Source of the DNA: Elusimicrobiota bacterium
Lineage (GTDB): Bacteria > Elusimicrobiota > Elusimicrobia > UBA1565 > UBA9628
Reading direction: 5' to 3'
Assembly (NCBI GenBank): GCA_023249675.1
Contig: JAHFCE010000010.1
Coordinates: forward strand, 1 to 64,000
DNA length: 64,000 nt
Each line of letters starts with the position of its first letter. The stretch's first letter is position 1. This document shows positions 1-64,000 of this stretch, one piece after another. The notes beneath the pieces are model-generated. The model was not told the origin of the DNA. It was given only the letters and a program-made list of their open reading frames with translations, and did not search any database. The position numbers and the translations under genes are program-made.

Positions 1-383
1 TTCTGCTCGCTTTCTCCATGTCTCTTAAGCGTGATGGCGGCTACTATTTTTATGTTTTTGCGACCAACAAGGTTGCCGAATTCGAAACATATTCCGTAGG
101 GAAGATACTTATTCGGGATCTCTTGGAGTCGGTCTTCGCAAGACGATTCACACGATTCGACTTTATGGCCGGCGAGGAGCCGTACAAATACGAGTGGACA
201 AAGTGCAGCCAGGGGCGGACATCTTATTACGCGGTTCGTGACACGTTCAAGGGCCGCGCCATCTTGTCTTCCTTCCTGGCCCTTTCCCGGTGCGTGGCGC
301 TACTCAAGCGGCAACGATGGTTGCGTCGCCTACTGTCGTGTTTGCCCGCGGTTAAAGTGGGCGGGATGGGGCGAAAGAGATGA
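1..383 (+). CDS. C-terminal part of a FemAB/BioF2-like GNAT acetyltransferase (5' truncated by window edge)
   Basis: Frame is open upstream of the ATG at 18 to the window edge; C-terminal FDFMAGEEPYKYEW motif typical of CelD/BioF2-like GNATs. Confidence 0.65.
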   Translation, partial: LLAFSMSLKRDGGYYFYVFATNKVAEFETYSVGKILIRDLLESVFARRFTRFDFMAGEEPYKYEWTKCSQGRTSYYAVRDTFKGRAILSSFLALSRCVALLKRQRWLRRLLSCLPAVKVGGMGRKR

Positions 384-1522
384 AGAAGGTGTGCTTTGTC
401 TCAACCATAGACATGCCGGTTAAAACATTCCTGCTGGAGCATCTCCGGGCCATGAGCCATCGTTATGAGGTTGCCGTGGCCGTGAATACCGCAGATGCGA
501 ACTTTTTGGCCGCGTCCGGGCTTAATATTGCCGTATATCCCATCGCGATCGAACGCAAGGTCTCACCTTTGCGCGACTTGAGGGCGCTGGCACAGCTTGT
601 TTCCCTATTCCGCAGGAATCGTTTCGATGTCGTACACTCCATCATGCCCAAGTCGGGGCTATTGTCGATGCTAGCTGCCCGGATTGCGCGCGTACCGCAT
701 CGGATTCATACTTTTACCGGCCAAGTCTGGGCCACGCATCGCGGGCTCGGCAGATGGTTCCTCAGGTGCATGGATTTGGTTCTGGTGGATTGCGCCACCC
801 ATATCCTCGTTGACAGTCGGTCCCAGCGGGAGTTTCTTGTCCGCGAGGGTGTGGTTTCAGCCGAGAAGGCTATTGTTCTGGCCAATGGTTCCGTATGCGG
901 AGTCAATCTCAAACGGTTTCATGCCGACTCTGCGTTAGGAGCCGAGGTGAGGCGCGACCTTGGGATTCCGGCGGGAGATATTGTCTTTATTTTTCTGGGC
1001 CGTCTGAAATTGGATAAAGGCGTACTGGACCTGGCGCGGGCGTTCGCCCGACTCTGCAATAACCGCGCTGACGTGAGTTTGCTCCTGGTCGGTCCTGATG
1101 AAGATTGTTTGCGTCTGAAGATACTCGAGGCATGCGATCTGCATAAAGATAAGGTCTATTTCCAAGGCTATACGGACGCGCCGGAGCGCTACATGACTGC
1201 TGCGGACGCGATTTGCCTTCCTAGCTATCGAGAGGGGTTTGGCATTGCGATCATCGAAGCTGCGGCTGTCGGACTTCCTGCTATTGGCACCAGGATTTAC
1301 GGACTCGCCGACGCCATTGTGGATGGCGTGACGGGCTTCCTGTGTCAACCCAGAGACGTTGACGCTTTGATGTATCTTATGGGTCGTTTCGCCGAAGATC
1401 CCGAACTGCGGAGGTCTCATGGGGAGCGGGCACGGGAGCGCGCGATGCGCGATTTCTCAAGCGAGACTGTGGTGGCGGCCCAGCTCAAATTCTACCGGTC
1501 CCTGCTTCAGGACGGGGATTGA
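380..1522 (+). CDS. Glycosyltransferase family 4
   Basis: ATGA-type overlap with upstream ORF; FLGRLKLDKGVLDLARAF and PSYREGFGIAIIEAAAVGLPAIGTRIYGLADAI motifs (GT-B, GT4). Confidence 0.9.
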   Translation: MKKVCFVSTIDMPVKTFLLEHLRAMSHRYEVAVAVNTADANFLAASGLNIAVYPIAIERKVSPLRDLRALAQLVSLFRRNRFDVVHSIMPKSGLLSMLAARIARVPHRIHTFTGQVWATHRGLGRWFLRCMDLVLVDCATHILVDSRSQREFLVREGVVSAEKAIVLANGSVCGVNLKRFHADSALGAEVRRDLGIPAGDIVFIFLGRLKLDKGVLDLARAFARLCNNRADVSLLLVGPDEDCLRLKILEACDLHKDKVYFQGYTDAPERYMTAADAICLPSYREGFGIAIIEAAAVGLPAIGTRIYGLADAIVDGVTGFLCQPRDVDALMYLMGRFAEDPELRRSHGERARERAMRDFSSETVVAAQLKFYRSLLQDGD

Positions 1523-2466
1523 AGGGGTGGCTTTCGCCAGGCATCTACTGTCCGGCGTAGGCCCTCACGCATGGAGACTTCGTGCGAATATCCCAACTCT
1601 CGTGCGATACGCGCTGTCGCGTAAACGGAGCGGTTTGTCAGGGCGTGCACCCTGGATTCAGTCAGGGGGAACCCGGACAGCCGGCCGACCGTCCGAGCGA
1701 CGCAAAGCGCCGGCGCCAGCGGGAGGCGCAGTTTTGGGTGGGGCCTGCCGAGGCTGTCGGAGATCATCGCGATGAAATCCTCCATCGAGGCATGGTCGGA
1801 GAGGTCGTATATCCGTCCCCGGGCGGCGGGATCATAGCCGCAGAGGAGAAGGGCATCCACGACATTGTCCACGTAAATGTAATTGGCGGCGGCGCCGGGA
1901 GCGCCGATGAAGAAGAAGAGTCCACGGTCGATCATCGCGATCAGTTGGTATAGCGATCGATTGGGCATTCCGGGACCAAAAACAATGGATGGTCTCAGGA
2001 TAGCGTATGAGAAGCCGTTCTCTTCGGCGGCCTCCGTCACCAAGCGGTCCGACTCCACCTTGGTCAGCTCGTATTCGCCTAACGGGTTCAGTGGGGTTTT
2101 TTCGGATACGATCCCTTCTCGGTGCGGGCCATAGGCGCCCACGCTGCTGAGTTGGACCCAACGGCCGATCCGGTGCGCTGCTGCGCCCAGCAGATTCCGT
2201 GTGCCGGTGACATGGACGGCGCGCATGAGTCCGGGGTCGCGGACCTCTCCAGCACAGTGATAGAGGATGTCCGAACCATCGATGAATTCCGTCAGCGAGT
2301 CTGTTCCCGCCGCCAGATCGCCTTGGAATATCCGTACGGATTTCGGGAGGGCGAGCTTTTGGGGCTCCTTCCGGGTCAACACGCGGACCTCATCGCCTTG
2401 GGCGATATGTCTGAGCGCGAGGACTCTCCCGATGAACCCGGAAGCGCCGGTGATGGAGATGATCAT
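1507..2466 (-). CDS. NAD(P)-dependent epimerase/dehydratase (extended SDR)
   Basis: N-terminal MIISITGASGFIGRVLA (GxxGxxG), YELTK-type catalytic motif. Confidence 0.88.
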   Translation of the reverse strand: MIISITGASGFIGRVLALRHIAQGDEVRVLTRKEPQKLALPKSVRIFQGDLAAGTDSLTEFIDGSDILYHCAGEVRDPGLMRAVHVTGTRNLLGAAAHRIGRWVQLSSVGAYGPHREGIVSEKTPLNPLGEYELTKVESDRLVTEAAEENGFSYAILRPSIVFGPGMPNRSLYQLIAMIDRGLFFFIGAPGAAANYIYVDNVVDALLLCGYDPAARGRIYDLSDHASMEDFIAMISDSLGRPHPKLRLPLAPALCVARTVGRLSGFPLTESRVHALTNRSVYATARIARELGYSHEVSMREGLRRTVDAWRKPPLQSPS

Positions 2467-2523
2467 GTGGAGTCAGCATAGCATGCCCAGAATCCGACGT
2501 AAAATGATAAAATCAACGTTTCT

Positions 2524-3921
2524 ATGTTACGGCCTCTTTCGCGTCTCTGGTTTGTCCGGACCTTAATCCCAGCCCTCGGTGATCTTGCAATCCTTTTCGC
2601 CGCGCTCCTAACATCCATAGTCTTGCGGCAGCCCGACCTGTTGCATGAAGGTTTTATACCGCCGTTTGTGCCGCTCTTCGCGATCTTTCTGGCGACCTTC
2701 CATGCGACCGGTCTCTATGAACTGCGCCGAGTGCGTGATTTCGTTTCATTGATCCGCGGTCTTATGGTTTCGGGCACGGCCTGCTGGGTGGTGGGGATGT
2801 GCTATTTCTATTTCCTCTTTCCGTATCTCGCGTTGACGCCGAAGACGCATCTTGTGCTGACTGTGGTCCTGGCGCATATTGCGATGCTGGCCTGGCGTCG
2901 GGCGATCCTAATTTTGACGGACTTTAGTCTGATGCGCCTGCGCCTGCTGGTCCTCGCCAGCGAGGAGCACTTGACGCACCTTCGCCTCAACCAGTCGCTG
3001 CGCTCGGGCGAGGGATTGGATATCGCCGCGTCGTTGGGACCGGATGTGGACCTGGTCGTGGCCGACAGCTCCTGGATTGAGACACACTGGGACGAGTCTC
3101 GGGGCGTTTTTGCGGCGGCGGTCGAGCAGGGGGTGCCGATTGTCAGCCTCGATCGATTCTATGAGTCCATGTTCGGCAAGGTTTCTCCCCTGTATGCGAG
3201 CGATCCCGCCTGGGCGCTGGAGCACATCTTGCCGCACGCCGATGGTCTCTACATTAAGGTTCGGCGTGTCTTCGATTTCGCGGTGGCCATCCTGGGATTG
3301 TTCGTCCTGTCTCCATTGTTTCTTCTGATGGCGGCCTTGATCCGTGTCGTCGATGGCATGCTGCCGATCTACCGTCAGGAGCGTGTCGGCTATTTGGGGA
3401 AGGTCTTCACTCTCTGGAAGTTTCGCACCATGCGCCCAGATGCCGATGCTGCCGGACCCTTTCTGCCATGCAAGGAAGGGTCCGATGAGCGCGTAACGCC
3501 GCTGGGCCGCGTGCTCAGGCGCTTCCGTCTCGATGAGTTTCCGCAGTTGTGGAACGTGGTGCGCGGGGAGATGTCCTTGGTTGGTCCGAGGCCCGAGTGG
3601 GTCAAGGAGGTCGAGATTAACGAGAAGATGGTGCCGAACTACCACCTGCGTCATCTGGTGCCTCCGGGAATCACCGGCTGGGCGCAGGTCTACTACCGCG
3701 CCACTAACGATCCCCAAGATTCTATCGAGAAGCACCACTACGACCTGTACTATCTGAAGAATTTCTCCCCAGCCCTTGACTTGTCCATCTTATTGAAGAC
3801 CATGAAGCGCATCTTCGTCAAGGACACCCGGGTCAAGTCGGTGCTCACGCCCTTCCCGCAGACCGAGGCCCGGGTGAGCCCCCGCCTGGTCGACATTGCG
3901 TCGATCATCAGCCGAAACTGA
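2524..3921 (+). CDS. Exopolysaccharide polyprenyl-phosphate sugar phosphotransferase (initiating transferase, WcaJ/WbaP type)
   Basis: N-terminal hydrophobic segments; C-terminal YRQERVGYLGKVFTLWKFRTM...DEFPQLWNVVRGEMSLVGPRPE bacterial sugar transferase motif. Confidence 0.93.
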   Translation: MLRPLSRLWFVRTLIPALGDLAILFAALLTSIVLRQPDLLHEGFIPPFVPLFAIFLATFHATGLYELRRVRDFVSLIRGLMVSGTACWVVGMCYFYFLFPYLALTPKTHLVLTVVLAHIAMLAWRRAILILTDFSLMRLRLLVLASEEHLTHLRLNQSLRSGEGLDIAASLGPDVDLVVADSSWIETHWDESRGVFAAAVEQGVPIVSLDRFYESMFGKVSPLYASDPAWALEHILPHADGLYIKVRRVFDFAVAILGLFVLSPLFLLMAALIRVVDGMLPIYRQERVGYLGKVFTLWKFRTMRPDADAAGPFLPCKEGSDERVTPLGRVLRRFRLDEFPQLWNVVRGEMSLVGPRPEWVKEVEINEKMVPNYHLRHLVPPGITGWAQVYYRATNDPQDSIEKHHYDLYYLKNFSPALDLSILLKTMKRIFVKDTRVKSVLTPFPQTEARVSPRLVDIASIISRN

Positions 3922-5924
3922 TGTCTCGGGGAATACAATCCGCAGCCGTATTGGGCTTTGAATTGGTCTATGTCGTTGTGCCCGGGATGGCGGCCTACAT
4001 CGCGACCTCGGGACAGTCGAGCCTCTTGTATTCGCTCGTTGTCGGAATACCCATAGGGCTTACTCTCTGCGTCACGATGTTTTTAATTTCAAAAGCTTGG
4101 GCGACCTTGTGGCTATTTAAGATTTATCCCTTTTGTGTGGTTCCCGTTCTGGCGGCCGGATTCCGGCATCGTTGGAAACAGACCCCTTTAATAGTAACGA
4201 CTATGCCCGCCATTCCCGTTCTTTTGGGAATTATTTTCTTCCCCATTTTGATCGCGGCTTGGACCTGCTGGAGCGCTTACACCGAGTTTCCCCTACCTAG
4301 TTTCCAGCCCCAGCAAATCGATTGCAGCCATGACCTCATCTACTTTTTAAGTTTGACCGCCGAGCTCAAGAATCGATGGCCTCCGGAGTTTCCCTATCTC
4401 GCGGGCGAGGCGCTGCATTACCACTTTTTTGCTTATGCTCACATGGCCGCGTTAGCGACCGTCACCAATATCTCGCTCGAGTCTGTCGTCTTGCAGCTAT
4501 CGAGTTTCCCTTTGATGGGTCTTCTGACCCTTCAAATGATCGGTTTGGGTCGGTGGATTGGAGGGACTTGGGCTGCGGGCTTCGCGTCAGCCGGTTGCCT
4601 ATTTTTACTGCAGAACGTTAACCCCGGCCCGCAGCCCGTATCCGCGAGCCAGGCGCTTTTTTCGAACCTCATGACTAGCCCGTCTTTACTACTTGGAACG
4701 ACGTTTTTTATGGCTTTACTGGCTGAGAGCGCAGCCATTTTTCGGGAATGGCTTCCCAAATCCACGAGGCCCCTCATCCCGGACAATAGACATTTGACGT
4801 GGCGCCACGCGCTGGTGTTCATCCTGCTCTTCGCAGGTGTAACGGCGAGCAAAAGCTCTGTGGCACCCGCCATCATAGCGGCCGCGGGGACAATGGGCCT
4901 GCTCCTATGCTTTAGAGGCCGTCGCAGCGAGGGAATCTCCTGCTTGATCTTCGCGGTGGTGGGCGCCGCGACTTTTTTTCTCGGAGTGCGAATCATATTC
5001 CAGGAAGCCGTGCACCGGCTCAAATTCCTGCCTTTTCATGTGATGCACTACTCTTTTCCCTACGAACGCGGCGCGGAATATCTGGCCTCCTTAGGATTGC
5101 ACACTTTTATCTGGCACCTCCTGTCGGGCATCAACTTGATTGTCGCGCTCGTCCTGTGGTTCCTCAAGGATATAGTCGCGATCTGGGCGGGATGGAGGCA
5201 TTTGTCCGGAATGAAACCCGTTTGCGCTTTTTTCATCACGGTAGCCGGGCTCAACACTTTGGCCGGACTACTTCTTATGGAGGGAGGATACGGCGAACTC
5301 TATTTCATACTGCAAGCGGTCATAGTTCTGACTCCCCTTTCAGGGGTAGGTCTGGCGATGCTGTTCCAGCCACCTTGGAAACGCCTGGATAAGATTCTTC
5401 TTGCGGCTGTTTGTCTCTTGTTCTTATTGAGCACGGGCGTACAAACGCATCATTGGGTTCAGAGAGTCCGTAATCTGCGGCAAACAGCTCATTATCAATT
5501 TCCTTCCAAGCATTACATGTTGGATGAACAGCTCTATGCGGCGTTGGCGTGGCTTCGTGAGAATACGCCCAAAGAGGCGGTTGTGCTTTCCAATGTTCCG
5601 ACCATCGCCGACGCTTGCTATTCAGCCGTCAGCGAAAGACGGCAGGTGCTGGAGATGCTCAAAATGAGCACTCGCTGGACGGCGGCTGGGGGACACTGGG
5701 ATTTTGACGGTCCTTACCAAGACCGCCACCGTTTGGTGACCGCCGTATTTGAAGGAGGGGATGCCGGCGCATTGAGAGAAATTGCTCGCCGATTCGGCGC
5801 CGCATACATTTTTGTGGACAAAAAGAACGGGATAAAAAATCACCGCCTTCCTTCGGGAATACAGTTGACGTACCAGAATTCGGCGGCAGCCGTTTACGCC
5901 ATTGAAAATCAAATTCATTTTTAA
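3921..5924 (+). CDS. Large polytopic membrane protein, possibly GT-C type glycosyltransferase
   Basis: 667 aa, many hydrophobic segments; start overlaps preceding stop. Confidence 0.6.
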   Translation: MSRGIQSAAVLGFELVYVVVPGMAAYIATSGQSSLLYSLVVGIPIGLTLCVTMFLISKAWATLWLFKIYPFCVVPVLAAGFRHRWKQTPLIVTTMPAIPVLLGIIFFPILIAAWTCWSAYTEFPLPSFQPQQIDCSHDLIYFLSLTAELKNRWPPEFPYLAGEALHYHFFAYAHMAALATVTNISLESVVLQLSSFPLMGLLTLQMIGLGRWIGGTWAAGFASAGCLFLLQNVNPGPQPVSASQALFSNLMTSPSLLLGTTFFMALLAESAAIFREWLPKSTRPLIPDNRHLTWRHALVFILLFAGVTASKSSVAPAIIAAAGTMGLLLCFRGRRSEGISCLIFAVVGAATFFLGVRIIFQEAVHRLKFLPFHVMHYSFPYERGAEYLASLGLHTFIWHLLSGINLIVALVLWFLKDIVAIWAGWRHLSGMKPVCAFFITVAGLNTLAGLLLMEGGYGELYFILQAVIVLTPLSGVGLAMLFQPPWKRLDKILLAAVCLLFLLSTGVQTHHWVQRVRNLRQTAHYQFPSKHYMLDEQLYAALAWLRENTPKEAVVLSNVPTIADACYSAVSERRQVLEMLKMSTRWTAAGGHWDFDGPYQDRHRLVTAVFEGGDAGALREIARRFGAAYIFVDKKNGIKNHRLPSGIQLTYQNSAAAVYAIENQIHF

Positions 5925-6003
5925 AGGTACAATGTATTTGGTTGCGTAAACCATCCCGTAAGTTTTTTGGGAAAAATCGAAGGAGACTCGGAGGAAAGCA
6001 GTC

Positions 6004-6987
6004 ATGTCCAGGCAGGGAGTTGCTCTCGAAAGGAACCTCGATAATATAAAGGGATTTTGGAAGCATGAGGCGCGGGAGTGGGGCGATGATCCGCGCGTCA
6101 CCATTCGTGACCATTATTTCCGTCTTTTGGAGACCCGCTCCATCACCGAGATCATTCGGGGACGACGAAAAGTTTTGGATATCGCTTGCGGATCGGGATT
6201 CTCAACCTTGTATTTTGGAGAAGTTGTCGATGAAATCACAGGGATGGATTATGTTGATGACATGGTGACATGCGCGCAAAGATTTTTAAGCGATACCGTC
6301 TATTTCAATAAGGTCATGGATCGGTTCGCCTGCAATGAACGCCCCAAATTGCGCGGGAATATTCGTTTCGAGACCGCCGATATCTTGGATATGCCGTATG
6401 CTCCGGGGTCCTTCGATGCCGTCACTACCTCGCGGGCCTTGATCAACCTTCCCAAGTGGGAGCTGCAGGTAAAGGCGATCGATCGGGTCGCCAAGATTCT
6501 CAAGCCCAAAGGAGTCTGGGCCTTGGCTGAAGTCACGCAGCAGGGTCATGAACAAATGGACCGGATTAGACAATCCTTCCAGCTCCCCATCCTGGAGAAG
6601 TACTGGCACAATCTGTACATTGATGAGCCCGGATTCCAATCCGCCGCCAAGAAAGCGGGTCTCGCGGTGCGGCAGATCCAGCGCTTCGAGACCTATCAGT
6701 TTCTGACGAAGGTCATCCACCCGCTCATCGTGGCTCCCCGGGAGCCGAAATTCCTGGATGGCTTCAATAAAGCCGCTCTCACCGTCAGCCGGCTGCACCC
6801 CACCTATCAAAGCGTAGTCAAAATGGGTGTGGATAAATTCTTCCTGGATATTTTTAAGTCTATACTCGCGATCGAGGATCCCGGGAAATTGGATGACTAT
6901 GCCCGCCTTGTTCCAAAAATATTGAAAAAGAATCTCGACTTCACCGGCTGCAGCCACCAGGTGCTTTTTGTATTGAGTCCTCTCTAG
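6004..6987 (+). CDS. Class I SAM-dependent methyltransferase
   Basis: VLDIACGSGFSTLYFG motif I; ADILDMPYAPGSFDAV; SD-like GGAGGA upstream. Confidence 0.85.
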   Translation: MSRQGVALERNLDNIKGFWKHEAREWGDDPRVTIRDHYFRLLETRSITEIIRGRRKVLDIACGSGFSTLYFGEVVDEITGMDYVDDMVTCAQRFLSDTVYFNKVMDRFACNERPKLRGNIRFETADILDMPYAPGSFDAVTTSRALINLPKWELQVKAIDRVAKILKPKGVWALAEVTQQGHEQMDRIRQSFQLPILEKYWHNLYIDEPGFQSAAKKAGLAVRQIQRFETYQFLTKVIHPLIVAPREPKFLDGFNKAALTVSRLHPTYQSVVKMGVDKFFLDIFKSILAIEDPGKLDDYARLVPKILKKNLDFTGCSHQVLFVLSPL

Positions 6988-6992
6988 CGCCC

Positions 6993-8153
6993 ATGCTCAG
7001 CGATTCTCTTCGAGCGCACAGAACTGAGTCTGGGCGAGTCCTCCATGTTCCGTTCGTTGATCTGGCGGCCCAGTACCGGTCCATCGAAGAGGAAATAGGG
7101 GAGGCCTTGCAGGCGGTCCTTGCCGATGGGGATTATATCCTCGGGCGCCAGGTGGACGTTTTTGAGACTGCTTTTGCCCAATTTGTCGGGGTCCGGTATG
7201 CGGTGGGTGCAAGCAGCGGCTTGGATGCCCTCAGGCTGGCCCTCATGGCCTTGGACATTTCCCCTGGGGATGAAGTTATCTTGCCCGCCAACACCTATAT
7301 CGCGACCGCCTTGGCGGTCAGCGCCGTGGGCGCCAAGCCGGTGTTGGTCGATTGCGATCCGCTCACTTACAACATCAAGGCAGAACTCGTGGCGCGGGCC
7401 ATTACCCCGCGCACAAAAGCGATCATTCCTGTCCACTTGACCGGGCAGCCGGCCGACATGGACCAACTTTTGGACTTGGCCGCACGTCGCGGCCTGCCTG
7501 TCATTGAGGATGCCGCCCAGGCTCATGGAGCGTTACACAGGGGACGTCCATGCGGTTCCCTGGGCGCAATGGGATGCTTTAGCTTTTACCCCGGGAAGAA
7601 TCTGGGAGCCTATGGGGACGGCGGAATGGTCACGACCAATGATGCGCGCCTCTGGGAAAGGCTCCGCAGCCTCCGCAACTATGGGCAGCGAGAAAAATAT
7701 GAGCACATCGAGAGGGGCATCAACGCACGCTTAGACACCCTTCAGGCCGCGGTCTTGAACGTTAAATTGCGACGTTTACCGGCGTGGAATCAAGCCCGTC
7801 GGAGCCATGCTGAAAAATACCGGCAACTTCTGGCAGGAGTGGGAGATATTGTTTTCCAAACGCTTCAACCGGATAGCGAGCACGTTTACCACCTTTTCGT
7901 TATAGAAACGGGGCAAAGAGATGCCTTGAGGGATTTTTTGGCTCAGGCGGGCGTTCAAACAGGCGTCCATTATCCAAAGCCGATTCACCTGCAAAAGGCC
8001 TACGTCGATTTGGGTCATAAACACGCGGATTTCCCTCACACGCTGAATTTATCCGGAAGGATGATTTCTCTTCCGATGTATGCAGAGCTTGGAATGGAAC
8101 AAATCCGGCATATTTGTTCCCGCATACGATCCTTTTTTAACACGCCCGCTTGA
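6993..8153 (+). CDS. DegT/DnrJ/EryC1/StrS family sugar aminotransferase
   Basis: VPFVDLAAQYRSI, VIEDAAQAHGA, FSFYPGKNLGAYGDGGM (PLP lysine motif). Confidence 0.93.
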   Translation: MLSDSLRAHRTESGRVLHVPFVDLAAQYRSIEEEIGEALQAVLADGDYILGRQVDVFETAFAQFVGVRYAVGASSGLDALRLALMALDISPGDEVILPANTYIATALAVSAVGAKPVLVDCDPLTYNIKAELVARAITPRTKAIIPVHLTGQPADMDQLLDLAARRGLPVIEDAAQAHGALHRGRPCGSLGAMGCFSFYPGKNLGAYGDGGMVTTNDARLWERLRSLRNYGQREKYEHIERGINARLDTLQAAVLNVKLRRLPAWNQARRSHAEKYRQLLAGVGDIVFQTLQPDSEHVYHLFVIETGQRDALRDFLAQAGVQTGVHYPKPIHLQKAYVDLGHKHADFPHTLNLSGRMISLPMYAELGMEQIRHICSRIRSFFNTPA

Positions 8154-8178
8154 AAGATTCGTCCCGCATAACTGCAGC

Positions 8179-8877
8179 ATGAAACTCCGATCCCTCTGCA
8201 TCAGCATGCCCGTTTATAATGAAGCATTCTCTCTCCCGGACGTGCTCGAGCGCAGCGCGCGCGTTGCCCAAGACTTAGCCGAGTCTTGGGAGATCCTGGT
8301 TGTCGATGATGGGAGTACCGATGAGACCCCGCAGATATTGAAAGCATTTGCCGCTCGAGAGCCCCGTCTCCATGTCCTGACGCACGCCCGGAACCTGGGC
8401 ATAGCGGCAAGCCTGCGGAAGGTCTTCCTCTCGCCCCGCCAAGAGTGGATTTTCTTCATATCCGGAGATGGCCAAATCCCCCCTGAGGAATTATCCAGGC
8501 TGCTGCCGCATACGGAATACTGTGATCTGATCTACGGCTGGCGAAAAAATCGTGCTGATCCGCTACGGCGGCGATTGACCGCTTGGGTGTACAACGTTTT
8601 GATTAGTCTCTGCCTCGGTAGACGCGTTCATGATGTGGACAGCGCAATTCTTTTTCGCCGACCCCTTTTCGACGGCGTTCAACTTCAATCTAGCAGCATT
8701 TTCATCCACACGGAACTGCTGATTGCGGCAATCCGCCGCGGCCTGCGCTATGGCGAAGTTCCCATCAAACACCGGCCTCGCCTGGGAGGACGCGCGGCGG
8801 GAGGGCGCCCCGGCGCGATCATCCACACTATGATGGAACTCATGCTCTATGTATTGAAAAGGAAAAAAACTTTATGA
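8179..8877 (+). CDS. Glycosyltransferase family 2
   Basis: MKLRSLCISMPVYNEAFSLPDVL...ILVVDDGSTDET; start moved to the internal ATG at 8179 because upstream ORF portion overlaps the aminotransferase. Confidence 0.88.
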   Translation: MKLRSLCISMPVYNEAFSLPDVLERSARVAQDLAESWEILVVDDGSTDETPQILKAFAAREPRLHVLTHARNLGIAASLRKVFLSPRQEWIFFISGDGQIPPEELSRLLPHTEYCDLIYGWRKNRADPLRRRLTAWVYNVLISLCLGRRVHDVDSAILFRRPLFDGVQLQSSSIFIHTELLIAAIRRGLRYGEVPIKHRPRLGGRAAGGRPGAIIHTMMELMLYVLKRKKTL

Positions 8878-9890
8878 CCGAAATCCGTCTTGCCATTATT
8901 GGTTTGGGGCAGTGGGGCAAAAACTATGTCCGCCTTTTTTCTCATATCCCAGGCGCCAAGATCGTCCGATGCTGCGACGTTTCTCGGGACCGCTTCGATC
9001 AAATGAGGCCGATGCTTCCCGAACAAGTGGAGTTTGACGCCGATCCCCGATCCATCTTTCAAGATCGCACGATTGACGCGGTCATCCTGGCCAGCCCTTC
9101 CTCGACCCATTACACTTTGGGCTTGGCCGCCCTGAAGTCGGGGAAGGATCTTCTCGTTGAAAAACCTATGGCGTTGGAGCCCCGGCAAGCCGCAGCCATG
9201 GTCAAGGCGGCCCGTCGACTCAAGCGCGTTTTAATGGTTGGGCATACCTTCCTATTTCATCCAGTCATTCGCAAGATGAAGGAATATCTACGCAAGCGCT
9301 ATTTAGGGCGCCCCTATTATTTCCATTCTCAGCGGACCAATCTTGGCCCCATCCGTTCCGACGTCAATACTGTCTTGGATTTGGCTCCCCACGATATCTC
9401 CATTCTTCTCCATCTCTTGGAGTCGATGCCGGAAAAGATCCAAGCGGTCGGAGCCTCTTTTCTCAACAAGGGCATCGAGGATGCAGTCAGCCTAATCCTC
9501 CATTTTCCCAGGGGGATCAAAGCGTTCATTCATGTTTCCTGGCTGGAGCCCCTGAAAATGCGTCGATTGATCGCCGTCGGAGAAAAACGCATGATGCTTT
9601 TTAATGACATGAACGATCATGAGCCTTTGCGCATCTATAATAAATACGTCACGGGCAAGACGAATTACGATGATTTTGCCGAATATAAAACCATCGTTCG
9701 CGATGGAGATGTTCGTATCCCCTATATCCCTGCGGAGGAGCCTCTCCGCAACGAATGCCGCGCCTTTCTTGACGCAGTTCGCGCCAGAAAAGTTCGCTTG
9801 AGCGACGGAGCTTTTGGGCTCCAAGTGGTGCAGGTCCTGCACGCGTGCCAAAAATCGCTGTCTCAGAACGGTCGCCTCGTCTCGGTGTGA
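8874..9890 (+). CDS. Gfo/Idh/MocA family oxidoreductase
   Basis: RLAIIGLGQWGKNYVRLF Rossmann; DLLVEKPMALEPRQAAAM motif. Confidence 0.9.
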   Translation: MTEIRLAIIGLGQWGKNYVRLFSHIPGAKIVRCCDVSRDRFDQMRPMLPEQVEFDADPRSIFQDRTIDAVILASPSSTHYTLGLAALKSGKDLLVEKPMALEPRQAAAMVKAARRLKRVLMVGHTFLFHPVIRKMKEYLRKRYLGRPYYFHSQRTNLGPIRSDVNTVLDLAPHDISILLHLLESMPEKIQAVGASFLNKGIEDAVSLILHFPRGIKAFIHVSWLEPLKMRRLIAVGEKRMMLFNDMNDHEPLRIYNKYVTGKTNYDDFAEYKTIVRDGDVRIPYIPAEEPLRNECRAFLDAVRARKVRLSDGAFGLQVVQVLHACQKSLSQNGRLVSV

Positions 9891-10921
9891 GCGGCGATTT
9901 TTTTGCCTCCATTTATTCCCCGCCCGCCGCGCTGAAGCCTTGGCGGGTGGAGGACCTGGCTGAGGGCTTCGAATGGAGCTTTTTCAGTTATGCGCGCCGT
10001 GCCTTGGCTGAAGGGTTGAGAGCGGCGGGGGTCGGACTCGGGGCACGGGTCCTGCTTCCTGAATTCATTTGTAGGGAGTTGCTCTCCTCGATTGTTGCGG
10101 TCGGGGCCCACCCGGTGTTCTATCCGGTCGGGAAGGACCTTGTCCCGAGCAGTCATCCTTTCCGGTGGCCGGAGGCCTCCGCGGTCGTCGCGGTCGATTA
10201 CTTCGGTTTTCCTCAGGATCTGGAGGCGTTTCGAACCTACTGTGCCAGGACCGGCGCGCTACTAATCGAAGATAATGCGCACGGCTTGTTCAGCCGGGAC
10301 GATCGGGGGGCTCCTCTCGGGACGCGTGCCGACGTGGGTCTCTTCAGTTTGCGCAAGACGCTTCCTATTCCGGATGGAGCAGTTCTCGCTCTTAAGACGG
10401 ATGCAAGGAAATGGAGGCTTGCCCCTCAGTCCTCTTTCAATGAATATACGACCCGGGGTCAGCGCATCAAAAATACGCTCAGGCGACTTTCTGTGACCTT
10501 TGGCGCGCCCCCGGTCTTCCACGCTCTTCAAGTCTTTCGGACGGCACGTGCCTGCATTGATGAGGGCCGTCCTTCAGGCGGCGAGGAGACCGATCTGCCT
10601 GTCCCGGATCTGCCCTGCTCGGTACTGGCGTCGCCGATTACCGCGGCAGACCCTAACTTGGAGGTTCAGCGTCGCCGCGTACTCTACCATCGCATTGAGG
10701 CCCTACTCGCCCCCCATGTTTCCCCGGTGTTCCCGTCGTTGAGAGAGGGCGTCGTGCCTTATGGTTTCGCCTATCGTAGCACGCAGAGCAACGAGGTCGC
10801 GCGCATTCTGTCGCGGGTGTCGCTCGCTTCGCTGTCTTGGCCCAACCTTCCGGAAGCCGTGTCCAGCGCGGCGCCCCGGCATTACCGGGATGTGAGGTTC
10901 GTGCCGTTCCTGTTCATCTAA
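9887..10921 (+). CDS. DegT-like PLP-dependent protein (short, divergent subfamily)
   Basis: LLPEFICRELL, LLIEDNAHGLFSRD, FSLRKTLPIPDGA; GTG start at 9887 gives a GTGA overlap with upstream stop; clear paralogue of the 27435-28460 gene. Confidence 0.75.
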   Translation: MSGDFFASIYSPPAALKPWRVEDLAEGFEWSFFSYARRALAEGLRAAGVGLGARVLLPEFICRELLSSIVAVGAHPVFYPVGKDLVPSSHPFRWPEASAVVAVDYFGFPQDLEAFRTYCARTGALLIEDNAHGLFSRDDRGAPLGTRADVGLFSLRKTLPIPDGAVLALKTDARKWRLAPQSSFNEYTTRGQRIKNTLRRLSVTFGAPPVFHALQVFRTARACIDEGRPSGGEETDLPVPDLPCSVLASPITAADPNLEVQRRRVLYHRIEALLAPHVSPVFPSLREGVVPYGFAYRSTQSNEVARILSRVSLASLSWPNLPEAVSSAAPRHYRDVRFVPFLFI

Positions 10922-12224
10922 GGGCGGCAGGTCGAGGTTTCAAGCAAGTGGCCCATAATCCGAGAAAGGACCAAAAAGTCATATTGCACGCGCCCCAATA
11001 AAAGCCGTCGAAGAAGAGAAAGGAAGTGGCGAGCCCGGCCCAGCCGGCCAAGAGGGCATCGTATGTCCTCGACTTATCAGGGTCTTGCCGTTCTTTGAGG
11101 CGAGTTCTACCCGCGTGGATCAGCCAGGCAATGGATCCGGCAAGAGCAGCGAAGCCCCATGCTCCCGTCTCGATGAGCCAGCGTAAGTATTGGTTGTCCG
11201 GGGTGGGGAGGTGTTCTAAGGGGCCTTTGTAATAGGGCAGGTAGACATTGGGGTACTGGCCATATCCCACTCCGAACACCACGTGTTCCTTCAATGCGCC
11301 GACCGTTCGATAGCTGTCCAGGCGATGCCGGATGCTGGTTTGTTTGAGGAACACATTCTGCCAGCCTGGGGCGGAATGAACTGCGACGCACCAAAGACCT
11401 CCAACCGCAGCCAATGCAAAGATTCCAGCGATGATGATCTTCCTTCCGATCCCGATCGTGATTCCATAGACGCACAGAAGGGCCGCTAGGCCGATCAACA
11501 CGGAAAGACAGCCTGAAAGGAGAAGTAGGCTGAGCAGAACGAGAGCGGCTAGCCGATGGGGCCAGCGCCACGGCCCTCCCCGTGCGCAGAAGGCCAAGGC
11601 TAATGCAAAAAATGGAAGTATTGAAGCTGTGTAGGGGATGCGATTGCCTTGGGTCCCCATGGGACGCGGAGAGGTCATCGGCAGACGCGCTCCGGGCCGA
11701 TAGGGGCTGTAAAGAGGGTTGGTCTGCTCAGGGGTGGGCGCCACGCTTTGAACGGCGAGAGGATCGACCAGGGGGTTCCGGTCGAACCCCATTTCCATCA
11801 GACCGCCCAGCGCCGCCGCAACGGCGGCGACATACACCCACCGCAAGATGCGGAGGGGGGAGTCTGTGGTCCAGATCAGATACATCCCGCCGATCGCGAA
11901 TCCTCGGAGCATCCAACTCGCCGCCTCCCGCATTGACCATCCGGGAGACGGGCTGAGGACGATGCTGCCCAGCAGAACGAGAGGCCAAAGCCACCAGATG
12001 GCCTCGACTCGGCCCCATTCTTTTTTAGACAGAACGGCGTAAAGAGCAAGGCCTAAGACCGGCGGGACGGCGAAGAGATAGTAGATGGGGATCGTCCAGC
12101 CGCTGATCGTGACGCGGAACTGCTGGAGCAGGTGAAGAGGCAGCAGCAGATAGGCGACCCAGATTGCAGTCAGAAGTCCCAGAGGAGTCTGTGCGTCTGT
12201 CGCGTCAGAAGCTTCCCGGGTCAC
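10914..12224 (-). CDS. O-antigen ligase/polymerase family membrane protein
   Basis: Polytopic; VVFGVGYGQYPNVYLPYYKGPLEHLPTPDNQYLRWLIETGAWGF motif typical of Wzy_C/O-antigen ligases. Confidence 0.8.
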   Translation of the reverse strand: MTREASDATDAQTPLGLLTAIWVAYLLLPLHLLQQFRVTISGWTIPIYYLFAVPPVLGLALYAVLSKKEWGRVEAIWWLWPLVLLGSIVLSPSPGWSMREAASWMLRGFAIGGMYLIWTTDSPLRILRWVYVAAVAAALGGLMEMGFDRNPLVDPLAVQSVAPTPEQTNPLYSPYRPGARLPMTSPRPMGTQGNRIPYTASILPFFALALAFCARGGPWRWPHRLAALVLLSLLLLSGCLSVLIGLAALLCVYGITIGIGRKIIIAGIFALAAVGGLWCVAVHSAPGWQNVFLKQTSIRHRLDSYRTVGALKEHVVFGVGYGQYPNVYLPYYKGPLEHLPTPDNQYLRWLIETGAWGFAALAGSIAWLIHAGRTRLKERQDPDKSRTYDALLAGWAGLATSFLFFDGFYWGACNMTFWSFLGLWATCLKPRPAALR

Positions 12225-12279
12225 GGAGCAAGTATACGTGTTTGTCGTCGAAAGATCATCAAAACATCATCGTAAAATA

Positions 12280-12285
12280 TATAAT
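12280..12285 (+). promoter_or_regulatory. -10-like TATAAT, 7 nt upstream of ATG 12293
   Basis: TATAAT-ACCCTCA-ATG in the divergent intergenic region 12225-12292. Confidence 0.5.
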
Positions 12286-12292
12286 ACCCTCA

Positions 12293-14161
12293 ATGCTGTT
12301 CCAATTCAGGCCAAGTCTAAGGCGTTTGAGCGTAGTCCTGATGGACATCGCCATCGTCTTGGGCGCCTACCTCTTCGCTTTCTTGCTTCGCTTTGATTTT
12401 AAGCTTGAGCCCGCCATTTTCAGCATCATACGGCAGACGCTCCCCTTTTTGCCGACTTATTTCGCGGCGTTTTTTATTTTCTCGCTTTATCGCGGAATCT
12501 ATTATTTTTCAAGTTTTGCCGACCTGCTGAACATCACCAAGGCCGTGGCTTTAGCCGGCGTTACCACTGCCTTGGGTATCTTGTTCGTTCGGCAGGGTCA
12601 ATTCCCGAGATCGGTTCTTCTCCTGCATCCGATCCTCACGTTTTTGGGGGTCGGCGGTGTCCGATTCGGCATACGTCTCGCTAAAAGCTATCTCAACATG
12701 CCGCGCAACTATTCCGGGGAATATCGGCATGTTCTCTTGATCGGGGCCGGCGACCTCGGCGAAAGCCTCATGCGCCAGATGCTCAAGACCAAGGGGCCTT
12801 ACTACAAGGTTGTCGGCTTCATCGATGACGATCGGGGGATGTGGGGCCGGCGCATCCATGGCCTACCGGTGTTCGGGGGAATCCAGGTTCTTAGCGGGGT
12901 GCTCGAGCGGCATCATGTCGACGAGATCGTCATCGCCATCGGCTCCCGGCGCGGGGAGATCGTCCGATTTGTGATCGACGCGCTTCGGGAGATGACGGAA
13001 AAGCCTGAACTCAAGATCGCCCCGAGTTTGGACGAGATGCTCACAACGCATCATGCGGGAGCCTCCCTGCGTAAAGTGCGGCCGGCCGACCTCCTGAACA
13101 GAGAAGTAGTCAAGCTGGATATGGTGCGCATCGCGCAGACCCTCAAGGGGAAGACGATCCTGGTCACGGGCGCTGGCGGCACCATCGGTTCGGAGTTGAG
13201 CCGCCGAGTCCTGCAATACCGTCCCCGGAAGCTGATCCTCATTGAAAGCCACGCGACATCGTTGTTTTATGCCGAGTCCGAGCTTCGAGAGATGGCGGGG
13301 GGGGCCGAGATTGTTCCGATCCTCGGCGATATCCGTGACCAAGCCTTGATCGATCGCGTCTTCCGGGAGCACAAGCCCGTGATCGTTCTGCATGCGGCGG
13401 CGCACAAGCACGTCCACCAGCTGGAGTCCAACGTCCAGGAAGGTGTGGGCAACAACATCCTGGGCACCTACTATGTCGCCCGCGCCGCCCACAAGCATGA
13501 AGCCGAGGTGTTCCTTCTCGTTTCGACCGACAAGGCCGTGCGGCCCTCGTGCGTCATGGGGGCCACCAAGCGCGTGGCTGAGTTCATCATCAAGAGTTTC
13601 GCCGGCCGCGGAGGCCGCACGCGTTTTGTTGCCGTGCGTTTTGGCAATGTACTGGGCAGCTCGGGCTCGGTGCTGGAGATATTCCGGGAGCAAATCGCCA
13701 AGGGCGGTCCTCTTACGGTGACCGATCCGACCGTCACACGTTACTTTATGACGGTCGAAGAGGCGGCGCAGTTGATCCTGCAGGCCGCCTCGATGGCGCT
13801 TGGCGGCGAGATCTTCATCCTGAAGATGGGCGCGCCGGTGAAGATCCTGGAGATGGCCAAGAACCTGATCCTGCTTTCGGGGCTCGAGCCGGATAAGGAC
13901 ATTAAAATCCGCTTCACCGGCTTGAAGCAGGGGGAGAAGATCGACGAAGAGTTGGTTGAGGATATCGGCTCTTGCGACGAATCTGAGCACCCTTTAATCC
14001 TAATCCTGCGTCCGGACGGAGCCGTCGTCGCGGACATCGAGAGCCGTATCGTCGACCTGGAAATCCTGAGCCGCGCGGCCGGCGCGAAGGCGCTGGTGGA
14101 AAAATTGCGGGAACTGACGCCGACCTTCGTTCCTGCTCCGGCGCACCGCAGCGCTCCCTGA
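12293..14161 (+). CDS. Membrane-anchored nucleoside-diphosphate sugar epimerase/dehydratase (PglF/WbpM/CapD type)
   Basis: N-terminal TM bundle; KTILVTGAGGTIGSELSRRV; SSDTDKAVRPSCVMGATKR-like SMK triad region; start at internal ATG 12293. Confidence 0.93.
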   Translation: MLFQFRPSLRRLSVVLMDIAIVLGAYLFAFLLRFDFKLEPAIFSIIRQTLPFLPTYFAAFFIFSLYRGIYYFSSFADLLNITKAVALAGVTTALGILFVRQGQFPRSVLLLHPILTFLGVGGVRFGIRLAKSYLNMPRNYSGEYRHVLLIGAGDLGESLMRQMLKTKGPYYKVVGFIDDDRGMWGRRIHGLPVFGGIQVLSGVLERHHVDEIVIAIGSRRGEIVRFVIDALREMTEKPELKIAPSLDEMLTTHHAGASLRKVRPADLLNREVVKLDMVRIAQTLKGKTILVTGAGGTIGSELSRRVLQYRPRKLILIESHATSLFYAESELREMAGGAEIVPILGDIRDQALIDRVFREHKPVIVLHAAAHKHVHQLESNVQEGVGNNILGTYYVARAAHKHEAEVFLLVSTDKAVRPSCVMGATKRVAEFIIKSFAGRGGRTRFVAVRFGNVLGSSGSVLEIFREQIAKGGPLTVTDPTVTRYFMTVEEAAQLILQAASMALGGEIFILKMGAPVKILEMAKNLILLSGLEPDKDIKIRFTGLKQGEKIDEELVEDIGSCDESEHPLILILRPDGAVVADIESRIVDLEILSRAAGAKALVEKLRELTPTFVPAPAHRSAP

Positions 14162-14274
14162 CGGGCCATTATACGGGCTGAATTTTCCCCGGGGGATGCA
14201 ACTTTTCGGGGGCCTCGATCGTATGATAGGTGTGGGTCCTTGGGCCCTTGAGTTCAGGTGTGCCGGAGGTTACA

Positions 14275-14823
14275 ATGACGGAGATGCAACCGATTCCCGA
14301 GGGAAGCTCGATGATGAATGAATACCGCGAGTTGAAGCTGGAAGTTTCCGGTCTCGGTGAGAAGGTCATGCAGCTGGACGGGAAGGTCACGCAGCTGGAC
14401 GGGAAGGTCACGCAGCTGGACGGGAAGGTCACGCAGCTGGACGGGAAGGTCGCGCAGATGGACGAGAAGATTGTTCAGATGGACGGAAAAATCGTCCAGA
14501 TGGACGGGAAAATCGTCCAGATGGATGGGAAGATCGTCCAGATGGACGGGAAGATCGTCCAGATGGACGGGAAGATCGTCCAGATGGACGGAACGCTCAC
14601 GCGCGTCGCCATGTCCGTCGCCCGGCTTGAAGGGGATATGTTCGAGGTCCGCCGGGATATCTCCGAACTGAAAGTTCTTCGCGTTGATTTCGGCCGATTC
14701 CAGACGATTCTTGACGGAGTCGCCCGCAATATGGAGTCCTTCGACCGTTGGTGCCGCTCACAGGGCAGCATGCTGATGGAGCACGAACACCGGATTGAGA
14801 AGCTCGAAAGTCGGCCGCAGTAG
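14275..14823 (+). CDS. Small coiled-coil protein with tandem heptad repeats (QLDGKVT / QMDGKIV)
   Basis: SD-like GGAGGT before ATG at 14275; 11 consecutive 7-aa units encoded by 21-bp repeats. Confidence 0.75.
   Translation: MTEMQPIPEGSSMMNEYRELKLEVSGLGEKVMQLDGKVTQLDGKVTQLDGKVTQLDGKVAQMDEKIVQMDGKIVQMDGKIVQMDGKIVQMDGKIVQMDGKIVQMDGTLTRVAMSVARLEGDMFEVRRDISELKVLRVDFGRFQTILDGVARNMESFDRWCRSQGSMLMEHEHRIEKLESRPQ
14371..14601 (+). repeat. 11 tandem 21-bp coding repeats
   Basis: Units 1-3 identical (cagctggacgggaaggtcacg); units 9-10 identical (cagatggacgggaagatcgtc); the others differ at few positions. Confidence 0.95.
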
Positions 14824-14868
14824 GCTCATGTCGCAAAATATCCCCATTCTCGACTCAGAACTCTCGAG

Positions 14869-17106
14869 ATGAAGGCGAAAAGAGTCGCGCTGGTCCATGA
14901 CTGGCTGACCGGCATGCGCGGCGGCGAGAAAGTGTTGGAGGCTGCGCTCGAGCTGTTTCCGCAGGCCGAGATCTACACTCTCATCCATCGTGCGGATCGG
15001 GTTTCAGACCGGATCAATTCCCGGCGCATCCATGTCTCCTGGCTCAATTCCCTGCCGGGCGTGTCGCATTACTATCGCTATCTGCTGCCTTTGATGCCGT
15101 GGGCGATCGAGGGCTTCGACCTAGGCGACTACGATCTGGTCCTGTCCTTCAACCACTGCGTGGCCAAGGGCGTGAGCCTGACGCCGCGTCCCGGCCGCCG
15201 GCCGCCGCTGCACATCTGCTACTGCCACACCCCGATGCGGTATGTGTACGAGCAGTTCCATGATTATTTCGCCGACGGCTCCCGGGGCTGGCTTCGCTTC
15301 GCCGCCGGGCTCCTGCGGCCCGCTTTGATGCGCTGGGACAAGAAGACCAGCCGGGGCGTGGCCGCGTACGTCGCCAACAGCGAGAATGTCCGCCGCAGAA
15401 TCCAGAAAGCCTACGGTCGGGACGCGGCCGTCATCTATCCGGCCGTGGACACGGAGTTCTTCCGCCCCTCGCCGGTCGCGCGCAGTGGCGCGCCCTATTA
15501 TCTGATCGCCGGCGCCTTGGTTCCCTACAAGCGCGTGGACTTGGCCATCGCGGCTTGCCGTAAGTTGGGCGTGCCGCTCAAGATCGTCGGAGTGGGCACA
15601 GAGGGCGACCGGCTCAAAGAAAAGGCCGCGGGAGCAGCGGAGTTCTTGGGCTGGCAGAGTGATGGGGCGCTGCGCGAGCTCTATCAGAACTGCGCGGCAT
15701 TCCTATTTCCTGCGGACGAGGATTTCGGCATCGCCGCAGTTGAGGCGATGGCCTGCGGTCGGCCGGTGATCGCCTACAGGAAGGGCGGCGCGGTGGAGAC
15801 CGTGCGCGAGGACGTGACGGGAGTCTTCTTCGAAGCGCAGACGGCGACGGCTTTGGCCGATGCCATCCGGCGGTCGCAGGACATGAATTTTGATTTCGCG
15901 GCGATCCGTTCGCATGCTCTGCAGTTCGACGGCAAGCGGTTTCGGGACAGCTTTTCGAGTTTTGTGCAGGAAGCCTGGGATGATCACGCCGCGGCCGCCA
16001 AAGTACGCGTGATGCAGGTCATCGAGTGCGGCGGGCCGGGGGGCACGGGGTATCAGGTGGCGGCCATCTGCAACGGGCTCGAAGCGGCTCGCTTCGAGTC
16101 GAGCCTCGTCTATGCGGTTCGTCCGGGGAGCTCTCCCCGGGACTATGAGGCCATGGCCCATGGTGCTGCTCATTTCTTCCACGTGCCGGACATGGTGCGT
16201 CATATTTCGCCGCTCTCCGATCTCCGGGCTTTCCGGCGACTCTATCGTCTCTTTCGGGAATGGCGTCCGGACGTTGTGCACGCGCACTCCTCCAAGGCAG
16301 GTTTTTTGGCGAGGCTTGCGGCATGGGTCGCTGGGGTGCAGCGGATCTATTATTCCCCGCGGGGTTACTCCTTCCTGCAAACCGACAACCCGCCGCTCCT
16401 CCGGTGGGCCTATCGTCTCTTGGAGCGTTTCGCCGCTCTGTTTGGCGTGGTCGTGGCGGTTTCGGAGAGCGAAGCGGTTCTAGCGCGAGGATTGGGTGCG
16501 ACGAACGTGCGGGTCGTGCGGGATGCCTATTTGGGAGAGGCGTTGGGGAAGGGCGGCGAAGTCAAGAGAGCGCGCGCGACTGTGGTTTGCGCGTCTGGGC
16601 GCCTGACGTTCGCCCGTCATCCCGAGGCCTTCGTTCGGCTGGCCCAGCGCCTGACCGACGCGCGCAACGGGGTCAAGTGCGTGTGGATCGGCGACGGCGA
16701 GTTGAAGCCGCCGATGGAAGAGATGATCCGCGATCTGGGTCTGACGGGTAAGCTAGAAGTGACCGGCTGGCTGCCGCATCGGGAGGCTCTACGCCGCCTG
16801 GCGGACGCGGACATCCTCGTGCATTACTCGCGTTGGGACGCCATTCCCAACGCCGTGCTGGAGGCGATGGCCTGCGGCCTGCCGGTGGTCGCTTCCGACG
16901 TCCCTGGCAACCGCGGGCTGATCGCTCCGGGCGAGAACGGCCTGCTGGCCGCCACGGAGATCGAACTCTTGGAGAAGACTATTCAGCTCATCGACGATCG
17001 TTCACTTGCCGCGCGCCTCGGCGCCAAAGGCCGCGCGATCGTGAGCGCGGAGTACTCTCGCGAACGCCTTCTTCGCGAGCTTTCCGAGTTATACGCCCCG
17101 GCCTGA
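14869..17106 (+). CDS. Tandem two-domain glycosyltransferase (GT4-GT4 fusion)
   Basis: N-terminal domain MKAKRVALVHDWLTGMRGGEKVLE...DEDFGIAAVEAMACGRPVIAYRKGG; second complete domain from about residue 382 RVMQVIECGGPGGTGYQV...HYSRWDAIPNAVLEAMACGLPVVASDVPGNRGLI. Confidence 0.9.
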   Translation: MKAKRVALVHDWLTGMRGGEKVLEAALELFPQAEIYTLIHRADRVSDRINSRRIHVSWLNSLPGVSHYYRYLLPLMPWAIEGFDLGDYDLVLSFNHCVAKGVSLTPRPGRRPPLHICYCHTPMRYVYEQFHDYFADGSRGWLRFAAGLLRPALMRWDKKTSRGVAAYVANSENVRRRIQKAYGRDAAVIYPAVDTEFFRPSPVARSGAPYYLIAGALVPYKRVDLAIAACRKLGVPLKIVGVGTEGDRLKEKAAGAAEFLGWQSDGALRELYQNCAAFLFPADEDFGIAAVEAMACGRPVIAYRKGGAVETVREDVTGVFFEAQTATALADAIRRSQDMNFDFAAIRSHALQFDGKRFRDSFSSFVQEAWDDHAAAAKVRVMQVIECGGPGGTGYQVAAICNGLEAARFESSLVYAVRPGSSPRDYEAMAHGAAHFFHVPDMVRHISPLSDLRAFRRLYRLFREWRPDVVHAHSSKAGFLARLAAWVAGVQRIYYSPRGYSFLQTDNPPLLRWAYRLLERFAALFGVVVAVSESEAVLARGLGATNVRVVRDAYLGEALGKGGEVKRARATVVCASGRLTFARHPEAFVRLAQRLTDARNGVKCVWIGDGELKPPMEEMIRDLGLTGKLEVTGWLPHREALRRLADADILVHYSRWDAIPNAVLEAMACGLPVVASDVPGNRGLIAPGENGLLAATEIELLEKTIQLIDDRSLAARLGAKGRAIVSAEYSRERLLRELSELYAPA

Positions 17107-18396
17107 CTTCTTGCGTTGAAGACGCAGGATCTCCTCAGCGGCGAAAGGGAACAGCATGGGTAGATAAAGGAGTTTGTGGCGTGTGGCGCTGCCGAGGTCC
17201 GGCTCGAGCAGGCCCGAGCTCACGGCCATTCCGGCGAAAAACAGGAGAAGAAAGGCCCGGTCCGAGGTCTTGGGGCCGCGCAGGGCGTTGAGGAGGCCGA
17301 GGCCGGCCAATGTCAGAAGGACGAGGTTCTCGAGGCTTGCCAGCAGACGGCCGAGGCGGCCTTCCAGGGCATACAGGCCGGGCAAGGGCATGAAAAGGGA
17401 ATAGAAAATGCCCTTGGGCAGGAAGGCTGCGACGTCCCACCAGGACTCGAAGCGGGCCTCCGGGAAGAGCTGGGTCGCGATCTCGCGGTCGCGATTGGCG
17501 CGGGCCCAGTGTCTGTCGACCTCCAGTTGCGAGCGTCGAAATTCCGTCAAACCCCGGGGAGAGGTCGGACGGCTTCTCTCGTCCCAACTGACGGGGACGA
17601 TATGGGTTGCGAGCCCGCGGCTGCGCGTATCCTTCTCGCCCGTCCAGCGGCTCATCAGGAAGCGTGAGGTAGGCGCGTAGAGGGCCAGCGCGGCCAGGCA
17701 TACGGCGAAATAAAGGATCGCGAAGCGGACCTTCCGGCGGCGGACCATTTCCAGAGCGTAGGCTGCCGCCATTGCCGGTGTCAAGACAAGAAGAAGGTGG
17801 GCGCGGTAGAAAGCGCCCGCGGTCAGCGCCAGGATGACCCCGGCGGCGATGAGAACAGTGCTTGCGGTCCGGCGCGGCGAGCCTTTGAGCAGGATCAGGA
17901 AGCCCCAGAGCGCCAGATAGGAGAGGAGATTACTCGGAGACTCCTTGAAGTTTTGGGAGGTGAAGAAGACGTGAGAAGGCCAGGCTGCGCACAGGGCCGC
18001 GCTCGCCAGCGCCGGTCCCGGTCCGAAGGCCGGCAGAAGGGCGGCGGCCAGGACCATGCAGGCCAACGCTCCCAGCGAGGCGTTGAAGAGCTTCATGGCC
18101 AGGGGGTGCGGGCCAAAGAGGCGGTAAAGGGAGAGCTGGGTCTTGACCTGCACGAGCTGGCTTTGGGTGGCGTTGGAGATGAAGGGGCGGCCTGCCGCCC
18201 TGTCCGCCCGCGTCTGTGCGACCAGGAGTTCGATGCGTTGAGCGTCCGTGTAGTAGTAGGAAGGGAAAATCGGGTGCGTCTCGGTCAGGATGGCAGCGCC
18301 CGCGCGCAGGACCAGGGCGACGGCGCCGATCCAGACCAGACGCTGCTTAGTCTGAGACACGATAGCGCAGGAGGCACCAGAGGTAGGTGAAGCCAT
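17089..18396 (-). CDS. GT39/ArnT-like integral membrane glycosyltransferase (putative)
   Basis: Polytopic; SYYYTDAQRIELL and FFTSQNFKESPSNLLSYLALWGF loops similar to GT39/GT-C proteins. Confidence 0.6.
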   Translation of the reverse strand: MASPTSGASCAIVSQTKQRLVWIGAVALVLRAGAAILTETHPIFPSYYYTDAQRIELLVAQTRADRAAGRPFISNATQSQLVQVKTQLSLYRLFGPHPLAMKLFNASLGALACMVLAAALLPAFGPGPALASAALCAAWPSHVFFTSQNFKESPSNLLSYLALWGFLILLKGSPRRTASTVLIAAGVILALTAGAFYRAHLLLVLTPAMAAAYALEMVRRRKVRFAILYFAVCLAALALYAPTSRFLMSRWTGEKDTRSRGLATHIVPVSWDERSRPTSPRGLTEFRRSQLEVDRHWARANRDREIATQLFPEARFESWWDVAAFLPKGIFYSLFMPLPGLYALEGRLGRLLASLENLVLLTLAGLGLLNALRGPKTSDRAFLLLFFAGMAVSSGLLEPDLGSATRHKLLYLPMLFPFAAEEILRLQRKKSGRGV

Positions 18397-19036
18397 CCCT
18401 CCAAGTGATTTTCTTGCCCTCGGCGTAGGTGCGGCCGGAGTAAGAGATTGGGACTTCGTAGAGGCGCAGGCGGCGCTTGCAGATCTTCGCCGTCAGTTCG
18501 GCCTCGATGCCGAAGCGCTCGCTGCGGAGCGGGATGGCTTTGAGCTTCTCAGTCAGGAAGGCCTTATAGCAGGTGCCCATGTCGGTCAAGTTGATGTCGT
18601 ACAGGACGTTGGTGAGCAAGGTGAAGATCATGTTTCCGAAGTAGTGCCAGAAGAAGAGGACGCGGTGCGGTCCGCCCAGGAAGCGCGAGCCGTACACCGC
18701 TTCCGCGCGCTGATCGAGCAGGGGTCCGAGCATCATCGGGTAATCGGCCGGGTCGTATTCGAGATCGGCGTCTTGGATGATCACGATGTCACCGGTCGCG
18801 TGCGAGAGCGCTGTTCGCAGGGACGCGCCTTTGCCGCGATTGCGCTCGTGCCGGATCACGGTCGCGCGGTTTCCAAGACCCGAGAGAAGATCGCGGGTGC
18901 CGTCGGAGGATCCGTCATCGACGATGACGATCTGCTTGGCGAGGGGGAGCGGCACCGCCTCGACGCGTCGTACGAGTTCGAGCACCGTGGCCCTCTCATT
19001 GTAGACGGGGATCAGGATCGAGAGGGTTTTTTGCAT
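18347..19036 (-). CDS. Glycosyltransferase family 2 (dolichyl-phosphate-mannose synthase-like)
   Basis: TLSILIPVYNERATVLELV, IVIVDDGSSDGTRDLL, DIVIIQDADLEYDPADYP. Confidence 0.9.
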   Translation of the reverse strand: MQKTLSILIPVYNERATVLELVRRVEAVPLPLAKQIVIVDDGSSDGTRDLLSGLGNRATVIRHERNRGKGASLRTALSHATGDIVIIQDADLEYDPADYPMMLGPLLDQRAEAVYGSRFLGGPHRVLFFWHYFGNMIFTLLTNVLYDINLTDMGTCYKAFLTEKLKAIPLRSERFGIEAELTAKICKRRLRLYEVPISYSGRTYAEGKKITWRDGFTYLWCLLRYRVSD

Positions 19037-19043
19037 GGCGGGC

Positions 19044-19049
19044 ATTATA
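19044..19049 (-). promoter_or_regulatory. -10-like TATAAT, 7 nt upstream of ATG 19036
   Basis: Minus strand TATAAT-GCCCGCC-ATG. Confidence 0.45.
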
Positions 19050-20220
19050 GGATTTCGCCGCGTGGTCTCAGGGATATCGTGCCCCAGGCCCAGATCAGCA
19101 GAATGAACGTGGAGAACTGTTCATTTTGGAATGACGTTTCGGTCAGAGACATAACAAGCAAGGCCGCGACCGATCCTGCCGCCCAGAGCGCGCGCGTATC
19201 GGCTTCGCCCCGGGCGGCGCGCACAGCGCGCGCCAGTAAAGTCGCGCATAGGGCGAGGAGTGCCGTCGCTCCGAGCAGGCCGCGCTCGGCCAGTTGGTGC
19301 AGATACAGATTGTGAGCGCTGCCCCATTGGCTTTCGCCCTCCAGCAGGCCGATATGGTAGGTTGAAAAAAGACGGTGATAACCGCCGGGACCAACGCCGA
19401 ATAGGGGATGATCGCGGAACATGTTCAACGCGGCGTCCCAGAGGATCCATCGCATCTGATGGGGATTGTGCGGGTCGTAGGGCGTCAGAAGGGCGCTGAT
19501 CGTACGGCCGCCGTTCGGAAGGAATTCCCATGCGGCGCCGACGGCCGCGACCAACAGCAGAGCCGGCAGGGCCCAGCGCCGCGCGCGCGGCTCGAGCAGG
19601 GCGACCACCGCGAAACCAGCGAGGGCGGCGAACAGGGCCATGCGTGTCTGGCTGAAGACCAGGGCCGCGAAGATGAGGGCGGTCAAGAGAGCGGCGGCTC
19701 TCCGCGATGCCTTGAGCGCCGGGCGCAGGAGCACGCACGCCCCGCCCAGGGTTGCGATCGCCATATGCTCGCCGAAGACCACTGGATGGACGAAGCCGTG
19801 CGCGCGGACCATCATCCCGTGGGGCCGGCCGCCAAAAACGGTCTGAGCGACGCCGTAGAGAGCGATGAACCCGAACGAAACTCCAAAAACAGGTCGTAGG
19901 GGCGCCTCGGGTTCGAGTGTGAGCGCCGCCACGAACAGACCGAGTGACCACAGACGATGCCAATCCTTGACCGCGTCGCGCAGCGAAGCCGCCGGCGCGG
20001 ATGAGGAGGAGGCCGCGACGAGGCCGGCCGCGGCGTACAGGATAAGGGCGGCCAGTGCTGGCTCCGCGAGCCAAGCGGCGGCGATACGCCGTCCATCGTG
20101 GCGCGCGCGCGCAAAGAGGGTGAGGGTGAGCAAAGTCAGAGCGACGTTGGTTCCGGCGATGGAAATAGGCAGGAGCAGGGCGCAGAGCGCGAGTGCTATG
20201 GAGAGGGGAGAAAGAGACAT
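19045..20220 (-). CDS. O-antigen ligase family protein (WaaL/Wzy-like)
   Basis: Polytopic; HPLFGVGPGGYHRLFSTYHIG...QWGSAHNLYLHQLAERGLLGATALL (O-antigen ligase loop). Confidence 0.85.
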   Translation of the reverse strand: MSLSPLSIALALCALLLPISIAGTNVALTLLTLTLFARARHDGRRIAAAWLAEPALAALILYAAAGLVAASSSSAPAASLRDAVKDWHRLWSLGLFVAALTLEPEAPLRPVFGVSFGFIALYGVAQTVFGGRPHGMMVRAHGFVHPVVFGEHMAIATLGGACVLLRPALKASRRAAALLTALIFAALVFSQTRMALFAALAGFAVVALLEPRARRWALPALLLVAAVGAAWEFLPNGGRTISALLTPYDPHNPHQMRWILWDAALNMFRDHPLFGVGPGGYHRLFSTYHIGLLEGESQWGSAHNLYLHQLAERGLLGATALLALCATLLARAVRAARGEADTRALWAAGSVAALLVMSLTETSFQNEQFSTFILLIWAWGTISLRPRGEIL

Positions 20221-20234
20221 GCGCGGGGCTTAGT

Positions 20235-21776
20235 CTACCAGATTGCGTCCGGGCCCGTCCTCAGACGAAAGACGCGCGCGGACACGCTGGGGGAGAGCGT
20301 CACACAAGCGGCCTCACGCGCGGGCAGGCGTCCCGAGCGAATGGCCTGCGCCACCCCGGAATTGGCCCGATTTAAGAAGGCGGGGAGCGCGGTTTCGGAG
20401 AGGCCCTCGACCAGAATCACGGCCGAGGCGTTCTTGTCCTTCAAGCGGATCAGCGCGGCTTCCGTGGAGGTCTGCGCGTAGCCGAGGTTGACGAATGCCA
20501 GAGTTTGTCCGCGTGCGGCGGCGAGCGAGGATAGATTGTTGGCATTGAGCCACGGGTGCTCGAGTGCAACCGCGACGACGGAGCCGGGGCCTGCGGCGAG
20601 GCTGGCGGCGTTCACGAGGGCCGCTCGGTCCCAGCCCGGATCTGCGGAGGCAACGCCGTTGTAAGCGAGAGCGCGGTCCGGGCCGGCATGAAAGGTCTGG
20701 TCGGCGCAGACAAGCAGGCCTGTCGCAAGAAGAAGCGTCGTCGCCGCGGCGCGCGTCGCGGGGCGGTCGAATGCCATCGCCGCGCGTCCGGCGAGCAGGG
20801 CAAAAACCGGCAGGAGCGGAGCGGCGAGTCTCGTTTCGCGATTGACGCTCGCGGCGTAAACGAGAAGGGGTGCGAGTCCCCAGAGCCCGGCGCGCAGTCC
20901 CGCGCCGAACTTCTCACGCTCGAAAATGACGGCTGCCGCGGCGACGGCGATTGCCGCTACGGTGAGCGGCCAGGAAAAACCGTCGCGGGCGAGTGTCACG
21001 AGCCAAGTCAGACGCGCCGTCCAACCGCCCGCCCCGGCGTAGTTGCTCGCGATGCGGCCGAAGCTCGCGCTCCAGGCAAACCCCAAGACGTACGGAAGGT
21101 TCGCGGCGTACCAGGTCGCCGCCAATGGTGAGGCGAAGAGCAGCGCGGTTTTTATGTGAGGTTTTAGGCGCTTGCGCGCGGGCCAGGCGAAGCCGGCCGC
21201 GATCAGCGGGAAGGTGATCTTGGCGAGTAGGCCGAGTCCGAGCAGAGCGCCGAGCCTCCAGCCCTCGTTCCGATCGTCGCGCCGAGCGGCGGCGCAGCGC
21301 CAGGCCCAAAGTCCGAGGAGGGCGGACAGAAGAGTCTCAACGAGAAAAACGCGCGACAGCCCATAGGCGAGTGGAGTCAGCGCGCATAGGGCGCCGCCGA
21401 GCGCTGCCGCCTCGTGCGCGCGGGGGTGCCCGCGCCACCACTCGGCCGCGGCGCGCGACCAGGCCCACGCCGCGAGTACGGCGAGGGGAAGATTCGCCCA
21501 GACCGCCAAGCGCTCGCTGGTCCCGAAGACGGCGTACAATGGCAGCGGAATGAGTGCGATCAGCGGCGCTTTGATCCGAAAGGCATTTTCGTAGGCGTGA
21601 ATGAACGGCAGTGGTCCTGACTTTAATGCCGTCCAGAGTCGAAAGCTCGTTTCGAGGTACCAGGCGTCGTCCCAGGACGGAGGAGCTAAGTTGCGTCCCA
21701 CATGCCAGGCCGTCGCGGCGAAAGCCCCCGCGGCGGCGGCGCGCGATGCGAGAATCGTCGTTGGCGGGGGCCTCAC
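20235..21776 (-). CDS. GT39/ArnT-like membrane glycosyltransferase (putative)
   Basis: PPSWDDAWYLETSFRLW and YGLSRVFLVETLLSALLGLW; GTG start at 21776 forms a GTGA overlap with the upstream stop; upstream N-terminal part of the 729-aa ORF is an out-of-frame shadow of the neighbour. Confidence 0.72.
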   Translation of the reverse strand: MRPPPTTILASRAAAAGAFAATAWHVGRNLAPPSWDDAWYLETSFRLWTALKSGPLPFIHAYENAFRIKAPLIALIPLPLYAVFGTSERLAVWANLPLAVLAAWAWSRAAAEWWRGHPRAHEAAALGGALCALTPLAYGLSRVFLVETLLSALLGLWAWRCAAARRDDRNEGWRLGALLGLGLLAKITFPLIAAGFAWPARKRLKPHIKTALLFASPLAATWYAANLPYVLGFAWSASFGRIASNYAGAGGWTARLTWLVTLARDGFSWPLTVAAIAVAAAAVIFEREKFGAGLRAGLWGLAPLLVYAASVNRETRLAAPLLPVFALLAGRAAMAFDRPATRAAATTLLLATGLLVCADQTFHAGPDRALAYNGVASADPGWDRAALVNAASLAAGPGSVVAVALEHPWLNANNLSSLAAARGQTLAFVNLGYAQTSTEAALIRLKDKNASAVILVEGLSETALPAFLNRANSGVAQAIRSGRLPAREAACVTLSPSVSARVFRLRTGPDAIW

Positions 21777-23965
21777 GCGAAGCGCTGCTCCCACAGCGCG
21801 AAGAGGCCGTAGAGCGCCAGTCCCCCGGCGAATGAGAGCATGAGTGCAAGCGCCGCGCCAAGCACGCCGAATGGAGGAACGAGCCAGGCGGTGAGCGTTA
21901 GGTTGCCGAGGCCAGAAGCAAGCGCTCCGGCCACCGACAGACGCAGACCGGGAAAGTCGCGCGCGGCGTACAAGGCAGAGACTGTCCCATGCAGAAGTAT
22001 GAGCGCTGCTGCGCCTGCGAACGCCGCCACCCAGAGGAGGTCGAAGTGGTAGCGGCGGCCGAAAAGCGCGATACCCGCGACCGCAGTCGCGCAGAAAAAA
22101 GCCCAGGCCGCGAGCAGTGCGGGCGTTCCCCATTTCCGGAACAATGACCAAATCTCGCGCTGGCCTTCGGTCCCGCTCGCCATCGGGACCAGCACGGCCT
22201 GCAACATATAGAGGAACGCAAGCGCGATTTGCACCGTCGCCGTGAAATAGGCGCTGAACAGGCCGACTTCTTGGGTGCTGGCGTGCCGGTTGAGAAGAAG
22301 CCGCGCGGGGGCCAGGATGCAGGCGGTGGAAAGGAGCGCGGGCGCGGCCGTCGCGGCATAGCGGCCGACGGCCTTGACGAAGTTGAATTCGAAAGCGCGG
22401 CGCAGGTAGCGCCGCAAAGTCCACAACGCGCAGGCGGAGCTGACAAGGAGACTGCCGACGAAGGCCAGGATCATCGCGTGGTGGTCGGCTCCAAAAAAGA
22501 CGACGAGCGCGGTGAGGAGGACGGGTGCTGAGAAGCCATAGACGGTCTCCACGAGTCCGCGGTGCGCGAAGCGCTTGAGGCCGAGCAAGGGGCTGGCCAC
22601 AACCTGGCTGAGTGCCGTCGCCGTCGCGAGAAGCGCTGATAGGGTGAACAGCTCGGCGGGCAGGCCCAGCGCGCGCTCAAGCCAGCCGTGCGCAAGGATT
22701 ATCAGGGGAAGGCTCAGCACGGCCCACACGGCGAACGACGCGAGCGCGGTGGTCACTAGCCGCGCTCGCCGTTCCTCCTCATGTTCGTCGGAGATTAACT
22801 TACTCGTGGCGAGAGGAAAGCCCAGCATGGGGATGATCTGCAGGTAGGCCGCGGCGGCGATGACGAGGTTGGCGCGGCCGTACTCAACGGGGCCAAGCCA
22901 GCGGCCCGCGATGACCTGGGTGGCGAGTGTTGAGATTTTGGCCAGGCCGTAGAGGGAGCCGATCCAGGCAAATCCCTTCAACAGACCTTTTGTGTGCGCG
23001 CCCGAATCCTTGCTGATGAGATTCGCGCCGGTCTGGAGGCACCCCTGCATGATCCCCAGGATGCGTCCCGCGTCGATGACCATTCCCACGAGAGGCAAGG
23101 TCAGAAGGGCCAACTTTCTTTCTTGGATGAGCGCGAAGTTGTTCGATTTTCTTGTCGGATAATAATAACCGCGGAAAAGGATGTAAGCGGCGAGAAAGAA
23201 CCATAGACTGGCCGGGCGCCAGACGGTTGAGCCCAGGAGGACGGCCAGAGCGGTTAGGTAATAGTACGGAGTGTAGTAGTAGGGGATGCCGACGGTCGGG
23301 GCGGTGTAGGCGATATTTTTCTTGAAGATATGCGCCAGGGAATCCCCATAATTGACGCCGATGTAACGGATCACCACATCCTCATTGATCCCGCGCTTAA
23401 TCCCCATTTTCCCGAGCAGAAGCGGCCAGGCGAAGTCGTAGCCCGCGCGACGATTGGCCAGAAAGAGGCCGGTCCTGTCGAAAACGGATTTCTTCACCAA
23501 TGTTGTGGGAATCGTCGGCAGGAAATTCTTGTAGCCGTAGGTCTGCGCGACCGCCGACATGTCGAGGAGGCCGACTCCCGTGAGGATGCAGCCGCCGGAG
23601 ACCAGATCGACCTCGGGATGGGCTGAGACATAATCCCATTGCTTGCGCAGCCAGTCTATTTCGAAATTCTGACCGCAATCCATGAAGGCGATCCAGGTCG
23701 AGATCGCGCGCACAATGGCGATGTTTTTGGAGGAAGACGGCGTGTCCGTGCCTGCAAAAACGTTGTGGAACCTGGTTTCGAACCGGGGCTGGTTCTCCTT
23801 GATCCAATCGTCAATGATTCGGGAAGAGTCGTCGGTCGAGCTCGAATTGACGAAGAACACTTCCCGCGGCATGAGCGTCTGCCGGCTGATGAGTCCGAGG
23901 GTCGTTTGGAGGGTCTTCGATTCGTTGTAGTACGGGAGAGCGACGCTGATGTCAGCGACTGGCAT
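21773..23965 (-). CDS. GT2 glycosyltransferase - Wzx-type polysaccharide flippase fusion
   Basis: N-terminal 1-310: DISVALPYYNESKTLQTTLGL...EVFFVNSSSTDDS; C-terminal about 325-730: GFAWIGSLYGLAKISTLATQVIAGRWLGPVEYGRANLVIA (PST/Wzx family). Confidence 0.82.
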   Translation of the reverse strand: MPVADISVALPYYNESKTLQTTLGLISRQTLMPREVFFVNSSSTDDSSRIIDDWIKENQPRFETRFHNVFAGTDTPSSSKNIAIVRAISTWIAFMDCGQNFEIDWLRKQWDYVSAHPEVDLVSGGCILTGVGLLDMSAVAQTYGYKNFLPTIPTTLVKKSVFDRTGLFLANRRAGYDFAWPLLLGKMGIKRGINEDVVIRYIGVNYGDSLAHIFKKNIAYTAPTVGIPYYYTPYYYLTALAVLLGSTVWRPASLWFFLAAYILFRGYYYPTRKSNNFALIQERKLALLTLPLVGMVIDAGRILGIMQGCLQTGANLISKDSGAHTKGLLKGFAWIGSLYGLAKISTLATQVIAGRWLGPVEYGRANLVIAAAAYLQIIPMLGFPLATSKLISDEHEEERRARLVTTALASFAVWAVLSLPLIILAHGWLERALGLPAELFTLSALLATATALSQVVASPLLGLKRFAHRGLVETVYGFSAPVLLTALVVFFGADHHAMILAFVGSLLVSSACALWTLRRYLRRAFEFNFVKAVGRYAATAAPALLSTACILAPARLLLNRHASTQEVGLFSAYFTATVQIALAFLYMLQAVLVPMASGTEGQREIWSLFRKWGTPALLAAWAFFCATAVAGIALFGRRYHFDLLWVAAFAGAAALILLHGTVSALYAARDFPGLRLSVAGALASGLGNLTLTAWLVPPFGVLGAALALMLSFAGGLALYGLFALWEQRFA

Positions 23966-24986
23966 TCTTGAACCTGTGCTCGTTGTAGCGTCGGAACCAA
24001 GCGAGGGTCTTCTTGAGGCCGTCCTTGAAGCCGTGGCGGGGCTTCCAGCCGAAATACTTGTTCACCTTCTCAAAGTCCATATACTGGCAATCGATTTCAC
24101 CCGTCGTTCTCCTGCGCCTCATTGCGGCCGAGACTTGCGCGAAGTCCTTCTTGTTGCCCGCAACGGAATAGATGAGTTTCAAGACCTCGCGCACGGAGAT
24201 GGGGGAATTCGTCCCGGCGTTGAAGACCTGTCCGGAGATCTTTTGCGGATCTTGAGCCAGCGCCTCTCCAATCAACAGGTAGAGGCCCACGACGTCCTCG
24301 ATATAGATGAAGTCCCGGACCTGCGAGCCGTCGCCGCGCGGGACGAACTGTGTATAGCCGAGGGCCGAAGTGATGGCGTCGGGCATGATGGCGGAGAAAT
24401 TGAGCTGGCCGGGACCGTAGATGTTGCAGAAGCGGGTGACCACGATGGGAAGCTTGTAGATCTCGGAGGCATAGGCTTGAGCGATCATGTCGGCGCAGGC
24501 CTTGGACGTGTCGTAAGGATAGCGCGGTTTGAGCGGATAATTCTCCTTGTAGGGCATTTGATCCCGGCCATAAGAGCCGTATGCTTTATCGCTCGAAGCG
24601 ACGACGACGGCTTTGACTGTGAGCGGGAATCGGCGGACGGCCTCGAGCAACGTGTAGGTCCCGCGGACGTTGGTCTCGAAGGTCAGGCGTGGGTTGGCCG
24701 CCGCCACGCCGACTTCGACCTGTGCGGCGAGGTGAAAGACGCAATGGATCTGCTCTTCTGAGATGATTCGCGACAGGAGTTCCTGATCGCAAAGATCGCC
24801 TTCAATCAAGGTTATTTTTGAGGCGAGATCCTCGAAATAAAGAAAAGTGTCCTGCTTCCGGTTTCTGATCAGACCAAAGACGTTGGCGCCCTTACCCAGC
24901 AAGCCTTGAGCGAGATTGCCGCCGATGAAGCCGTTGATCCCGGTAATGAGGACGTTTGTTCCGCGCCAGAAACCGTTCTTTCCCAT
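23952..24986 (-). CDS. NAD-dependent sugar-nucleotide 4,6-dehydratase (CDP-glucose/GDP-mannose dehydratase-like)
   Basis: NVLITGINGFIGGNLAQGL, HLAAQVEVGVAAANPRLTFETNVRGTYTLLEA, RYPYDTSKACAD. Confidence 0.88.
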   Translation of the reverse strand: MGKNGFWRGTNVLITGINGFIGGNLAQGLLGKGANVFGLIRNRKQDTFLYFEDLASKITLIEGDLCDQELLSRIISEEQIHCVFHLAAQVEVGVAAANPRLTFETNVRGTYTLLEAVRRFPLTVKAVVVASSDKAYGSYGRDQMPYKENYPLKPRYPYDTSKACADMIAQAYASEIYKLPIVVTRFCNIYGPGQLNFSAIMPDAITSALGYTQFVPRGDGSQVRDFIYIEDVVGLYLLIGEALAQDPQKISGQVFNAGTNSPISVREVLKLIYSVAGNKKDFAQVSAAMRRRRTTGEIDCQYMDFEKVNKYFGWKPRHGFKDGLKKTLAWFRRYNEHRFKNASR

Positions 24987-24987
24987 T

Positions 24988-25674
24988 TTAGTTTCCCTGG
25001 AAACGACCAATATTTTTTTCCGCTTCTTCGAGATCTTTGATCGTATTGACGGTGATGTGAACGCCTTTATGTCGATAGGCGTTGAGCTGTCCCTGGGCGA
25101 CGAGGTGGCTGAGGAAATCCTCGAAGTGTTTGAAGCCGCGCATCCAGGAGAGAGCTTCCTTCTCGAAATAAAAGTAGCCGATGTTGATCCACTTGTCGAG
25201 GGTCGGCTTTTCCATGAAGGAGACGACCTTCCCGTCTTCCGCGACTTCCAGAAGGCCGAACTGGCTTCGCATCGGCCAAACCGTGATCGTCACTTTTTCA
25301 GGGCGCGAATGATGGAACGCAGCGAGATCGTCCAGATTGACATCGGACAGCGTATCTCCATAGAGGACGAGGAAATCCCCCTTGATGAGGGGGCCGCAAT
25401 CGGCCAATCTCTTGATGATGTCGACATCGCCGGAATCGACGAGCTCCACTTTTAATCCGAGATCCTTCTCGAAATATTTTTTTATCTTATCCGCTTTATA
25501 TCCCACCGCCGCGATAAATTCTTTAATGGAGTATCGTTGAGAATGCTCAACGATATGTCCCAAGAGGGGTTTGCCGTGGATGGCAACGAGAGGCTTGGGC
25601 AGGTCCTCGGTCAGGGGGCGAAGACGCTCGCCTTTCCCGCCGCAAAGAAGAATGACCTGGAGGGCTGCGTCCAT
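24988..25674 (-). CDS. Sugar-phosphate nucleotidyltransferase
   Basis: VILLCGGKGERLRPLTEDLPKPLVAIHGKPLLGHIVEH. Confidence 0.92.
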   Translation of the reverse strand: MDAALQVILLCGGKGERLRPLTEDLPKPLVAIHGKPLLGHIVEHSQRYSIKEFIAAVGYKADKIKKYFEKDLGLKVELVDSGDVDIIKRLADCGPLIKGDFLVLYGDTLSDVNLDDLAAFHHSRPEKVTITVWPMRSQFGLLEVAEDGKVVSFMEKPTLDKWINIGYFYFEKEALSWMRGFKHFEDFLSHLVAQGQLNAYRHKGVHITVNTIKDLEEAEKNIGRFQGN

Positions 25675-25696
25675 CAGATATTACAGTATACCACGG

Positions 25697-26455
25697 TCAT
25701 CGTCGCGCGGGGTCGCTCTGGCGCAAGGCGTACCAGTCCCAGGTCCCGGAGGCCTTGCCCGTGAAATCCCTCTCATGATCGAAGCCCGTGATCTCCACGC
25801 GCTTGAGCAGCAGAGGCTCCCGCCGCGCTTGATTGAGGCCGTAGAGAGAGCACGCCGCGCGCGTGAAGCCCGCGGCGCGCGCGGCCGCGGCGGCGCGGCG
25901 CGAGGCGGCTCCGTGCGGCCAGGTCATGGATGTCACGGGCCGTCCGAGGGCGTCTTCCAGTCTCCGGCGGGAGTCGGCGAGTTCGCGGGATAATTCCGCG
26001 TCGTCGAGAGCGTCGAGGCACGCGTGCGTGAGGCCGTGCGCTCCGATCTCGCAGCCCGGGATGAGCGCCAGCTCCTTCAATTCCGGCCAGGAGAGGTGCG
26101 GGCGTCCGGAGTCGAGAAGCCCCGGGGTGACGCAGACGGTGAATGGAAGGGACAGGCGCGTGAGAATCGGGGCCGCCGCGGTCAGTGTGTCGAGATACCC
26201 ATCGTCGAATGTCACCGATATTTCGGAGCTTCCATCGATTCGGGCGCCGCTCAGGCTGACGGGCCGTCCGAAGCGGCCTGAGCGGACCAGCTCCATCTGG
26301 CGCGCGAAGGCGTCAGGTGGGGTGCTGAGCCCGTACCGGTCGCCGAGGATGGCCGTGCCGACCGCGTGGTATCCCAGGACGCGCAGTCCCGAGTGCTGCG
26401 CGGTCCGCCCGGCGACGCGGGAGATCGTCCGCCAGAGCGAGTGCTTCCAGCTCAC
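25697..26455 (-). CDS. Polysaccharide deacetylase family protein
   Basis: EISVTFDDGYLDTLTAAAPIL, CEIGAHGLTHACL, SMTWPHG (NodB homology motifs). Confidence 0.9.
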   Translation of the reverse strand: MSWKHSLWRTISRVAGRTAQHSGLRVLGYHAVGTAILGDRYGLSTPPDAFARQMELVRSGRFGRPVSLSGARIDGSSEISVTFDDGYLDTLTAAAPILTRLSLPFTVCVTPGLLDSGRPHLSWPELKELALIPGCEIGAHGLTHACLDALDDAELSRELADSRRRLEDALGRPVTSMTWPHGAASRRAAAAARAAGFTRAACSLYGLNQARREPLLLKRVEITGFDHERDFTGKASGTWDWYALRQSDPARR

Positions 26456-27441
26456 TCGCCCTTCCCCAGCTTCCAGGCGATCAAAGCTCCCGCGGGGCGG
26501 CGTAGGGCGGCCGGCGCCGCGAAGTCGCGTTCGCCCAGCGTTTCAATCAGACGCGCGCCCGTGCCTTTTTTGAAGTCAGCCACGCCCGCTGCCGCGTCAG
26601 GGTCGGCGCCACCGAGGTCGTAGGTCCGCGCGCCGAGACGGCGTGACTCCAGCACCAACGACCAGAGCAGGCTATAAGAGGCGTAAACTTTTCGCGCCTC
26701 CTCCGTGGCGGCGGCGAGAAGGTCCACGGCTGAGCCCGAGAAGACCGCGCACGCGCGCAATGCGACGGTGCGACCGTCGATGACGGCGCGCCTGAGGATC
26801 AAGGAGCCCCCGAGCGTTCTCACGAGCGAGCCCAATTCCTTCGCGCGATGCTGAGGAGGAAGCCCTTTCAGGGACTCGAGGGCGCGGTAGACGGTCTCCA
26901 TCTCGGCCGGATCGGGATCGGGCCAATGGACGGCCTCAGCGCGCGCCAGACCCCGTTTGAGGTTGTGGCGCCAGTTAGACGAGAGGCCCGCGCGGAGATC
27001 TTCGGGCTCGGGCGAGAGATCGAGCAGGTATGTCATGTTTCGATCGAGGGGTGTTTGGGGACGCTGCCAGCCCGAAGCGCTTAGGGCCGAGCTCGAAGCA
27101 GCATCGGATTCGTGATAGGAGCAGATCCGTCCGTAGACCGCGAGGCCGCCGGCGGATGACGCCAACGTCTTGCGCAGTTCCGAGTCCCAGAGCGCGGGTT
27201 CGCCGACTGGCCCGCCGCGTAACCAAAGAAGACGCAGGCCTCCGGGGAGATCTTTGACCAGAGCCTGCGCCGCCGCGCGCGCCGTGCCGTCGTCTCCGGC
27301 GAGCGCGCGCACCGCACGCCAGCCGGTATCGGCCTTGTGCCGCGCCCAGGCCGCGGATTGGAAGACGTTGGCGTTGTCTAGGCGCGACAGCGCCTTGTCC
27401 CAATCCGCGTCCGAGAGTTCCGCCGCGCGCCAGTTCACCAT
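26452..27441 (-). CDS. FemAB/BioF2-like GNAT acyltransferase
   Basis: VFQSAAWARHKADTGW, LSSNWRHNLKRGLARAE, YSLLWSLVLESRRLGARTYDLGGADPDA; start at ATG 27441. Confidence 0.8.
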   Translation of the reverse strand: MVNWRAAELSDADWDKALSRLDNANVFQSAAWARHKADTGWRAVRALAGDDGTARAAAQALVKDLPGGLRLLWLRGGPVGEPALWDSELRKTLASSAGGLAVYGRICSYHESDAASSSALSASGWQRPQTPLDRNMTYLLDLSPEPEDLRAGLSSNWRHNLKRGLARAEAVHWPDPDPAEMETVYRALESLKGLPPQHRAKELGSLVRTLGGSLILRRAVIDGRTVALRACAVFSGSAVDLLAAATEEARKVYASYSLLWSLVLESRRLGARTYDLGGADPDAAAGVADFKKGTGARLIETLGERDFAAPAALRRPAGALIAWKLGKGE

Positions 27442-28460
27442 AAGAAGTGGACCAGCGCGACGTTGCGATGATGTTCCGGCGCGGAGGAGGCGAGCGCGGC
27501 GGGAAGATCCGGCCAAGGAAGAACGGTCAGGCCCTCGGCGGCGAAGAGGGGGCGGGCGGAATCAAGGCTGCCGCGGAACGCGTAGGCATAGGGGACGGTC
27601 CCCTGGGGCAGTTCCGCAAAGACCGGAGCCAGACCCGCGCGGCGCGCGATCTTGTCGCAGAGCGCCCAGAGAGCACGGCGGCGCGAGGCCTCGATGGCGG
27701 GGTCGGCGCAGGCGAGGGGGCGCTTAAGTTGGACGCAGGGTTCGGCGGGCTCGGGCAGGACTCGTTCCGATGCAGGGTCGGGAGCGACGTACCCGCTCGA
27801 ATCGCCGCGCAGCGCGCGCAGCGCGCTCAGGCCCGCGTGCGCGCCAGCGGCGCCGGCGAGCGCCAGCAGCGGGCGCGCGGCTGCCTTCAGAACGAACCTG
27901 CGCCCTTTCGAGGGCGCGTAGGGTAGAGGCGGAGGCAGGCGTGCGGCCAGGGCCGGGTCATTGGCGAGGAGTGCTCCGCCGTTGGGCAAGGGGAGGCTCT
28001 TGCGCAGGCTCAGTATCCCGAGAGGGGCGCGGGTCCCCAGGAGGCGGCCCCCGGCGTCGCGTGAGAAGAGAGCGTGCGCCGCGTCCTCGATGACAACGGC
28101 GCCGCAGCGTCGCGCGTAGGCCTGGAACGGGGACAGGTTCGAGGCGAAGCCGAAGTAGTCGACGGCCAGGACCGCGCGAGCCTCAGGCCAGAGCGTTTGA
28201 TCCTCATCGGCGGAGAGGTCGGGGCGCACTTCGTAGAACGCGGGTTCGGCGCCGGCCGCGGCGACCGCGGCGAGGAGATCTCGGCAGATGAACGAGGGCA
28301 GGAGCACGCGTTGGCCCGCGGCTCCAGCCAGGCGCAGGGCGTCCGCGAGGGCGCGGCGCCCACACGCGTGGAAGCGGATCACGGAGGGAGAAAAAAGCTC
28401 TTCCAGGCGCCAGGGGGTTTTCGCGCGCGGCGGGCGATAGACCGTAGCGGCGAGGTCCAT
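27435..28460 (-). CDS. DegT-like PLP-dependent protein (short, divergent subfamily)
   Basis: LLPSFICRDLLAAV, VVIEDAAHALFSRD, LSLRKSLPLPNGGALLA; TGATG overlap with upstream stop at 28460. Confidence 0.75.
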   Translation of the reverse strand: MDLAATVYRPPRAKTPWRLEELFSPSVIRFHACGRRALADALRLAGAAGQRVLLPSFICRDLLAAVAAAGAEPAFYEVRPDLSADEDQTLWPEARAVLAVDYFGFASNLSPFQAYARRCGAVVIEDAAHALFSRDAGGRLLGTRAPLGILSLRKSLPLPNGGALLANDPALAARLPPPLPYAPSKGRRFVLKAAARPLLALAGAAGAHAGLSALRALRGDSSGYVAPDPASERVLPEPAEPCVQLKRPLACADPAIEASRRRALWALCDKIARRAGLAPVFAELPQGTVPYAYAFRGSLDSARPLFAAEGLTVLPWPDLPAALASSAPEHHRNVALVHFLW

Positions 28461-29365
28461 CAGGCCCCCAGGCGCTTGAGCGCCCATAAGCCGGCGGTTG
28501 CCGCGTTCTTCCAGTCCCAAGGGCATTCGGCGAGGGCGCGCCGAGCGTAGGCCCCGCTTGTCTCAAGGTCGCCCTGCGCGATCAGTAGGCGCGCGGCGGA
28601 GCGGCACATGACGCCGAGGCGGCGGCGCATGAGCCGCCGCAGGCGCGCGTCGGGGTTGGGGAATTTTTTGAAGTGGTCGCGCAGGAGGTGTTCGAGGTTC
28701 GTGTGGTGATAGACGATCTTATTGGACGCTCCGTGCTCGACGAGTTGGTACTCCCCCAATATTTCTGGCACAAAGCGCATCCGGCAGACCTGGGCAAGGC
28801 GCATCCAAAGATCGTAGTCCTCGACCGTGTTGAATCCCGGGTCCTCCCGGAAAAGTCCAGCTTCGAAAAGATTTTCTTTTTTGACCGTCGTTGCCGAAGG
28901 AGACAGCGCGTTGCCCTCGAACAGGAGGCGTTCGTACATGTTCTCGACCCAGGGCCCATTGCGGGACACGCGCATCAGTTCGCCATTCTTGACGATATTT
29001 TCGTCGTGGCAGATGAGGTCGGCTTCGGGATGCGCGTCGAACTCGGCGAGGATCCGTGCGAGCTTCTCCGGGAACCACAGATCATCGTGGTCGAGAAAGG
29101 CGATCAAGCCCGCCTCGGCCGCGCGGATGCCCGTATTGCGCGCGCCGGCGATCTTCTTGTTCTCCTGCTTGATGCAGCGACCGCGAAGATCGTTATCTTT
29201 TAAAAATCGCTCGACGATTTCCTTCGTCGCGTCGATCGATCCGTCATCCACGACGACAAGCTCGAAGTCGCGGAACGTCTGCGCGGCGACGGTCGCGAGC
29301 GTCTTCTCAATGAAGCCTGCGGCGTTCCACGCGGGCACGATGATCGAGACGCGCGGCGCGGACAC
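28460..29365 (-). CDS. Glycosyltransferase family 2
   Basis: VSAPRVSIIVPAWNAAGFIEKTL, LVVVDDGSIDATKEI; GTG start at 29365 overlaps upstream TAG (TAGTG). Confidence 0.88.
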   Translation of the reverse strand: MSAPRVSIIVPAWNAAGFIEKTLATVAAQTFRDFELVVVDDGSIDATKEIVERFLKDNDLRGRCIKQENKKIAGARNTGIRAAEAGLIAFLDHDDLWFPEKLARILAEFDAHPEADLICHDENIVKNGELMRVSRNGPWVENMYERLLFEGNALSPSATTVKKENLFEAGLFREDPGFNTVEDYDLWMRLAQVCRMRFVPEILGEYQLVEHGASNKIVYHHTNLEHLLRDHFKKFPNPDARLRRLMRRRLGVMCRSAARLLIAQGDLETSGAYARRALAECPWDWKNAATAGLWALKRLGA

Positions 29366-30288
29366 TAGGCCCTCGCTGTCCTTGCGGCCTTCATCGCCGC
29401 GAGGCCCTCGCGCAGACCGGTCGGGCGCACGCCGAGTTCCCGCTCCATGCGCGCGGTGACGAAAGTCGTGTTCTTCGGACGCGCGGCGAGGCCCGGGAAG
29501 GACTTGCTCGTGACCGGTCTGATCAGGGACTTGTCGAGTCCGAACACCTCGGCGACAGCGAGCGCGAACTCGAAGCGGTCGACCTCGTCGCGGCCCGCGA
29601 GATGAAAGATTCCCGAAGGACGCTTGGCGATCACGGCCCACAGGGCGCTGCCGCAGGAGATGTTGTAGAGGGGGTTTTCGCGCACGTCGGTCACCATCGA
29701 GACGGTTTCGCCCTGCATCAGCTTCTCGTAGATCCAGGTCGCGGGGTTGGGTCGGGTGACCGCGTGGTTCCAGCCGTACATCAGGATCGGTCGCACGATC
29801 GTCCAATGCTTGAGCGTCTCCTGGACGAGGCGCTCGCACTCGACCTTCAGGCGGCCGTACTTGTTGATCGGGTTGACCGTGTCCGTCTCGCGGTAGGGAG
29901 CCCGGGTTCCATCGAAGACAGCGTTTGTCGAAACGTAGATCAGGTGTGAATCGGTGCGGCGGCAGGCCGAGGTGACGTTCAGCGTGCCCACGATGTTCGA
30001 CTCGAGGCTCTCGGCGTAGTGGTTTTCGACATAGTCCACGCTGGCGATGCCGGCCGCGTGTACGACCGCGTCGAAGCGCCGTCGCGCGAACAAGCGGTCC
30101 ACCGCGCGCTTGTCGCGGATGTCGAGAACGAGGTGCCGCGCCTTTGAGTCCACGATCACGTAGTCGCGCTGGTGCAGACTGACGATGTCCCAGTCCGGGG
30201 GCAGCGTCTCCTCCATGCTTTTGCCGAGCAGGCCGGTGCCGCCGGTGACCAGGACGGTTTTCGAGTCGCGGCTTTTGCGGCGGGGCAT
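29365..30288 (-). CDS. dTDP-4-dehydrorhamnose reductase-like NAD(P)-dependent reductase (RmlD family)
   Basis: VLVTGGTGLLGKSMEETL, YVSTNAVFDGTRAPYRETDTVNPINKYGRLKVECERLV. Confidence 0.85.
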   Translation of the reverse strand: MPRRKSRDSKTVLVTGGTGLLGKSMEETLPPDWDIVSLHQRDYVIVDSKARHLVLDIRDKRAVDRLFARRRFDAVVHAAGIASVDYVENHYAESLESNIVGTLNVTSACRRTDSHLIYVSTNAVFDGTRAPYRETDTVNPINKYGRLKVECERLVQETLKHWTIVRPILMYGWNHAVTRPNPATWIYEKLMQGETVSMVTDVRENPLYNISCGSALWAVIAKRPSGIFHLAGRDEVDRFEFALAVAEVFGLDKSLIRPVTSKSFPGLAARPKNTTFVTARMERELGVRPTGLREGLAAMKAARTARA

Positions 30289-30289
30289 T

Positions 30290-30850
30290 TTAGGGTAGTC
30301 GGAAATGGACGTTGAGAAAATCGATGAGGCTGACCGCGCGCCGGTTCAGGCGCGCCGGTTGCACCTCCTGCGTGGCGGCGAGGACGAGGTCCGCCTGTTC
30401 AGGCACTTCAGAGAACCGTGTGGCAAACGAGATGCGAGCGCCCGTCAGATTCAGGCCCGCGAGAGTCTCACGGAGGACTCCTTCGAACTCGTCTTGCGCG
30501 ACGATCCAGAAGTCCTTGCGGCCGCTTGCGTGCTCCCGGCGCAGTGCCGTGGCCACATTCTCTTGGAGCTGGCGGAACAGGCGGACCGTGTAGCGCGCGT
30601 AGTGATAGGTCTTGTGCGTTTTCTCGAGCGCGCCCTTCGGCGTCAGCAGGTACTGCGTGCGCTTCCAGTCCAGCTGCCGGACCTTGATAAGCCCCTTGCG
30701 CGCCAGACGCTTGAGCAGAAGGTTTGTCATTCCAAGCGAGAGTCCGGCGCCCTGCGACAGGCCGCGCTGGGTCTGGATCGGTTCGCGGGTGATCTCGCGC
30801 ATCAGCGCGAGTTCGCTTTCGTCGATGCCGGAGATGGGAGTCGAGGGCAT
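30290..30850 (-). CDS. EPS-associated MarR-family winged-helix regulator with an extra C-terminal domain
   Basis: TQRGLSQGAGLSLGMTNLLLKRLARKGLIKVRQLDWKRTQYLLTPKGALEK resembles the EPS-associated MarR family; ATG at 30850 lies directly after the palindromic operator. Confidence 0.8.
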   Translation of the reverse strand: MPSTPISGIDESELALMREITREPIQTQRGLSQGAGLSLGMTNLLLKRLARKGLIKVRQLDWKRTQYLLTPKGALEKTHKTYHYARYTVRLFRQLQENVATALRREHASGRKDFWIVAQDEFEGVLRETLAGLNLTGARISFATRFSEVPEQADLVLAATQEVQPARLNRRAVSLIDFLNVHFRLP

Positions 30851-30869
30851 ATGTTCAGTGATTGAACAT
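30851..30869 (-). promoter_or_regulatory. Operator site 1: ATGTTCA-ATCAC-TGAACAT (minus-strand sense)
   Basis: Perfect 7-bp arms, 5-nt spacer; -10-like TAGAAT at 30868-30873 (minus) overlaps it. Confidence 0.8.
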
Positions 30870-30898
30870 TCTACCATTTCCGTCCCCGCCGAGTCCGC

Positions 30899-31906
30899 CT
30901 AAAGGCCTCGGGCGTGAAGGTCGTGGACCTGGATCAGGCCGACCGCGCGGCCGCGGCGATCGACGACGGGCAGGACGTTGAACGGGTTCCTCCGGTTTTC
31001 CATGAGGGCGACGGCCTGAGCCGTGGAAGTGTCGGGGCGGACCGTGGTCGGGTGCGGGTTCATGACATCCTGGATCGAGAGTGTGAATGGATTTTTTCCG
31101 CCTTCGAGGGCGCGTCGGAGGTCGTAGTCGGTGACAAGACCCACGAAGCGTCCGCGGGCGTTCACGATCGACGCGGCTCCGGCCTGCTTGCGGGTGATCT
31201 CGATGAGCAGGCGCCGTACGCCTGCGTCCAGGCGGACCACCGGATTGTCCTTGCCGGCGCGCATGACGTCCGCGGCGGTCAGGCTCAAGCGGCGGCCCAG
31301 CCGCCCTCCGGGATGATTACGCGCGAAGTCGCCGGCGTCGAAGTTTCGGCGCTTCATCAGCGCGACGGCGAGCGCGTCACCGATGACGAGCGCGACGGTC
31401 GTGCTGCTGGTCGGCGCGAGATTGAGCGGACAGGCCTCCTCGACGATCGGGGTATGAAGGATCACGTCCGCTCGGCGAGCTAAAGTGGACTTCGGATTGG
31501 CGGTCAGCGCGATGAGCTTGGCTCCGCGCGCGCGCAGATGCGGGAGCAGTGCGTTCAACTCGTCCGACTCGCCGGACTTGCCGATCGCGAGCACGAGATC
31601 CTGGCGCTGGACCAGACCCATGCCGCCGTGCATCGCCTCGACGGGGTCTAAGTAGACGGCCGGCGTGCCCGTCGATGAGAGCGTGGCTGTGATCTTTTGC
31701 GCGATCGCGCCCGACTTTCCGACTCCGGTCAGAATCACCTTGCCGCGGCAGGAGGCCAGCATCTCGACGGCCCGTGCATAGGAGGAGTCCACCGCGCTGC
31801 GGACGCGGCGCAGGGCGGTTCTCTCGCAGTCGATCACGCGGCGGATCTCCGCGAGGATGTCGAGCCGGGAGGCCTTTTGTCGGGAGCGTTTCATTGCAGT
31901 CGCCAT
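30899..31906 (-). CDS. kdsD: Arabinose-5-phosphate isomerase (KdsD/KpsF/GutQ) with SIS and tandem CBS domains
   Basis: VILTGVGKSGAIAQKITATLSSTGTPAVYLDPVEAMHGGMGLV; CBS repeats; start refined to 31906, as the longer ORF is a shadow of the upstream gene. Confidence 0.92.
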   Translation of the reverse strand: MATAMKRSRQKASRLDILAEIRRVIDCERTALRRVRSAVDSSYARAVEMLASCRGKVILTGVGKSGAIAQKITATLSSTGTPAVYLDPVEAMHGGMGLVQRQDLVLAIGKSGESDELNALLPHLRARGAKLIALTANPKSTLARRADVILHTPIVEEACPLNLAPTSSTTVALVIGDALAVALMKRRNFDAGDFARNHPGGRLGRRLSLTAADVMRAGKDNPVVRLDAGVRRLLIEITRKQAGAASIVNARGRFVGLVTDYDLRRALEGGKNPFTLSIQDVMNPHPTTVRPDTSTAQAVALMENRRNPFNVLPVVDRRGRAVGLIQVHDLHARGL

Positions 31907-31910
31907 TCTA

Positions 31911-33776
31911 TCATTCCGACCGCACGTTGAGCGCGGCGTCGAGGGCGGCGGCGGCGCGTTCCGCGCCGCCGCCGTCACCCGAGAAGAAGAGCTGCTCGAG
32001 CAGACGGTTTCGGGATGGTTCATCGGGCAGGCCGCGTCCGGCGTGGAAATGTTCGAGCGCCTCGCGCAGGCCGGAGACCGAGGTGAAGCGCGTAATGTCG
32101 GCTGCCTCGGAGAGGGCGGAAGCGTCGTAGGCGAGCGGGCGCCACTGCCATGCGGGGATTCCGCGGAGAACGGCCTCCTCGCCGATCGTCGAATAACTGA
32201 AGAGCACGGCGTCGGCCCAGGCGAAGTCCTCCTTGAGGGGGCTTGATGAGAGCTCAAGACCGGCGCGCGCGCGGGCGTAGGCCGCGTCGGTTCGAGGTTG
32301 GACGAATGGGTGCTCGCGCAGACGCAGGGACACGCCCGGCAGGCCTGCGGCCGCGGCGCGCGCGGCTTCGAGCATCTGCGCTTCCATCCCCAGATCGAGC
32401 GCCGGCGCGAGAAGGAGGCGCACGCCTTTTCCAGACCAGGATTTGACCGGGGCGGGGGGGCGGATATGGTCGAAGCGCGGGGAGCCGGTCGCCACGACGC
32501 GCTGCGGAGGATAGCCATAGGAGAGGAAGTGCTCTCGCGGCTTGAGCCCCATCGCGAGGACGAGGTCCGGAGTCGGGACCGGGAGGCCGTCCGGCTCTCC
32601 GCGGAATTCGCGTGCGGGCTCGAGGAAATAGAACGTCTTCTCAGCGCAGAAGGTCGCGTGCTGGAGGGTCGCGGTCAGGGCACTCGGCGCGCCCGCTCGC
32701 GTTCCGGCGTAGCACGCTCGCGCCTGGGGGTAATGCTCGAGGAAATGGACGACGGCGCGCGGACGTAGGCGCGCGGCCGCGCGCTGGGCTGCGCGCTCGA
32801 CCAGCGTCGCGCGAGGGATCGAGGCATCGGCGAAGCCGCGCAGGAGGCATTCTTCAAAAAGGGGAAAAAGATCGAGGTCTCCGCTCTGGAAGACGGCGCG
32901 AAAGTCGGGGCGGCCGCGGCGGCGCAGGTACGCGCCAAGAGGTCGGAAGTCGGCGGCCGCCCTCAGCGCGTCGAGCGGCTCGAGGAAAGCCTGCATCAGG
33001 ACGATCCCTCTTCGAGCGGCGTCGCGCGCGGATTCGAAGCGTCCGCGCCGCGGGCGGGCGGGGTCGCCCCCCGGGTCGAGCCAGCAGAGCCAGTTCACGC
33101 TGCGTCCCCTGGCGCTGAGCCGCTCGGGAAAGGCCTTGAAGTAGCGGTCGACGATCTTGCGGCCGTCAAACCAGCACGACCAGTCCCAATAGCCGAAGAG
33201 CAGCACATCGGCGCGCCCCGCGCCGACGTCGGCCGCGCGTGCGGCGAGGATATCGAGCAGCGCGTCGGCGGCGAAGGCGAGGCGCGAGCCGGCCGCGCGC
33301 AGGAGGAGGAGAACGCGCGGGTGGGATGCGGGCGCGCGGCGCTCCGCGACGGCGAAGCGCGCGCGCAGGACCGCGACGATTTCCCGCGGCGCGCCCCATG
33401 TCTCAAGCTCGGACGCGCCGAGACTTTCGGCGGCCTCCAGGACCGCGTGGACCGCGATCAGACGCGAGAACGCGGGGTCCATTTCGCAGGCCTTGAAGGA
33501 GCCGGGATGATACCACCAAGACGATGCGGCGCTGCCGCCGCATTCCGCGCGCAGCGTGGGGCCATTGGGCTCGGCCGAGGCGCCGATGGAGGCGCTGACG
33601 CGCAGGTAGGTCTCCAGGGCTGCGGCCCGGGCCGCAGCCGAGCAGGCGCGCGCGCGGAGGAAGGGGCCGCGCGCGGCGTGCGCGAGAGTCTCTTCCGCAA
33701 TCGGCGGCAGGAAGCTGAGGAGCGGCCCCTCGGGCGGCGCCGGGGGAGGGACCCAGCAGACGGTCAGACGCGTCAT
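31911..33776 (-). CDS. Surface carbohydrate biosynthesis protein, putative GT-B-like transferase (possibly TIGR04326-like)
   Basis: 621 aa; TATLQHATFCAEKTFYF, VVATGSPRFDHIRPP, RLREHPFVQPR, FAWADAVLFSYSTIGEEAVLRGIPAWQW (capsule/CDP-glycerol transferase-like motifs). Confidence 0.6.
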   Translation of the reverse strand: MTRLTVCWVPPPAPPEGPLLSFLPPIAEETLAHAARGPFLRARACSAAARAAALETYLRVSASIGASAEPNGPTLRAECGGSAASSWWYHPGSFKACEMDPAFSRLIAVHAVLEAAESLGASELETWGAPREIVAVLRARFAVAERRAPASHPRVLLLLRAAGSRLAFAADALLDILAARAADVGAGRADVLLFGYWDWSCWFDGRKIVDRYFKAFPERLSARGRSVNWLCWLDPGGDPARPRRGRFESARDAARRGIVLMQAFLEPLDALRAAADFRPLGAYLRRRGRPDFRAVFQSGDLDLFPLFEECLLRGFADASIPRATLVERAAQRAAARLRPRAVVHFLEHYPQARACYAGTRAGAPSALTATLQHATFCAEKTFYFLEPAREFRGEPDGLPVPTPDLVLAMGLKPREHFLSYGYPPQRVVATGSPRFDHIRPPAPVKSWSGKGVRLLLAPALDLGMEAQMLEAARAAAAGLPGVSLRLREHPFVQPRTDAAYARARAGLELSSSPLKEDFAWADAVLFSYSTIGEEAVLRGIPAWQWRPLAYDASALSEAADITRFTSVSGLREALEHFHAGRGLPDEPSRNRLLEQLFFSGDGGGAERAAAALDAALNVRSE

Positions 33777-34714
33777 CGGCGCAGGAACTCGGAGGCGGCG
33801 CGAGCGCAGTCGAGCCCGGCGATCGCGGCGCGGCCCATCGCGAGGATGGCCTCCTCGGTCGAGCCGCCGATGTGCGGCGTCGCGAGAATCTTCGGGTGCT
33901 CGAGCAGGCGCCGGTCCTTCGGCGGCTCTTCGGCGAACCCGTCGAGGCCCGCGCCGGCCAGGCGCCCGGCGTCGAGTGCCGCCAGCAGGGCGGTCTCATC
34001 GATGAGGCCGCCGCGCGCGGTGTTGATCAGCACGGCTGACGGTTTCATCCGCGCGAGACGCGCGGCATTTATGAGGCCGCGGGTGTCCGAGACCAGCGGG
34101 GCGTGGAGGCTGACGACGTCGGACTGGGCCAGCACATCGTCCAGGTCGAGAAGCGCGATGCCTTTTTCGGCGGCGAAGGCGCGATCGGGCGCGGGGTCGC
34201 AGGCCAGCAGGCGGACGCCGAACGGCGCGAGCAGGGTGACGAGCTCCCTGGCGACGGCGCCGAGGCCGACGAGGCCGACGGTCTTGCCGGTCAGCGTCGA
34301 GCCCTTGTGCTGGCGCCACATCCCGGCGCGTAGGTCGGCCTGGTCCTCCGGCAGGCGCCGCAGCAGCGCCAGAGTCATCATCAGCGCGAGTTCGGCGACA
34401 GAGCGGCTGTTGGAGCCCGGCGTCCAAGCGAGCTTCACTCCGTGCTTGGCCATCGCGGCGAGGTCGAAGGAGTCGAGGCCGACGCCAAACTTGCTGATGA
34501 CCTTGAGTCCAGGCAGGCGTGCGAGCAGGGCGTCGTCGATGACCTCGAGCGCCAGCACGGCCTTGTCGCATCCATCGAGAAATTCGATGAGGGCGGTATC
34601 CCGCAGCGACGCGCCCGCGTCATTGAAGCGCGCGCCGGGATGGCGGGCCAGAAGTTCCGCGCGCAGAACCGCGTGCTGCGAGAACGAGCGCGATGCGACT
34701 GCGACGAGGCTCAC
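33773..34714 (-). CDS. D-isomer 2-hydroxyacid dehydrogenase (phosphoglycerate dehydrogenase-like)
   Basis: GKTVGLVGLGAVARELVTLLAPFGVRLLACDP, INTARGGLIDETALLAAL, LATPHIGGSTEEA. Confidence 0.92.
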   Translation of the reverse strand: MSLVAVASRSFSQHAVLRAELLARHPGARFNDAGASLRDTALIEFLDGCDKAVLALEVIDDALLARLPGLKVISKFGVGLDSFDLAAMAKHGVKLAWTPGSNSRSVAELALMMTLALLRRLPEDQADLRAGMWRQHKGSTLTGKTVGLVGLGAVARELVTLLAPFGVRLLACDPAPDRAFAAEKGIALLDLDDVLAQSDVVSLHAPLVSDTRGLINAARLARMKPSAVLINTARGGLIDETALLAALDAGRLAGAGLDGFAEEPPKDRRLLEHPKILATPHIGGSTEEAILAMGRAAIAGLDCARAASEFLRR

Positions 34715-35802
34715 GGAAGTTCCGCCGTGCGGCCTTTGGCGAGGTATTCAGCGCAGACGGCGCGGAACTTCTCATCGGCCGGCGCTGAAACCTTGCGGAT
34801 CGTCCCGGCGGCGTTGGGCATGATCAGTCCGAGACTCTGCGCGGAGTTTTTCTTGTCCTTTGCCAGCGCGCCAAGAAAGTCATCGAGCGGGACCGGCGTC
34901 GTCTCGAAGCCCCGCCAGTTGGCGGCGAGGGTCGGACGCATGCGGCGGTAGTGCTCCGCGGAGCCGAGGCCTAGCCGCGCGGCGGCGAGATTGGCGAAGT
35001 CCATGCCGATGGTGATCGCGATGCCGTGGGGGATCGCGTAATTCGTCGCCGCCTCGAGAGAGTGGCCAAACGAATGTCCATAGTTCATCACGAGGCGCGG
35101 CCCCGCGTCAAACTCGTCGGCCTCGACGATCGGCTTCTTGATCTCGAGGCAGCGGCGCAGGTAGCGCGACATGACGGCTCGGTCTGTGAACAGGCGCGGG
35201 TAGTCCGTGGCGATCGCATCGAAAGAGGCCGGGCTCTCGATTGCGTGGACCTTCAGCATCTCGCCGACCCCGGAGCGCACGTCGCGCTCGTTCAATGTGT
35301 CGAGGAAACACGTGCTCAAAACGATCCTCTTCGGCGGCGTGAAGGTGCCGAGCACGTTCTTGGCGCCGCCGCCGTTGATCGAACTTTTCGAGCCGACGCA
35401 GGAGTCGGCCATGGCGAGAAGCGTCGTTGGAACGAAGGACCAATCGACGCCGCGGAGCATCGTCGCGGCGAGGAAGCAGGCGATGTCCTGCGTGACGCCT
35501 CCGCCGATGGCGACGAGCGCCTGGCCGCGGCGCAGGCCCTTCGCGACGAGGTGGCGCACATAGGCCGGCATCGCCTCGATGGACTTGGCGTCCTCGGCCG
35601 CGTCGATCAGCAAGATGGAGCGCGACAGGAGCGCGGGTCTAAGCCCGCGCTCATAGAGGCCGGCGACGCGGCGGTCGATCAGGAAGTGCGCGCCGGCGGA
35701 GGCCGGCGCGACGAGCTCGGCGAAGGGATCGTCGCGGAACTCGACCGCGTACGGGCCCTTGTGCGAGGCGATGATCAGGTCAGACGCGAGTAAATCCGCC
35801 AT
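34711..35802 (-). CDS. 3-dehydroquinate synthase (AroB)-related sugar phosphate cyclase/lyase-like enzyme
   Basis: LVAIGGGVTQDIACFLAATMLRGVDWSFVPTTLLAMADSCVGSKSSINGGGAKNVLGTFTPPKRI. Confidence 0.88.
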   Translation of the reverse strand: MADLLASDLIIASHKGPYAVEFRDDPFAELVAPASAGAHFLIDRRVAGLYERGLRPALLSRSILLIDAAEDAKSIEAMPAYVRHLVAKGLRRGQALVAIGGGVTQDIACFLAATMLRGVDWSFVPTTLLAMADSCVGSKSSINGGGAKNVLGTFTPPKRIVLSTCFLDTLNERDVRSGVGEMLKVHAIESPASFDAIATDYPRLFTDRAVMSRYLRRCLEIKKPIVEADEFDAGPRLVMNYGHSFGHSLEAATNYAIPHGIAITIGMDFANLAAARLGLGSAEHYRRMRPTLAANWRGFETTPVPLDDFLGALAKDKKNSAQSLGLIMPNAAGTIRKVSAPADEKFRAVCAEYLAKGRTAELP

Positions 35803-36499
35803 CGATGAGGAAGGTCTGTCCGCTCGCGTAGGTGTTGTCGGGGCTGCAGAGCCAGTACGCCAGCGCGGCGATCTCGGCGGGCCGCGCCAAGCGCCCGATC
35901 GGGATGCGCGCGACGAGCTTCTGGACGCCTGCGGCGCCGAGGATTCTTCGCGTCATGTCGGTGTCGACGAAGCCGGGCGCCAGAGAATTGACGAGCACGC
36001 CGTCGCGCGCGGCCTCGGCGGCGAGCGACGCCGTCAGGCCGTCGAGGCCGAACTTGCTCGCCGAGTAGGCGCCGCGTCCTTCGCGCGACACGACGCCGAA
36101 GACCGAGGTCACGTTGACAACACGGCCCCAGCGCCGTTTTGCCATGCCGGGCAGGAGCGCTCGGCACAGCAGGAACGGGGCGCGCAGGTTGACGCGCTGG
36201 ATGCGGTCGTAGTCGCCGGCGTCGATGTCGGCGAACGGCGAGATCTTGTTGACTCCCGCGTTGTTGACGAGAATTCCGAAACCTTGGCGCCCGGCCCATG
36301 CGGCGAACGCCTCGGCCGCGGCGTCGTCGCCGAAGTCTGCCGCGGCGTACGCGCAGCCTATCGGGGCCTTGCTTCCTGGGCGCGTGCCGGTGACCGTGAC
36401 TTTCGCTCCGGCGTCGCGCAGGCGCTGTGCGATCGCTCGGCCGATGCCGCGCGTACCGCCCGTGACCAGGGCCTTGCGGCCGGAGAGGGGCCTCTTCAT
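35780..36499 (-). CDS. Short-chain dehydrogenase/reductase (FabG-like)
   Basis: KALVTGGTRGIGRAIAQRL, NNAGVN, YSASKFGLDGLT; ATG 36499 with ATGA overlap. Confidence 0.9.
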   Translation of the reverse strand: MKRPLSGRKALVTGGTRGIGRAIAQRLRDAGAKVTVTGTRPGSKAPIGCAYAAADFGDDAAAEAFAAWAGRQGFGILVNNAGVNKISPFADIDAGDYDRIQRVNLRAPFLLCRALLPGMAKRRWGRVVNVTSVFGVVSREGRGAYSASKFGLDGLTASLAAEAARDGVLVNSLAPGFVDTDMTRRILGAAGVQKLVARIPIGRLARPAEIAALAYWLCSPDNTYASGQTFLIDGGFTRV

Positions 36500-37545
36500 C
36501 GCGTCCTCTTCGGAATACGGTCGGACAGCCGGTAGCGGCGCTTCCACGCCGGGTCCGCGCAGTAGATGCGGTAGATCAGTTCCATCGTCTTCAGCGCCTC
36601 CAGCGACGAGCCGTGGACGACGGGGGTTCCTTTCAGCACGCAGTCGGCGAATTCAAAGATCTCGTCGCGCCACGAGTTGTCCTCATTGTAGCGCGTCGTG
36701 ACCTCGCTGGGATCGCCGGCGTCCCCGTGCGCGGCGCGGGCGACGGTCAGCGTTTCCGCGCCGTAGGATTTCGAACCGGAGAGGATGCCGGACAAAGTCA
36801 GCGAGCCTTTCTCGAGCGCGATGTCGAGGTTAAAGCGGTGCCGCCACTGCGTGGCCGACGAGTGCAGCAGCGCGACGACGCCGGAGCGCGTCTTCATCAG
36901 CGCATAGGCGTTGTCCTCGACATCGTGCCTCCAGAACTCGTTCGACACCACGCTGTGGACCTCGGCGAAGTCTCCGGCGAACAGGCGCATCAGGTCCACC
37001 ATGTGGATGCCCTGGTCGAGCAGAATGCCGCCGCCGGCGTGGCGGCGCTGGGCGCGCCAGCTGTTCTCGAAGGCCACGATGCGGCTCTTGCCGTAGACGC
37101 CGTTGAGATTCAGCAGGCGTCCGAGGCGTCCGGAGCGCACGATCTTGAGCGCGTCGCGCACCGAGTCGTGGTAGCGGTGGTTGAAGCCGTACTTGAGCTT
37201 GAGGCGAGGGTGCTTCCTCTCAACGGCGCGGACCCGCGCGACGTCGGCGATGTCGCGTCCCGGGGGCTTTTCGCAGAACGTATGAAGTCCCTTCTCGAGG
37301 CCGCGAATCGCGGCATCGGCGGCGAGGTCGTTGGGCAGGCTGACGAACAACAGGTCGAGCGCCTCCCGGGCGATCATCCGCCTGTAGTCCGCGTAGAACC
37401 GAACGCCATCGGGGAATGTCCCATCGCGGCCGAAGCGCGCGTCGCTGATGGCGGCGGTCGCCAGTTGCGGGTGCGCGTCGATGAACGGTCGGCGCCGCGG
37501 GCCGACCACGCCGTAGCCGGCGATTCCAACGCGCAAGCGCTTCAT
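36496..37545 (-). CDS. Gfo/Idh/MocA family oxidoreductase
   Basis: RVGIAGYGVVGPRRRPFIDAHPQL, HTFCEKPPGRDIADV. Confidence 0.88.
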   Translation of the reverse strand: MKRLRVGIAGYGVVGPRRRPFIDAHPQLATAAISDARFGRDGTFPDGVRFYADYRRMIAREALDLLFVSLPNDLAADAAIRGLEKGLHTFCEKPPGRDIADVARVRAVERKHPRLKLKYGFNHRYHDSVRDALKIVRSGRLGRLLNLNGVYGKSRIVAFENSWRAQRRHAGGGILLDQGIHMVDLMRLFAGDFAEVHSVVSNEFWRHDVEDNAYALMKTRSGVVALLHSSATQWRHRFNLDIALEKGSLTLSGILSGSKSYGAETLTVARAAHGDAGDPSEVTTRYNEDNSWRDEIFEFADCVLKGTPVVHGSSLEALKTMELIYRIYCADPAWKRRYRLSDRIPKRTR

Positions 37546-38330
37546 ATCGCCGCCGCCGCGGCGTAGAGCGGTACCAGGCGGTCCGCTGCCATCGCGGCTT
37601 GGACGCGGGCCAAGTCCTCGGGCGTGTCCACGGACAGGGTGCGCGTTTTGGTCAGGGCCATTTTGACGGCGTCTCCGTGCTCGAGGAGGCGCAGCATGTC
37701 GATCGCTTCGGCGGTCTCGAGCGGTCCCGGCGGCAGCGCGTTGAAGCGCAGCAGGGCCTCGCGGCGGAACGGCACGATCGCGACGTGGCGGCGGCGCGGC
37801 GCGGCGCAGGCGCCCTTTTGACGGGTCGGGATGGGCTCACGCGAGAAGAAGAGCGCGCGGTCGTTGAGGCCCGTTACGACCTTGACCGTGTTGGGGTCGT
37901 CAAACTCGGCATCGGTCGGAATATCGGCGATCACGCTGGCGACCGAAAGCGACGGATCCTCGAGCAGGAGCCGGACGGCGTCATCGATCATTTGGGGGAC
38001 GACCATCGGCTCGTCGCCCTGCATCAGCGTCACGATATCGATGCGGCGGCCGGTTTCGGCCTCGATCTTGAGCATGGCCTCGGCCACGCGGTCGGTGCAG
38101 CGGTCGTGCGCGGGCTTGGTCATGACGGCTTTGGCGCCGATCGAGTGGGCGTAGTCCATGATTTCGCGGTCGCAGGTGGCGATCCAGGTTTCCGCGACGG
38201 TCTTCGCCATGGCGGTCCGGAAATAACAATGGCCGATCATGGGGATGCCGCAGATGAGCGCCATCGGCTTGCCCGGAAAGCGCGAGGAGGCCATGCGCGC
38301 GGGCACCACGGCGACGACGCGGGGTGTCAT
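37542..38330 (-). CDS. CMP-Kdo synthetase-like cytidylyltransferase (KdsB family)
   Basis: RVVAVVPARMASSRFPGKPMALICGIPMIGHCY; LMQGDEPMV; start refined to ATG 38330. Confidence 0.88.
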   Translation of the reverse strand: MTPRVVAVVPARMASSRFPGKPMALICGIPMIGHCYFRTAMAKTVAETWIATCDREIMDYAHSIGAKAVMTKPAHDRCTDRVAEAMLKIEAETGRRIDIVTLMQGDEPMVVPQMIDDAVRLLLEDPSLSVASVIADIPTDAEFDDPNTVKVVTGLNDRALFFSREPIPTRQKGACAAPRRRHVAIVPFRREALLRFNALPPGPLETAEAIDMLRLLEHGDAVKMALTKTRTLSVDTPEDLARVQAAMAADRLVPLYAAAAAI

Positions 38331-38374
38331 GGGGTCGATAGTATCAATTCGCGCTCCGGCCGCGGGATGCGGGC

Positions 38375-39538
38375 TCATTGCGCCGAGCCTCCATCGACGG
38401 CGATGCTGGAGCCGTTGATCTGGGATGATCCTTCCGACAGCAGGAATTCAACGATGGGGAGGATGTCCGAGGTCTCGACCAGGCGTCCGGTCGGCATGCG
38501 TCCGGCGAGGGCTTTGCGCGTTTTCTCGGGCATGCCTTCGTTCATGCCGACGGCAACCGCAGTGGGAACGACGACGTTGATGGTCGCGCCCTGTCCGGCG
38601 AGGTCGGCGACGAGCAGGCGGGCCAGGTGTTCAAGGGCGGCTTTTCCCAAAGAGTAGGCTCCGGCGTGAGTCTGTGGGTTTTTGCTTCCGGCCATCGAGC
38701 CGAACATGAGAAGACGTTTGACCGATGAGCCGGGACGGCGGGCCCACTGCGCCAGTAGGAGCGGCAGCTCCATCGAATGCCGCAGATGACGGCGCACCAG
38801 GTCGAGGTCATCGCTGACGAAGCCGCGCGACATCGGCGGCGAGCTCATATGCAGGATGCCGTGGAAATCACCCGGCGAGAGCCGGTCGAGCAGGCGTTCG
38901 AAGGCGCCGCCTTCCTCGGCATCGGCCGAGAGGTATTCGAGCCCGGTGCGGGCGGGCTGAGCGGGCGGGCGGCGGGTGACGCAAGCGATGTCGTAGCGCG
39001 CCAATAGGGCGGAGATCAGCGCCGAGCCGATGCCACCCGTGCCGCCGGTGACGAGCAAGCGTGGACGGCGGTCGAGGGGCGAGGGGCATGCCGCGGCCCG
39101 AGCCGGGACGGCGGCGCCGGCCGGCGCGCGCGTTTCGCCGAGGATGGCGTGGAGCGCGAAGGATACCTCGGCCTCAAGGACGGTCGAAAGCTTTGCGGTG
39201 TCGGTGATGGAGATTCCAACCAAGCCCGTTTCGCGCGCCGGATCGAAGTTCTTCAGCCGGCCCTTGACCCGCACGTTTGCGGGAAAGAAAAGAGGATTGG
39301 GGAATTGGATCTTCATCGACAGAATGAGGCTGCGGCGGCCCGGGATATTCATGCCTAAGACCCGGGAGACCAGACCCACCAGAAGGGCGCCATGCGCGAT
39401 CGGCCGGCCAAACTCGGTTCCTTTGGCGTACGTGGGATCGTTGTGCAGGGGGTTGAAGTCGCCGCTCAAGCGTGAAAAATCGGAGACGTCCTGCGCGGTG
39501 ATCGCAGCCGAGAATTCGCAGTTCTGCTCCATGGTCAT
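38375..39538 (-). CDS. MaoC-like hydratase - SDR fusion
   Basis: N-terminal DVSDFSRLSGDFNPLHNDPTYAKGTEFGRPIAHGALLVGLVSR (MaoC hydratase motif); C-terminal RLLVTGGTGGIGSALISAL...YSLGKAALEHLARLL (SDR). Confidence 0.87.
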   Translation of the reverse strand: MTMEQNCEFSAAITAQDVSDFSRLSGDFNPLHNDPTYAKGTEFGRPIAHGALLVGLVSRVLGMNIPGRRSLILSMKIQFPNPLFFPANVRVKGRLKNFDPARETGLVGISITDTAKLSTVLEAEVSFALHAILGETRAPAGAAVPARAAACPSPLDRRPRLLVTGGTGGIGSALISALLARYDIACVTRRPPAQPARTGLEYLSADAEEGGAFERLLDRLSPGDFHGILHMSSPPMSRGFVSDDLDLVRRHLRHSMELPLLLAQWARRPGSSVKRLLMFGSMAGSKNPQTHAGAYSLGKAALEHLARLLVADLAGQGATINVVVPTAVAVGMNEGMPEKTRKALAGRMPTGRLVETSDILPIVEFLLSEGSSQINGSSIAVDGGSAQ

Positions 39539-39780
39539 CCGTTCCGTTTTGCGAGCTTTTCGATTACGATGGTTTCCGCGGCCTCGAACGAGCTCATGTC
39601 GACGGCGTCTTCGTCTGATATGGTCACGTCGAACTCCTGCTCGATGGCTGAGATGAGCCCGAGCTGAATCAGGCTGTCCCAATGGGCGCAATTCGCCCGG
39701 GTCCGCTTGCGGACCGGCCCCGTTTCTTCAATCATAAGGTCGAGAAAGATGGCTTCGATTTTTTCAGCGGGATTGGACAT
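39535..39780 (-). CDS. Acyl carrier protein
   Basis: 81 aa, acidic, HWDSLIQLGLISAIEQEFDVTISDEDA with DSL phosphopantetheine motif. Confidence 0.88.
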   Translation of the reverse strand: MSNPAEKIEAIFLDLMIEETGPVRKRTRANCAHWDSLIQLGLISAIEQEFDVTISDEDAVDMSSFEAAETIVIEKLAKRNG

Positions 39781-41494
39781 TGGGGGCTCGTCTGCCTTCT
39801 TTCGTCGCGACGACCGCGCCGGATTGTTCCGCGGCCAAACGGGCGGCGGCTGCGACGCGCGTGCGGTCGATGCGCCAGTCCTCGTTCTGGGTGAGGTTGC
39901 CGCCGAGCTCGGTCAGGAACCTGCGCGCGGGCTCGTTCTTCCCAGTGCTTTTAAACGGACCTTGAATCCAGCGCGCGGAGCTGCGGCGGAGCAGCTCTTC
40001 CAGCGCGAGTATTTCAATACAGCGTCCAAAGGCGCGGCAGCTGAGGACGAACTGGCGGATCCGGAGAACTTCGCCGTCGACCGTGCCGGCGACGACGCAG
40101 ACCGTGCCGAAATCGCCGAAACGGTCGGCGAGCCTGACGGCGGTGCAGAAAGCTCTCGGAGCCGACGCCCAGCCCAACCATTCATCTTGCGATAGGCGTT
40201 CGCCGGTCAGATTGAATTGGTTGGTCTTATTGACAAGCTCGAGGCAGCGCGGATCCAAGAAGGCGTTCGTGTCGATCAGAAGCTTGAGCTCGAGCCCGCG
40301 AAGATGGCCTGCTCCGTTAGCGCAGGCCTTGGAGGATTCGCGTCGCGCCGAAAGGGTATCCGAGCGGAGGCGGTCCTCATCGCCGATGCGCCATGCGCCG
40401 AAATGACCCTGCAGCGCGCCGAAGAATGCGGGCCAATCCCTGCCTTCGCGCGGAACGCCGAGGGCCGCCGCTTCGGGAAGATGAGTTCTGACTTCGGCCA
40501 GCTCCGCTTCGTTGTCGTCTACGAACACGAGGGCGTCGGTGCCGATGTTCAGCTCCCGGGCCAGCGCCCTGAGGTTGGCGGACTTGGGATCCCAATTGCA
40601 GCGATAAGCCGTGAAATCGGCCAGTTTCAGCGGCATGTCCAAGGAGTCGAAGACCGGGAGCACGTCCTCGGGATTGTTCTTGCTGCAGAAGGCCAGCAGG
40701 ACCCCCTCGCGCCGGAGCTTCGCAATAAATTTCTGGAAAACATGGAACGCGGAACCGGGGCCCTCGGAGCGGCAGAGAATCTTTTGCGGGCCGTCTTCTC
40801 CGATGACCCCGCTCCAAAGCGTCCCATCGAGATCGACAACGAGGGCTTTCTTTCGCTCGATGGATGGGTATGCCGTCGTCACGAGGCGCTCCGCGAGGAG
40901 CGCGCATTGTTCCAGGGGTAGGGGGTGTCCCGCCAACAGCAGGTCGCGATAATTGAGGCCGCAAGGAGCTTGTTCCAGGATGCGTCCTCCCGCTTGAGCG
41001 ACGGCATGCGCCGTGTCCCACAGCGCCGTGTTCGCGGCTGCGGTGGAGGCTCCCGCCGCTCCGGGCGGACACGGATCGATGATCGGCAGCCACTCGCGCG
41101 GCGGAAGGACGACGAGAGACAGTCCGGGGCGGGCTCGGACCCACGCCGCGAGCCGGGCTTTGAGCTCGCGGCCGTTTTCAATGATCTCGGCGTCGGGGAT
41201 CCCTCCAAGCGGGCCGCGGGAGCGCCACGTGAGCCCAGGATGGATGTCGTCCCAGGACAGGAGCAGCGCGGCCGGGGAGTTCTTCAGCTCGGAGGAGGTT
41301 CTCTCCAGGGCCGCGCGCAGCTGGTCGAAGCCGAAGGTTTCGACTTCTGGGGCGCCGCTGGGGAAGCGTCGGGCGCAGAAGGCCTGGAGATACGTCTTCA
41401 GATGGAGCGGCTCGAAGGAGCAGAGCAAGGCGAATGTCCGCGCGTTGTCGCGCGGCGCGGAGTGCGCAAGCTTGGCGGCTTCGCGAAGGAGCAT
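39764..41494 (-). CDS. FkbH-like HAD-IIIC family protein
   Basis: ALVVDLDGTLWSGVIGEDGPQKI, LLAFCSKNNPEDVLPVF, ALVFVDDNEAELAEVRTHLPE. Confidence 0.9.
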   Translation of the reverse strand: MLLREAAKLAHSAPRDNARTFALLCSFEPLHLKTYLQAFCARRFPSGAPEVETFGFDQLRAALERTSSELKNSPAALLLSWDDIHPGLTWRSRGPLGGIPDAEIIENGRELKARLAAWVRARPGLSLVVLPPREWLPIIDPCPPGAAGASTAAANTALWDTAHAVAQAGGRILEQAPCGLNYRDLLLAGHPLPLEQCALLAERLVTTAYPSIERKKALVVDLDGTLWSGVIGEDGPQKILCRSEGPGSAFHVFQKFIAKLRREGVLLAFCSKNNPEDVLPVFDSLDMPLKLADFTAYRCNWDPKSANLRALARELNIGTDALVFVDDNEAELAEVRTHLPEAAALGVPREGRDWPAFFGALQGHFGAWRIGDEDRLRSDTLSARRESSKACANGAGHLRGLELKLLIDTNAFLDPRCLELVNKTNQFNLTGERLSQDEWLGWASAPRAFCTAVRLADRFGDFGTVCVVAGTVDGEVLRIRQFVLSCRAFGRCIEILALEELLRRSSARWIQGPFKSTGKNEPARRFLTELGGNLTQNEDWRIDRTRVAAAARLAAEQSGAVVATKEGRRAPNVQSR

Positions 41495-42108
41495 CAGCCG
41501 CGCTTCCCGATTACGCGCGCCGGATGCCCGGCGACGATCGAATAGGCTTTCACGCGTCCGCCGACGACCGAGCCCGAGGCGACGATCGCGCCGCGCTCAA
41601 TGTGCGTACCGGGAAGCAGGATGCAATTGGCCGCGATCCAGACGTCCTCCTCCACGATGATGGAGCCGGGCTTATGGCCCTGGGATTTCCAGGGGCGCGT
41701 CGGGTCATCGTAGTTGTGGCTGCTCGCGCGCAGCACGCAGTTGTGCGCAAGACCGGAGTCGTCGCCGATTCGGATCACGCCGCGCTCCCCGGCGTCGATG
41801 GAGACGTTCGAGTTCAGTGTGACGTTGCTTCCGATCTCAACGAGACCGCCGTCGCCGGCTCCGATGAAGCAGTGTCGGAGGGCCGCGAAGTCGTCGCCGA
41901 TGCTGATGTTTTCTGGAGAGTCGAATCTCATGCCCGAATCAATTGAGCCTGAGCCCATCCGGCCGAGGCGTTTGAGGCGCAATGTGTAATAGCGGTGGCG
42001 CAGAAGTTGTCCCGTCCGCCCGGGCATGCTGGAGACAATACCGTCGAGCAGCAGCAGTGCCTCGTGGATCAGCCGGTTCGTCAAAGACGTCGAGGGGGGG
42101 CGCTCCAT
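41494..42108 (-). CDS. Left-handed beta-helix (hexapeptide) acyltransferase
   Basis: Repeated hexapeptide pattern, IVEEDVWIAANCILLPGTHIERGAIVASGSVV. Confidence 0.88.
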   Translation of the reverse strand: MERPPSTSLTNRLIHEALLLLDGIVSSMPGRTGQLLRHRYYTLRLKRLGRMGSGSIDSGMRFDSPENISIGDDFAALRHCFIGAGDGGLVEIGSNVTLNSNVSIDAGERGVIRIGDDSGLAHNCVLRASSHNYDDPTRPWKSQGHKPGSIIVEEDVWIAANCILLPGTHIERGAIVASGSVVGGRVKAYSIVAGHPARVIGKRG

Positions 42109-42109
42109 G

Positions 42110-42126
42110 TGTTCAATCGGTGAACA
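42110..42126 (-). promoter_or_regulatory. Operator site 2: TGTTCA-ATCGG-TGAACA (+ strand reading)
   Basis: Perfect 6-bp arms, 5-nt spacer; TATAAT at 42135-42140 (minus); one base upstream of ATG 42108. Confidence 0.8.
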
Positions 42127-42179
42127 ACAAGGAGATTATAGAAAAAATGGCGGATATTCGGCAGCCCAAACGCACGAGG

Positions 42180-43967
42180 TTATTGAGCCTGGAGCTGGTG
42201 GAAGCGGCGGTAGAGGCCGTCCTCGCGCGCGATGAGTTCGTCGTGCGTGCCGGACTCGACGATACGGCCGTGGTCGAGCACGATGATCCGGTCGGCGTTT
42301 CGGATCGTGCCGAGGCGATGGGCGATCACGAGCATCGCGCGATTGCGCGACAGTTCAGTCATCGCGTCCTGGATCAGCTTTTCCGTCACGGAGTCCATCG
42401 CGCTGGTGGCCTCGTCGAGGATCAGGATGGGGGAGTTCCTGAGGAACGCGCGCGCGATGGCCACGCGTTGGCGCTGGCCTCCGGACAGACGGACGCCGCG
42501 CTCGCCGAGCATCGTCTTCTCCCTGAGCGGCAGCCTGCCGACGAATTCATCGGCGCGCGCGCGTCGCAGGGCGTCGTGGAATTGCGAGTCGGCGCAGTCC
42601 GGCGCGCCGTAGCGGATGTTGTTCTCGAGCGTGTCGTCGAAGATGAAAGTATCCTGGCTGACGACGCTGACCAGGCGCGTCCAGTCCTCGCGGCGCAGTT
42701 CCGGGAGGGGAATGCCGTCGACCGTGACGCGTCCCTCCGTCGGGTCGAACAGGCGCAGGAGAAGGCGCGCGAGGGTCGTCTTGCCCGCGCCGGAGCCGCC
42801 GACGACGGCCAGCATCTCGAGGCGCCCGAGGACCAGAGAGATCCCCTGCAGGGAGTCTTCCTGGGCCTGAGGATAGCGGAAGCTCACGTCATGGAAGACG
42901 ATGCGTTCGTCAACGGAGTTTTTTCGCCGTGTTCCCCACCGCAGAGTCGTCAGCCCTTTCTCGGAGAGTATTCCGGGGAGCCTATTCATTCGCGATAAGA
43001 ACTCCGCCATATGGACGCGGCCGTCGTTGATCGCGGTGACTTTCGGAATGATGCGCGTGACAACGAACATGAACCCCAGCAGGTCTGCGCCCCGGATCGA
43101 GAGTCGGGAGACCGCCAGATAGACGATCACGCAGAGCAGTCCGTCGCCAAGCACGCCCTCGCAGAAGGCGTTGCGCGCCTTCGTGACGGCAATTGTCCTG
43201 GCGTTGCTCTCGATGGCTCGCGCCATCGCCGAGAAGCGGGCTTTCTCCTGTTCCTCGGTGCCGAAGGACTTGATGACATCGATGCCCTGGTGGACGGCGG
43301 TCAGCAGAGACTTCATCTCCGTGCGCAGCCGGCCATGCTCCAGGCCGTGGGCGTGCACTTGTTTGACGAACTGCCCGGAGACGGCGTAGCGAAGCGCGCC
43401 CAGAACGGCGACGGCCAACGTCAGACGCCACGACACATACAGCGCGACGGACGCGTAGACGAGGATGGAGAGCGAACTTGCCGCGATGATGATCGCAAAG
43501 GTGAAGGCGTTGCCGACGTAATCGACCTCACTCTCGACTACCTGAGCCAGCTCCGCGCTGGAGCCGGCCGTGAAATAGAAGAGATGAGATGAGATGATGC
43601 GCGAGAACGCCTCCTCGCGCAGGTCCGCCATCAGCGGATCGTAGATGCGTGCGGAGACCGTCGACACGCCGTGCTTCAGGATCAGCGCTCCCAGAATGAC
43701 GATAAAAATCAGCGTGATGAAGGCTCCGACCGACGGCTCCAGTCCGACAGCACCCAGCGCTGTAATTACCGGCCGGGCAGCCGGCCGTGATAAGAACGCC
43801 TCGCCGTGCTGCACGTACTCGATCAGGGGAAAGAACAGACCGATGCCCAGACCCTCGCTCAGAGATGCTCCCAGCATCAGCGCGCCCAAGCCCATGATGC
43901 GCGCGCGGTAGCGCTTCAGCGCACCGAGATACGGGGAAACGTGAGCGACGAACTGTCGCGGATTCAT
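42180..43967 (-). CDS. ABC transporter, fused permease/ATPase (MsbA-like exporter)
   Basis: VVGGSGAGKTTLARLLLRLFD Walker A, LSGGQRQRVAIARAFL signature, ILILDEATSAMD Walker B; ATGA overlap start. Confidence 0.93.
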   Translation of the reverse strand: MNPRQFVAHVSPYLGALKRYRARIMGLGALMLGASLSEGLGIGLFFPLIEYVQHGEAFLSRPAARPVITALGAVGLEPSVGAFITLIFIVILGALILKHGVSTVSARIYDPLMADLREEAFSRIISSHLFYFTAGSSAELAQVVESEVDYVGNAFTFAIIIAASSLSILVYASVALYVSWRLTLAVAVLGALRYAVSGQFVKQVHAHGLEHGRLRTEMKSLLTAVHQGIDVIKSFGTEEQEKARFSAMARAIESNARTIAVTKARNAFCEGVLGDGLLCVIVYLAVSRLSIRGADLLGFMFVVTRIIPKVTAINDGRVHMAEFLSRMNRLPGILSEKGLTTLRWGTRRKNSVDERIVFHDVSFRYPQAQEDSLQGISLVLGRLEMLAVVGGSGAGKTTLARLLLRLFDPTEGRVTVDGIPLPELRREDWTRLVSVVSQDTFIFDDTLENNIRYGAPDCADSQFHDALRRARADEFVGRLPLREKTMLGERGVRLSGGQRQRVAIARAFLRNSPILILDEATSAMDSVTEKLIQDAMTELSRNRAMLVIAHRLGTIRNADRIIVLDHGRIVESGTHDELIAREDGLYRRFHQLQAQ

Positions 43968-45700
43968 CGGGTGGAGGGCTCCTCGCGGACTTCCTTCAGC
44001 CATGCGTCAAGCCAGTCGGGGCTGGACCGTGCGAAGTTCCTCGCGAACGTTCGGTGTGCGGCGCGTCGCTCGGGCTCGTCCCACCACGCGCGAGGATCGG
44101 CGTAGATGAGGCCAACCTGCGCGGCGGCTTCCTCCGGCGAGTCAAAGAGGATCCTGACTGTCTTGAGCGCCTCGACGAATGGGCGCGCCGCGTCGCGCAA
44201 CGGCCAGGCGTCTTCCCGCCAACTCAGGACCGAAGGGATGTCTGCGGCCATCGCCTCCAACAGAGGGGTCGACGGACAATCGAAGACCGCGAGCCGGACC
44301 TCCCGCAAACGGTGGGCGAAGGGGGATTCGGGATCGTCGAAGCGCGTGTCCGGGCAGAGTTCCTGGATGCGCTCGCGGTGCTTCCACCCCCAGTCGCGTC
44401 GGTAAAGACGCAAGCGCGTTCGGCTGCGCGCGGGTTCAGGGAGCGCGCGCAGGAGCCGGGATTGGCGGTTGAGATAATCGAAGGCCAGGGTGTTGTTGTT
44501 GGCGCGTATCAGCCGGACGTTATGAAGGTCGAGAGGGGTCGAGACGTAGAGGACCTCATCGCCGGAACGCGTCGCGCCGTTGCGCGACAGCATGGGCGGG
44601 GGCAGATCCCGGAGCTTTAAGTCGCGCTCCGTTTTTGACCAACCCCAACAGTAGTAGCGGTCGCTCACGGAGCGCTCGAAGTCTTCGGCCGGGCTGTAGT
44701 CCATCATCCCGTAGCTGCCCCCGTGTTGGCAGCCCCAGAGTTCGGCGCCCCGCTCGACGCACTCGGCCGCTGCGAATTTGAAGGAATCGGCGTAGTGGCA
44801 GTCGACGGTCGTGAAGGCGGCGCGCGGGGTCCGCCCGAGATGGGAACGCGTGAAGTTCACGGCGTCGGCGTATCCTTCAAGAAACAGGGTCGGCAGGTGG
44901 TGGGGCAGGGCGTTGATGAAGATCCGCTCGAACTCATCGCGCGCCTGGAGCCGGCGGAGGCCTTGGCGGCGTTCATCGGGGATGGGGGCGGGGGAGTCGG
45001 GCAATTCGGCCAGGTAAGGCAGGGTTTTGAAGCGGGATCCAAGGATCAGCCGCAGGCGCTCGCCGCGGCTTAAACCCAGTTCCGAGATAAGTATTTCTCC
45101 AGCACCCGCGCGCGCGCAGGCGGTCAAGGCCCAGGTCAACGCCCGTTTGGCCCGCCTTTTGAAGCCGGGGCGCGGCTGCGGCGCTGTCGGTTCGGACAGC
45201 GCGCGGACGGGCGAGTCGGGCATCTTCGCGGCGAGGATGTGAGAGAACATCTGCAGGTGGAAGAAATGTCCTGCTGTCAGCCGCATGAAATCGGCCGTGC
45301 TGCGGGGAGTTTGGTCACACGCCGGATCCAGCCGGAACGTACGCAGAGAGGGCTCCAGCTTGAGGGCGTCTTCGACATGGACGCAATGGTCGTACATCTG
45401 CTCGACATGGTAGGTCAGCCAGGGGTCGAGCAGGATCCGCCAAGCTCGGCGGCTGCGGATGATGCCGAGCGTCCCGTTCAGGTAGGGGACCAGTTGATCG
45501 AGAAGATGGCTTGAGACATCGCGGCAGTAACTGGCGGCGGCTTGGAATCGTGCGAGGTCGCTCCAGGGATCCGCCAAGAAACGGGGGCGCAGCCTCTCCC
45601 ACTCGGGACGGCGTTCGTGCAGGGCGCACCACGGGCCGATGAAAAGCAGCTCATCGTTCTTGTCCCAAAACTCCTCGAGCGGCGTGACGGCCAGAAACAT
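43964..45700 (-). CDS. LIC12162-family putative transferase (surface carbohydrate biosynthesis)
   Basis: N-terminus MFLAVTPLEEFWDKNDELLFIGPWCALHERR matches the TxLEExW...FLGxWC signature of this family. Confidence 0.82.
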   Translation of the reverse strand: MFLAVTPLEEFWDKNDELLFIGPWCALHERRPEWERLRPRFLADPWSDLARFQAAASYCRDVSSHLLDQLVPYLNGTLGIIRSRRAWRILLDPWLTYHVEQMYDHCVHVEDALKLEPSLRTFRLDPACDQTPRSTADFMRLTAGHFFHLQMFSHILAAKMPDSPVRALSEPTAPQPRPGFKRRAKRALTWALTACARAGAGEILISELGLSRGERLRLILGSRFKTLPYLAELPDSPAPIPDERRQGLRRLQARDEFERIFINALPHHLPTLFLEGYADAVNFTRSHLGRTPRAAFTTVDCHYADSFKFAAAECVERGAELWGCQHGGSYGMMDYSPAEDFERSVSDRYYCWGWSKTERDLKLRDLPPPMLSRNGATRSGDEVLYVSTPLDLHNVRLIRANNNTLAFDYLNRQSRLLRALPEPARSRTRLRLYRRDWGWKHRERIQELCPDTRFDDPESPFAHRLREVRLAVFDCPSTPLLEAMAADIPSVLSWREDAWPLRDAARPFVEALKTVRILFDSPEEAAAQVGLIYADPRAWWDEPERRAAHRTFARNFARSSPDWLDAWLKEVREEPSTR

Positions 45701-45727
45701 CAGCGCTGCCTCACGCGAGTGACGAGG

Positions 45728-46696
45728 TCATGCCGCGAGGCTGTCTGCGATTCGGAGCACGATCTGCTGTGCCGTCAGCCCGTTTCTCTCGAGCAGGTCC
45801 TTATATTCGGCGGCCTTGCCGTGGTGATCCGGAAGACCGAGAATGAGCTGGGGAGGGGCGTTCTTCAGCGTGGATTTGAACTCGGCGACCGCGCCACCCA
45901 GGCCGCCGACAACACTGTGCTCCTCGATGGTGACGATCAGTTTCGATGAGCGGCAGGCCTTTTCGATCGCGGCGGTGTCGATGGGCTTGATGGTGTGCAT
46001 GTTGATAACGCCCGTGGACACGCCCCGCTGCGACAGGAATTCGGCGGCTTGAAGGGAAGGATGGACCATGGTCCCTGCCGCGATGATGGTCACATCGCTT
46101 CCTTCACGCAGGACGTTTGCCCGACCGATTTCGAAGACGTAGTCGTCTTCGTAGACCGGGGCGGCCCCGGGGCCGCCCGTCAGGCGGAGGTAGACCGACT
46201 GGTGATGTTGGACGGCCGCCAAGGCCGCTTTGAACGTCTCGGTGCAGTCCGCCGGAGAGATGACCGTGATGCCGGGGATCGCGCGCATCACGGCCACGTC
46301 TTCAATGCAGCAGTGGCTATAGCCGAGCGGCCCCAGGACGACTCCGCTGGCGAGTCCGACCATGCACACGTTGTGGCGCATGTAGCCGAGGTTCATCTTG
46401 ATCTGTTCGCAGCAGCGCATCGTCTGGAAAGGAGCGAATGTGGCTGTGAAGACCTTCGTCCCTTCGCTGGCGAGACCCGCCGCGATGCCCATCATGTTCT
46501 GCTCGGCGATGCCGACATCGAGGAATTTATCGGGGAAGGCCTTTTTGAACCGATCGAGCCCCGCGGAGGTCGAGGTATCGCCCGTCAGGATCATGAGGTC
46601 GCCCACTTCGTTGCCGAGTTCGAGGGCGGCCAGTCCGAATGTCGCGCGCGGACCAACGGCGGACCATAGTTTGATGTTCGCTTTGGTGATGATCAT
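45728..46696 (-). CDS. Transketolase C-terminal (pyrimidine + C-domain) subunit
   Basis: GDLMILTGDTSTSAGLDRFKKAFPDKFLDVGIAEQNMMGIAAGLA. Confidence 0.92.
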   Translation of the reverse strand: MIITKANIKLWSAVGPRATFGLAALELGNEVGDLMILTGDTSTSAGLDRFKKAFPDKFLDVGIAEQNMMGIAAGLASEGTKVFTATFAPFQTMRCCEQIKMNLGYMRHNVCMVGLASGVVLGPLGYSHCCIEDVAVMRAIPGITVISPADCTETFKAALAAVQHHQSVYLRLTGGPGAAPVYEDDYVFEIGRANVLREGSDVTIIAAGTMVHPSLQAAEFLSQRGVSTGVINMHTIKPIDTAAIEKACRSSKLIVTIEEHSVVGGLGGAVAEFKSTLKNAPPQLILGLPDHHGKAAEYKDLLERNGLTAQQIVLRIADSLAA

Positions 46697-46703
46697 TTGA
46701 GCG

Positions 46704-47537
46704 TCAATCGACTGCCCCGAGTTCCGCCACGGCAAGCTCATGCTGCGCCTGGGTCAGAATCTTATGATGCCAATCATTGTTGTTCTCGGAGAACGAGAAG
46801 CCTTTGCCCTTGATCGTGTGGGCGATGATGGCGAGCGGTTTCCCCAGGGTGTTTCTTCGAAGGGCATCGTATAATTGGCCGACATCGTGGCCGTCGACCT
46901 CGACCGTGTCCCAGCCGAAACCGGACCACTTCGAGGCGAGGTCCCCGACGCTCATGATCTGGGCGTTGGAGCCGGTCTGTTGGAAGTTGTTTCGGTCCAG
47001 GATCGCGACCACGTTGTCGAGTTTGAAATGGGCGGCGGACATTGCCGCTTCCCAGACGGAGCCCTCGTTGCACTCCCCATCGCCCATGACTACGAAGACC
47101 TTGAAGTTTTTGTTCCGGCGCTTTCCGGCGAGAGCAACGCCGATGCCGAGGGAAAGCCCCATGCCCAGGCTCCCGTTCGAGAATTCGATGCCTTTCTCGC
47201 GGTTGATGACCGGATGCCCGATGAGATAGCTGTCGCTCTTTTCGAAGGTGAGCAGATCCTCCGCCGGAATCAGTCCGGCTTCGACCAGCGCCGTATAATA
47301 GCCAAGGCAGCCGTGCCCTTTGCTCAGGATAAAGCGGTCGCGCTCGCTCCAGGTCGGGTTGTTCTTGTCATACTTCATGACGGCGCCGTAGAGCGTCGCC
47401 GTGATCTCGATGATGGAAAGACCGCCGCCGAAATGCGAGCTGCTGGCGCCGGCCGCTAGGGACGTGTTCAGCAGGTTGCGGCGCATGCGCTTGGCCATCT
47501 TCCGGACTGCGTCCAGCGTCTGTTCTCGGACGTCCAT
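46704..47537 (-). CDS. Transketolase N-terminal (TPP-binding) subunit
   Basis: DRFILSKGHGCLGYYTALVEAG; VVMGDGECNEGSVWEAAMSAAHFKLDNVVAILDRNNFQ TPP motif. Confidence 0.93.
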   Translation of the reverse strand: MDVREQTLDAVRKMAKRMRRNLLNTSLAAGASSSHFGGGLSIIEITATLYGAVMKYDKNNPTWSERDRFILSKGHGCLGYYTALVEAGLIPAEDLLTFEKSDSYLIGHPVINREKGIEFSNGSLGMGLSLGIGVALAGKRRNKNFKVFVVMGDGECNEGSVWEAAMSAAHFKLDNVVAILDRNNFQQTGSNAQIMSVGDLASKWSGFGWDTVEVDGHDVGQLYDALRRNTLGKPLAIIAHTIKGKGFSFSENNNDWHHKILTQAQHELAVAELGAVD

Positions 47538-47538
47538 G

Positions 47539-48282
47539 TCACATGCCCCCATCGACGCGCAGAACTTGCCCCGTCATGTAGGATGACAGGTCGCTGGCCA
47601 GGAACAGCGCCGCGTTGGCTATTTCCTCGGGGCGGCCAACGCGCTTCAGGCTGATCCTCTGCAGCGTGCGTGTCAAGGCGTCCGCGGGAGTGCTCCCGGT
47701 CATCATGTCCGTCTGAGTCAGTCCGGGCGCGATGGCGTTGACCCGGATGTTTTGCGCCGCCAGCTCCCTGGCCAGGACCTTCGTCGAGGAGATGAGGGCG
47801 GCCTTGCTCGCCGCGTAGGCCGTTCGCCCCTCGTTGCCCTCGATCGCGGCGCTGGAAGAGAGGTTAATGATACTGCCGCTTTTTTGACGCGTCATGATCT
47901 TTACGATGTACTGCGTGAACAGCATCTGGGAGAAAAAATTCGTCTCGAAGACCTCCTTCATCTTCTCGACCGAGGTCATCTGGAACAGGGAAGTGAAGAT
48001 GACGCCCGCATTGTTGACCAGAACGTCTACGGGTTGTTTTGACCCGGCGATCGTTTTGCCCGCCTCCTTGACCTGACCGAGGTCCGCGAGGTCGAAGTGG
48101 AGCGGCGTGATCGTTACGCCGTTCTCCTGGGCCAGGCGAGCGGCGTCGCTGGCGAAGCGCTCGTCAGGTTTGCGTATGCATGCCCAGACGTTCGCGCCGT
48201 TTCGGGCGAAGACCTCCATTGTGGCCCTGCCGATGCCGCGATTGCAGCCCGTGATGAGCGTTGTTTTTCCTTTGAGAAGCAT
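47539..48282 (-). CDS. Short-chain dehydrogenase/reductase (FabG-like)
   Basis: TTLITGCNRGIGRATMEVF, NNAGVIF, YAASKAALISSTKVLAREL. Confidence 0.92.
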   Translation of the reverse strand: MLLKGKTTLITGCNRGIGRATMEVFARNGANVWACIRKPDERFASDAARLAQENGVTITPLHFDLADLGQVKEAGKTIAGSKQPVDVLVNNAGVIFTSLFQMTSVEKMKEVFETNFFSQMLFTQYIVKIMTRQKSGSIINLSSSAAIEGNEGRTAYAASKAALISSTKVLARELAAQNIRVNAIAPGLTQTDMMTGSTPADALTRTLQRISLKRVGRPEEIANAALFLASDLSSYMTGQVLRVDGGM

Positions 48283-48288
48283 CGCGGT

Positions 48289-49365
48289 TTAGCCGACAAA
48301 ATCTTCTTTCGGGAAGATTTTTTTGGCGTCGGCGGGGTTGAAGATGGACTGGCCTTCGAAGCTCATGAATTTCTTGATGAATTCCACGTTCTCTCCGGCC
48401 AGGCAGGTGTCGCTGTATTCCCGGAAGTGCTTGATCTTAAAGCCGAACTCCGAGATCTCCTTGAGCGACTGTTCGTAGACGTTGCCGATCTTGATGTGGA
48501 CATAGGGACAGACCAGGACGTCGCCAAGCGGCGTGATGTACAGACGGTTGACCGTGTTGCACCCCAGAACGCCTGCGAATTCCTTGTCGAACGGATTCCA
48601 GATATTGCGCAGGATGTTTTTGTGGCGTTTGCGCAGTTCGATCAGGCGGGCCTTGTCCTTCTCATCGACAATGACCTCCGTCATCTTATCCAACTTCAAC
48701 CACATGCCGGATGGGACGGCCACGTTCAGAAGAGTCGTGTATGCGTTGTCCTCGGAGTACTGGCAGAGCATTTCGATGTCTTCCGAGAACGCGTTGAAAT
48801 GCCCGACGGTGATGTTCAGGTACGGGTCCATGCCGGCGTTCTTGACGTGTTTGAGCGCTTCCATCGCGCGCCGCCAGGAATCCTTGCGGCCGCGGACCCT
48901 GTCGTGCGTCGCCTCGTCCATGCTGTCGACGCTGACGGAGACGCGGCTCACCTTTGCTTCCGCCAGGCGCTTTGCCATTGCTTCATCAAGGAAGAAGCCA
49001 TTGGTCGTCAGGTAGAGGTAGAAGCGCTCCGGCTTGATGGCCTTGAGCACTTCGAACAGCTTGTCCGGCCGTAGGAGGAGCTCCCCACCCTGTAGGTCGA
49101 ACTCGAACATTCCCAACGCATCGGCCTGGTCGGCGATGCTGGCGACAAGGTCGATGGGCAGCATATCTTTCGCGTGGTCGCCCGTCGGCGCGTTCGTGAA
49201 GCAGTAAGAGCATTTCAAATTGCAGGCATTGTTGAAGTTGAGGTCTATGCCCCGCTGCTTCGTGCCGATCTGTCCGTTGTTCTTTCGGACGTAGTTATGA
49301 AAGCTTCTTAGTTTTTCCAGAAGGCGCGGCTTACTCAGCAGGCCCTGGCTGATCTTTTGACTCAT
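48289..49365 (-). CDS. Radical SAM protein with SPASM-like C-terminal cysteines
   Basis: NNACNLKCSYCFTNAP (Cx3Cx2C), LQGGELLLRP; C-terminal CNTVNRLYITPLGDVLVCPYVHIKIGNVYEQ; start refined to ATG 49365. Confidence 0.9.
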   Translation of the reverse strand: MSQKISQGLLSKPRLLEKLRSFHNYVRKNNGQIGTKQRGIDLNFNNACNLKCSYCFTNAPTGDHAKDMLPIDLVASIADQADALGMFEFDLQGGELLLRPDKLFEVLKAIKPERFYLYLTTNGFFLDEAMAKRLAEAKVSRVSVSVDSMDEATHDRVRGRKDSWRRAMEALKHVKNAGMDPYLNITVGHFNAFSEDIEMLCQYSEDNAYTTLLNVAVPSGMWLKLDKMTEVIVDEKDKARLIELRKRHKNILRNIWNPFDKEFAGVLGCNTVNRLYITPLGDVLVCPYVHIKIGNVYEQSLKEISEFGFKIKHFREYSDTCLAGENVEFIKKFMSFEGQSIFNPADAKKIFPKEDFVG

Positions 49366-49856
49366 TTGATTGCCTCGCTCAAAACTTTGAAATCGTTCAG
49401 GATGTCGGGCATGACGATGGTGAAATCGGCTCGACAGGCGACCTGGCTGTTGACGGAGCCGACGCCGGAACACTGGCCTACGCCGCGCTTCCAGGACAAA
49501 AGCTTCGTCTCGATATTGAGGCGATCCCCCGGCAGTATCTTCTTCGACAGCTTGATGTTGTTCGCGGAGGTCAGGTAGGCGACCTTGCCTTTGTTGCCGG
49601 GCAGGGTCAGAACGGTTAGGGCGCACATCTGAACCAACGCTTCGATTTGCAGCATCCCCGGCATGTTCGGGTCGCCCGGGAAGTGAACCTTGAAAAACCA
49701 CTCGTCGGGCAAGAGATCTTTATAGCCTTTGGCGCTCACGCCGGGGATGATCTCTTCGGCCATGTCCATCATGAGATAGGGGGCTCGATTGCGCTGGTAT
49801 TCGTGGAGGCCTTTGAGGTCGAGCTGAAGACTTTTCATAGGATTAGGTTTCTGCAC
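49362..49856 (-). CDS. FabZ-like 3-hydroxyacyl-ACP dehydratase (start may be ATG 49838)
   Basis: WFFKVHFPGDPNMPGMLQIEALVQMC hot-dog dehydratase motif. Confidence 0.88.
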   Translation of the reverse strand: MQKPNPMKSLQLDLKGLHEYQRNRAPYLMMDMAEEIIPGVSAKGYKDLLPDEWFFKVHFPGDPNMPGMLQIEALVQMCALTVLTLPGNKGKVAYLTSANNIKLSKKILPGDRLNIETKLLSWKRGVGQCSGVGSVNSQVACRADFTIVMPDILNDFKVLSEAIK

Positions 49857-49858
49857 GG

Positions 49859-51049
49859 TCAGACGACGTCGATGATCCTCGACAGGGTCTTCACGACGTC
49901 GTAGCCGTCCCAGATGACCCCAATGTCCAGCGCCTTTCCCACCGGGACGATTCGGTCTATGCCCGATAGGCGCCGACGGATGACGAAGTCCCGCAGGGCG
50001 GTTTTGTCGATTCCGAAATAGGTCAGAGTCTGATATTTCCCGTTGACGATGGGAGCGAGGACGTTTTCATTGGCGACGTCGCACTCATAGAAGTACCCGC
50101 ATGTGCCGCGGAGTGCGTCCATATCCTTCGTCAGTTTGTTCAGGCCGACACGGTACACATAATTCCCGTGCCTTCGCGTATATTTTACGTTATTTCCCTT
50201 GATCGCATCGTGACAGAAAAGCGTGTATTTGTCGACGGCATGGACGGCTGAAAGGTCGTATTTCTGCGCCGCGACCTCGGCGACTGCGGTCCAGAATTTT
50301 TCCTGCGCCGCATCCGCGCTGCCGCCTTTCCAGATGATCAAGTGCGGCGAGGAGCAGGCGTTCTGATCCATCAGGTAGGCGTCGTTGTAGAATCCTTCCG
50401 CAAGCCGTTTAAGGCTGTCCGGGTCGAGGCTCAGTATCGCCCCGGCGTCCAGTAGGCAGAATGAGTAGCGGTCGGAAAACGCGATCTCGACGCACCGGAC
50501 TGGCGCGGGCGATTTCCGGATATCCTTGATAGAGGCGTCCCCTCCCCAAATGACGCGCGCGCCGCAGTTCTCGGAGAGCGCTGCGGTGATCCGTTCGCTC
50601 CGCTCATAGCGGACGAAGGCGGTCATGGCTTTGAGTTCGGCGTATTTCGGGCTCTCGAACAGGCGCCCCAGGGTGGTGCAGATGATATCGATCTGTCGAA
50701 ATGGTTTCGTCGGGACTCGGACGATGTTCGCGTTTCCGGCGAGGAGGCCGAAAGCGAACGAGAAGGCGAAATTGATCGGCACGTTCGACGGCGTGATATG
50801 CAAGGCCAGGCCCAGGCCCAGGCGGGTCCGGCCGTCTTCAAACTGCGATTGGAGTTGGGTGATATTCGCTTTCCGGCACCAGAAGGCGAATGCCATCACG
50901 TCAGGATAGGCCGTGGCCTCCTTGGAGGCGCGCAGTTCGGATGAGAGATCGTTCAGCAGATCGCAGGCGAGAGGATGATAGGGGGCGAGGGGGACAGCGG
51001 AGACCGCCTGGCTTCCGAGAAGGTAGACGACGGGATTAGGCGGGTTCAT
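49859..51049 (-). CDS. luxC: LuxC-like acyl-CoA/acyl-protein reductase
   Basis: LGLALHITPSNVPINFAFSFAFGLLAGNANIVRVPTK and YLMDQNACSSPHLIIW catalytic Cys region. Confidence 0.85.
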   Translation of the reverse strand: MNPPNPVVYLLGSQAVSAVPLAPYHPLACDLLNDLSSELRASKEATAYPDVMAFAFWCRKANITQLQSQFEDGRTRLGLGLALHITPSNVPINFAFSFAFGLLAGNANIVRVPTKPFRQIDIICTTLGRLFESPKYAELKAMTAFVRYERSERITAALSENCGARVIWGGDASIKDIRKSPAPVRCVEIAFSDRYSFCLLDAGAILSLDPDSLKRLAEGFYNDAYLMDQNACSSPHLIIWKGGSADAAQEKFWTAVAEVAAQKYDLSAVHAVDKYTLFCHDAIKGNNVKYTRRHGNYVYRVGLNKLTKDMDALRGTCGYFYECDVANENVLAPIVNGKYQTLTYFGIDKTALRDFVIRRRLSGIDRIVPVGKALDIGVIWDGYDVVKTLSRIIDVV

Positions 51050-52112
51050 AGGCGTCGCTGCAACCTCTCGTTTCGGCGTTCTGCACTCGGCCGTTGATCT
51101 TGAAGTACTTTCCGAGCCTTCCGCAGGAGCAGTCGTCCTGGCCGAGCCATTCGCCGGCGTCTTCCGTCAAGAGGCTGTGGCCGGGGTAACTGAGCGGCAG
51201 CAGCGAAATGAGTTGGACCAATCCGGCTTCGCGTGCGCCGCACACCGAGAAATCAGGTCTCCGGATGATAACGTCCGAGAAGATGGAGGCGTGGAGGACG
51301 CCCGCCTTGCATTCCATGAAGATGGAGCCGGTCTGCTCGACCAGGCCGTAGTAGTTGTGGACCCGTTCGATCCCGCACGTATTTTGGAGGCCGTGTTTGA
51401 AGACGTTATTGTCCACCGCTTGGTCATTCAGCTTCTTCCAGCCGCCCCCATGGATGAGAATCCCTTTCCCGAGCCCCAGCCGTCGCTTCAAACGAGCCAG
51501 CTCTTTGTGGAAATATTCCCAGATCATGTAGGTGAAGCCAAACAGCAGGACGTCCTTGCCCGCGTGTTCGGCGGAGAACGCCTCGACCGTAGCGAGGTCC
51601 AGGCGCAGCGCGTCGTCAAGTGCGTAGGTGACGTTGCGGCCGAACATGGAAAAGCCGAGAATTCCTGCGCCCCGGGCGGAGAAAAGGCTGCGGTCTTTGA
51701 CCGCCGAGGGGGTGTCAATGATCAGGAGAGGCAGGCGTTTGGCGCCGATGAAATCCATCGTGATCTTGGCGAGGGCTTTCGTCTGGAGGGCGGCCGTTTC
51801 CCGATCGAGGAATATCCGGGAAACGGCTTGCCCGGAGGTTCCCGATGAGGTCATTGTTTTGAAGACTTGCGGCCTTGCGACGCTGGCGAGCTCGTATTCC
51901 TTGAACAGTCGGACCGGGATGAACGGTATGTTCTCCACGCGATGCGCGAGGTCCGGATCGAAATCCAAGGTGTCGAGTATTCGCCGGTAAGGGGGGCAGC
52001 GTTTGGAGTGATGTCTCGTGAGTTCGCGCAGAGCCGCAGCGTAGAGTTCCTCCTTCTCGCGCTGCGCGAGGGAGAAGGGGGGCCGGTCAATGATCCGGTC
52101 GATAGCGAACAC
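51036..52112 (-). CDS. luxE: LuxE-like acyl-protein synthetase
   Basis: FIPVRLFKEYELASV...FKTMTSSGTSGQAVSRIFLDRETAALQTKAL; C-terminal GQDDCSCGRLGKYFKINGRVQNAE. Confidence 0.87.
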   Translation of the reverse strand: MFAIDRIIDRPPFSLAQREKEELYAAALRELTRHHSKRCPPYRRILDTLDFDPDLAHRVENIPFIPVRLFKEYELASVARPQVFKTMTSSGTSGQAVSRIFLDRETAALQTKALAKITMDFIGAKRLPLLIIDTPSAVKDRSLFSARGAGILGFSMFGRNVTYALDDALRLDLATVEAFSAEHAGKDVLLFGFTYMIWEYFHKELARLKRRLGLGKGILIHGGGWKKLNDQAVDNNVFKHGLQNTCGIERVHNYYGLVEQTGSIFMECKAGVLHASIFSDVIIRRPDFSVCGAREAGLVQLISLLPLSYPGHSLLTEDAGEWLGQDDCSCGRLGKYFKINGRVQNAETRGCSDAYEPA

Positions 52113-52114
52113 AG

Positions 52115-53524
52115 CTAAGCCTTCCCCGCGTCGAGTTCCGCATAGAGAACCTTCCCCGATTCATTGCGGGGGATCGCGTCAACGCTCACGATGGCCAGAC
52201 CGGATGAACTGACGCCGGTGTGTTCGCAGACATAGGCCCGGATGCGGGCCGCGTCGGCCGTCCCCGCCGTGTAGATCTTCAGGTGATCATCGTCGCCGGC
52301 GCAGGCGCAGTCGAAACCGGCGCCGCGCAGCAGCTGCTCCATCTCATCAAGGCTGATGCGGTTGCCGTACACCTTCAGGAAACGTTTCTTGCGGCCGACG
52401 ATGTGGAAGAACCCCTCGGCGTCTCTCGTCGCCAGGTCGCCCGTGCGCAAGAGACCTTTGTTCTCATCGCCGGCGTTGAGATCCCGGCGGCTCTCGGCGT
52501 AGCCCAGGGACACGTTGCGCCCTTTGTAAATCAGTTCCCCGGAGGTTCCCGGGGCATCGATTCGGGAGCCGCTTTCGTCCTCGAGCCATAGCTCGCCGCC
52601 TGGGATGGCGACACCGATGCTTCCGGCCTTGGTCTGGACGTGTTCCCAAGGCAGACAGGAGATTCGAGCGGTCGCCTCGGTTTGTCCGTACATGACGTAG
52701 AACCGCAGGCCCTTGCGGGCGCAGATCGCGGCGAACTCGGCCGTCAGCACCGGATTCAGCTTCCCGCCCGCCTGGGTGATGTATTCCAGGTGGGGGAGTT
52801 CCATGCGTTCAAAGCGCAGCTTTTTGAGCATCTCGTAGATGAAGGGGACTCCCCCGAGCGTCGTGACGCCGTGCGTCCGCATGGTGTCCCAGAATCGTTT
52901 TTCCATCAGGGTCGCTTCGCTCAGGACGATGGCGGCTCCAACGGCCAGATGGCTGTTGATGATGGAGAGGCCGTAAGAATAGCTCATCGGCATCGTCGTC
53001 ATTGGACGGCTCGCGCCGGTGATTCCGAGGGACTGTCCAATGGCGACCGCGTTGCTCGCTATATTTTCGTGCGAGAGACGCACGAGTTTCGGGCTTCCGG
53101 TGCTGCCCGAGGTCGTCAGCAGGAGCGCGAGGCCCTTGGGCAGGGCGTCTTCCCGGTCGTGACGCGTCTTGAGCAGGACATAGTCGCCGAGGGCGCCGAT
53201 CTGGGCGCCTTTGACCGAAGCCGCCCTTGCCTTGGGCAGATAGATGAATTCGGGCCGATAGCGTTCGAGGAGCTTCGCGAGTAGGGCGTCGTGGATCGTG
53301 TAGTTGATTAGGGTCTGCGCCGCGTCGGCCCGCGCGAAGCCGAGGTAGCCTGCGATCGATTCGAAGTTGTTCCTGCCAAGCACGAAGACGAGGCGGCGGG
53401 GCGCGATCTTCCGACCGAGTTCGTCCGCTGCGCCCAAGAGGTCTCCGTAGCCGATCCGTTCGGAGCGTTCCGTGATGAGGGCCGTGTGGGAGGCGTGTGT
53501 CTCGAGTTCGTGGAAGAGATTCAT
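52115..53524 (-). CDS. AMP-binding (ANL superfamily) acyl-ACP/CoA ligase
   Basis: LALLLTTSGSTGSPKLVRLSHENI, YVMYGQTEATARISCLPWE, LLRTGDLATRDAEGFFHIVGRKKRFLKVYGNRISLDEME; start refined to ATG 53524. Confidence 0.93.
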   Translation of the reverse strand: MNLFHELETHASHTALITERSERIGYGDLLGAADELGRKIAPRRLVFVLGRNNFESIAGYLGFARADAAQTLINYTIHDALLAKLLERYRPEFIYLPKARAASVKGAQIGALGDYVLLKTRHDREDALPKGLALLLTTSGSTGSPKLVRLSHENIASNAVAIGQSLGITGASRPMTTMPMSYSYGLSIINSHLAVGAAIVLSEATLMEKRFWDTMRTHGVTTLGGVPFIYEMLKKLRFERMELPHLEYITQAGGKLNPVLTAEFAAICARKGLRFYVMYGQTEATARISCLPWEHVQTKAGSIGVAIPGGELWLEDESGSRIDAPGTSGELIYKGRNVSLGYAESRRDLNAGDENKGLLRTGDLATRDAEGFFHIVGRKKRFLKVYGNRISLDEMEQLLRGAGFDCACAGDDDHLKIYTAGTADAARIRAYVCEHTGVSSSGLAIVSVDAIPRNESGKVLYAELDAGKA

Positions 53525-53543
53525 GCGGTGCTGGCGGTCCTGC

Positions 53544-53783
53544 TCAGAGGGCGACCCCGTATTTCGCGAGCAGTTCAAAACCTTTCTTGTAGGAGCTGAA
53601 GTTGATGATGTCGTCGGTTTCCAGTGCGATGCCGAACGCATCCTCCAGGGCCGCCACCATCGACATGTGTCCGATCGAGTCCCATGCCGGGTTCTCATTG
53701 TAGGCAAGAGTGTCATTGAGGTCGCTTGCTTTCAGCGAAAAGGTCTCGATGAAGGCTTTGTCGTATTTTTCTTTGTTGGTCAT
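53544..53783 (-). CDS. Acyl carrier protein
   Basis: 79 aa; NPAWDSIGHMSMVAALEDAFGIALETDDI with phosphopantetheine-type DSI motif; SD-like AAGGAG upstream. Confidence 0.87.
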   Translation of the reverse strand: MTNKEKYDKAFIETFSLKASDLNDTLAYNENPAWDSIGHMSMVAALEDAFGIALETDDIINFSSYKKGFELLAKYGVAL

Positions 53784-53801
53784 AGATGGGATCTCCTTAT
53801 C

Positions 53802-55133
53802 TTAGATTGTTAGGTAGTTGAGCGAGAAAGTTATTTCTGGTACGAAGATATTGGGCGTCCGTTCGAAGATGACGATGGAACCGGACAGCGTGATGTTCCA
53901 AATGCATTGTCTCTTGAGGAGCGCGAGGAAGAGGCGGTGGTCGAGGTGGCAGATCAGCTCGTAAGGAGAATGTTGCCTTCCGTTCTCCGATAAGGTCAGC
54001 GTACGGACCGGTGCGTCTTTCGGGAGGCGCCCGTCCCCATCGAGCCGGAGGTCGTCGTACAGATGGAACACGATCCGCCACTTGACCTCGACGGACGAAG
54101 CCGCCAGCCGAGCGAAGTAGTTCTCGCGGGCGACGGGAAACAGATCGTCGATGGCGCAGTCCGGGGCGGGCGGGAGTCTCGTGTATTCGTAGGCCAGATT
54201 GGCGTACGCCTGGATCGCCTCTTCCCGGGTCCGGAGACGGTCGAGCCCCCCGTCCGACCGGACCCACTGCGCGCCGTTCTTTTCGATCGAATCGCCGCCT
54301 TCGATTTCGTATAGGGACTTGCAGGTGCTGCTGGAGGCAACCACCGTTCGAAGCTGCTCGACGCCGGGCTGGGCGATGTAGCGGTTGAGCATCGAGAATT
54401 TCCCTGGGATGAGGTAAGTGCCTCCAGCCGGGAAATAGACTTCATTGCCGAGCGCGGCGAGCTGACTCTCGAACTTTTGGAGGGAAGCGGCGATGATCCG
54501 GTCCCTCTCGGATTGCCGGTCGATGCCGGGGAAGCATTGCGGATATTCGGAGGCTGCGCCGACGCCGATGCAGGCGACGTCGATCTTTCCGCGAGGACTC
54601 TGCCGGCGGACGAATTCCTTGACCTTCCCGTATTGTTCCAGGGTCATGGGGTTGTCCACGGTGTTGAAGAAGACCGTGCCATCGACCAGGGACCTGATGA
54701 GGATGGAGGTATCGAGGTCGTAGCTGATCTCGTCTGGTAATCCGGATGAATTCGAAGCGTCGGCCGGGATGATGGTGATCTCAAGCTCGTCTGAGATTTT
54801 CATCGGCTTCCAGGCGGCGAGCTGCGCCACATTGCCGAATCCGAGCGCCGTGAGGCGCCGATAGAGCGCCCCGTCCTTGAAGAGCTTGATATAGACGGGG
54901 ATATTCTTGTCCGGCAATCCGGCGAGGACCTTCGCGCAGAGATGATCGGAGTGCAGGTGGCTGATGTAGAGGCGCGTCGGCGGATGCCGCCGGAAGATTT
55001 CCTCTTCGCCGTCAGCGAGGGGGTAGGACAGCCAGCCCCCGTAGTTGGCCGTGCCGATCCAGGGGTCGCACATGAGAAGGGTCTTTGCCTCGCGGACGGC
55101 CAGGAACGAGTTGCAGAAATGAGTGATCTTCAT
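53802..55133 (-). CDS. MBL-fold (metallo-beta-lactamase superfamily) protein of unknown function
   Basis: LYISHLHSDHLCAKVL (HxHxDH), MCDPWIGTANYGGW; 443 aa with large C-terminal extension. Confidence 0.72.
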   Translation of the reverse strand: MKITHFCNSFLAVREAKTLLMCDPWIGTANYGGWLSYPLADGEEEIFRRHPPTRLYISHLHSDHLCAKVLAGLPDKNIPVYIKLFKDGALYRRLTALGFGNVAQLAAWKPMKISDELEITIIPADASNSSGLPDEISYDLDTSILIRSLVDGTVFFNTVDNPMTLEQYGKVKEFVRRQSPRGKIDVACIGVGAASEYPQCFPGIDRQSERDRIIAASLQKFESQLAALGNEVYFPAGGTYLIPGKFSMLNRYIAQPGVEQLRTVVASSSTCKSLYEIEGGDSIEKNGAQWVRSDGGLDRLRTREEAIQAYANLAYEYTRLPPAPDCAIDDLFPVARENYFARLAASSVEVKWRIVFHLYDDLRLDGDGRLPKDAPVRTLTLSENGRQHSPYELICHLDHRLFLALLKRQCIWNITLSGSIVIFERTPNIFVPEITFSLNYLTI

Positions 55134-55690
55134 GCGCGGGGAAAGAAGCGGAGCAGCCGGGCTTTCGCCATCTTATACTCGGCAGGGGTCATGGCGAGGT
55201 GGACGAATCCATCCTTTCGGTCTGTTTCACGATAGCCCAATTCTCGGTTGAAACGGAGCACGTTCGCGTTGGTCTCCTTGACCGTCATCTCGATTCGAGG
55301 CGCGCTGAGGACTTCAAAAACGAGATCCAATTGCAGAAGCCCCATGGCGAAGCCGAGCAGGGCATGGCGGACCGGCGAATTTCCGGCATACATTCCGACA
55401 TCGAGCGTCGCTGCTTGTCCGGCCGGCGCGGTTTCCTTGATGTTGATGTAGCCGGTGCGCGTGCCTTTGCACCAGACTACCCAGTGCGCTTGGTCGGTCC
55501 GTTCCTTGAGTCTCTTGTACCAGCGGGTCTGCTTATCGGCCGAGATATAGGATTGATCGCACATCGTCGCGCTTATCTTGGGGTTGTTTCGCCACCGGCG
55601 CAGGCTGGGCAGGTCGCACGGAGTCACGGGCCGCAATTCGATGCCGTAACCTCGGTAGTCCTTTTCCCGGATCAGTTCGACTGTCTTCAC
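55130..55690 (-). CDS. GNAT N-acetyltransferase, PseH-like
   Basis: IELRPVTPCDLPSLRRWRNNPKISATM; VKETNANVLRFNRELGYRETD; adjacent to pse genes. Confidence 0.8.
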   Translation of the reverse strand: MKTVELIREKDYRGYGIELRPVTPCDLPSLRRWRNNPKISATMCDQSYISADKQTRWYKRLKERTDQAHWVVWCKGTRTGYINIKETAPAGQAATLDVGMYAGNSPVRHALLGFAMGLLQLDLVFEVLSAPRIEMTVKETNANVLRFNRELGYRETDRKDGFVHLAMTPAEYKMAKARLLRFFPRA

Positions 55691-55696
55691 TATGGC

Positions 55697-56761
55697 TTAC
55701 TCGCGGGCAATGTCGTCCCAGGTGAGCGGCGTGTCCTGTTCAAAGGACCGGTTTGCCGTTGTACCGATGAGGAGATCGATCTGGTCGGCGGGAATTCCCC
55801 GCGCCGGCCGCCGCGCCTTGATCATCTTTTCTGTGATCTGGGCGCCCTTCACGATCGGCCGGGCGGCATAGAGGCCGCGGCGCGCGAGGATCCTCTCCGG
55901 CGTCTCGCGTTCGACCGCGTTCTTGACCCCGTCGCCGAGAGCCGATTCCATCGTGCGCACGGCCCTGACCAGCGCGGCGAACTCATCGACGAGCAGCGCG
56001 TACGGGTGGTCGGGGCCGGGGAGGGCGCGGTCAAGCGTCACGTGTTTCTCGACCAACGTCGCGCCCAGAGCGATCGCGCCCAGCACCATGTCGTGGCCCG
56101 GCGTGTGGTCGGACAATCCGACGGGGCAGCCGAACTCACGGGCGAGCGTGGCGATGGCGCGCAGATTCATCTCATCGTAGCGCGGCGGGTACAGAGACAC
56201 GCAGTGGAACAGGCCGACCTGACGGTTGCCTGCGGCCAGGACGGTTCGCACGGCCGTGCGTGTCTCAGCGAGTTCGCCGGTTCCGGTTGCGATCAGCACA
56301 GGTTTGCCCGTGCGGGCGGCTCGGCGGATCAAAGTGGTGTAGGTCATGTCTCCTGAGGCGATCTTATAGGCTGGGGAGGCGACCTTCTCCAAGGCTTCGA
56401 CGGCGCCGGGCTCAAAGGGCGTGGACATGAAGTCCACCTTGTTCGCGCGCGCGCATGCGGCCAGGGCGGGGAGCCATGCAGGAGGGAGTTCGAACTTCTT
56501 TAGGACCTTCCAGACGGGATGCTCTGTCCAGAGTCCGTTCTCGAGCGTTCTGGAGATGAATAGCCCATCGGCCGTGAAGGACTGGAATTTCACCGCATCG
56601 GCTCCTGCCCGCGCGCATTCCTCGATCATGAGCTGCGCGCGTTCCAGGCTGCCGTCATGGTTGGAACCGATCTCGGCGATGAGGTAGGCGGGCTTGCCCG
56701 GACCGATCTCGCGGGATCCGATTTTGAAAAGATGAGCGGGGGAGTCTTTGGTCTTCTTCAT
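55697..56761 (-). CDS. pseI: Pseudaminic acid synthase (NeuB/SpsE family)
   Basis: PAYLIAEIGSNHDGSLERAQLMIEECARAGADAVKFQSF; C-terminal SAF (ARRGLYAARPIVKGAQIT). Confidence 0.9.
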   Translation of the reverse strand: MKKTKDSPAHLFKIGSREIGPGKPAYLIAEIGSNHDGSLERAQLMIEECARAGADAVKFQSFTADGLFISRTLENGLWTEHPVWKVLKKFELPPAWLPALAACARANKVDFMSTPFEPGAVEALEKVASPAYKIASGDMTYTTLIRRAARTGKPVLIATGTGELAETRTAVRTVLAAGNRQVGLFHCVSLYPPRYDEMNLRAIATLAREFGCPVGLSDHTPGHDMVLGAIALGATLVEKHVTLDRALPGPDHPYALLVDEFAALVRAVRTMESALGDGVKNAVERETPERILARRGLYAARPIVKGAQITEKMIKARRPARGIPADQIDLLIGTTANRSFEQDTPLTWDDIARE

Positions 56762-57486
56762 CCGACCTCTTTTTGCGCGATCGCTCGGTTGATCTCGATC
56801 CAGTCCGGATGCTTCTCAAGAAGCGCGAGCGCTTCCGTCCATGTGAAGCGGTCGTGGCCGAACGCGGCGTAGACCCGGGTCACGAAGAGCATGTCCTCGG
56901 GCGTGTCCACTGTCCAGCGCATGGCCGAGGAGTCCTTGTCGTGGGCGAGCCCCGCGAGCTTGAACAATTCCGGGTGGCGGTAAAGATAGGGCGTTACGTG
57001 TTCGCGCCATGCCGGGTTCTTGTCTTCGCGCCAGGCGCGGTCGAGCGCGGCAAGGGAGAAGACCTCGGTGTCCAAGCCGCGAGGGAAAGTCCGGGGCGGC
57101 AAGCCGTTGCTGGCATAGTCCGCGCCGCGCTCCTTAAACAAGCGCACGGTCTGGTCGATCAGGTCCGGCTCGATCATCGGGCAGTCGCAGGTGACGCGTA
57201 CGACGATATCGGCGCGGTGGACGCGGGCGGCTTGGAGGTAGCGGTCGGTCAAGTCGTCGGGGCTCCCGCGGTAGACGCGCCAACCGCGCTCGCGGCAGAG
57301 AGCCTCCACCGGGTCGTCCTCGGGAAGCGTGGTTGTCGCGACGACGACTGCGTCGAGCGTGCTTGCGCGCAGGACGCGGGCCGCAACGCGCGCCAGCATG
57401 GGTTCGCCGCATAGGTCGCGGAGGACTTTCCCGGGGAGCCTCCGGCTGCCCATCCGCGCCTGGAGGATCGCGACGGTGCGGCTCAT
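56758..57486 (-). CDS. pseF: CMP-pseudaminic acid cytidylyltransferase-like (SpsF/PseF)
   Basis: VAILQARMGSRRLPGKVLRDLCGEPML; RVTCDCPMIEPDLIDQ. Confidence 0.85.
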   Translation of the reverse strand: MSRTVAILQARMGSRRLPGKVLRDLCGEPMLARVAARVLRASTLDAVVVATTTLPEDDPVEALCRERGWRVYRGSPDDLTDRYLQAARVHRADIVVRVTCDCPMIEPDLIDQTVRLFKERGADYASNGLPPRTFPRGLDTEVFSLAALDRAWREDKNPAWREHVTPYLYRHPELFKLAGLAHDKDSSAMRWTVDTPEDMLFVTRVYAAFGHDRFTWTEALALLEKHPDWIEINRAIAQKEVG

Positions 57487-58481
57487 CGCGCGGCCCTCCG
57501 CTTCGCGAGCAAAGACGAGAGCGCGGCCTCAACTCGGGCGCCGCCGCGTCCATCGATCAGGGCGCGGCCCGCGTCGGAGAGGCCGCGGCGGACGTCCGGA
57601 TCCGCGGCTTGCGCGAGGCGCGCGGCCAACTCCCGCTCGAAGCCCGCGTCCGCGACAGCGCCGGCCGACAGCGCCGCGCCCTTGCGCGCCATTGCGCGCA
57701 GGTTCGGGTCTTGATTGTCGGCGAGGCAGGCGGCGACGGCGGGGGTGCCGGTCGCGGCCAGCTCGAACAGCGTCTGGCCGGAGGCGGCGACGGCGAGATC
57801 GCAGTCGAGCATCAGGGGCTTGAGCGAACGAGGGGAGTGGACGAGATTTACCCGGGCGTCACTCGCCAGGCCGAGCGGTTCCTCGGCGAAGGGTCCGACC
57901 ACGCAGTCGATCGCGGCGTCGGGCAGAGCGAGACGGACCGTGGAGACGACGCGCTTAAACAGCGCCGCCTTGCCGGATCCGCCCAACGTGACCAGCACGC
58001 GGGTGACGCGGGCGCGAATCTCGCGCGGCCCGGAAACCGGCAGATACTCCGCGCAGAGCGGATGGTACGCGGGGCCGAGCAGCCGCTCAATCCGGCCGGG
58101 CCAAGCCTGTTCCGGGGCGAGCGCCCCGGCGTTCAGCACGATATCGGCGACGGGATGCCTGTTCATGTGGTCGTCGAAAGCGAGGATGATCCCCGAGGAG
58201 CCTTTCGCCTTGGAGGCGATCTCTTCGTTCGTGGCCTCGTAGGAGTCGACGACGAATGCGTCGCAGGAATAGTCGGCGTCGGGAAGCCGGCCGGAGAGCG
58301 GAGGTTGAGACGGCGCGAGCGTCCGTCCGCGTTCGGCCAGCCACGCGCCCGCGGCGGCGTCGCGAGCGAGAAAGCGGCACTCCCAGCCGCGGGCCGTCAT
58401 TGCGTCGGCCAGCGCCGCGCAGCGGCGCAGGTGGCCGAGACCAAAGGCCGGGCCTCCTTCCGCGAAGAATAAGGCGTTCAT
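57483..58481 (-). CDS. pseG: UDP-2,4-diacetamido-2,4,6-trideoxy-altropyranose hydrolase-like (PseG)
   Basis: MNALFFAEGGPAFGLGHLRRCAALADAMTARGWECRFLARD; LVTLGGSGKAALFKRVV; ATGA overlap. Confidence 0.87.
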   Translation of the reverse strand: MNALFFAEGGPAFGLGHLRRCAALADAMTARGWECRFLARDAAAGAWLAERGRTLAPSQPPLSGRLPDADYSCDAFVVDSYEATNEEIASKAKGSSGIILAFDDHMNRHPVADIVLNAGALAPEQAWPGRIERLLGPAYHPLCAEYLPVSGPREIRARVTRVLVTLGGSGKAALFKRVVSTVRLALPDAAIDCVVGPFAEEPLGLASDARVNLVHSPRSLKPLMLDCDLAVAASGQTLFELAATGTPAVAACLADNQDPNLRAMARKGAALSAGAVADAGFERELAARLAQAADPDVRRGLSDAGRALIDGRGGARVEAALSSLLAKRRAAR

Positions 58482-59611
58482 CCTTCCGCGGGGATCGCGG
58501 CGCACGATTCGTCAAGAACGCGCCGGAGGGTTTGGATCACTTCGTCTTGCTGCGCGGGTGTCAGGTCCGGAAATATCGGCAGGGAGATTGCGCTCTCGTA
58601 GAAGGCCTCCGCCTTCGGGCACAACCCGTGGCGATAACCGAGCTTTTCGTACAGCGGGTGCCAGTAGACGGGAATGTAGTGCACCTGCACTCCGATGCCG
58701 TTCTTGCGCAAGGCCTGGAATACTTCTTGGCGTTTGGTCGCGAGCTTGCCGCGCAGGCGGATCACGTACAGGTGCCAGGCGGAGTCCTCGATACGGCCGG
58801 GTTGGGGCTCCAGTTCCCCCCACGTCTTAAAAGCGGCGTTGTAGCGCCGCGCGACGTCGCGGCGCTTGGCGATGAAGGCGTCCAAGCGTTTCAGTTGGCT
58901 CAGGCCCAAAGCGCACTGCAGATCCGTCAGGCGGTAGTTCTGGCCCTGCGACTCGACGGAGTACATCCAATCCTCCCCGCGTCGGATGCCATGCATGCGG
59001 AATTCGATCATCTTGTCCCGCAGGGCCGCATCGTTGGTCAGGACCGCGCCGCCCTCGCCGGTGGTGATCGGTTTGACTGGGTGGAAGCTGAAGGCCGTCA
59101 TGTCAGCGATCGAGCCGATGCGCCGGCCGTGGTCGTCGGCTCCCAGAGAGTGGCAGGCGTCCTCGATCAGGAGCAGGCCGTGGTCCTGGGCGGTCTTCCG
59201 GAAGGCGTCCAGGTCGGCGGGGCGGCCGGCGAAGTCCACGGGGACGAGCGCCCGAGTCTTCGAGGTGATCTTCGCTTCGGCGGCGCGGGGGTCCAGGTTG
59301 CCGGTGGCGGGGTCGATATCGGCGAACACGGGTGTCGCGCCCTGCCAGAGGCCGGCCGTGGCGGTGGCCGCGAAGGTCAGCGGCGTGGTGATGAATTCAT
59401 CTCCGGTTTTGAGGCCCGCCGCGAAGTAGGCGGCGTGGAGCGCGGCGGTGCCGTTGGAGAGCGCGACAGCGTACTTGACCCCGCAGTAGGCTGCCAGCGC
59501 TTCCTCGAACTGCTGAACCTTTGGGCCCTGTGTCAGCCAATCGGAGCGCAGGGTGTCGACGACGGCCTGGATGTCGGAATCGTCGATGGATTGGCGCCCG
59601 TAAGGGATCAT
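58478..59611 (-). CDS. pseC: UDP-4-amino-4,6-dideoxy-N-acetyl-beta-L-altrosamine transaminase-like (PseC)
   Basis: MIPYGRQSIDDSDIQAVVDTLRSDWLTQGPKVQQFEEALAAYCG; LLIEDACHSLGAD; FSFHPVKPITTGEGG; ATG 59611 overlaps upstream stop. Confidence 0.92.
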   Translation of the reverse strand: MIPYGRQSIDDSDIQAVVDTLRSDWLTQGPKVQQFEEALAAYCGVKYAVALSNGTAALHAAYFAAGLKTGDEFITTPLTFAATATAGLWQGATPVFADIDPATGNLDPRAAEAKITSKTRALVPVDFAGRPADLDAFRKTAQDHGLLLIEDACHSLGADDHGRRIGSIADMTAFSFHPVKPITTGEGGAVLTNDAALRDKMIEFRMHGIRRGEDWMYSVESQGQNYRLTDLQCALGLSQLKRLDAFIAKRRDVARRYNAAFKTWGELEPQPGRIEDSAWHLYVIRLRGKLATKRQEVFQALRKNGIGVQVHYIPVYWHPLYEKLGYRHGLCPKAEAFYESAISLPIFPDLTPAQQDEVIQTLRRVLDESCAAIPAEG

Positions 59612-60630
59612 GACAGGGTGGCGACCATCTCGCGCAGCTGCGCGGCCTTGAGCCACTGATCGTTGGAGTCGCTCGCGTAGCGGAAGCGGTCGGAGACGGG
59701 CTTGGCCCCGTTCCAATTGGCGCCTTTCCAGCCCTGGAACAAAGGCTTGATCACGTAATAGTCCTTCGTGTCGAGGGCGCGGTCGGCTTCGTCCTCCGTC
59801 ATCAGAACCTCGTGGAGCTTCTCGCCGGGGCGGATGCCGTTGATCTTCAGCTTGCAGTCCGGAGCGATGGCTTGGGCGAGATCGGTGATGCGCATGCTCG
59901 GAATTTTCGGCACGAAGACCTCGCCGCCGTGCATCGAGTGCAGCGCGAAAAGCACGGTGTCCACGCCCTGGTCGAGAGTGATCCAGAAGCGCGTCATGCG
60001 TTCGTCGGTGATCGGTAGGACCCCGGTGGCGCGCTTCTCCAGGAAGAGCGGTATCACGCTGCCGCGGCTGCCCATCACGTTGCCGTAGCGCACGACGCCG
60101 AAGCGCGTCTTCTTGCCGCCGGCGTAGTTGTTGCCGGCGACGAAGAGCTTCTCCAGGCACAGTTTCGTGGCGCCGTACAGGTTGACGGGGTTGACGGCTT
60201 TGTCCGTTGAGAGGGCCACGACGCGTTCGACGCCCTGGTCGATGGCCGCGTCGATGATGTTCTGTCCGCCGATGATATTGGTCAGGACGGCTTCGAATGG
60301 ATTGTACTCGAGCGTCGGCACCTGCTTGAGTGCTGCCGCGTGAATCACATAGTCCACGCCGTGGAACGCGCGCGAGACGCGGTGGCGGTCGCGGATGTCG
60401 CCGATGAAATAGCGCATGAGGCCCTTGGGGTCGGCGATCTGGGCCTGCATCTCGGACTGCTTCAGCTCGTCGCGGCTGAAGACGATGATCTTGGCGGTCT
60501 CGGTCCCGAGCAGGCGCCGGATGAAGTGCCGGCCGAAGGAGCCGGTGCCGCCCGTGATCAGGACGGACTTTCCTTTTAGGAAGCCCATGTTGGGGCGGCC
60601 GGCGTCGTCGTTCTTCCAGGATTTAGGCAT
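59608..60630 (-). CDS. pseB: UDP-N-acetylglucosamine 4,6-dehydratase (inverting) PseB
   Basis: GKSVLITGGTGSFGRHFIRRLLGTETAKIIVFSRDELKQSEMQ; STDKAVNPVNLYGATKLCLEKLF. Confidence 0.93.
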   Translation of the reverse strand: MPKSWKNDDAGRPNMGFLKGKSVLITGGTGSFGRHFIRRLLGTETAKIIVFSRDELKQSEMQAQIADPKGLMRYFIGDIRDRHRVSRAFHGVDYVIHAAALKQVPTLEYNPFEAVLTNIIGGQNIIDAAIDQGVERVVALSTDKAVNPVNLYGATKLCLEKLFVAGNNYAGGKKTRFGVVRYGNVMGSRGSVIPLFLEKRATGVLPITDERMTRFWITLDQGVDTVLFALHSMHGGEVFVPKIPSMRITDLAQAIAPDCKLKINGIRPGEKLHEVLMTEDEADRALDTKDYYVIKPLFQGWKGANWNGAKPVSDRFRYASDSNDQWLKAAQLREMVATLS

Positions 60631-60665
60631 GGTCTCTCTCAGCGCGGCAGATATCCCTCGATCAC

Positions 60666-60682
60666 TGTTCAAGGATTGAACA
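60666..60682 (-). promoter_or_regulatory. Operator site 3: TGTTCA-ATCCT-TGAACA (minus-strand sense)
   Basis: Perfect 6-bp arms, 5-nt spacer; -10 TACAAT at 60682-60687 and -35 TTGCCG at 60705-60710 (minus) with 17-bp spacing. Confidence 0.82.
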
Positions 60683-60687
60683 TTGTA

Positions 60688-62088
60688 TCAAGTCTGGGGG
60701 TTCCCGGCAACGATTTGAGCCAGGCGCTGCTCGATGGCGCGGCGCACGAGGAGGGGGCTCTGTCCCGAGCCGGAGCCGCGAAGGGCCTGTCCGACAAGGA
60801 AGTGGAGCGTCCGGGCATTGCCCAAGGCGGATTGCCGCGCGGCCTCGGGATTGTCCCGCAGGATAGTCCCGGCCAGAGCGAGCAGCGCTTCCGGAACGGG
60901 AGTTGACTCCTCCGGGCGGTTCGCCGGTTTTGCGGGCGGCTCATCGTCGCGATCGAGGAGGGCGAGCAGCGCGCGCCCGTGGGCGCTCCGGGATTTCGGC
61001 TTCCAGGGATAGCGTTGGGCGAACAACTCATCGCGTAAGCGTCGCTCCATCTGCCAATGCTCAGAGGAGTGGAAGCGTTCCGCGTGAAAGAACGGGACCG
61101 TCGCGCCGCCGAATCCGTACTTGAAATGGCTGATATCCAGGTTCTTCCGTTCGGGGAAGGCGTAAGGCAGGATGCCGAAATGCTGCGCGCCGATATCGTA
61201 GAACTGGACGCCGTGATCGCGCATCCACATCATCGCCTCCCATTCGATCAGGTGCCGTATGGGCAGGTGTTTGTAATCGGGCTCGTTGCAGGCGGACAAT
61301 CCGTAGGAGGCGTCTTTGTAGACGATGTAGAGCTCGAAGCCGGCGGTCTTGCCATCGTTGGCGAGGGCCTCGACGAAGAATCCTCGGCCCGACTGAATCC
61401 ACGCGCGCATCATCTCGAAGGTGGCGCGGGGTCGCGTCCTCCGTTTTGCGGCGCGTGCGTGCATCTCGACGTACTGGTCGAATATGACGTTCGTGAGTTC
61501 AGGACCGGAGCGGATCTTGATCTTGAACAGTTTGCGCGCTTTTTCGATGCTGCGCTGGTGATTTCTCCGCAGTCCCGCCCTCAGGTCGTTGCGCGAGAGC
61601 CGCAGGTCGATCAACTGGGTGTTGATTGAGCAGTCGATGTAATCATGCCGGAGCAGGAAGTTGTAGGGGGCATGGCGCGGCTCGCGCACGGCGGGCCGCA
61701 GGACTTCGGTGCGGAAACGGGAGTGGGAGACGTCGAGTTCCTCGGCGAGGTCGTCGATCGCGCCGAAAATAAAATCCAGCGTGTCGTCCCGCTCCGTTGG
61801 GGAGAGGCCGCCGACCAGAGCGGGGCTCGGCAGAAACCCGCCGCCGAGCGAGAACGCTTTCCATTTCCGCGAGTTCTCCTCGTGGTGAGTCAGCTGCAGG
61901 GGGATCGCGGCCAGGATCCGCGGGCCTTCGACGCAGAGGAAGCTGAAGGAGCGGGGCTGAAGTTCGGGCCGGTAGGCGAGGCTGTAGTCGAGCCAGTCCG
62001 TCGTGTGCCAGAACCAAGCGTCGGGACTTTCTCGGCAGAACCGGTCCCAGGCATCGCGATTTTTTGCAGCGAGAGGAATGAGTTCCAT
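60688..62088 (-). CDS. FemAB/BioF2-like GNAT acyltransferase
   Basis: FWHTTDWLDYSLAYRPELQPRSF; AGFELYIVYKDASYGLSACNEPDYKHLPIRHLIEWEAMMWMRDHGVQFYDIGAQHFG. Confidence 0.78.
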   Translation of the reverse strand: MELIPLAAKNRDAWDRFCRESPDAWFWHTTDWLDYSLAYRPELQPRSFSFLCVEGPRILAAIPLQLTHHEENSRKWKAFSLGGGFLPSPALVGGLSPTERDDTLDFIFGAIDDLAEELDVSHSRFRTEVLRPAVREPRHAPYNFLLRHDYIDCSINTQLIDLRLSRNDLRAGLRRNHQRSIEKARKLFKIKIRSGPELTNVIFDQYVEMHARAAKRRTRPRATFEMMRAWIQSGRGFFVEALANDGKTAGFELYIVYKDASYGLSACNEPDYKHLPIRHLIEWEAMMWMRDHGVQFYDIGAQHFGILPYAFPERKNLDISHFKYGFGGATVPFFHAERFHSSEHWQMERRLRDELFAQRYPWKPKSRSAHGRALLALLDRDDEPPAKPANRPEESTPVPEALLALAGTILRDNPEAARQSALGNARTLHFLVGQALRGSGSGQSPLLVRRAIEQRLAQIVAGNPQT

Positions 62089-62100
62089 GGGATATCGAGG

Positions 62101-62853
62101 TTAGAAGCGCAGACGGTAGTCCACGCAGGTATTGTAGAACGGATGCCAAGGGGCTTGCTCAAGGCGTTCGCATTTGGCGCCCAAACGGGCGGCGAGACTC
62201 TCGATGTCCGCGCGCCGGAACAGGGTTGGGGCGATCCCTTCGCGGAGCTTGCCTCGGCGCAGCAGCCACTTCTGTATTTTCTTCAGCAGCGAGAACTTAA
62301 GGTCGCGCAGGCGCGAGCCTTCGCTCTTTTTTAGATCGTCCTGGAAACGTTCGTACATTTCGGTCTCCCGGACTTCACCGAGAAAGATCATTCCGCGCCC
62401 TTCGCGGAGAAGCCCGACGAGGCTCCTGAGCAAAGATTCGAACTCATCGAGGCTGCCGAGGAAGTGGACGACGCTGTAGCATAGGATTTTGTCGAATCGC
62501 TGCGGGAAATCCTCGGGCTTCAGCGCGGTCAGGTCTGCGACGCGGTACTCGGCGTTGGCGAGGCGCCTGTGGCCGGTCCGTGCGCGTTCGATCGCGTGGG
62601 CCGATGCGTCCACTCCGACCATGCGGGCGACGCGCGGAGATAAATGGTCATGGTAGATCCCGACGTTGCAGCCAGCGTCCAGGAGGCGATCGGTCGGTTG
62701 GAGCTCCATCTCGCGGGCGAGGAATCGCCCGAGCTTCCCAGCATATCCGAAAGCGCTGGACGCGTATCGTCCCGACGAGAGGATGTCGAGAGGGCTGATA
62801 CGGGCGATTTCATCGTAGTTGGCGACGATGAGGCGGTTCTTATCGCTGCCCAT
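62101..62853 (-). CDS. Class I SAM-dependent methyltransferase
   Basis: DRLLDAGCNVGIYHDHLSPRVARMVGVDASAHAIERAR. Confidence 0.87.
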   Translation of the reverse strand: MGSDKNRLIVANYDEIARISPLDILSSGRYASSAFGYAGKLGRFLAREMELQPTDRLLDAGCNVGIYHDHLSPRVARMVGVDASAHAIERARTGHRRLANAEYRVADLTALKPEDFPQRFDKILCYSVVHFLGSLDEFESLLRSLVGLLREGRGMIFLGEVRETEMYERFQDDLKKSEGSRLRDLKFSLLKKIQKWLLRRGKLREGIAPTLFRRADIESLAARLGAKCERLEQAPWHPFYNTCVDYRLRF

Positions 62854-63886
62854 TATGAGCCCTCCATTCCGAGCGGATGATTTCGATGAGAGCGTCGACG
62901 TTCGCGGGGCTCAGTCCTTGGTGGATCGGCAGAGGGACGCAGGGAACGAAGTTGGGCGCGAAGACGTCGCGCGCGGAGTCGAACCGATAGACCCCCGATT
63001 CCCAGCCCTCTCGAGCCAATGCCGCCGCGAGCCGGGCAAGGAAAGCGGGGGGGCCGAACAGCGGCGCGACATAAGGGACGACTTCGGGCTCCAAGCTGGC
63101 AAAGAACGGGGTGTCGGCGAACTCCCGACGCAAGCGCGCGTAATTTCCTTTGCGCCGCGCGATGGCGTCGGCGGCGAAGTCCGCGTGCAGGAGGGAGACG
63201 TCCGCGGTCGCGGCATTCCGGGCGTAATCGCTGATGCCATAAGCCATTTCCTGGAGGTGTTCCGAGGCGCGGCTCGGGGCGATCTCAGAGAGCCGTCGTG
63301 CGGCGCGGGACAGCCTCCCGATCCAGGGCTCGTCCGCGCGGAAATAGTTGGTGCAGAACGCTGCGAGATCGGGATCGCGGGCGACCAGCGCGCCACCGAG
63401 AACGGTGCGGAACATTTTTGGCAGGCTGAAGATACCGGCCAGCCCTTCCGTGCCCATGCCGCCGGACGACGCGCCGTCGAAAGCGCAGTTGACGCCGTTT
63501 TCGATCAGGAAAAGGCCGCGCTCGCGGCAGCGCTGGGCGATGAGGTCGAGCCGCTGGGGAAAGCCGTATTGATGGTAGACGAGGACTCCGCGCAGGGCCG
63601 GCGAATCCTGGATGGTCGGGAAGCAGGTCTTGTGGATCGTGTTGTACAGGCTCATGCAGGCCCAGCGCGGGACCAGAAGCTCGGCGTTCTTGTCCGGCAG
63701 GGCGCCGGTGCGGCGGAGATGAAGCAGGATGGGCCGCAGAGCGCTGCGCGCCGTCGAAGTCCAAAAGACGCTCCCGCGGCCGGACGGGTCGAAGATGCGT
63801 GCGATGTCGCCCGGGCGAGCCCGTGCAGAGCCGAGGGGTTTGATGACTGTGCGACGGGAAGGGGCGAAAGTCAGGGTTGCCGTCAT
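62840..63886 (-). CDS. DegT-like PLP-dependent protein
   Basis: LLVPRWACMSLYNTIHK, LFLIENGVNCAFDGASSG, FSLPKMFRTVLGGALVA; ATG 63886 in ATGA overlap with upstream stop. Confidence 0.72.
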   Translation of the reverse strand: MTATLTFAPSRRTVIKPLGSARARPGDIARIFDPSGRGSVFWTSTARSALRPILLHLRRTGALPDKNAELLVPRWACMSLYNTIHKTCFPTIQDSPALRGVLVYHQYGFPQRLDLIAQRCRERGLFLIENGVNCAFDGASSGGMGTEGLAGIFSLPKMFRTVLGGALVARDPDLAAFCTNYFRADEPWIGRLSRAARRLSEIAPSRASEHLQEMAYGISDYARNAATADVSLLHADFAADAIARRKGNYARLRREFADTPFFASLEPEVVPYVAPLFGPPAFLARLAAALAREGWESGVYRFDSARDVFAPNFVPCVPLPIHQGLSPANVDALIEIIRSEWRAHNGQR

Positions 63887-64000
63887 AGCTCCTTCTTGAC
63901 GACCGCGGCGATGCGTCCGATGGTCTCCTCGCTCAGGCCGCCGTGTACGGGCAGCCACAGGCAGGGGGCATACCGCGGGTTGAATAGGTTCCGGTTCGCG
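63883..64000 (-). CDS. C-terminal fragment of a DegT-family aminotransferase (truncated by window edge)
   Basis: Manual translation ends ...NRNLFNPRYAPCLWLPVHGGLSEETIGRIAAVVKKEL*, typical of DegT C-termini. Confidence 0.65.
   Translation of the reverse strand, partial: ANRNLFNPRYAPCLWLPVHGGLSEETIGRIAAVVKKEL

Follow-up and report, generated by a model that had tools for sequence, protein, structure and literature searches.

A long-form MarR_EPS relative as a predicted self-repressing switch for surface-glycan genes in Elusimicrobiota

Which genes does the winged-helix regulator of an Elusimicrobiota surface-sugar locus control, and through which DNA site? The gene lies on the minus strand of a 64,000-nt stretch (the window; positions 1–64,000 of contig JAHFCE010000010.1, assembly GCA_023249675.1), and an earlier note, made from the letters alone, had read it as a MarR-type exopolysaccharide (EPS) regulator, likely autoregulated and carrying an unusual C-terminal domain. 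NCBI annotation places MarR_EPS regulators in many EPS clusters. In the open literature searched we found no published operator, regulon or mechanism for them; a described PEP-CTERM/PrsR sigma-54 motif involves a different site and regulator (PMC1569441), and a MarR EPS gene is merely listed, as up-regulated under salt, in another report (PMC10599003). Judged from comparative sequence analysis, the product of the regulator gene is very probably a self-repressing switch that governs capsule and surface-sugar genes.

The regulator and its relatives

The gene and the parts of its product are as follows.

30290..30850, minus strand: regulator gene, winged helix (wHTH) plus C-terminal alpha/beta domain, 186 aa (profile match, AlphaFold2, homolog alignment)
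30641..30820, minus strand: winged-helix DNA-binding domain, residues 11–70 (profile match, alignment, AlphaFold2)
30527..30640, minus strand: long helix, residues 71–108 (AlphaFold2 model)
30299..30514, minus strand: C-terminal alpha/beta domain, residues 113–184, candidate ligand-sensing (AlphaFold2, profile comparison, phylum sample)

The equivalog model for MarR_EPS, TIGR04176 (105 positions, curated cut-off 88 bits), matches the regulator at model positions 3–101 with 56.7 bits (E 2e-15, profile search), which bears out the kinship to MarR/EPS proteins first read from the wHTH region, though under the cut-off. Canonical membership is rejected on this score, and the cut-off is reached in 0/199 Elusimicrobiota genomes searched with the profile. 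The homology spans the whole wHTH model (residues 10–105 of the regulator), the gene sits in an EPS cluster, and the operator half-sites GTTCA/TGAAC lie upstream, all as in MarR_EPS. Unlike the short TIGR04176 proteins, the regulator has a separately folded extra C-terminal domain of about 75–80 aa and a total of 186 aa, against about 115–140 aa in annotated plasmid members. The protein is best described as a long-form relative of MarR_EPS, predicted to act like a MarR repressor and not a member by the curated cut-off.

An AlphaFold2 model built on a 41-row alignment (mean pLDDT 89.8) resolves the wHTH (11–70), the long helix (71–108) and the alpha/beta unit (113–184); Q28, R29, G40, N43, L49, G53, Y67 and T70 are invariant wHTH residues in the alignment. 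The fold is of the MarR winged-helix type: the best structural matches in a Foldseek search of the PDB are mostly MarR repressors (PcaV, BpsR, MarR and FabT), and the best profile match to a known structure is FabT (6jbx, E 2.4e-4). Pfam MarR scores under its cut-off and HTH_24 above. Unlike these repressors, the regulator adds the alpha/beta domain, and its wHTH starts near residue 10, leaving no space for the N-terminal helix by which MarR proteins usually dimerise. Presumably the long helix that follows the wing mediates dimerisation instead, a probable role given the palindromic operator and the MarR-like folds. Sso10a-like and plasmid-partition wHTH proteins (4hw0, AspA) are also among the best PDB structural matches; Sso10a has a wHTH followed by a long helix. 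These proteins differ in their biology and lack the alpha/beta domain. Rex redox repressors join a wHTH to a Rossmann-like sensor, an architectural idea resembling that of the regulator, but neither the Rex N-terminal DNA-binding domain nor the CoA-binding Rossmann domain gave a match in Pfam or NCBIfam scans, and the C-terminal unit here is small and lacks a glycine-rich loop.

Operator sites, start codon and predicted target units

A perfect inverted repeat, GTTCA-N5-TGAAC, occurs four times in the 2.6-Mb genome (contig positions 30853, 42111, 60667 and 64942), all within 34 kb. Base composition predicts about 1.1 copies genome-wide, and the reversed control pattern yields none. The earlier count of three operators is right for the window (30853, 42111 and 60667); the genome holds a fourth, 942 nt past the window end. 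The sites, their −10 elements and the units that they face are listed below.

30853..30867, minus strand: predicted operator site 1, GTTCAATCACTGAAC (repeat scan of window and genome, homolog upstream comparison)
30868..30876, minus strand: extended −10 element TGGTAGAAT (conserved in nearest relatives)
42111..42125, minus strand: predicted operator site 2, GTTCACCGATTGAAC, 2 nt before ATG 42108 of a hexapeptide acyltransferase (repeat scan)
42135..42140, minus strand: −10 box TATAAT, 9 nt upstream of site 2 and not abutting it (sequence inspection)
60667..60681, minus strand: predicted operator site 3, GTTCAATCCTTGAAC, 36 nt before ATG 60630 of PseB (repeat scan)
60682..60687, minus strand: −10 box TACAAT abutting site 3 (sequence inspection, fused-element scan)
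64942–64956, plus strand, outside the window: predicted operator site 4, CATAAT then GTTCAATATATGAAC (genome repeat scan)
17089..30850, minus strand: predicted unit 1 (extent inferred from collinearity only)
30899..42108, minus strand: predicted unit 2 of putative extent (profile matches)
42180..60630, minus strand: predicted unit 3 of putative extent (profile matches)

The longest ORF of the regulator (30290–30877, minus strand, 195 residues) and the palindrome at 30853–30867 are present as previously described, with site 1 falling inside codons 4–9 of that ORF. The preference already expressed for ATG 30850, 2 nt beyond the end of site 1, gains from homolog alignment and from in-frame stops shortly upstream in relatives. 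We dropped the start at 30877, which appears spurious because the extended −10 element sits there: its ATG is the TG of that element, which relatives conserve. For a predicted translation start at ATG 30850, the extended −10 is a stronger argument than the presence of the palindrome within codons, on which the choice had been based.

Genes of the predicted units point to surface glycans. Unit 1 would serve polysaccharide assembly, comprising the regulator, an RmlD-like protein, a glycosyltransferase, a DegT aminotransferase, a FemAB/GNAT protein, a polysaccharide deacetylase, a nucleotidyltransferase, a GDP-mannose-dehydratase-like protein, a glycosyltransferase–Wzx-like fusion and a Wzy-type ligase. 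Unit 2 encodes an acyltransferase, MaoC/SDR, a KdsB-like cytidylyltransferase, a Gfo/Idh oxidoreductase, an SDR, an AroB-like phospholyase, a 2-hydroxyacid dehydrogenase and a KpsF/KdsD-like isomerase. Unit 3 encodes PseB and PseC (both exceeding their cut-offs), a PseG-like protein, a cytidylyltransferase, NeuB/PseI, an AMP-ligase, LuxE, LuxC, a radical SAM protein and an ABC transporter. Site 4 faces the gene of a DUF2079 membrane protein. The predicted targets are thus pseudaminic-acid, KDO-like and polysaccharide assembly genes.

Three further features of this region were seen. LuxC, LuxE and the AMP-binding ligase (49859–53716, minus strand) form an acyl-activation/reduction set that is unexpected for a surface-glycan operon, here in the pseudaminic-type unit. 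The KpsF/KdsD-like isomerase (30899–32518, minus strand) carries about 215 extra N-terminal residues with no Pfam match. At site 4 the ATG of the DUF2079 gene lies inside the right half-site, suggesting a leaderless mRNA.

Association of operator and regulator, and promoter geometry

We examined the 250 nt upstream of each homolog in a set of 42 from Elusimicrobiota, the most distant being about 25% identical. The exact repeat precedes 31/42, and 35/42 have it with at most one mismatch; the runner-up among other 5-mer inverted repeats with the same spacer appears in only 2/42, and the GTTCA repeat with other spacers in 0–1. No recognisable site was found within 250 nt upstream of the remaining seven homologs, one of which (G003) has a site about 2.2 kb upstream. 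When the regulator and the composite TANNNT-GTTCA-N5-TGAAC were searched independently in 199 Elusimicrobiota genomes, the composite was found in 23/25 genomes with the regulator and 2/174 others (P = 1e-25 Fisher's exact test, indicative only, as related genomes are not independent). Repeats number 4.3 per genome with the regulator and 0.8 without (P = 3.5e-8). In the single-contig genome G010, 7/9 sites cluster within 44 kb adjacent to the regulator, preceding PseB, HisF-like, APS kinase, sulfotransferase and acetyltransferase genes; sites in further genomes precede NeuB and DegT aminotransferase genes. Not every site of a regulator-positive genome is in an EPS cluster: a few, such as one preceding AdoHcyase, fall elsewhere, possibly by chance.

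Comparative genomics strongly backs both the proposal that the regulator is the natural ligand of these operators (31/42 homologs with the repeat upstream; 23/25 vs. 2/174 genomes) and autoregulation. Both MarR-type binding of the palindrome as a dimer and autoregulation have strong comparative support as predictions. The comparative data are association, and some homologs have no nearby site; both points suit a rival reading in which a different transcription factor binds the repeat and simply counts the MarR-like gene among the genes that it controls. We consider this improbable, since the composite motif tracks the regulator almost one to one in the 199 genomes, and on seven Rhodobacterales plasmids the sole N4 form of the repeat precedes marR_EPS.

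Those plasmids come from our comparison outside Elusimicrobiota, which covered plasmid records. GTTCA-N4-TGAAC lies upstream of 7/8 Rhodobacterales plasmid MarR_EPS genes and is the only copy in each of the seven plasmids, a spacer of 4 nt compared with 5 nt for the Elusimicrobiota regulator. The one protein tested, from Sulfitobacter, scores 147 bits against TIGR04176, so the half-site appears common to the canonical family, with spacer 4. Long homologs on Chelatococcus plasmids have two tandem N5 repeats upstream, and an Aliarcobacter gene has one N5 repeat with a mismatch.

These plasmid loci have features of their own. The Chelatococcus repeats, in a GDP-fucose cluster (L087:14898-14940; L096 upstream of 1486), read GTTCACGGCGTGAAC / GTTCACGCCGTGAA[TC] in tandem, about 28 nt apart. 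The Aliarcobacter butzleri gene (L095) sits beside tet(H) on a small plasmid, with no EPS gene listed in the 2.6 kb examined. In Rhodobacterales (L086, L088–L092 and L094), a conserved block near GGTGCGGTAGCCGTGGC occupies the last 40 nt before the marR_EPS start; we take it to resemble the ops element of RfaH. NusG/RfaH paralog genes lie close to marR_EPS in L086, L091 and L094, and control in these bacteria may come in two successive steps, MarR_EPS at initiation and then RfaH-type antitermination.

At most sites the repeat holds a fixed position relative to the −10 box. At site 1 the hexamer TAGAAT (30868–30873) stops exactly where the operator begins, and the extended −10 has near-identical letters in close relatives; sites 3 (TACAAT) and 4 (CATAAT) have the same register. 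A TANNNT hexamer that runs without a gap into the leading G of the repeat is found at 48/68 distinct sites in regulator-positive loci and at 0/14 sites in regulator-free genomes (background 0.3%). A genome-wide scan for the fused −10 and operator, with two mismatches allowed, returns sites 1, 3 and 4 and no others. Assuming normal spacing from −10 to transcription start, the repeat would cover positions from about −6 to +9, and since the operator starts right after the −10 and lies over the predicted transcription start, a bound dimer should block RNA polymerase. EPS regulators are often activators, and winged-helix regulators can activate, so this protein might bind the site and activate instead; an overlap with the predicted start, just downstream of a good and often extended −10, is a position for repression, and we regard activation as quite improbable.

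For sites 1, 2 and 4, as for many elsewhere, the start codon falls inside the repeat or a few bases from it, so leaderless or nearly leaderless mRNAs are predicted. The same proximity could suit a repeat that works in RNA and controls translation by folding into a hairpin (5-bp stem, 5-nt loop). Yet the half-sites are invariant in sequence and not merely paired (in an RNA stem, compensatory changes would be acceptable), the predicted transcription start lies inside the site after the −10, leaving the 5′ arm untranscribed, and in most homologs the spacing between repeat and start codon ranges from −6 to +29 nt. We reject the hairpin on this geometry as extremely improbable.

Genome comparison establishes, at the level of sequence, the identity of the operator, its genome-wide specificity, its link to the regulator, the fixed −10 register and the target genes; we infer direct binding, repression rather than activation, and dimerisation. 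In the mechanism that we propose, a dimeric MarR_EPS-like repressor would bind GTTCA-N5-TGAAC. At most target promoters the operator would begin at the base after the −10 hexamer, so that the dimer sits over the start and keeps RNA polymerase from initiating. With one of the sites in the promoter of its own gene, the regulator would set its own level by autorepression. It would also control at least three transcription units, four with site 4, for polysaccharide assembly and for pseudaminic acid-type and KDO-like CMP-sugars, and several of the target mRNAs would be leaderless or nearly so, with translation starting in or near the operator. We think it highly likely that this repressor, start-blocking, autorepressing and running the surface-glycan units, is the correct reading of the locus. 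The C-terminal domain may sense a pathway metabolite, at best guess a nucleotide-linked sugar, and then release DNA; its ligand is speculative.

The C-terminal domain and implications for glycan regulation

The added C-terminal domain is real, because AlphaFold2 shows a separate alpha/beta unit at 113–184; structure prediction of the kind suggested earlier also gives pLDDT 86 when this unit is folded alone. It has about 75–80 residues rather than the 90 first proposed, and it is usual for the phylum: in the 199-genome sample, the match to the alignment model extends into this domain in each of the 25 genomes with the regulator, one of these matches being truncated at a contig edge. The short canonical TIGR04176 proteins lack the domain. 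Profile comparison links the window-branch domain to that of a distant Elusimicrobiota branch (E 3e-8).

Two Chelatococcus plasmid homologs carry a fuller version with a weak match to TIGR03570, of NeuD/PglD type (E 3.5e-4 and 5.1e-4). The N-terminal domain of the NeuD/PglD family binds nucleotide sugars, and a weak PDB match to perosamine N-acetyltransferase was also seen. Unlike the Chelatococcus domain, the window domain itself has no NeuD/PglD (TIGR03570) match in Pfam and NCBIfam scans, and we set aside a link from it to the Chelatococcus Rossmann-like domain, since comparing the two profiles directly gave no significant match (E 0.069, probability 0.8%). A PDB-based identity of the fold was likewise dropped: the best match in a PDB fold search of the isolated domain has E 0.25, and the sister-branch domain profile gave only chance hits against PDB sequences.

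A nucleotide-sugar sensor is plausible and remains speculative. The domain could also be a structural or oligomerisation module without a ligand, a reading compatible with the repressor model and to which we give slightly under an even chance. The window branch has lost the glycine signature (VAQDEFE, compared with GxGELAE in Chelatococcus and GTGEAAE in L019), the sequence diverges fast (mean column identity 22%), and no PDB fold match is better than E 0.25. Against a purely structural role, the domain is kept across the phylum with profile similarity between its branches, and the Chelatococcus version hits the NeuD/PglD-type model TIGR03570 at E 3.5e-4.

The operator and regulon of a predicted surface-glycan autorepressor are now defined by comparison. 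A short exact DNA word predicts targets genome-wide in a phylum that is mostly uncultured, and also on Rhodobacterales plasmids, whose hosts can be cultured; a poorly studied family thereby becomes open to bench tests. With −10 and operator fused in a fixed register, the geometry for repression is clean, and leaderless mRNAs are predicted. A combined picture, possible though on balance unlikely, would have at least two phyla (Elusimicrobiota and Pseudomonadota) sharing one half-site, GTTCA, with operator and −10 box joined into a portable promoter–operator cassette in Elusimicrobiota, leaderless or nearly leaderless mRNAs for entire surface-glycan regulons, and nucleotide-sugar sensing. If true, the glycan pathway would report its own state to transcription through an added sensor domain.

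Follow-up and report, generated by a model that had tools for sequence, protein, structure and literature searches.

The window analysed here is a stretch of 64,000 nucleotides on contig C35 of an Elusimicrobiota MAG (2.6 Mb, 98.6% complete), and it contains a minus-strand run of genes from 42108 to 31911, followed by KdsD. The order is LbH, FkbH, ACP, MaoC-SDR, KdsB', Gfo/Idh, SDR, AroB', PGDH-like and a 621-aa protein. These genes and their conserved flanks are listed below; G004, G007, G030 and G031 are genomes carrying related loci.

42180..44003, minus strand: ABC exporter, conserved left flank (62% homologue in the G007 locus)
41494..42108, minus strand: hexapeptide (left-handed beta-helix, LbH) acyltransferase, first gene of the run (PF00132 Hexapep; 63% homologue adjoining FkbH in G007)
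39764..41494, minus strand: FkbH-like HAD-IIIC protein (TIGR01686, 218 bits, cut-off 146.65; DLDGT motif; 60% homologue in G007)
39535..39780, minus strand: acyl carrier protein (weak ACP-family scores only; DSL serine; 68% homologue adjoining MaoC-SDR in G007)
38375..39535, minus strand: MaoC dehydratase and SDR ketoreductase fusion (PF01575 and PF13561; motifs GDFNPLH, TGGTGGIG and YSLGK intact)
37542..38378, minus strand: predicted KdsB-family CMP-ulosonate cytidylyltransferase, KdsB' (NF009905, 285.6 bits, cut-off 255)
36496..37545, minus strand: Gfo/Idh/MocA oxidoreductase, distantly IolG-like (PF01408/PF22725; TIGR04380, 84 bits, below the cut-off of 355)
35780..36547, minus strand: SDR, constant partner of AroB' (PF13561; adjoins AroB' in 25/25 compared loci)
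34711..35802, minus strand: AroB-related putative sugar-phosphate phospholyase, AroB' (TIGR04425, 439.7 bits, cut-off 400)
33773..34714, minus strand: D-2-hydroxyacid dehydrogenase, PGDH-like (PF02826/PF00389; conserved neighbour in G030, G031, G004 and G007)
31911..33776, minus strand: 621-aa putative glycosyltransferase, GT621 (position conserved in G030, G004 and G007)
about 30899..31870, minus strand: KdsD/KpsF arabinose-5-phosphate isomerase (TIGR00393, 288.3 bits, cut-off 203.7)
29365..30288, minus strand: RmlD-like reductase, conserved right flank (PF04321; 73-76% identity in G007 and G030)

Between LbH and GT621, neighbouring genes overlap or abut at each of the nine junctions, and KdsD starts 40 nt further on, so that the genes from LbH to KdsD most likely form one coupled operon; 3' of KdsD a MarR-like gene precedes RmlD, and a split transketolase lies upstream of the run (47552-45728). 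A first-pass annotation, made from the window alone, had listed the FkbH, ACP, MaoC-SDR, KdsB-like, Gfo/Idh, SDR and AroB-like genes, and all seven were confirmed on the minus strand, their signature motifs intact; the hexapeptide acyltransferase that opens the run (42108-41494) had not been named. Its gene identities hold for the interval 34711-42108, but the PGDH-like gene (34714-33773) and KdsD, which it had included, fall just outside, with the 621-aa gene between them. The unit had also been described as operator-headed, but no operator was found: positions 42050-42260 hold two weak inverted repeats only, and the promoter- and terminator-like matches are at chance level. Each gene family is ordinary; their combination is extraordinary, and a literature search found no paper joining an AroB-like enzyme, a cytidylyltransferase and FkbH.

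AroB' occurs in 21/340 Elusimicrobiota genomes (E<=1e-90), and the 25 loci compared, in every one of which the SDR adjoins it, also include Acidobacteria, Gemmatimonadetes and one Alphaproteobacterium. Of the named relatives, the one closest to the window's AroB' locus comes from an Elusimicrobiota bacterium. Three layouts were distinguished. Type 1, found in the window, G030, G031 and G004, comprises KdsB'-Gfo-SDR-AroB'-PGDH followed by the 621-aa protein; in G030 and G004 an HpcH/HpaI aldolase precedes KdsB'. Type 2 contains SIS or NeuB/NeuC genes, SDR-AroB'-Gfo and a NeuA-like cytidylyltransferase, together with a GmhA-like sedoheptulose-7-phosphate isomerase; its NeuB belongs to the sialic-type genes and may be independent. 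Type 3 joins an acetolactate-synthase-like TPP enzyme and SDR-AroB' to one further enzyme, HpcH-like or NeuB-like. Over the 25 loci, HpcH/HpaI is found in 10, NeuB-like enzymes in 10 and both in 0 (chance 0.0009, shared ancestry ignored); within type 3 the figures are 8 and 6, again mutually exclusive (chance 0.0003, shared ancestry ignored), and families f7 and f8 each include loci of both forms. HpcH/HpaI and NeuB-family enzymes both add a three-carbon 2-keto-acid unit, so that 2-ulosonic acids seem to be the setting in which AroB' works. At the Alphaproteobacterium locus, read by eye, an aminotransferase-like gene directly follows AroB', an arrangement compatible with a ketone product.

This locus also exists without the AroB/SDR pair. 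G007, which belongs to another family, has the genes LbH-FkbH-LbH2-ABC-KdsD-HpcH-KdsB'-Gfo-HAD-PGDH-621aa-RmlD together on a single contig, and these and further genes on the flanks keep the window order, with 44-78% identity; there, a 214-aa HAD-IA hydrolase occupies the exact slot of SDR-AroB', both of which are absent, and no AroB/DHQ-synthase family protein was found in the genome. The exchange at the AroB' slot was seen in this one genome, with one looser parallel, an independent HpcH-HAD-SDR-SDR-KdsB-PGDH cluster in G223 whose HAD is 33% identical to that of G007. This exchange is a new point of the present analysis; on its simplest reading, the HAD would take the phosphate off the aldol product, while SDR-AroB' would do the equivalent step by elimination, so that, before CMP activation, the ulosonate phosphate would be handled by this pair and not by a phosphatase. 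Most of the argument for the pathway below hangs on this reading, which is drawn mainly from G007.

We propose, with a probability of about 0.45, that the run is an accessory surface-glycan locus making a CMP-activated Kdo-like ulosonic acid, with AroB' removing the phosphate from the ulosonate phosphate before activation, and that a C3 acyl group is added. The pathway is drawn from features observed directly (gene content, synteny, clade, retained residues and the HAD/SDR-AroB' exchange), whereas every substrate, product and reaction order in it is inferred. KdsD would provide arabinose-5-phosphate, and addition of a C3 unit, by the HpcH/HpaI pyruvate aldolase in the relatives and most likely by the genomic KdsA here, would give a 3-deoxy-2-ulosonate phosphate. 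In the version of the locus that lacks AroB', the HAD phosphatase would take off the phosphate; in the window version, AroB' would act by phospholyase chemistry, that is NAD-dependent oxidation, beta-elimination of phosphate and re-reduction. The partner SDR, the Gfo/Idh protein and the hydroxyacid dehydrogenase would then adjust the product to a deoxy/keto (e.g., 8-deoxy) or carbocyclic ulosonate, KdsB' would form the CMP-sugar and GT621 would transfer the sugar residue from it. FkbH, ACP and MaoC/SDR would prepare a C3 acyl group (glyceryl, or lactyl after dehydration and reduction), and the hexapeptide acyltransferase would attach it to the sugar. A wider claim, which we hold more tentatively, is that AroB' acts as a phospholyase on a 3-deoxy-2-ulosonate phosphate (Kdo-8-phosphate or an aldolase-made analogue), replaces the phosphatase and thereby gives rise to CMP-activated ulosonic acids of a new class, deoxy/keto or carbocyclic, in Elusimicrobiota, Acidobacteriota, Gemmatimonadota and Alphaproteobacteria.

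In the established reaction of dehydroquinate synthase (DHQS), oxidation at C5 is followed by loss of the phosphate from C7 and by ring closure between C7 and C2. The same logic on an eight-carbon acid would oxidise C6 and expel the phosphate at C8, and the 7-keto-8-deoxy chain so formed could be reduced by the SDR; DHQS-type closure of such a substrate would give a seven-membered ring, which leaves the enzyme either to halt ahead of ring closure or to take a substrate of another chain length. With low certainty, we favour elimination without closure, because KdsB' would need the C2 hemiketal to be preserved. The first-pass annotation had predicted a CMP-activated ulosonic acid-like or cyclitol sugar with a three-carbon acyl decoration. 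Its outline, a CMP-activated non-standard ulosonic acid with C3 acyl decoration, stands as a prediction from gene content, given that the cytidylyltransferase is of the KdsB family and that relatives have a pyruvate aldolase instead of KdsA; a cyclitol does not follow, since an AroB-like enzyme need not cyclise. One observation that goes against the proposed pathway is that the window has no C3-adding gene of its own beside AroB'.

As noted at first pass, no kdsA or kdsC was seen among the gene calls and family matches of the window, kdsC being judged from these general matches; the search elsewhere in the genome that had been suggested located a canonical kdsA on contig C2, together with a second, canonical kdsB. 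The canonical Kdo operon arrangement, with KdsA and KdsC beside KdsB/KdsD, was not seen at the locus. The window kdsD, whose product scores below the kdsD equivalog NF008141 (304 vs 505), is the only full-length copy in its own genome and therefore probably serves both ordinary Kdo and this locus, although, kdsA being elsewhere, it may simply feed ordinary Kdo. KdsB' misses the kdsB equivalogs (TIGR00466, 143.4 vs 155.2; NF003948, 191.7 vs 281 bits), is only 33% identical to the canonical KdsB of the genome, and has the capsule enzyme KpsU (1gq9, 40% identity) as its nearest solved structure. The His of its RH-x-GIY motif, presumably a Kdo contact in KdsB, is kept in the window and in G031, neither of which has an adjacent aldolase, as in canonical KdsB/KpsU, and is replaced by Gln in the three aldolase-linked proteins of G030, G004 and G007; judged from these sequences, KdsB' residues separate by the presence of the aldolase and not by that of AroB'. 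A search for the HpcH/HpaI aldolase in the window's genome returned only malate synthase and pyruvate kinase, and G031 gave a weak match only. Together with the retained His, this suggests that the ulosonate is here most likely Kdo-8-phosphate made by KdsA.

The same evidence can be read as two independent sugars, a reading to which we give about one chance in four: KdsD and KdsB' would be capsule-type KpsF/KpsU paralogues for extra CMP-Kdo, whereas SDR-AroB'-Gfo would lead from sedoheptulose-7-phosphate to a valiolone-like cyclitol, activated otherwise. The relation of KdsB' to KpsU and its conserved His agree with the first sugar; the distantly IolG-like Gfo, the GmhA-like isomerase of the type 2 loci, the split transketolase and the precedent of 2-epi-valiolone synthase, which resembles DHQS yet uses sedoheptulose-7-phosphate (PMC5133447), agree with the second. 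However, SDR-AroB' has its place within the KdsB-Gfo...PGDH-GT run and is swapped for a phosphatase while KdsB, Gfo and PGDH stay, which is better explained by one pathway than by two; moreover, the transketolase lies outside the conserved block in relatives, and the block has no cyclitol kinase or nucleotidyltransferase.

For the protein that would transfer the CMP-activated residue, GT621, no Pfam or NCBIfam match was found, and none to TIGR04326 in particular. The 621-aa protein of the Alphaproteobacterium locus (L043) belongs to TIGR04326 (424 bits), and the window protein, whose similarity to it is not significant, is possibly a distant relative. Predicted structures of the 621-aa protein had a mean pLDDT of 41.5 (3 sequences), and a PDB sequence search returned only noise.

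Turning to the acyl part, an FkbH domain with the HAD motif DLDGT and an adjacent ACP with the DSL serine were both found, as expected of a glyceryl loader, and FkbH would load the glyceryl unit from 1,3-bisphosphoglycerate onto the ACP. The MaoC and SDR domains, which we take to resemble the DH and KR of the bryostatin lactyl loading module, might by analogy dehydrate this unit to pyruvyl and then reduce it to lactyl. Their fusion is present in only 3/340 Elusimicrobiota genomes (E<=1e-30), and no relative of it was found in a plasmid collection. In G007, LbH and FkbH stand beside the sugar block and ACP with MaoC-SDR about 14-15 kb away, whereas in G030 and G004 the roughly 7-8 kb around the block hold no FkbH, ACP or MaoC genes, and MaoC-SDR is lacking from both genomes altogether; to judge from these loci, the decoration is an optional part of the locus. 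The acyl genes could, with a rather low probability, be an unrelated cassette merely sharing the operon, as the bare blocks of G030 and G004 suggest and as does G048, where an FkbH (35%) adjoins a MaoC-SDR (30%) in another sugar locus. A fully separate cassette was rejected, however, because LbH and FkbH lie beside KdsD-KdsB-Gfo-PGDH-GT621 in G007, a different family, which argues for a single glycan locus made up of both sugar and acyl parts; the separate conserved ACP/FkbH operon that had been named as counter-evidence is therefore not what is found for FkbH, while ACP and MaoC-SDR are indeed at a distance there.

Somewhat less probable still is that AroB' acts first, forming a C7 carbocycle that SDR/Gfo would convert to an aldehyde, and that an aldolase or synthase then adds pyruvate or PEP to give a C10 carbocyclic ulosonic acid for KdsB'/NeuA. 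AroB' is repeatedly accompanied by cytidylyltransferases and by C3-adding enzymes (HpcH or NeuB-like), and C7 plus C3 would match bradyrhizose, which has ten carbons; but G007 has KdsD, aldolase and KdsB with a phosphatase in the place of AroB', so that the aldolase of that genome probably uses an ordinary sugar phosphate, and the window's genome lacks the HpcH/HpaI aldolase.

In a tree, 12 AroB' from four phyla lie on one side of a 100/100 branch, apart from ordinary aroB. All of the 12 keep 13/13 DHQS active-site residues, which we take to be D146, K152, K161, N162, E194, K197, K250, R264, N268, H271, H275, H287 and K356 (A. nidulans numbering), R264 and K356 being presumably those that bind the substrate carboxylate; they also have group-specific changes in common, e.g., GSKSS replacing GGKT. 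DHQS-like residues are no proof of a carboxylate substrate, as the case of 2-epi-valiolone synthase indicates, and this too goes against the proposed pathway. That AroB' is an ordinary 3-dehydroquinate synthase, in a sugar locus by accident, is very improbable and was rejected: it keeps every catalytic residue and is the genome's sole PF01761 (DHQ-synthase) gene, but it scores below the aroB equivalog (TIGR01357, 245.9 bits vs a cut-off of 305), falls in its own clade, is found alongside ordinary aroB in several relatives, and lives in a genome where neither chorismate synthase (aroC) nor class I DAHP synthase was found, the only PF00793 match being KdsA. Thus, of the objection foreseen at first pass, a sole genomic aroB with a housekeeping function, the first half applies and the second does not; AroB' is a distinct enzyme and no stray housekeeping gene, and the shikimate pathway seems to be absent from the organism, unless the genes in question sit in assembly gaps or unrecognised genes provide chorismate. 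Among the plasmid-collection matches listed, AroBs were at most 36% identical.

Elusimicrobiota are little studied, and an AroB relative in the slot of a phosphatase suggests an undescribed way of finishing a Kdo-like acidic sugar. If the proposal is true, a shikimate-pathway fold has been recruited to complete such sugars without a phosphatase, KdsA can be replaced by a pyruvate aldolase, TIGR04425, so far only hypothetically named, gains a first concrete substrate hypothesis, and new surface sugars are to be expected in uncultivated bacteria. Such genes also risk misannotation: an "aroB" would be called here although the shikimate pathway seems to be missing.

The locus shares with the canonical Kdo pathway (KdsD-KdsA-KdsC-KdsB) the arabinose-5-phosphate isomerase, the ulosonate step, the removal of phosphate and CMP activation by a KdsB-family enzyme; unlike it, related loci have the HpcH/HpaI aldolase at the place of KdsA and an HAD phosphatase or SDR-AroB' at that of KdsC. 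The Shewanella Kdo8N pathway, which comprises KdnB and, as further enzymes, KdnA and KdsB, likewise combines a DHQ-FeADH-superfamily enzyme acting on Kdo with KdsB activation. KdnB, of the same superfamily as AroB', oxidises Kdo in Shewanella (PMC5125639); it is an iron-type alcohol dehydrogenase that acts on free Kdo at C8, whereas AroB' is of the AroB branch and would be expected to eliminate phosphate. By score (439.7 vs 400) and clade, AroB' is a member of TIGR04425 (AroB-related putative sugar phosphate phospholyase, cyclizing), a name that is itself hypothetical; the family description says nothing of a phosphatase exchange such as we propose. The sugar phosphate cyclases EEVS, EVS, DOIS, DDGS and EboD are, like AroB', AroB homologues outside the shikimate pathway, and for the sedoheptulose-7-phosphate cyclases (EEVS/EVS) PMC4426668 mentions a 14-residue active-site fingerprint; they belong to cyclitol secondary metabolism, whereas the associates of AroB' are surface-glycan cytidylyltransferases, HpcH/NeuB enzymes and an SDR. 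FkbH loading a glyceryl unit onto an ACP is known from tetronate antibiotics (Sun 2008, as cited in PMC4552970), and FkbH with a free ACP is common to those systems and the window, which differs in adding a hexapeptide acyltransferase, in a surface-glycan locus, with no polyketide synthase. The Bradyrhizobium bradyrhizose cluster (PMC4743980), whose sugar is of unknown biosynthesis, is comparable in that this sugar is an unusual carbocyclic O-antigen constituent.

The type-3 loci (L089-L100), which pair the AroB-related putative sugar-phosphate phospholyase (AroB') and its constant SDR neighbour with an acetolactate-synthase-like TPP enzyme, also carry an HpcH-like aldolase or else a NeuB-like synthase, and none of them has the two together; a branched-chain ulosonic sugar pathway is a possible reading of these loci. 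In the Alphaproteobacterium locus L043, AroB' is directly followed by an aminotransferase-like gene (4528-5646), and this adjacency suggests a keto intermediate.

Two further neighbourhoods were observed among the compared loci. A transaldolase-like gene (L102, 8073-8765) adjoins the separate HpcH-HAD-SDR-SDR-KdsB-PGDH cluster of genome G223. At L069, 7538-9145, in G007, an Elusimicrobiota genome of another family, the gene ahead of ACP and MaoC-SDR encodes a B12-binding radical SAM protein, not FkbH.

In the window, the following genes lie upstream of the AroB' block or elsewhere in the same large locus:

43964-45700, LIC12162-family putative transferase (TIGR04331, 392 bits)
45728-47552, transketolase, split over two genes, inside the glycan locus
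49859-53716, LuxC-like acyl reductase, LuxE-like acyl-protein synthetase and AMP-ligase-like gene, preceding the transketolase upstream
55130-60672, pseudaminic/legionaminic-type set: PseB-like, PseG-like, cytidylyltransferase, NeuB/PseI-like and GNAT

Locus comparison placed the split transketolase outside the conserved AroB' block in the relatives. The pseudaminic/legionaminic-type genes form a set of their own within the large locus. The putative transferase belongs to a family of the Leptospira O-antigen locus.
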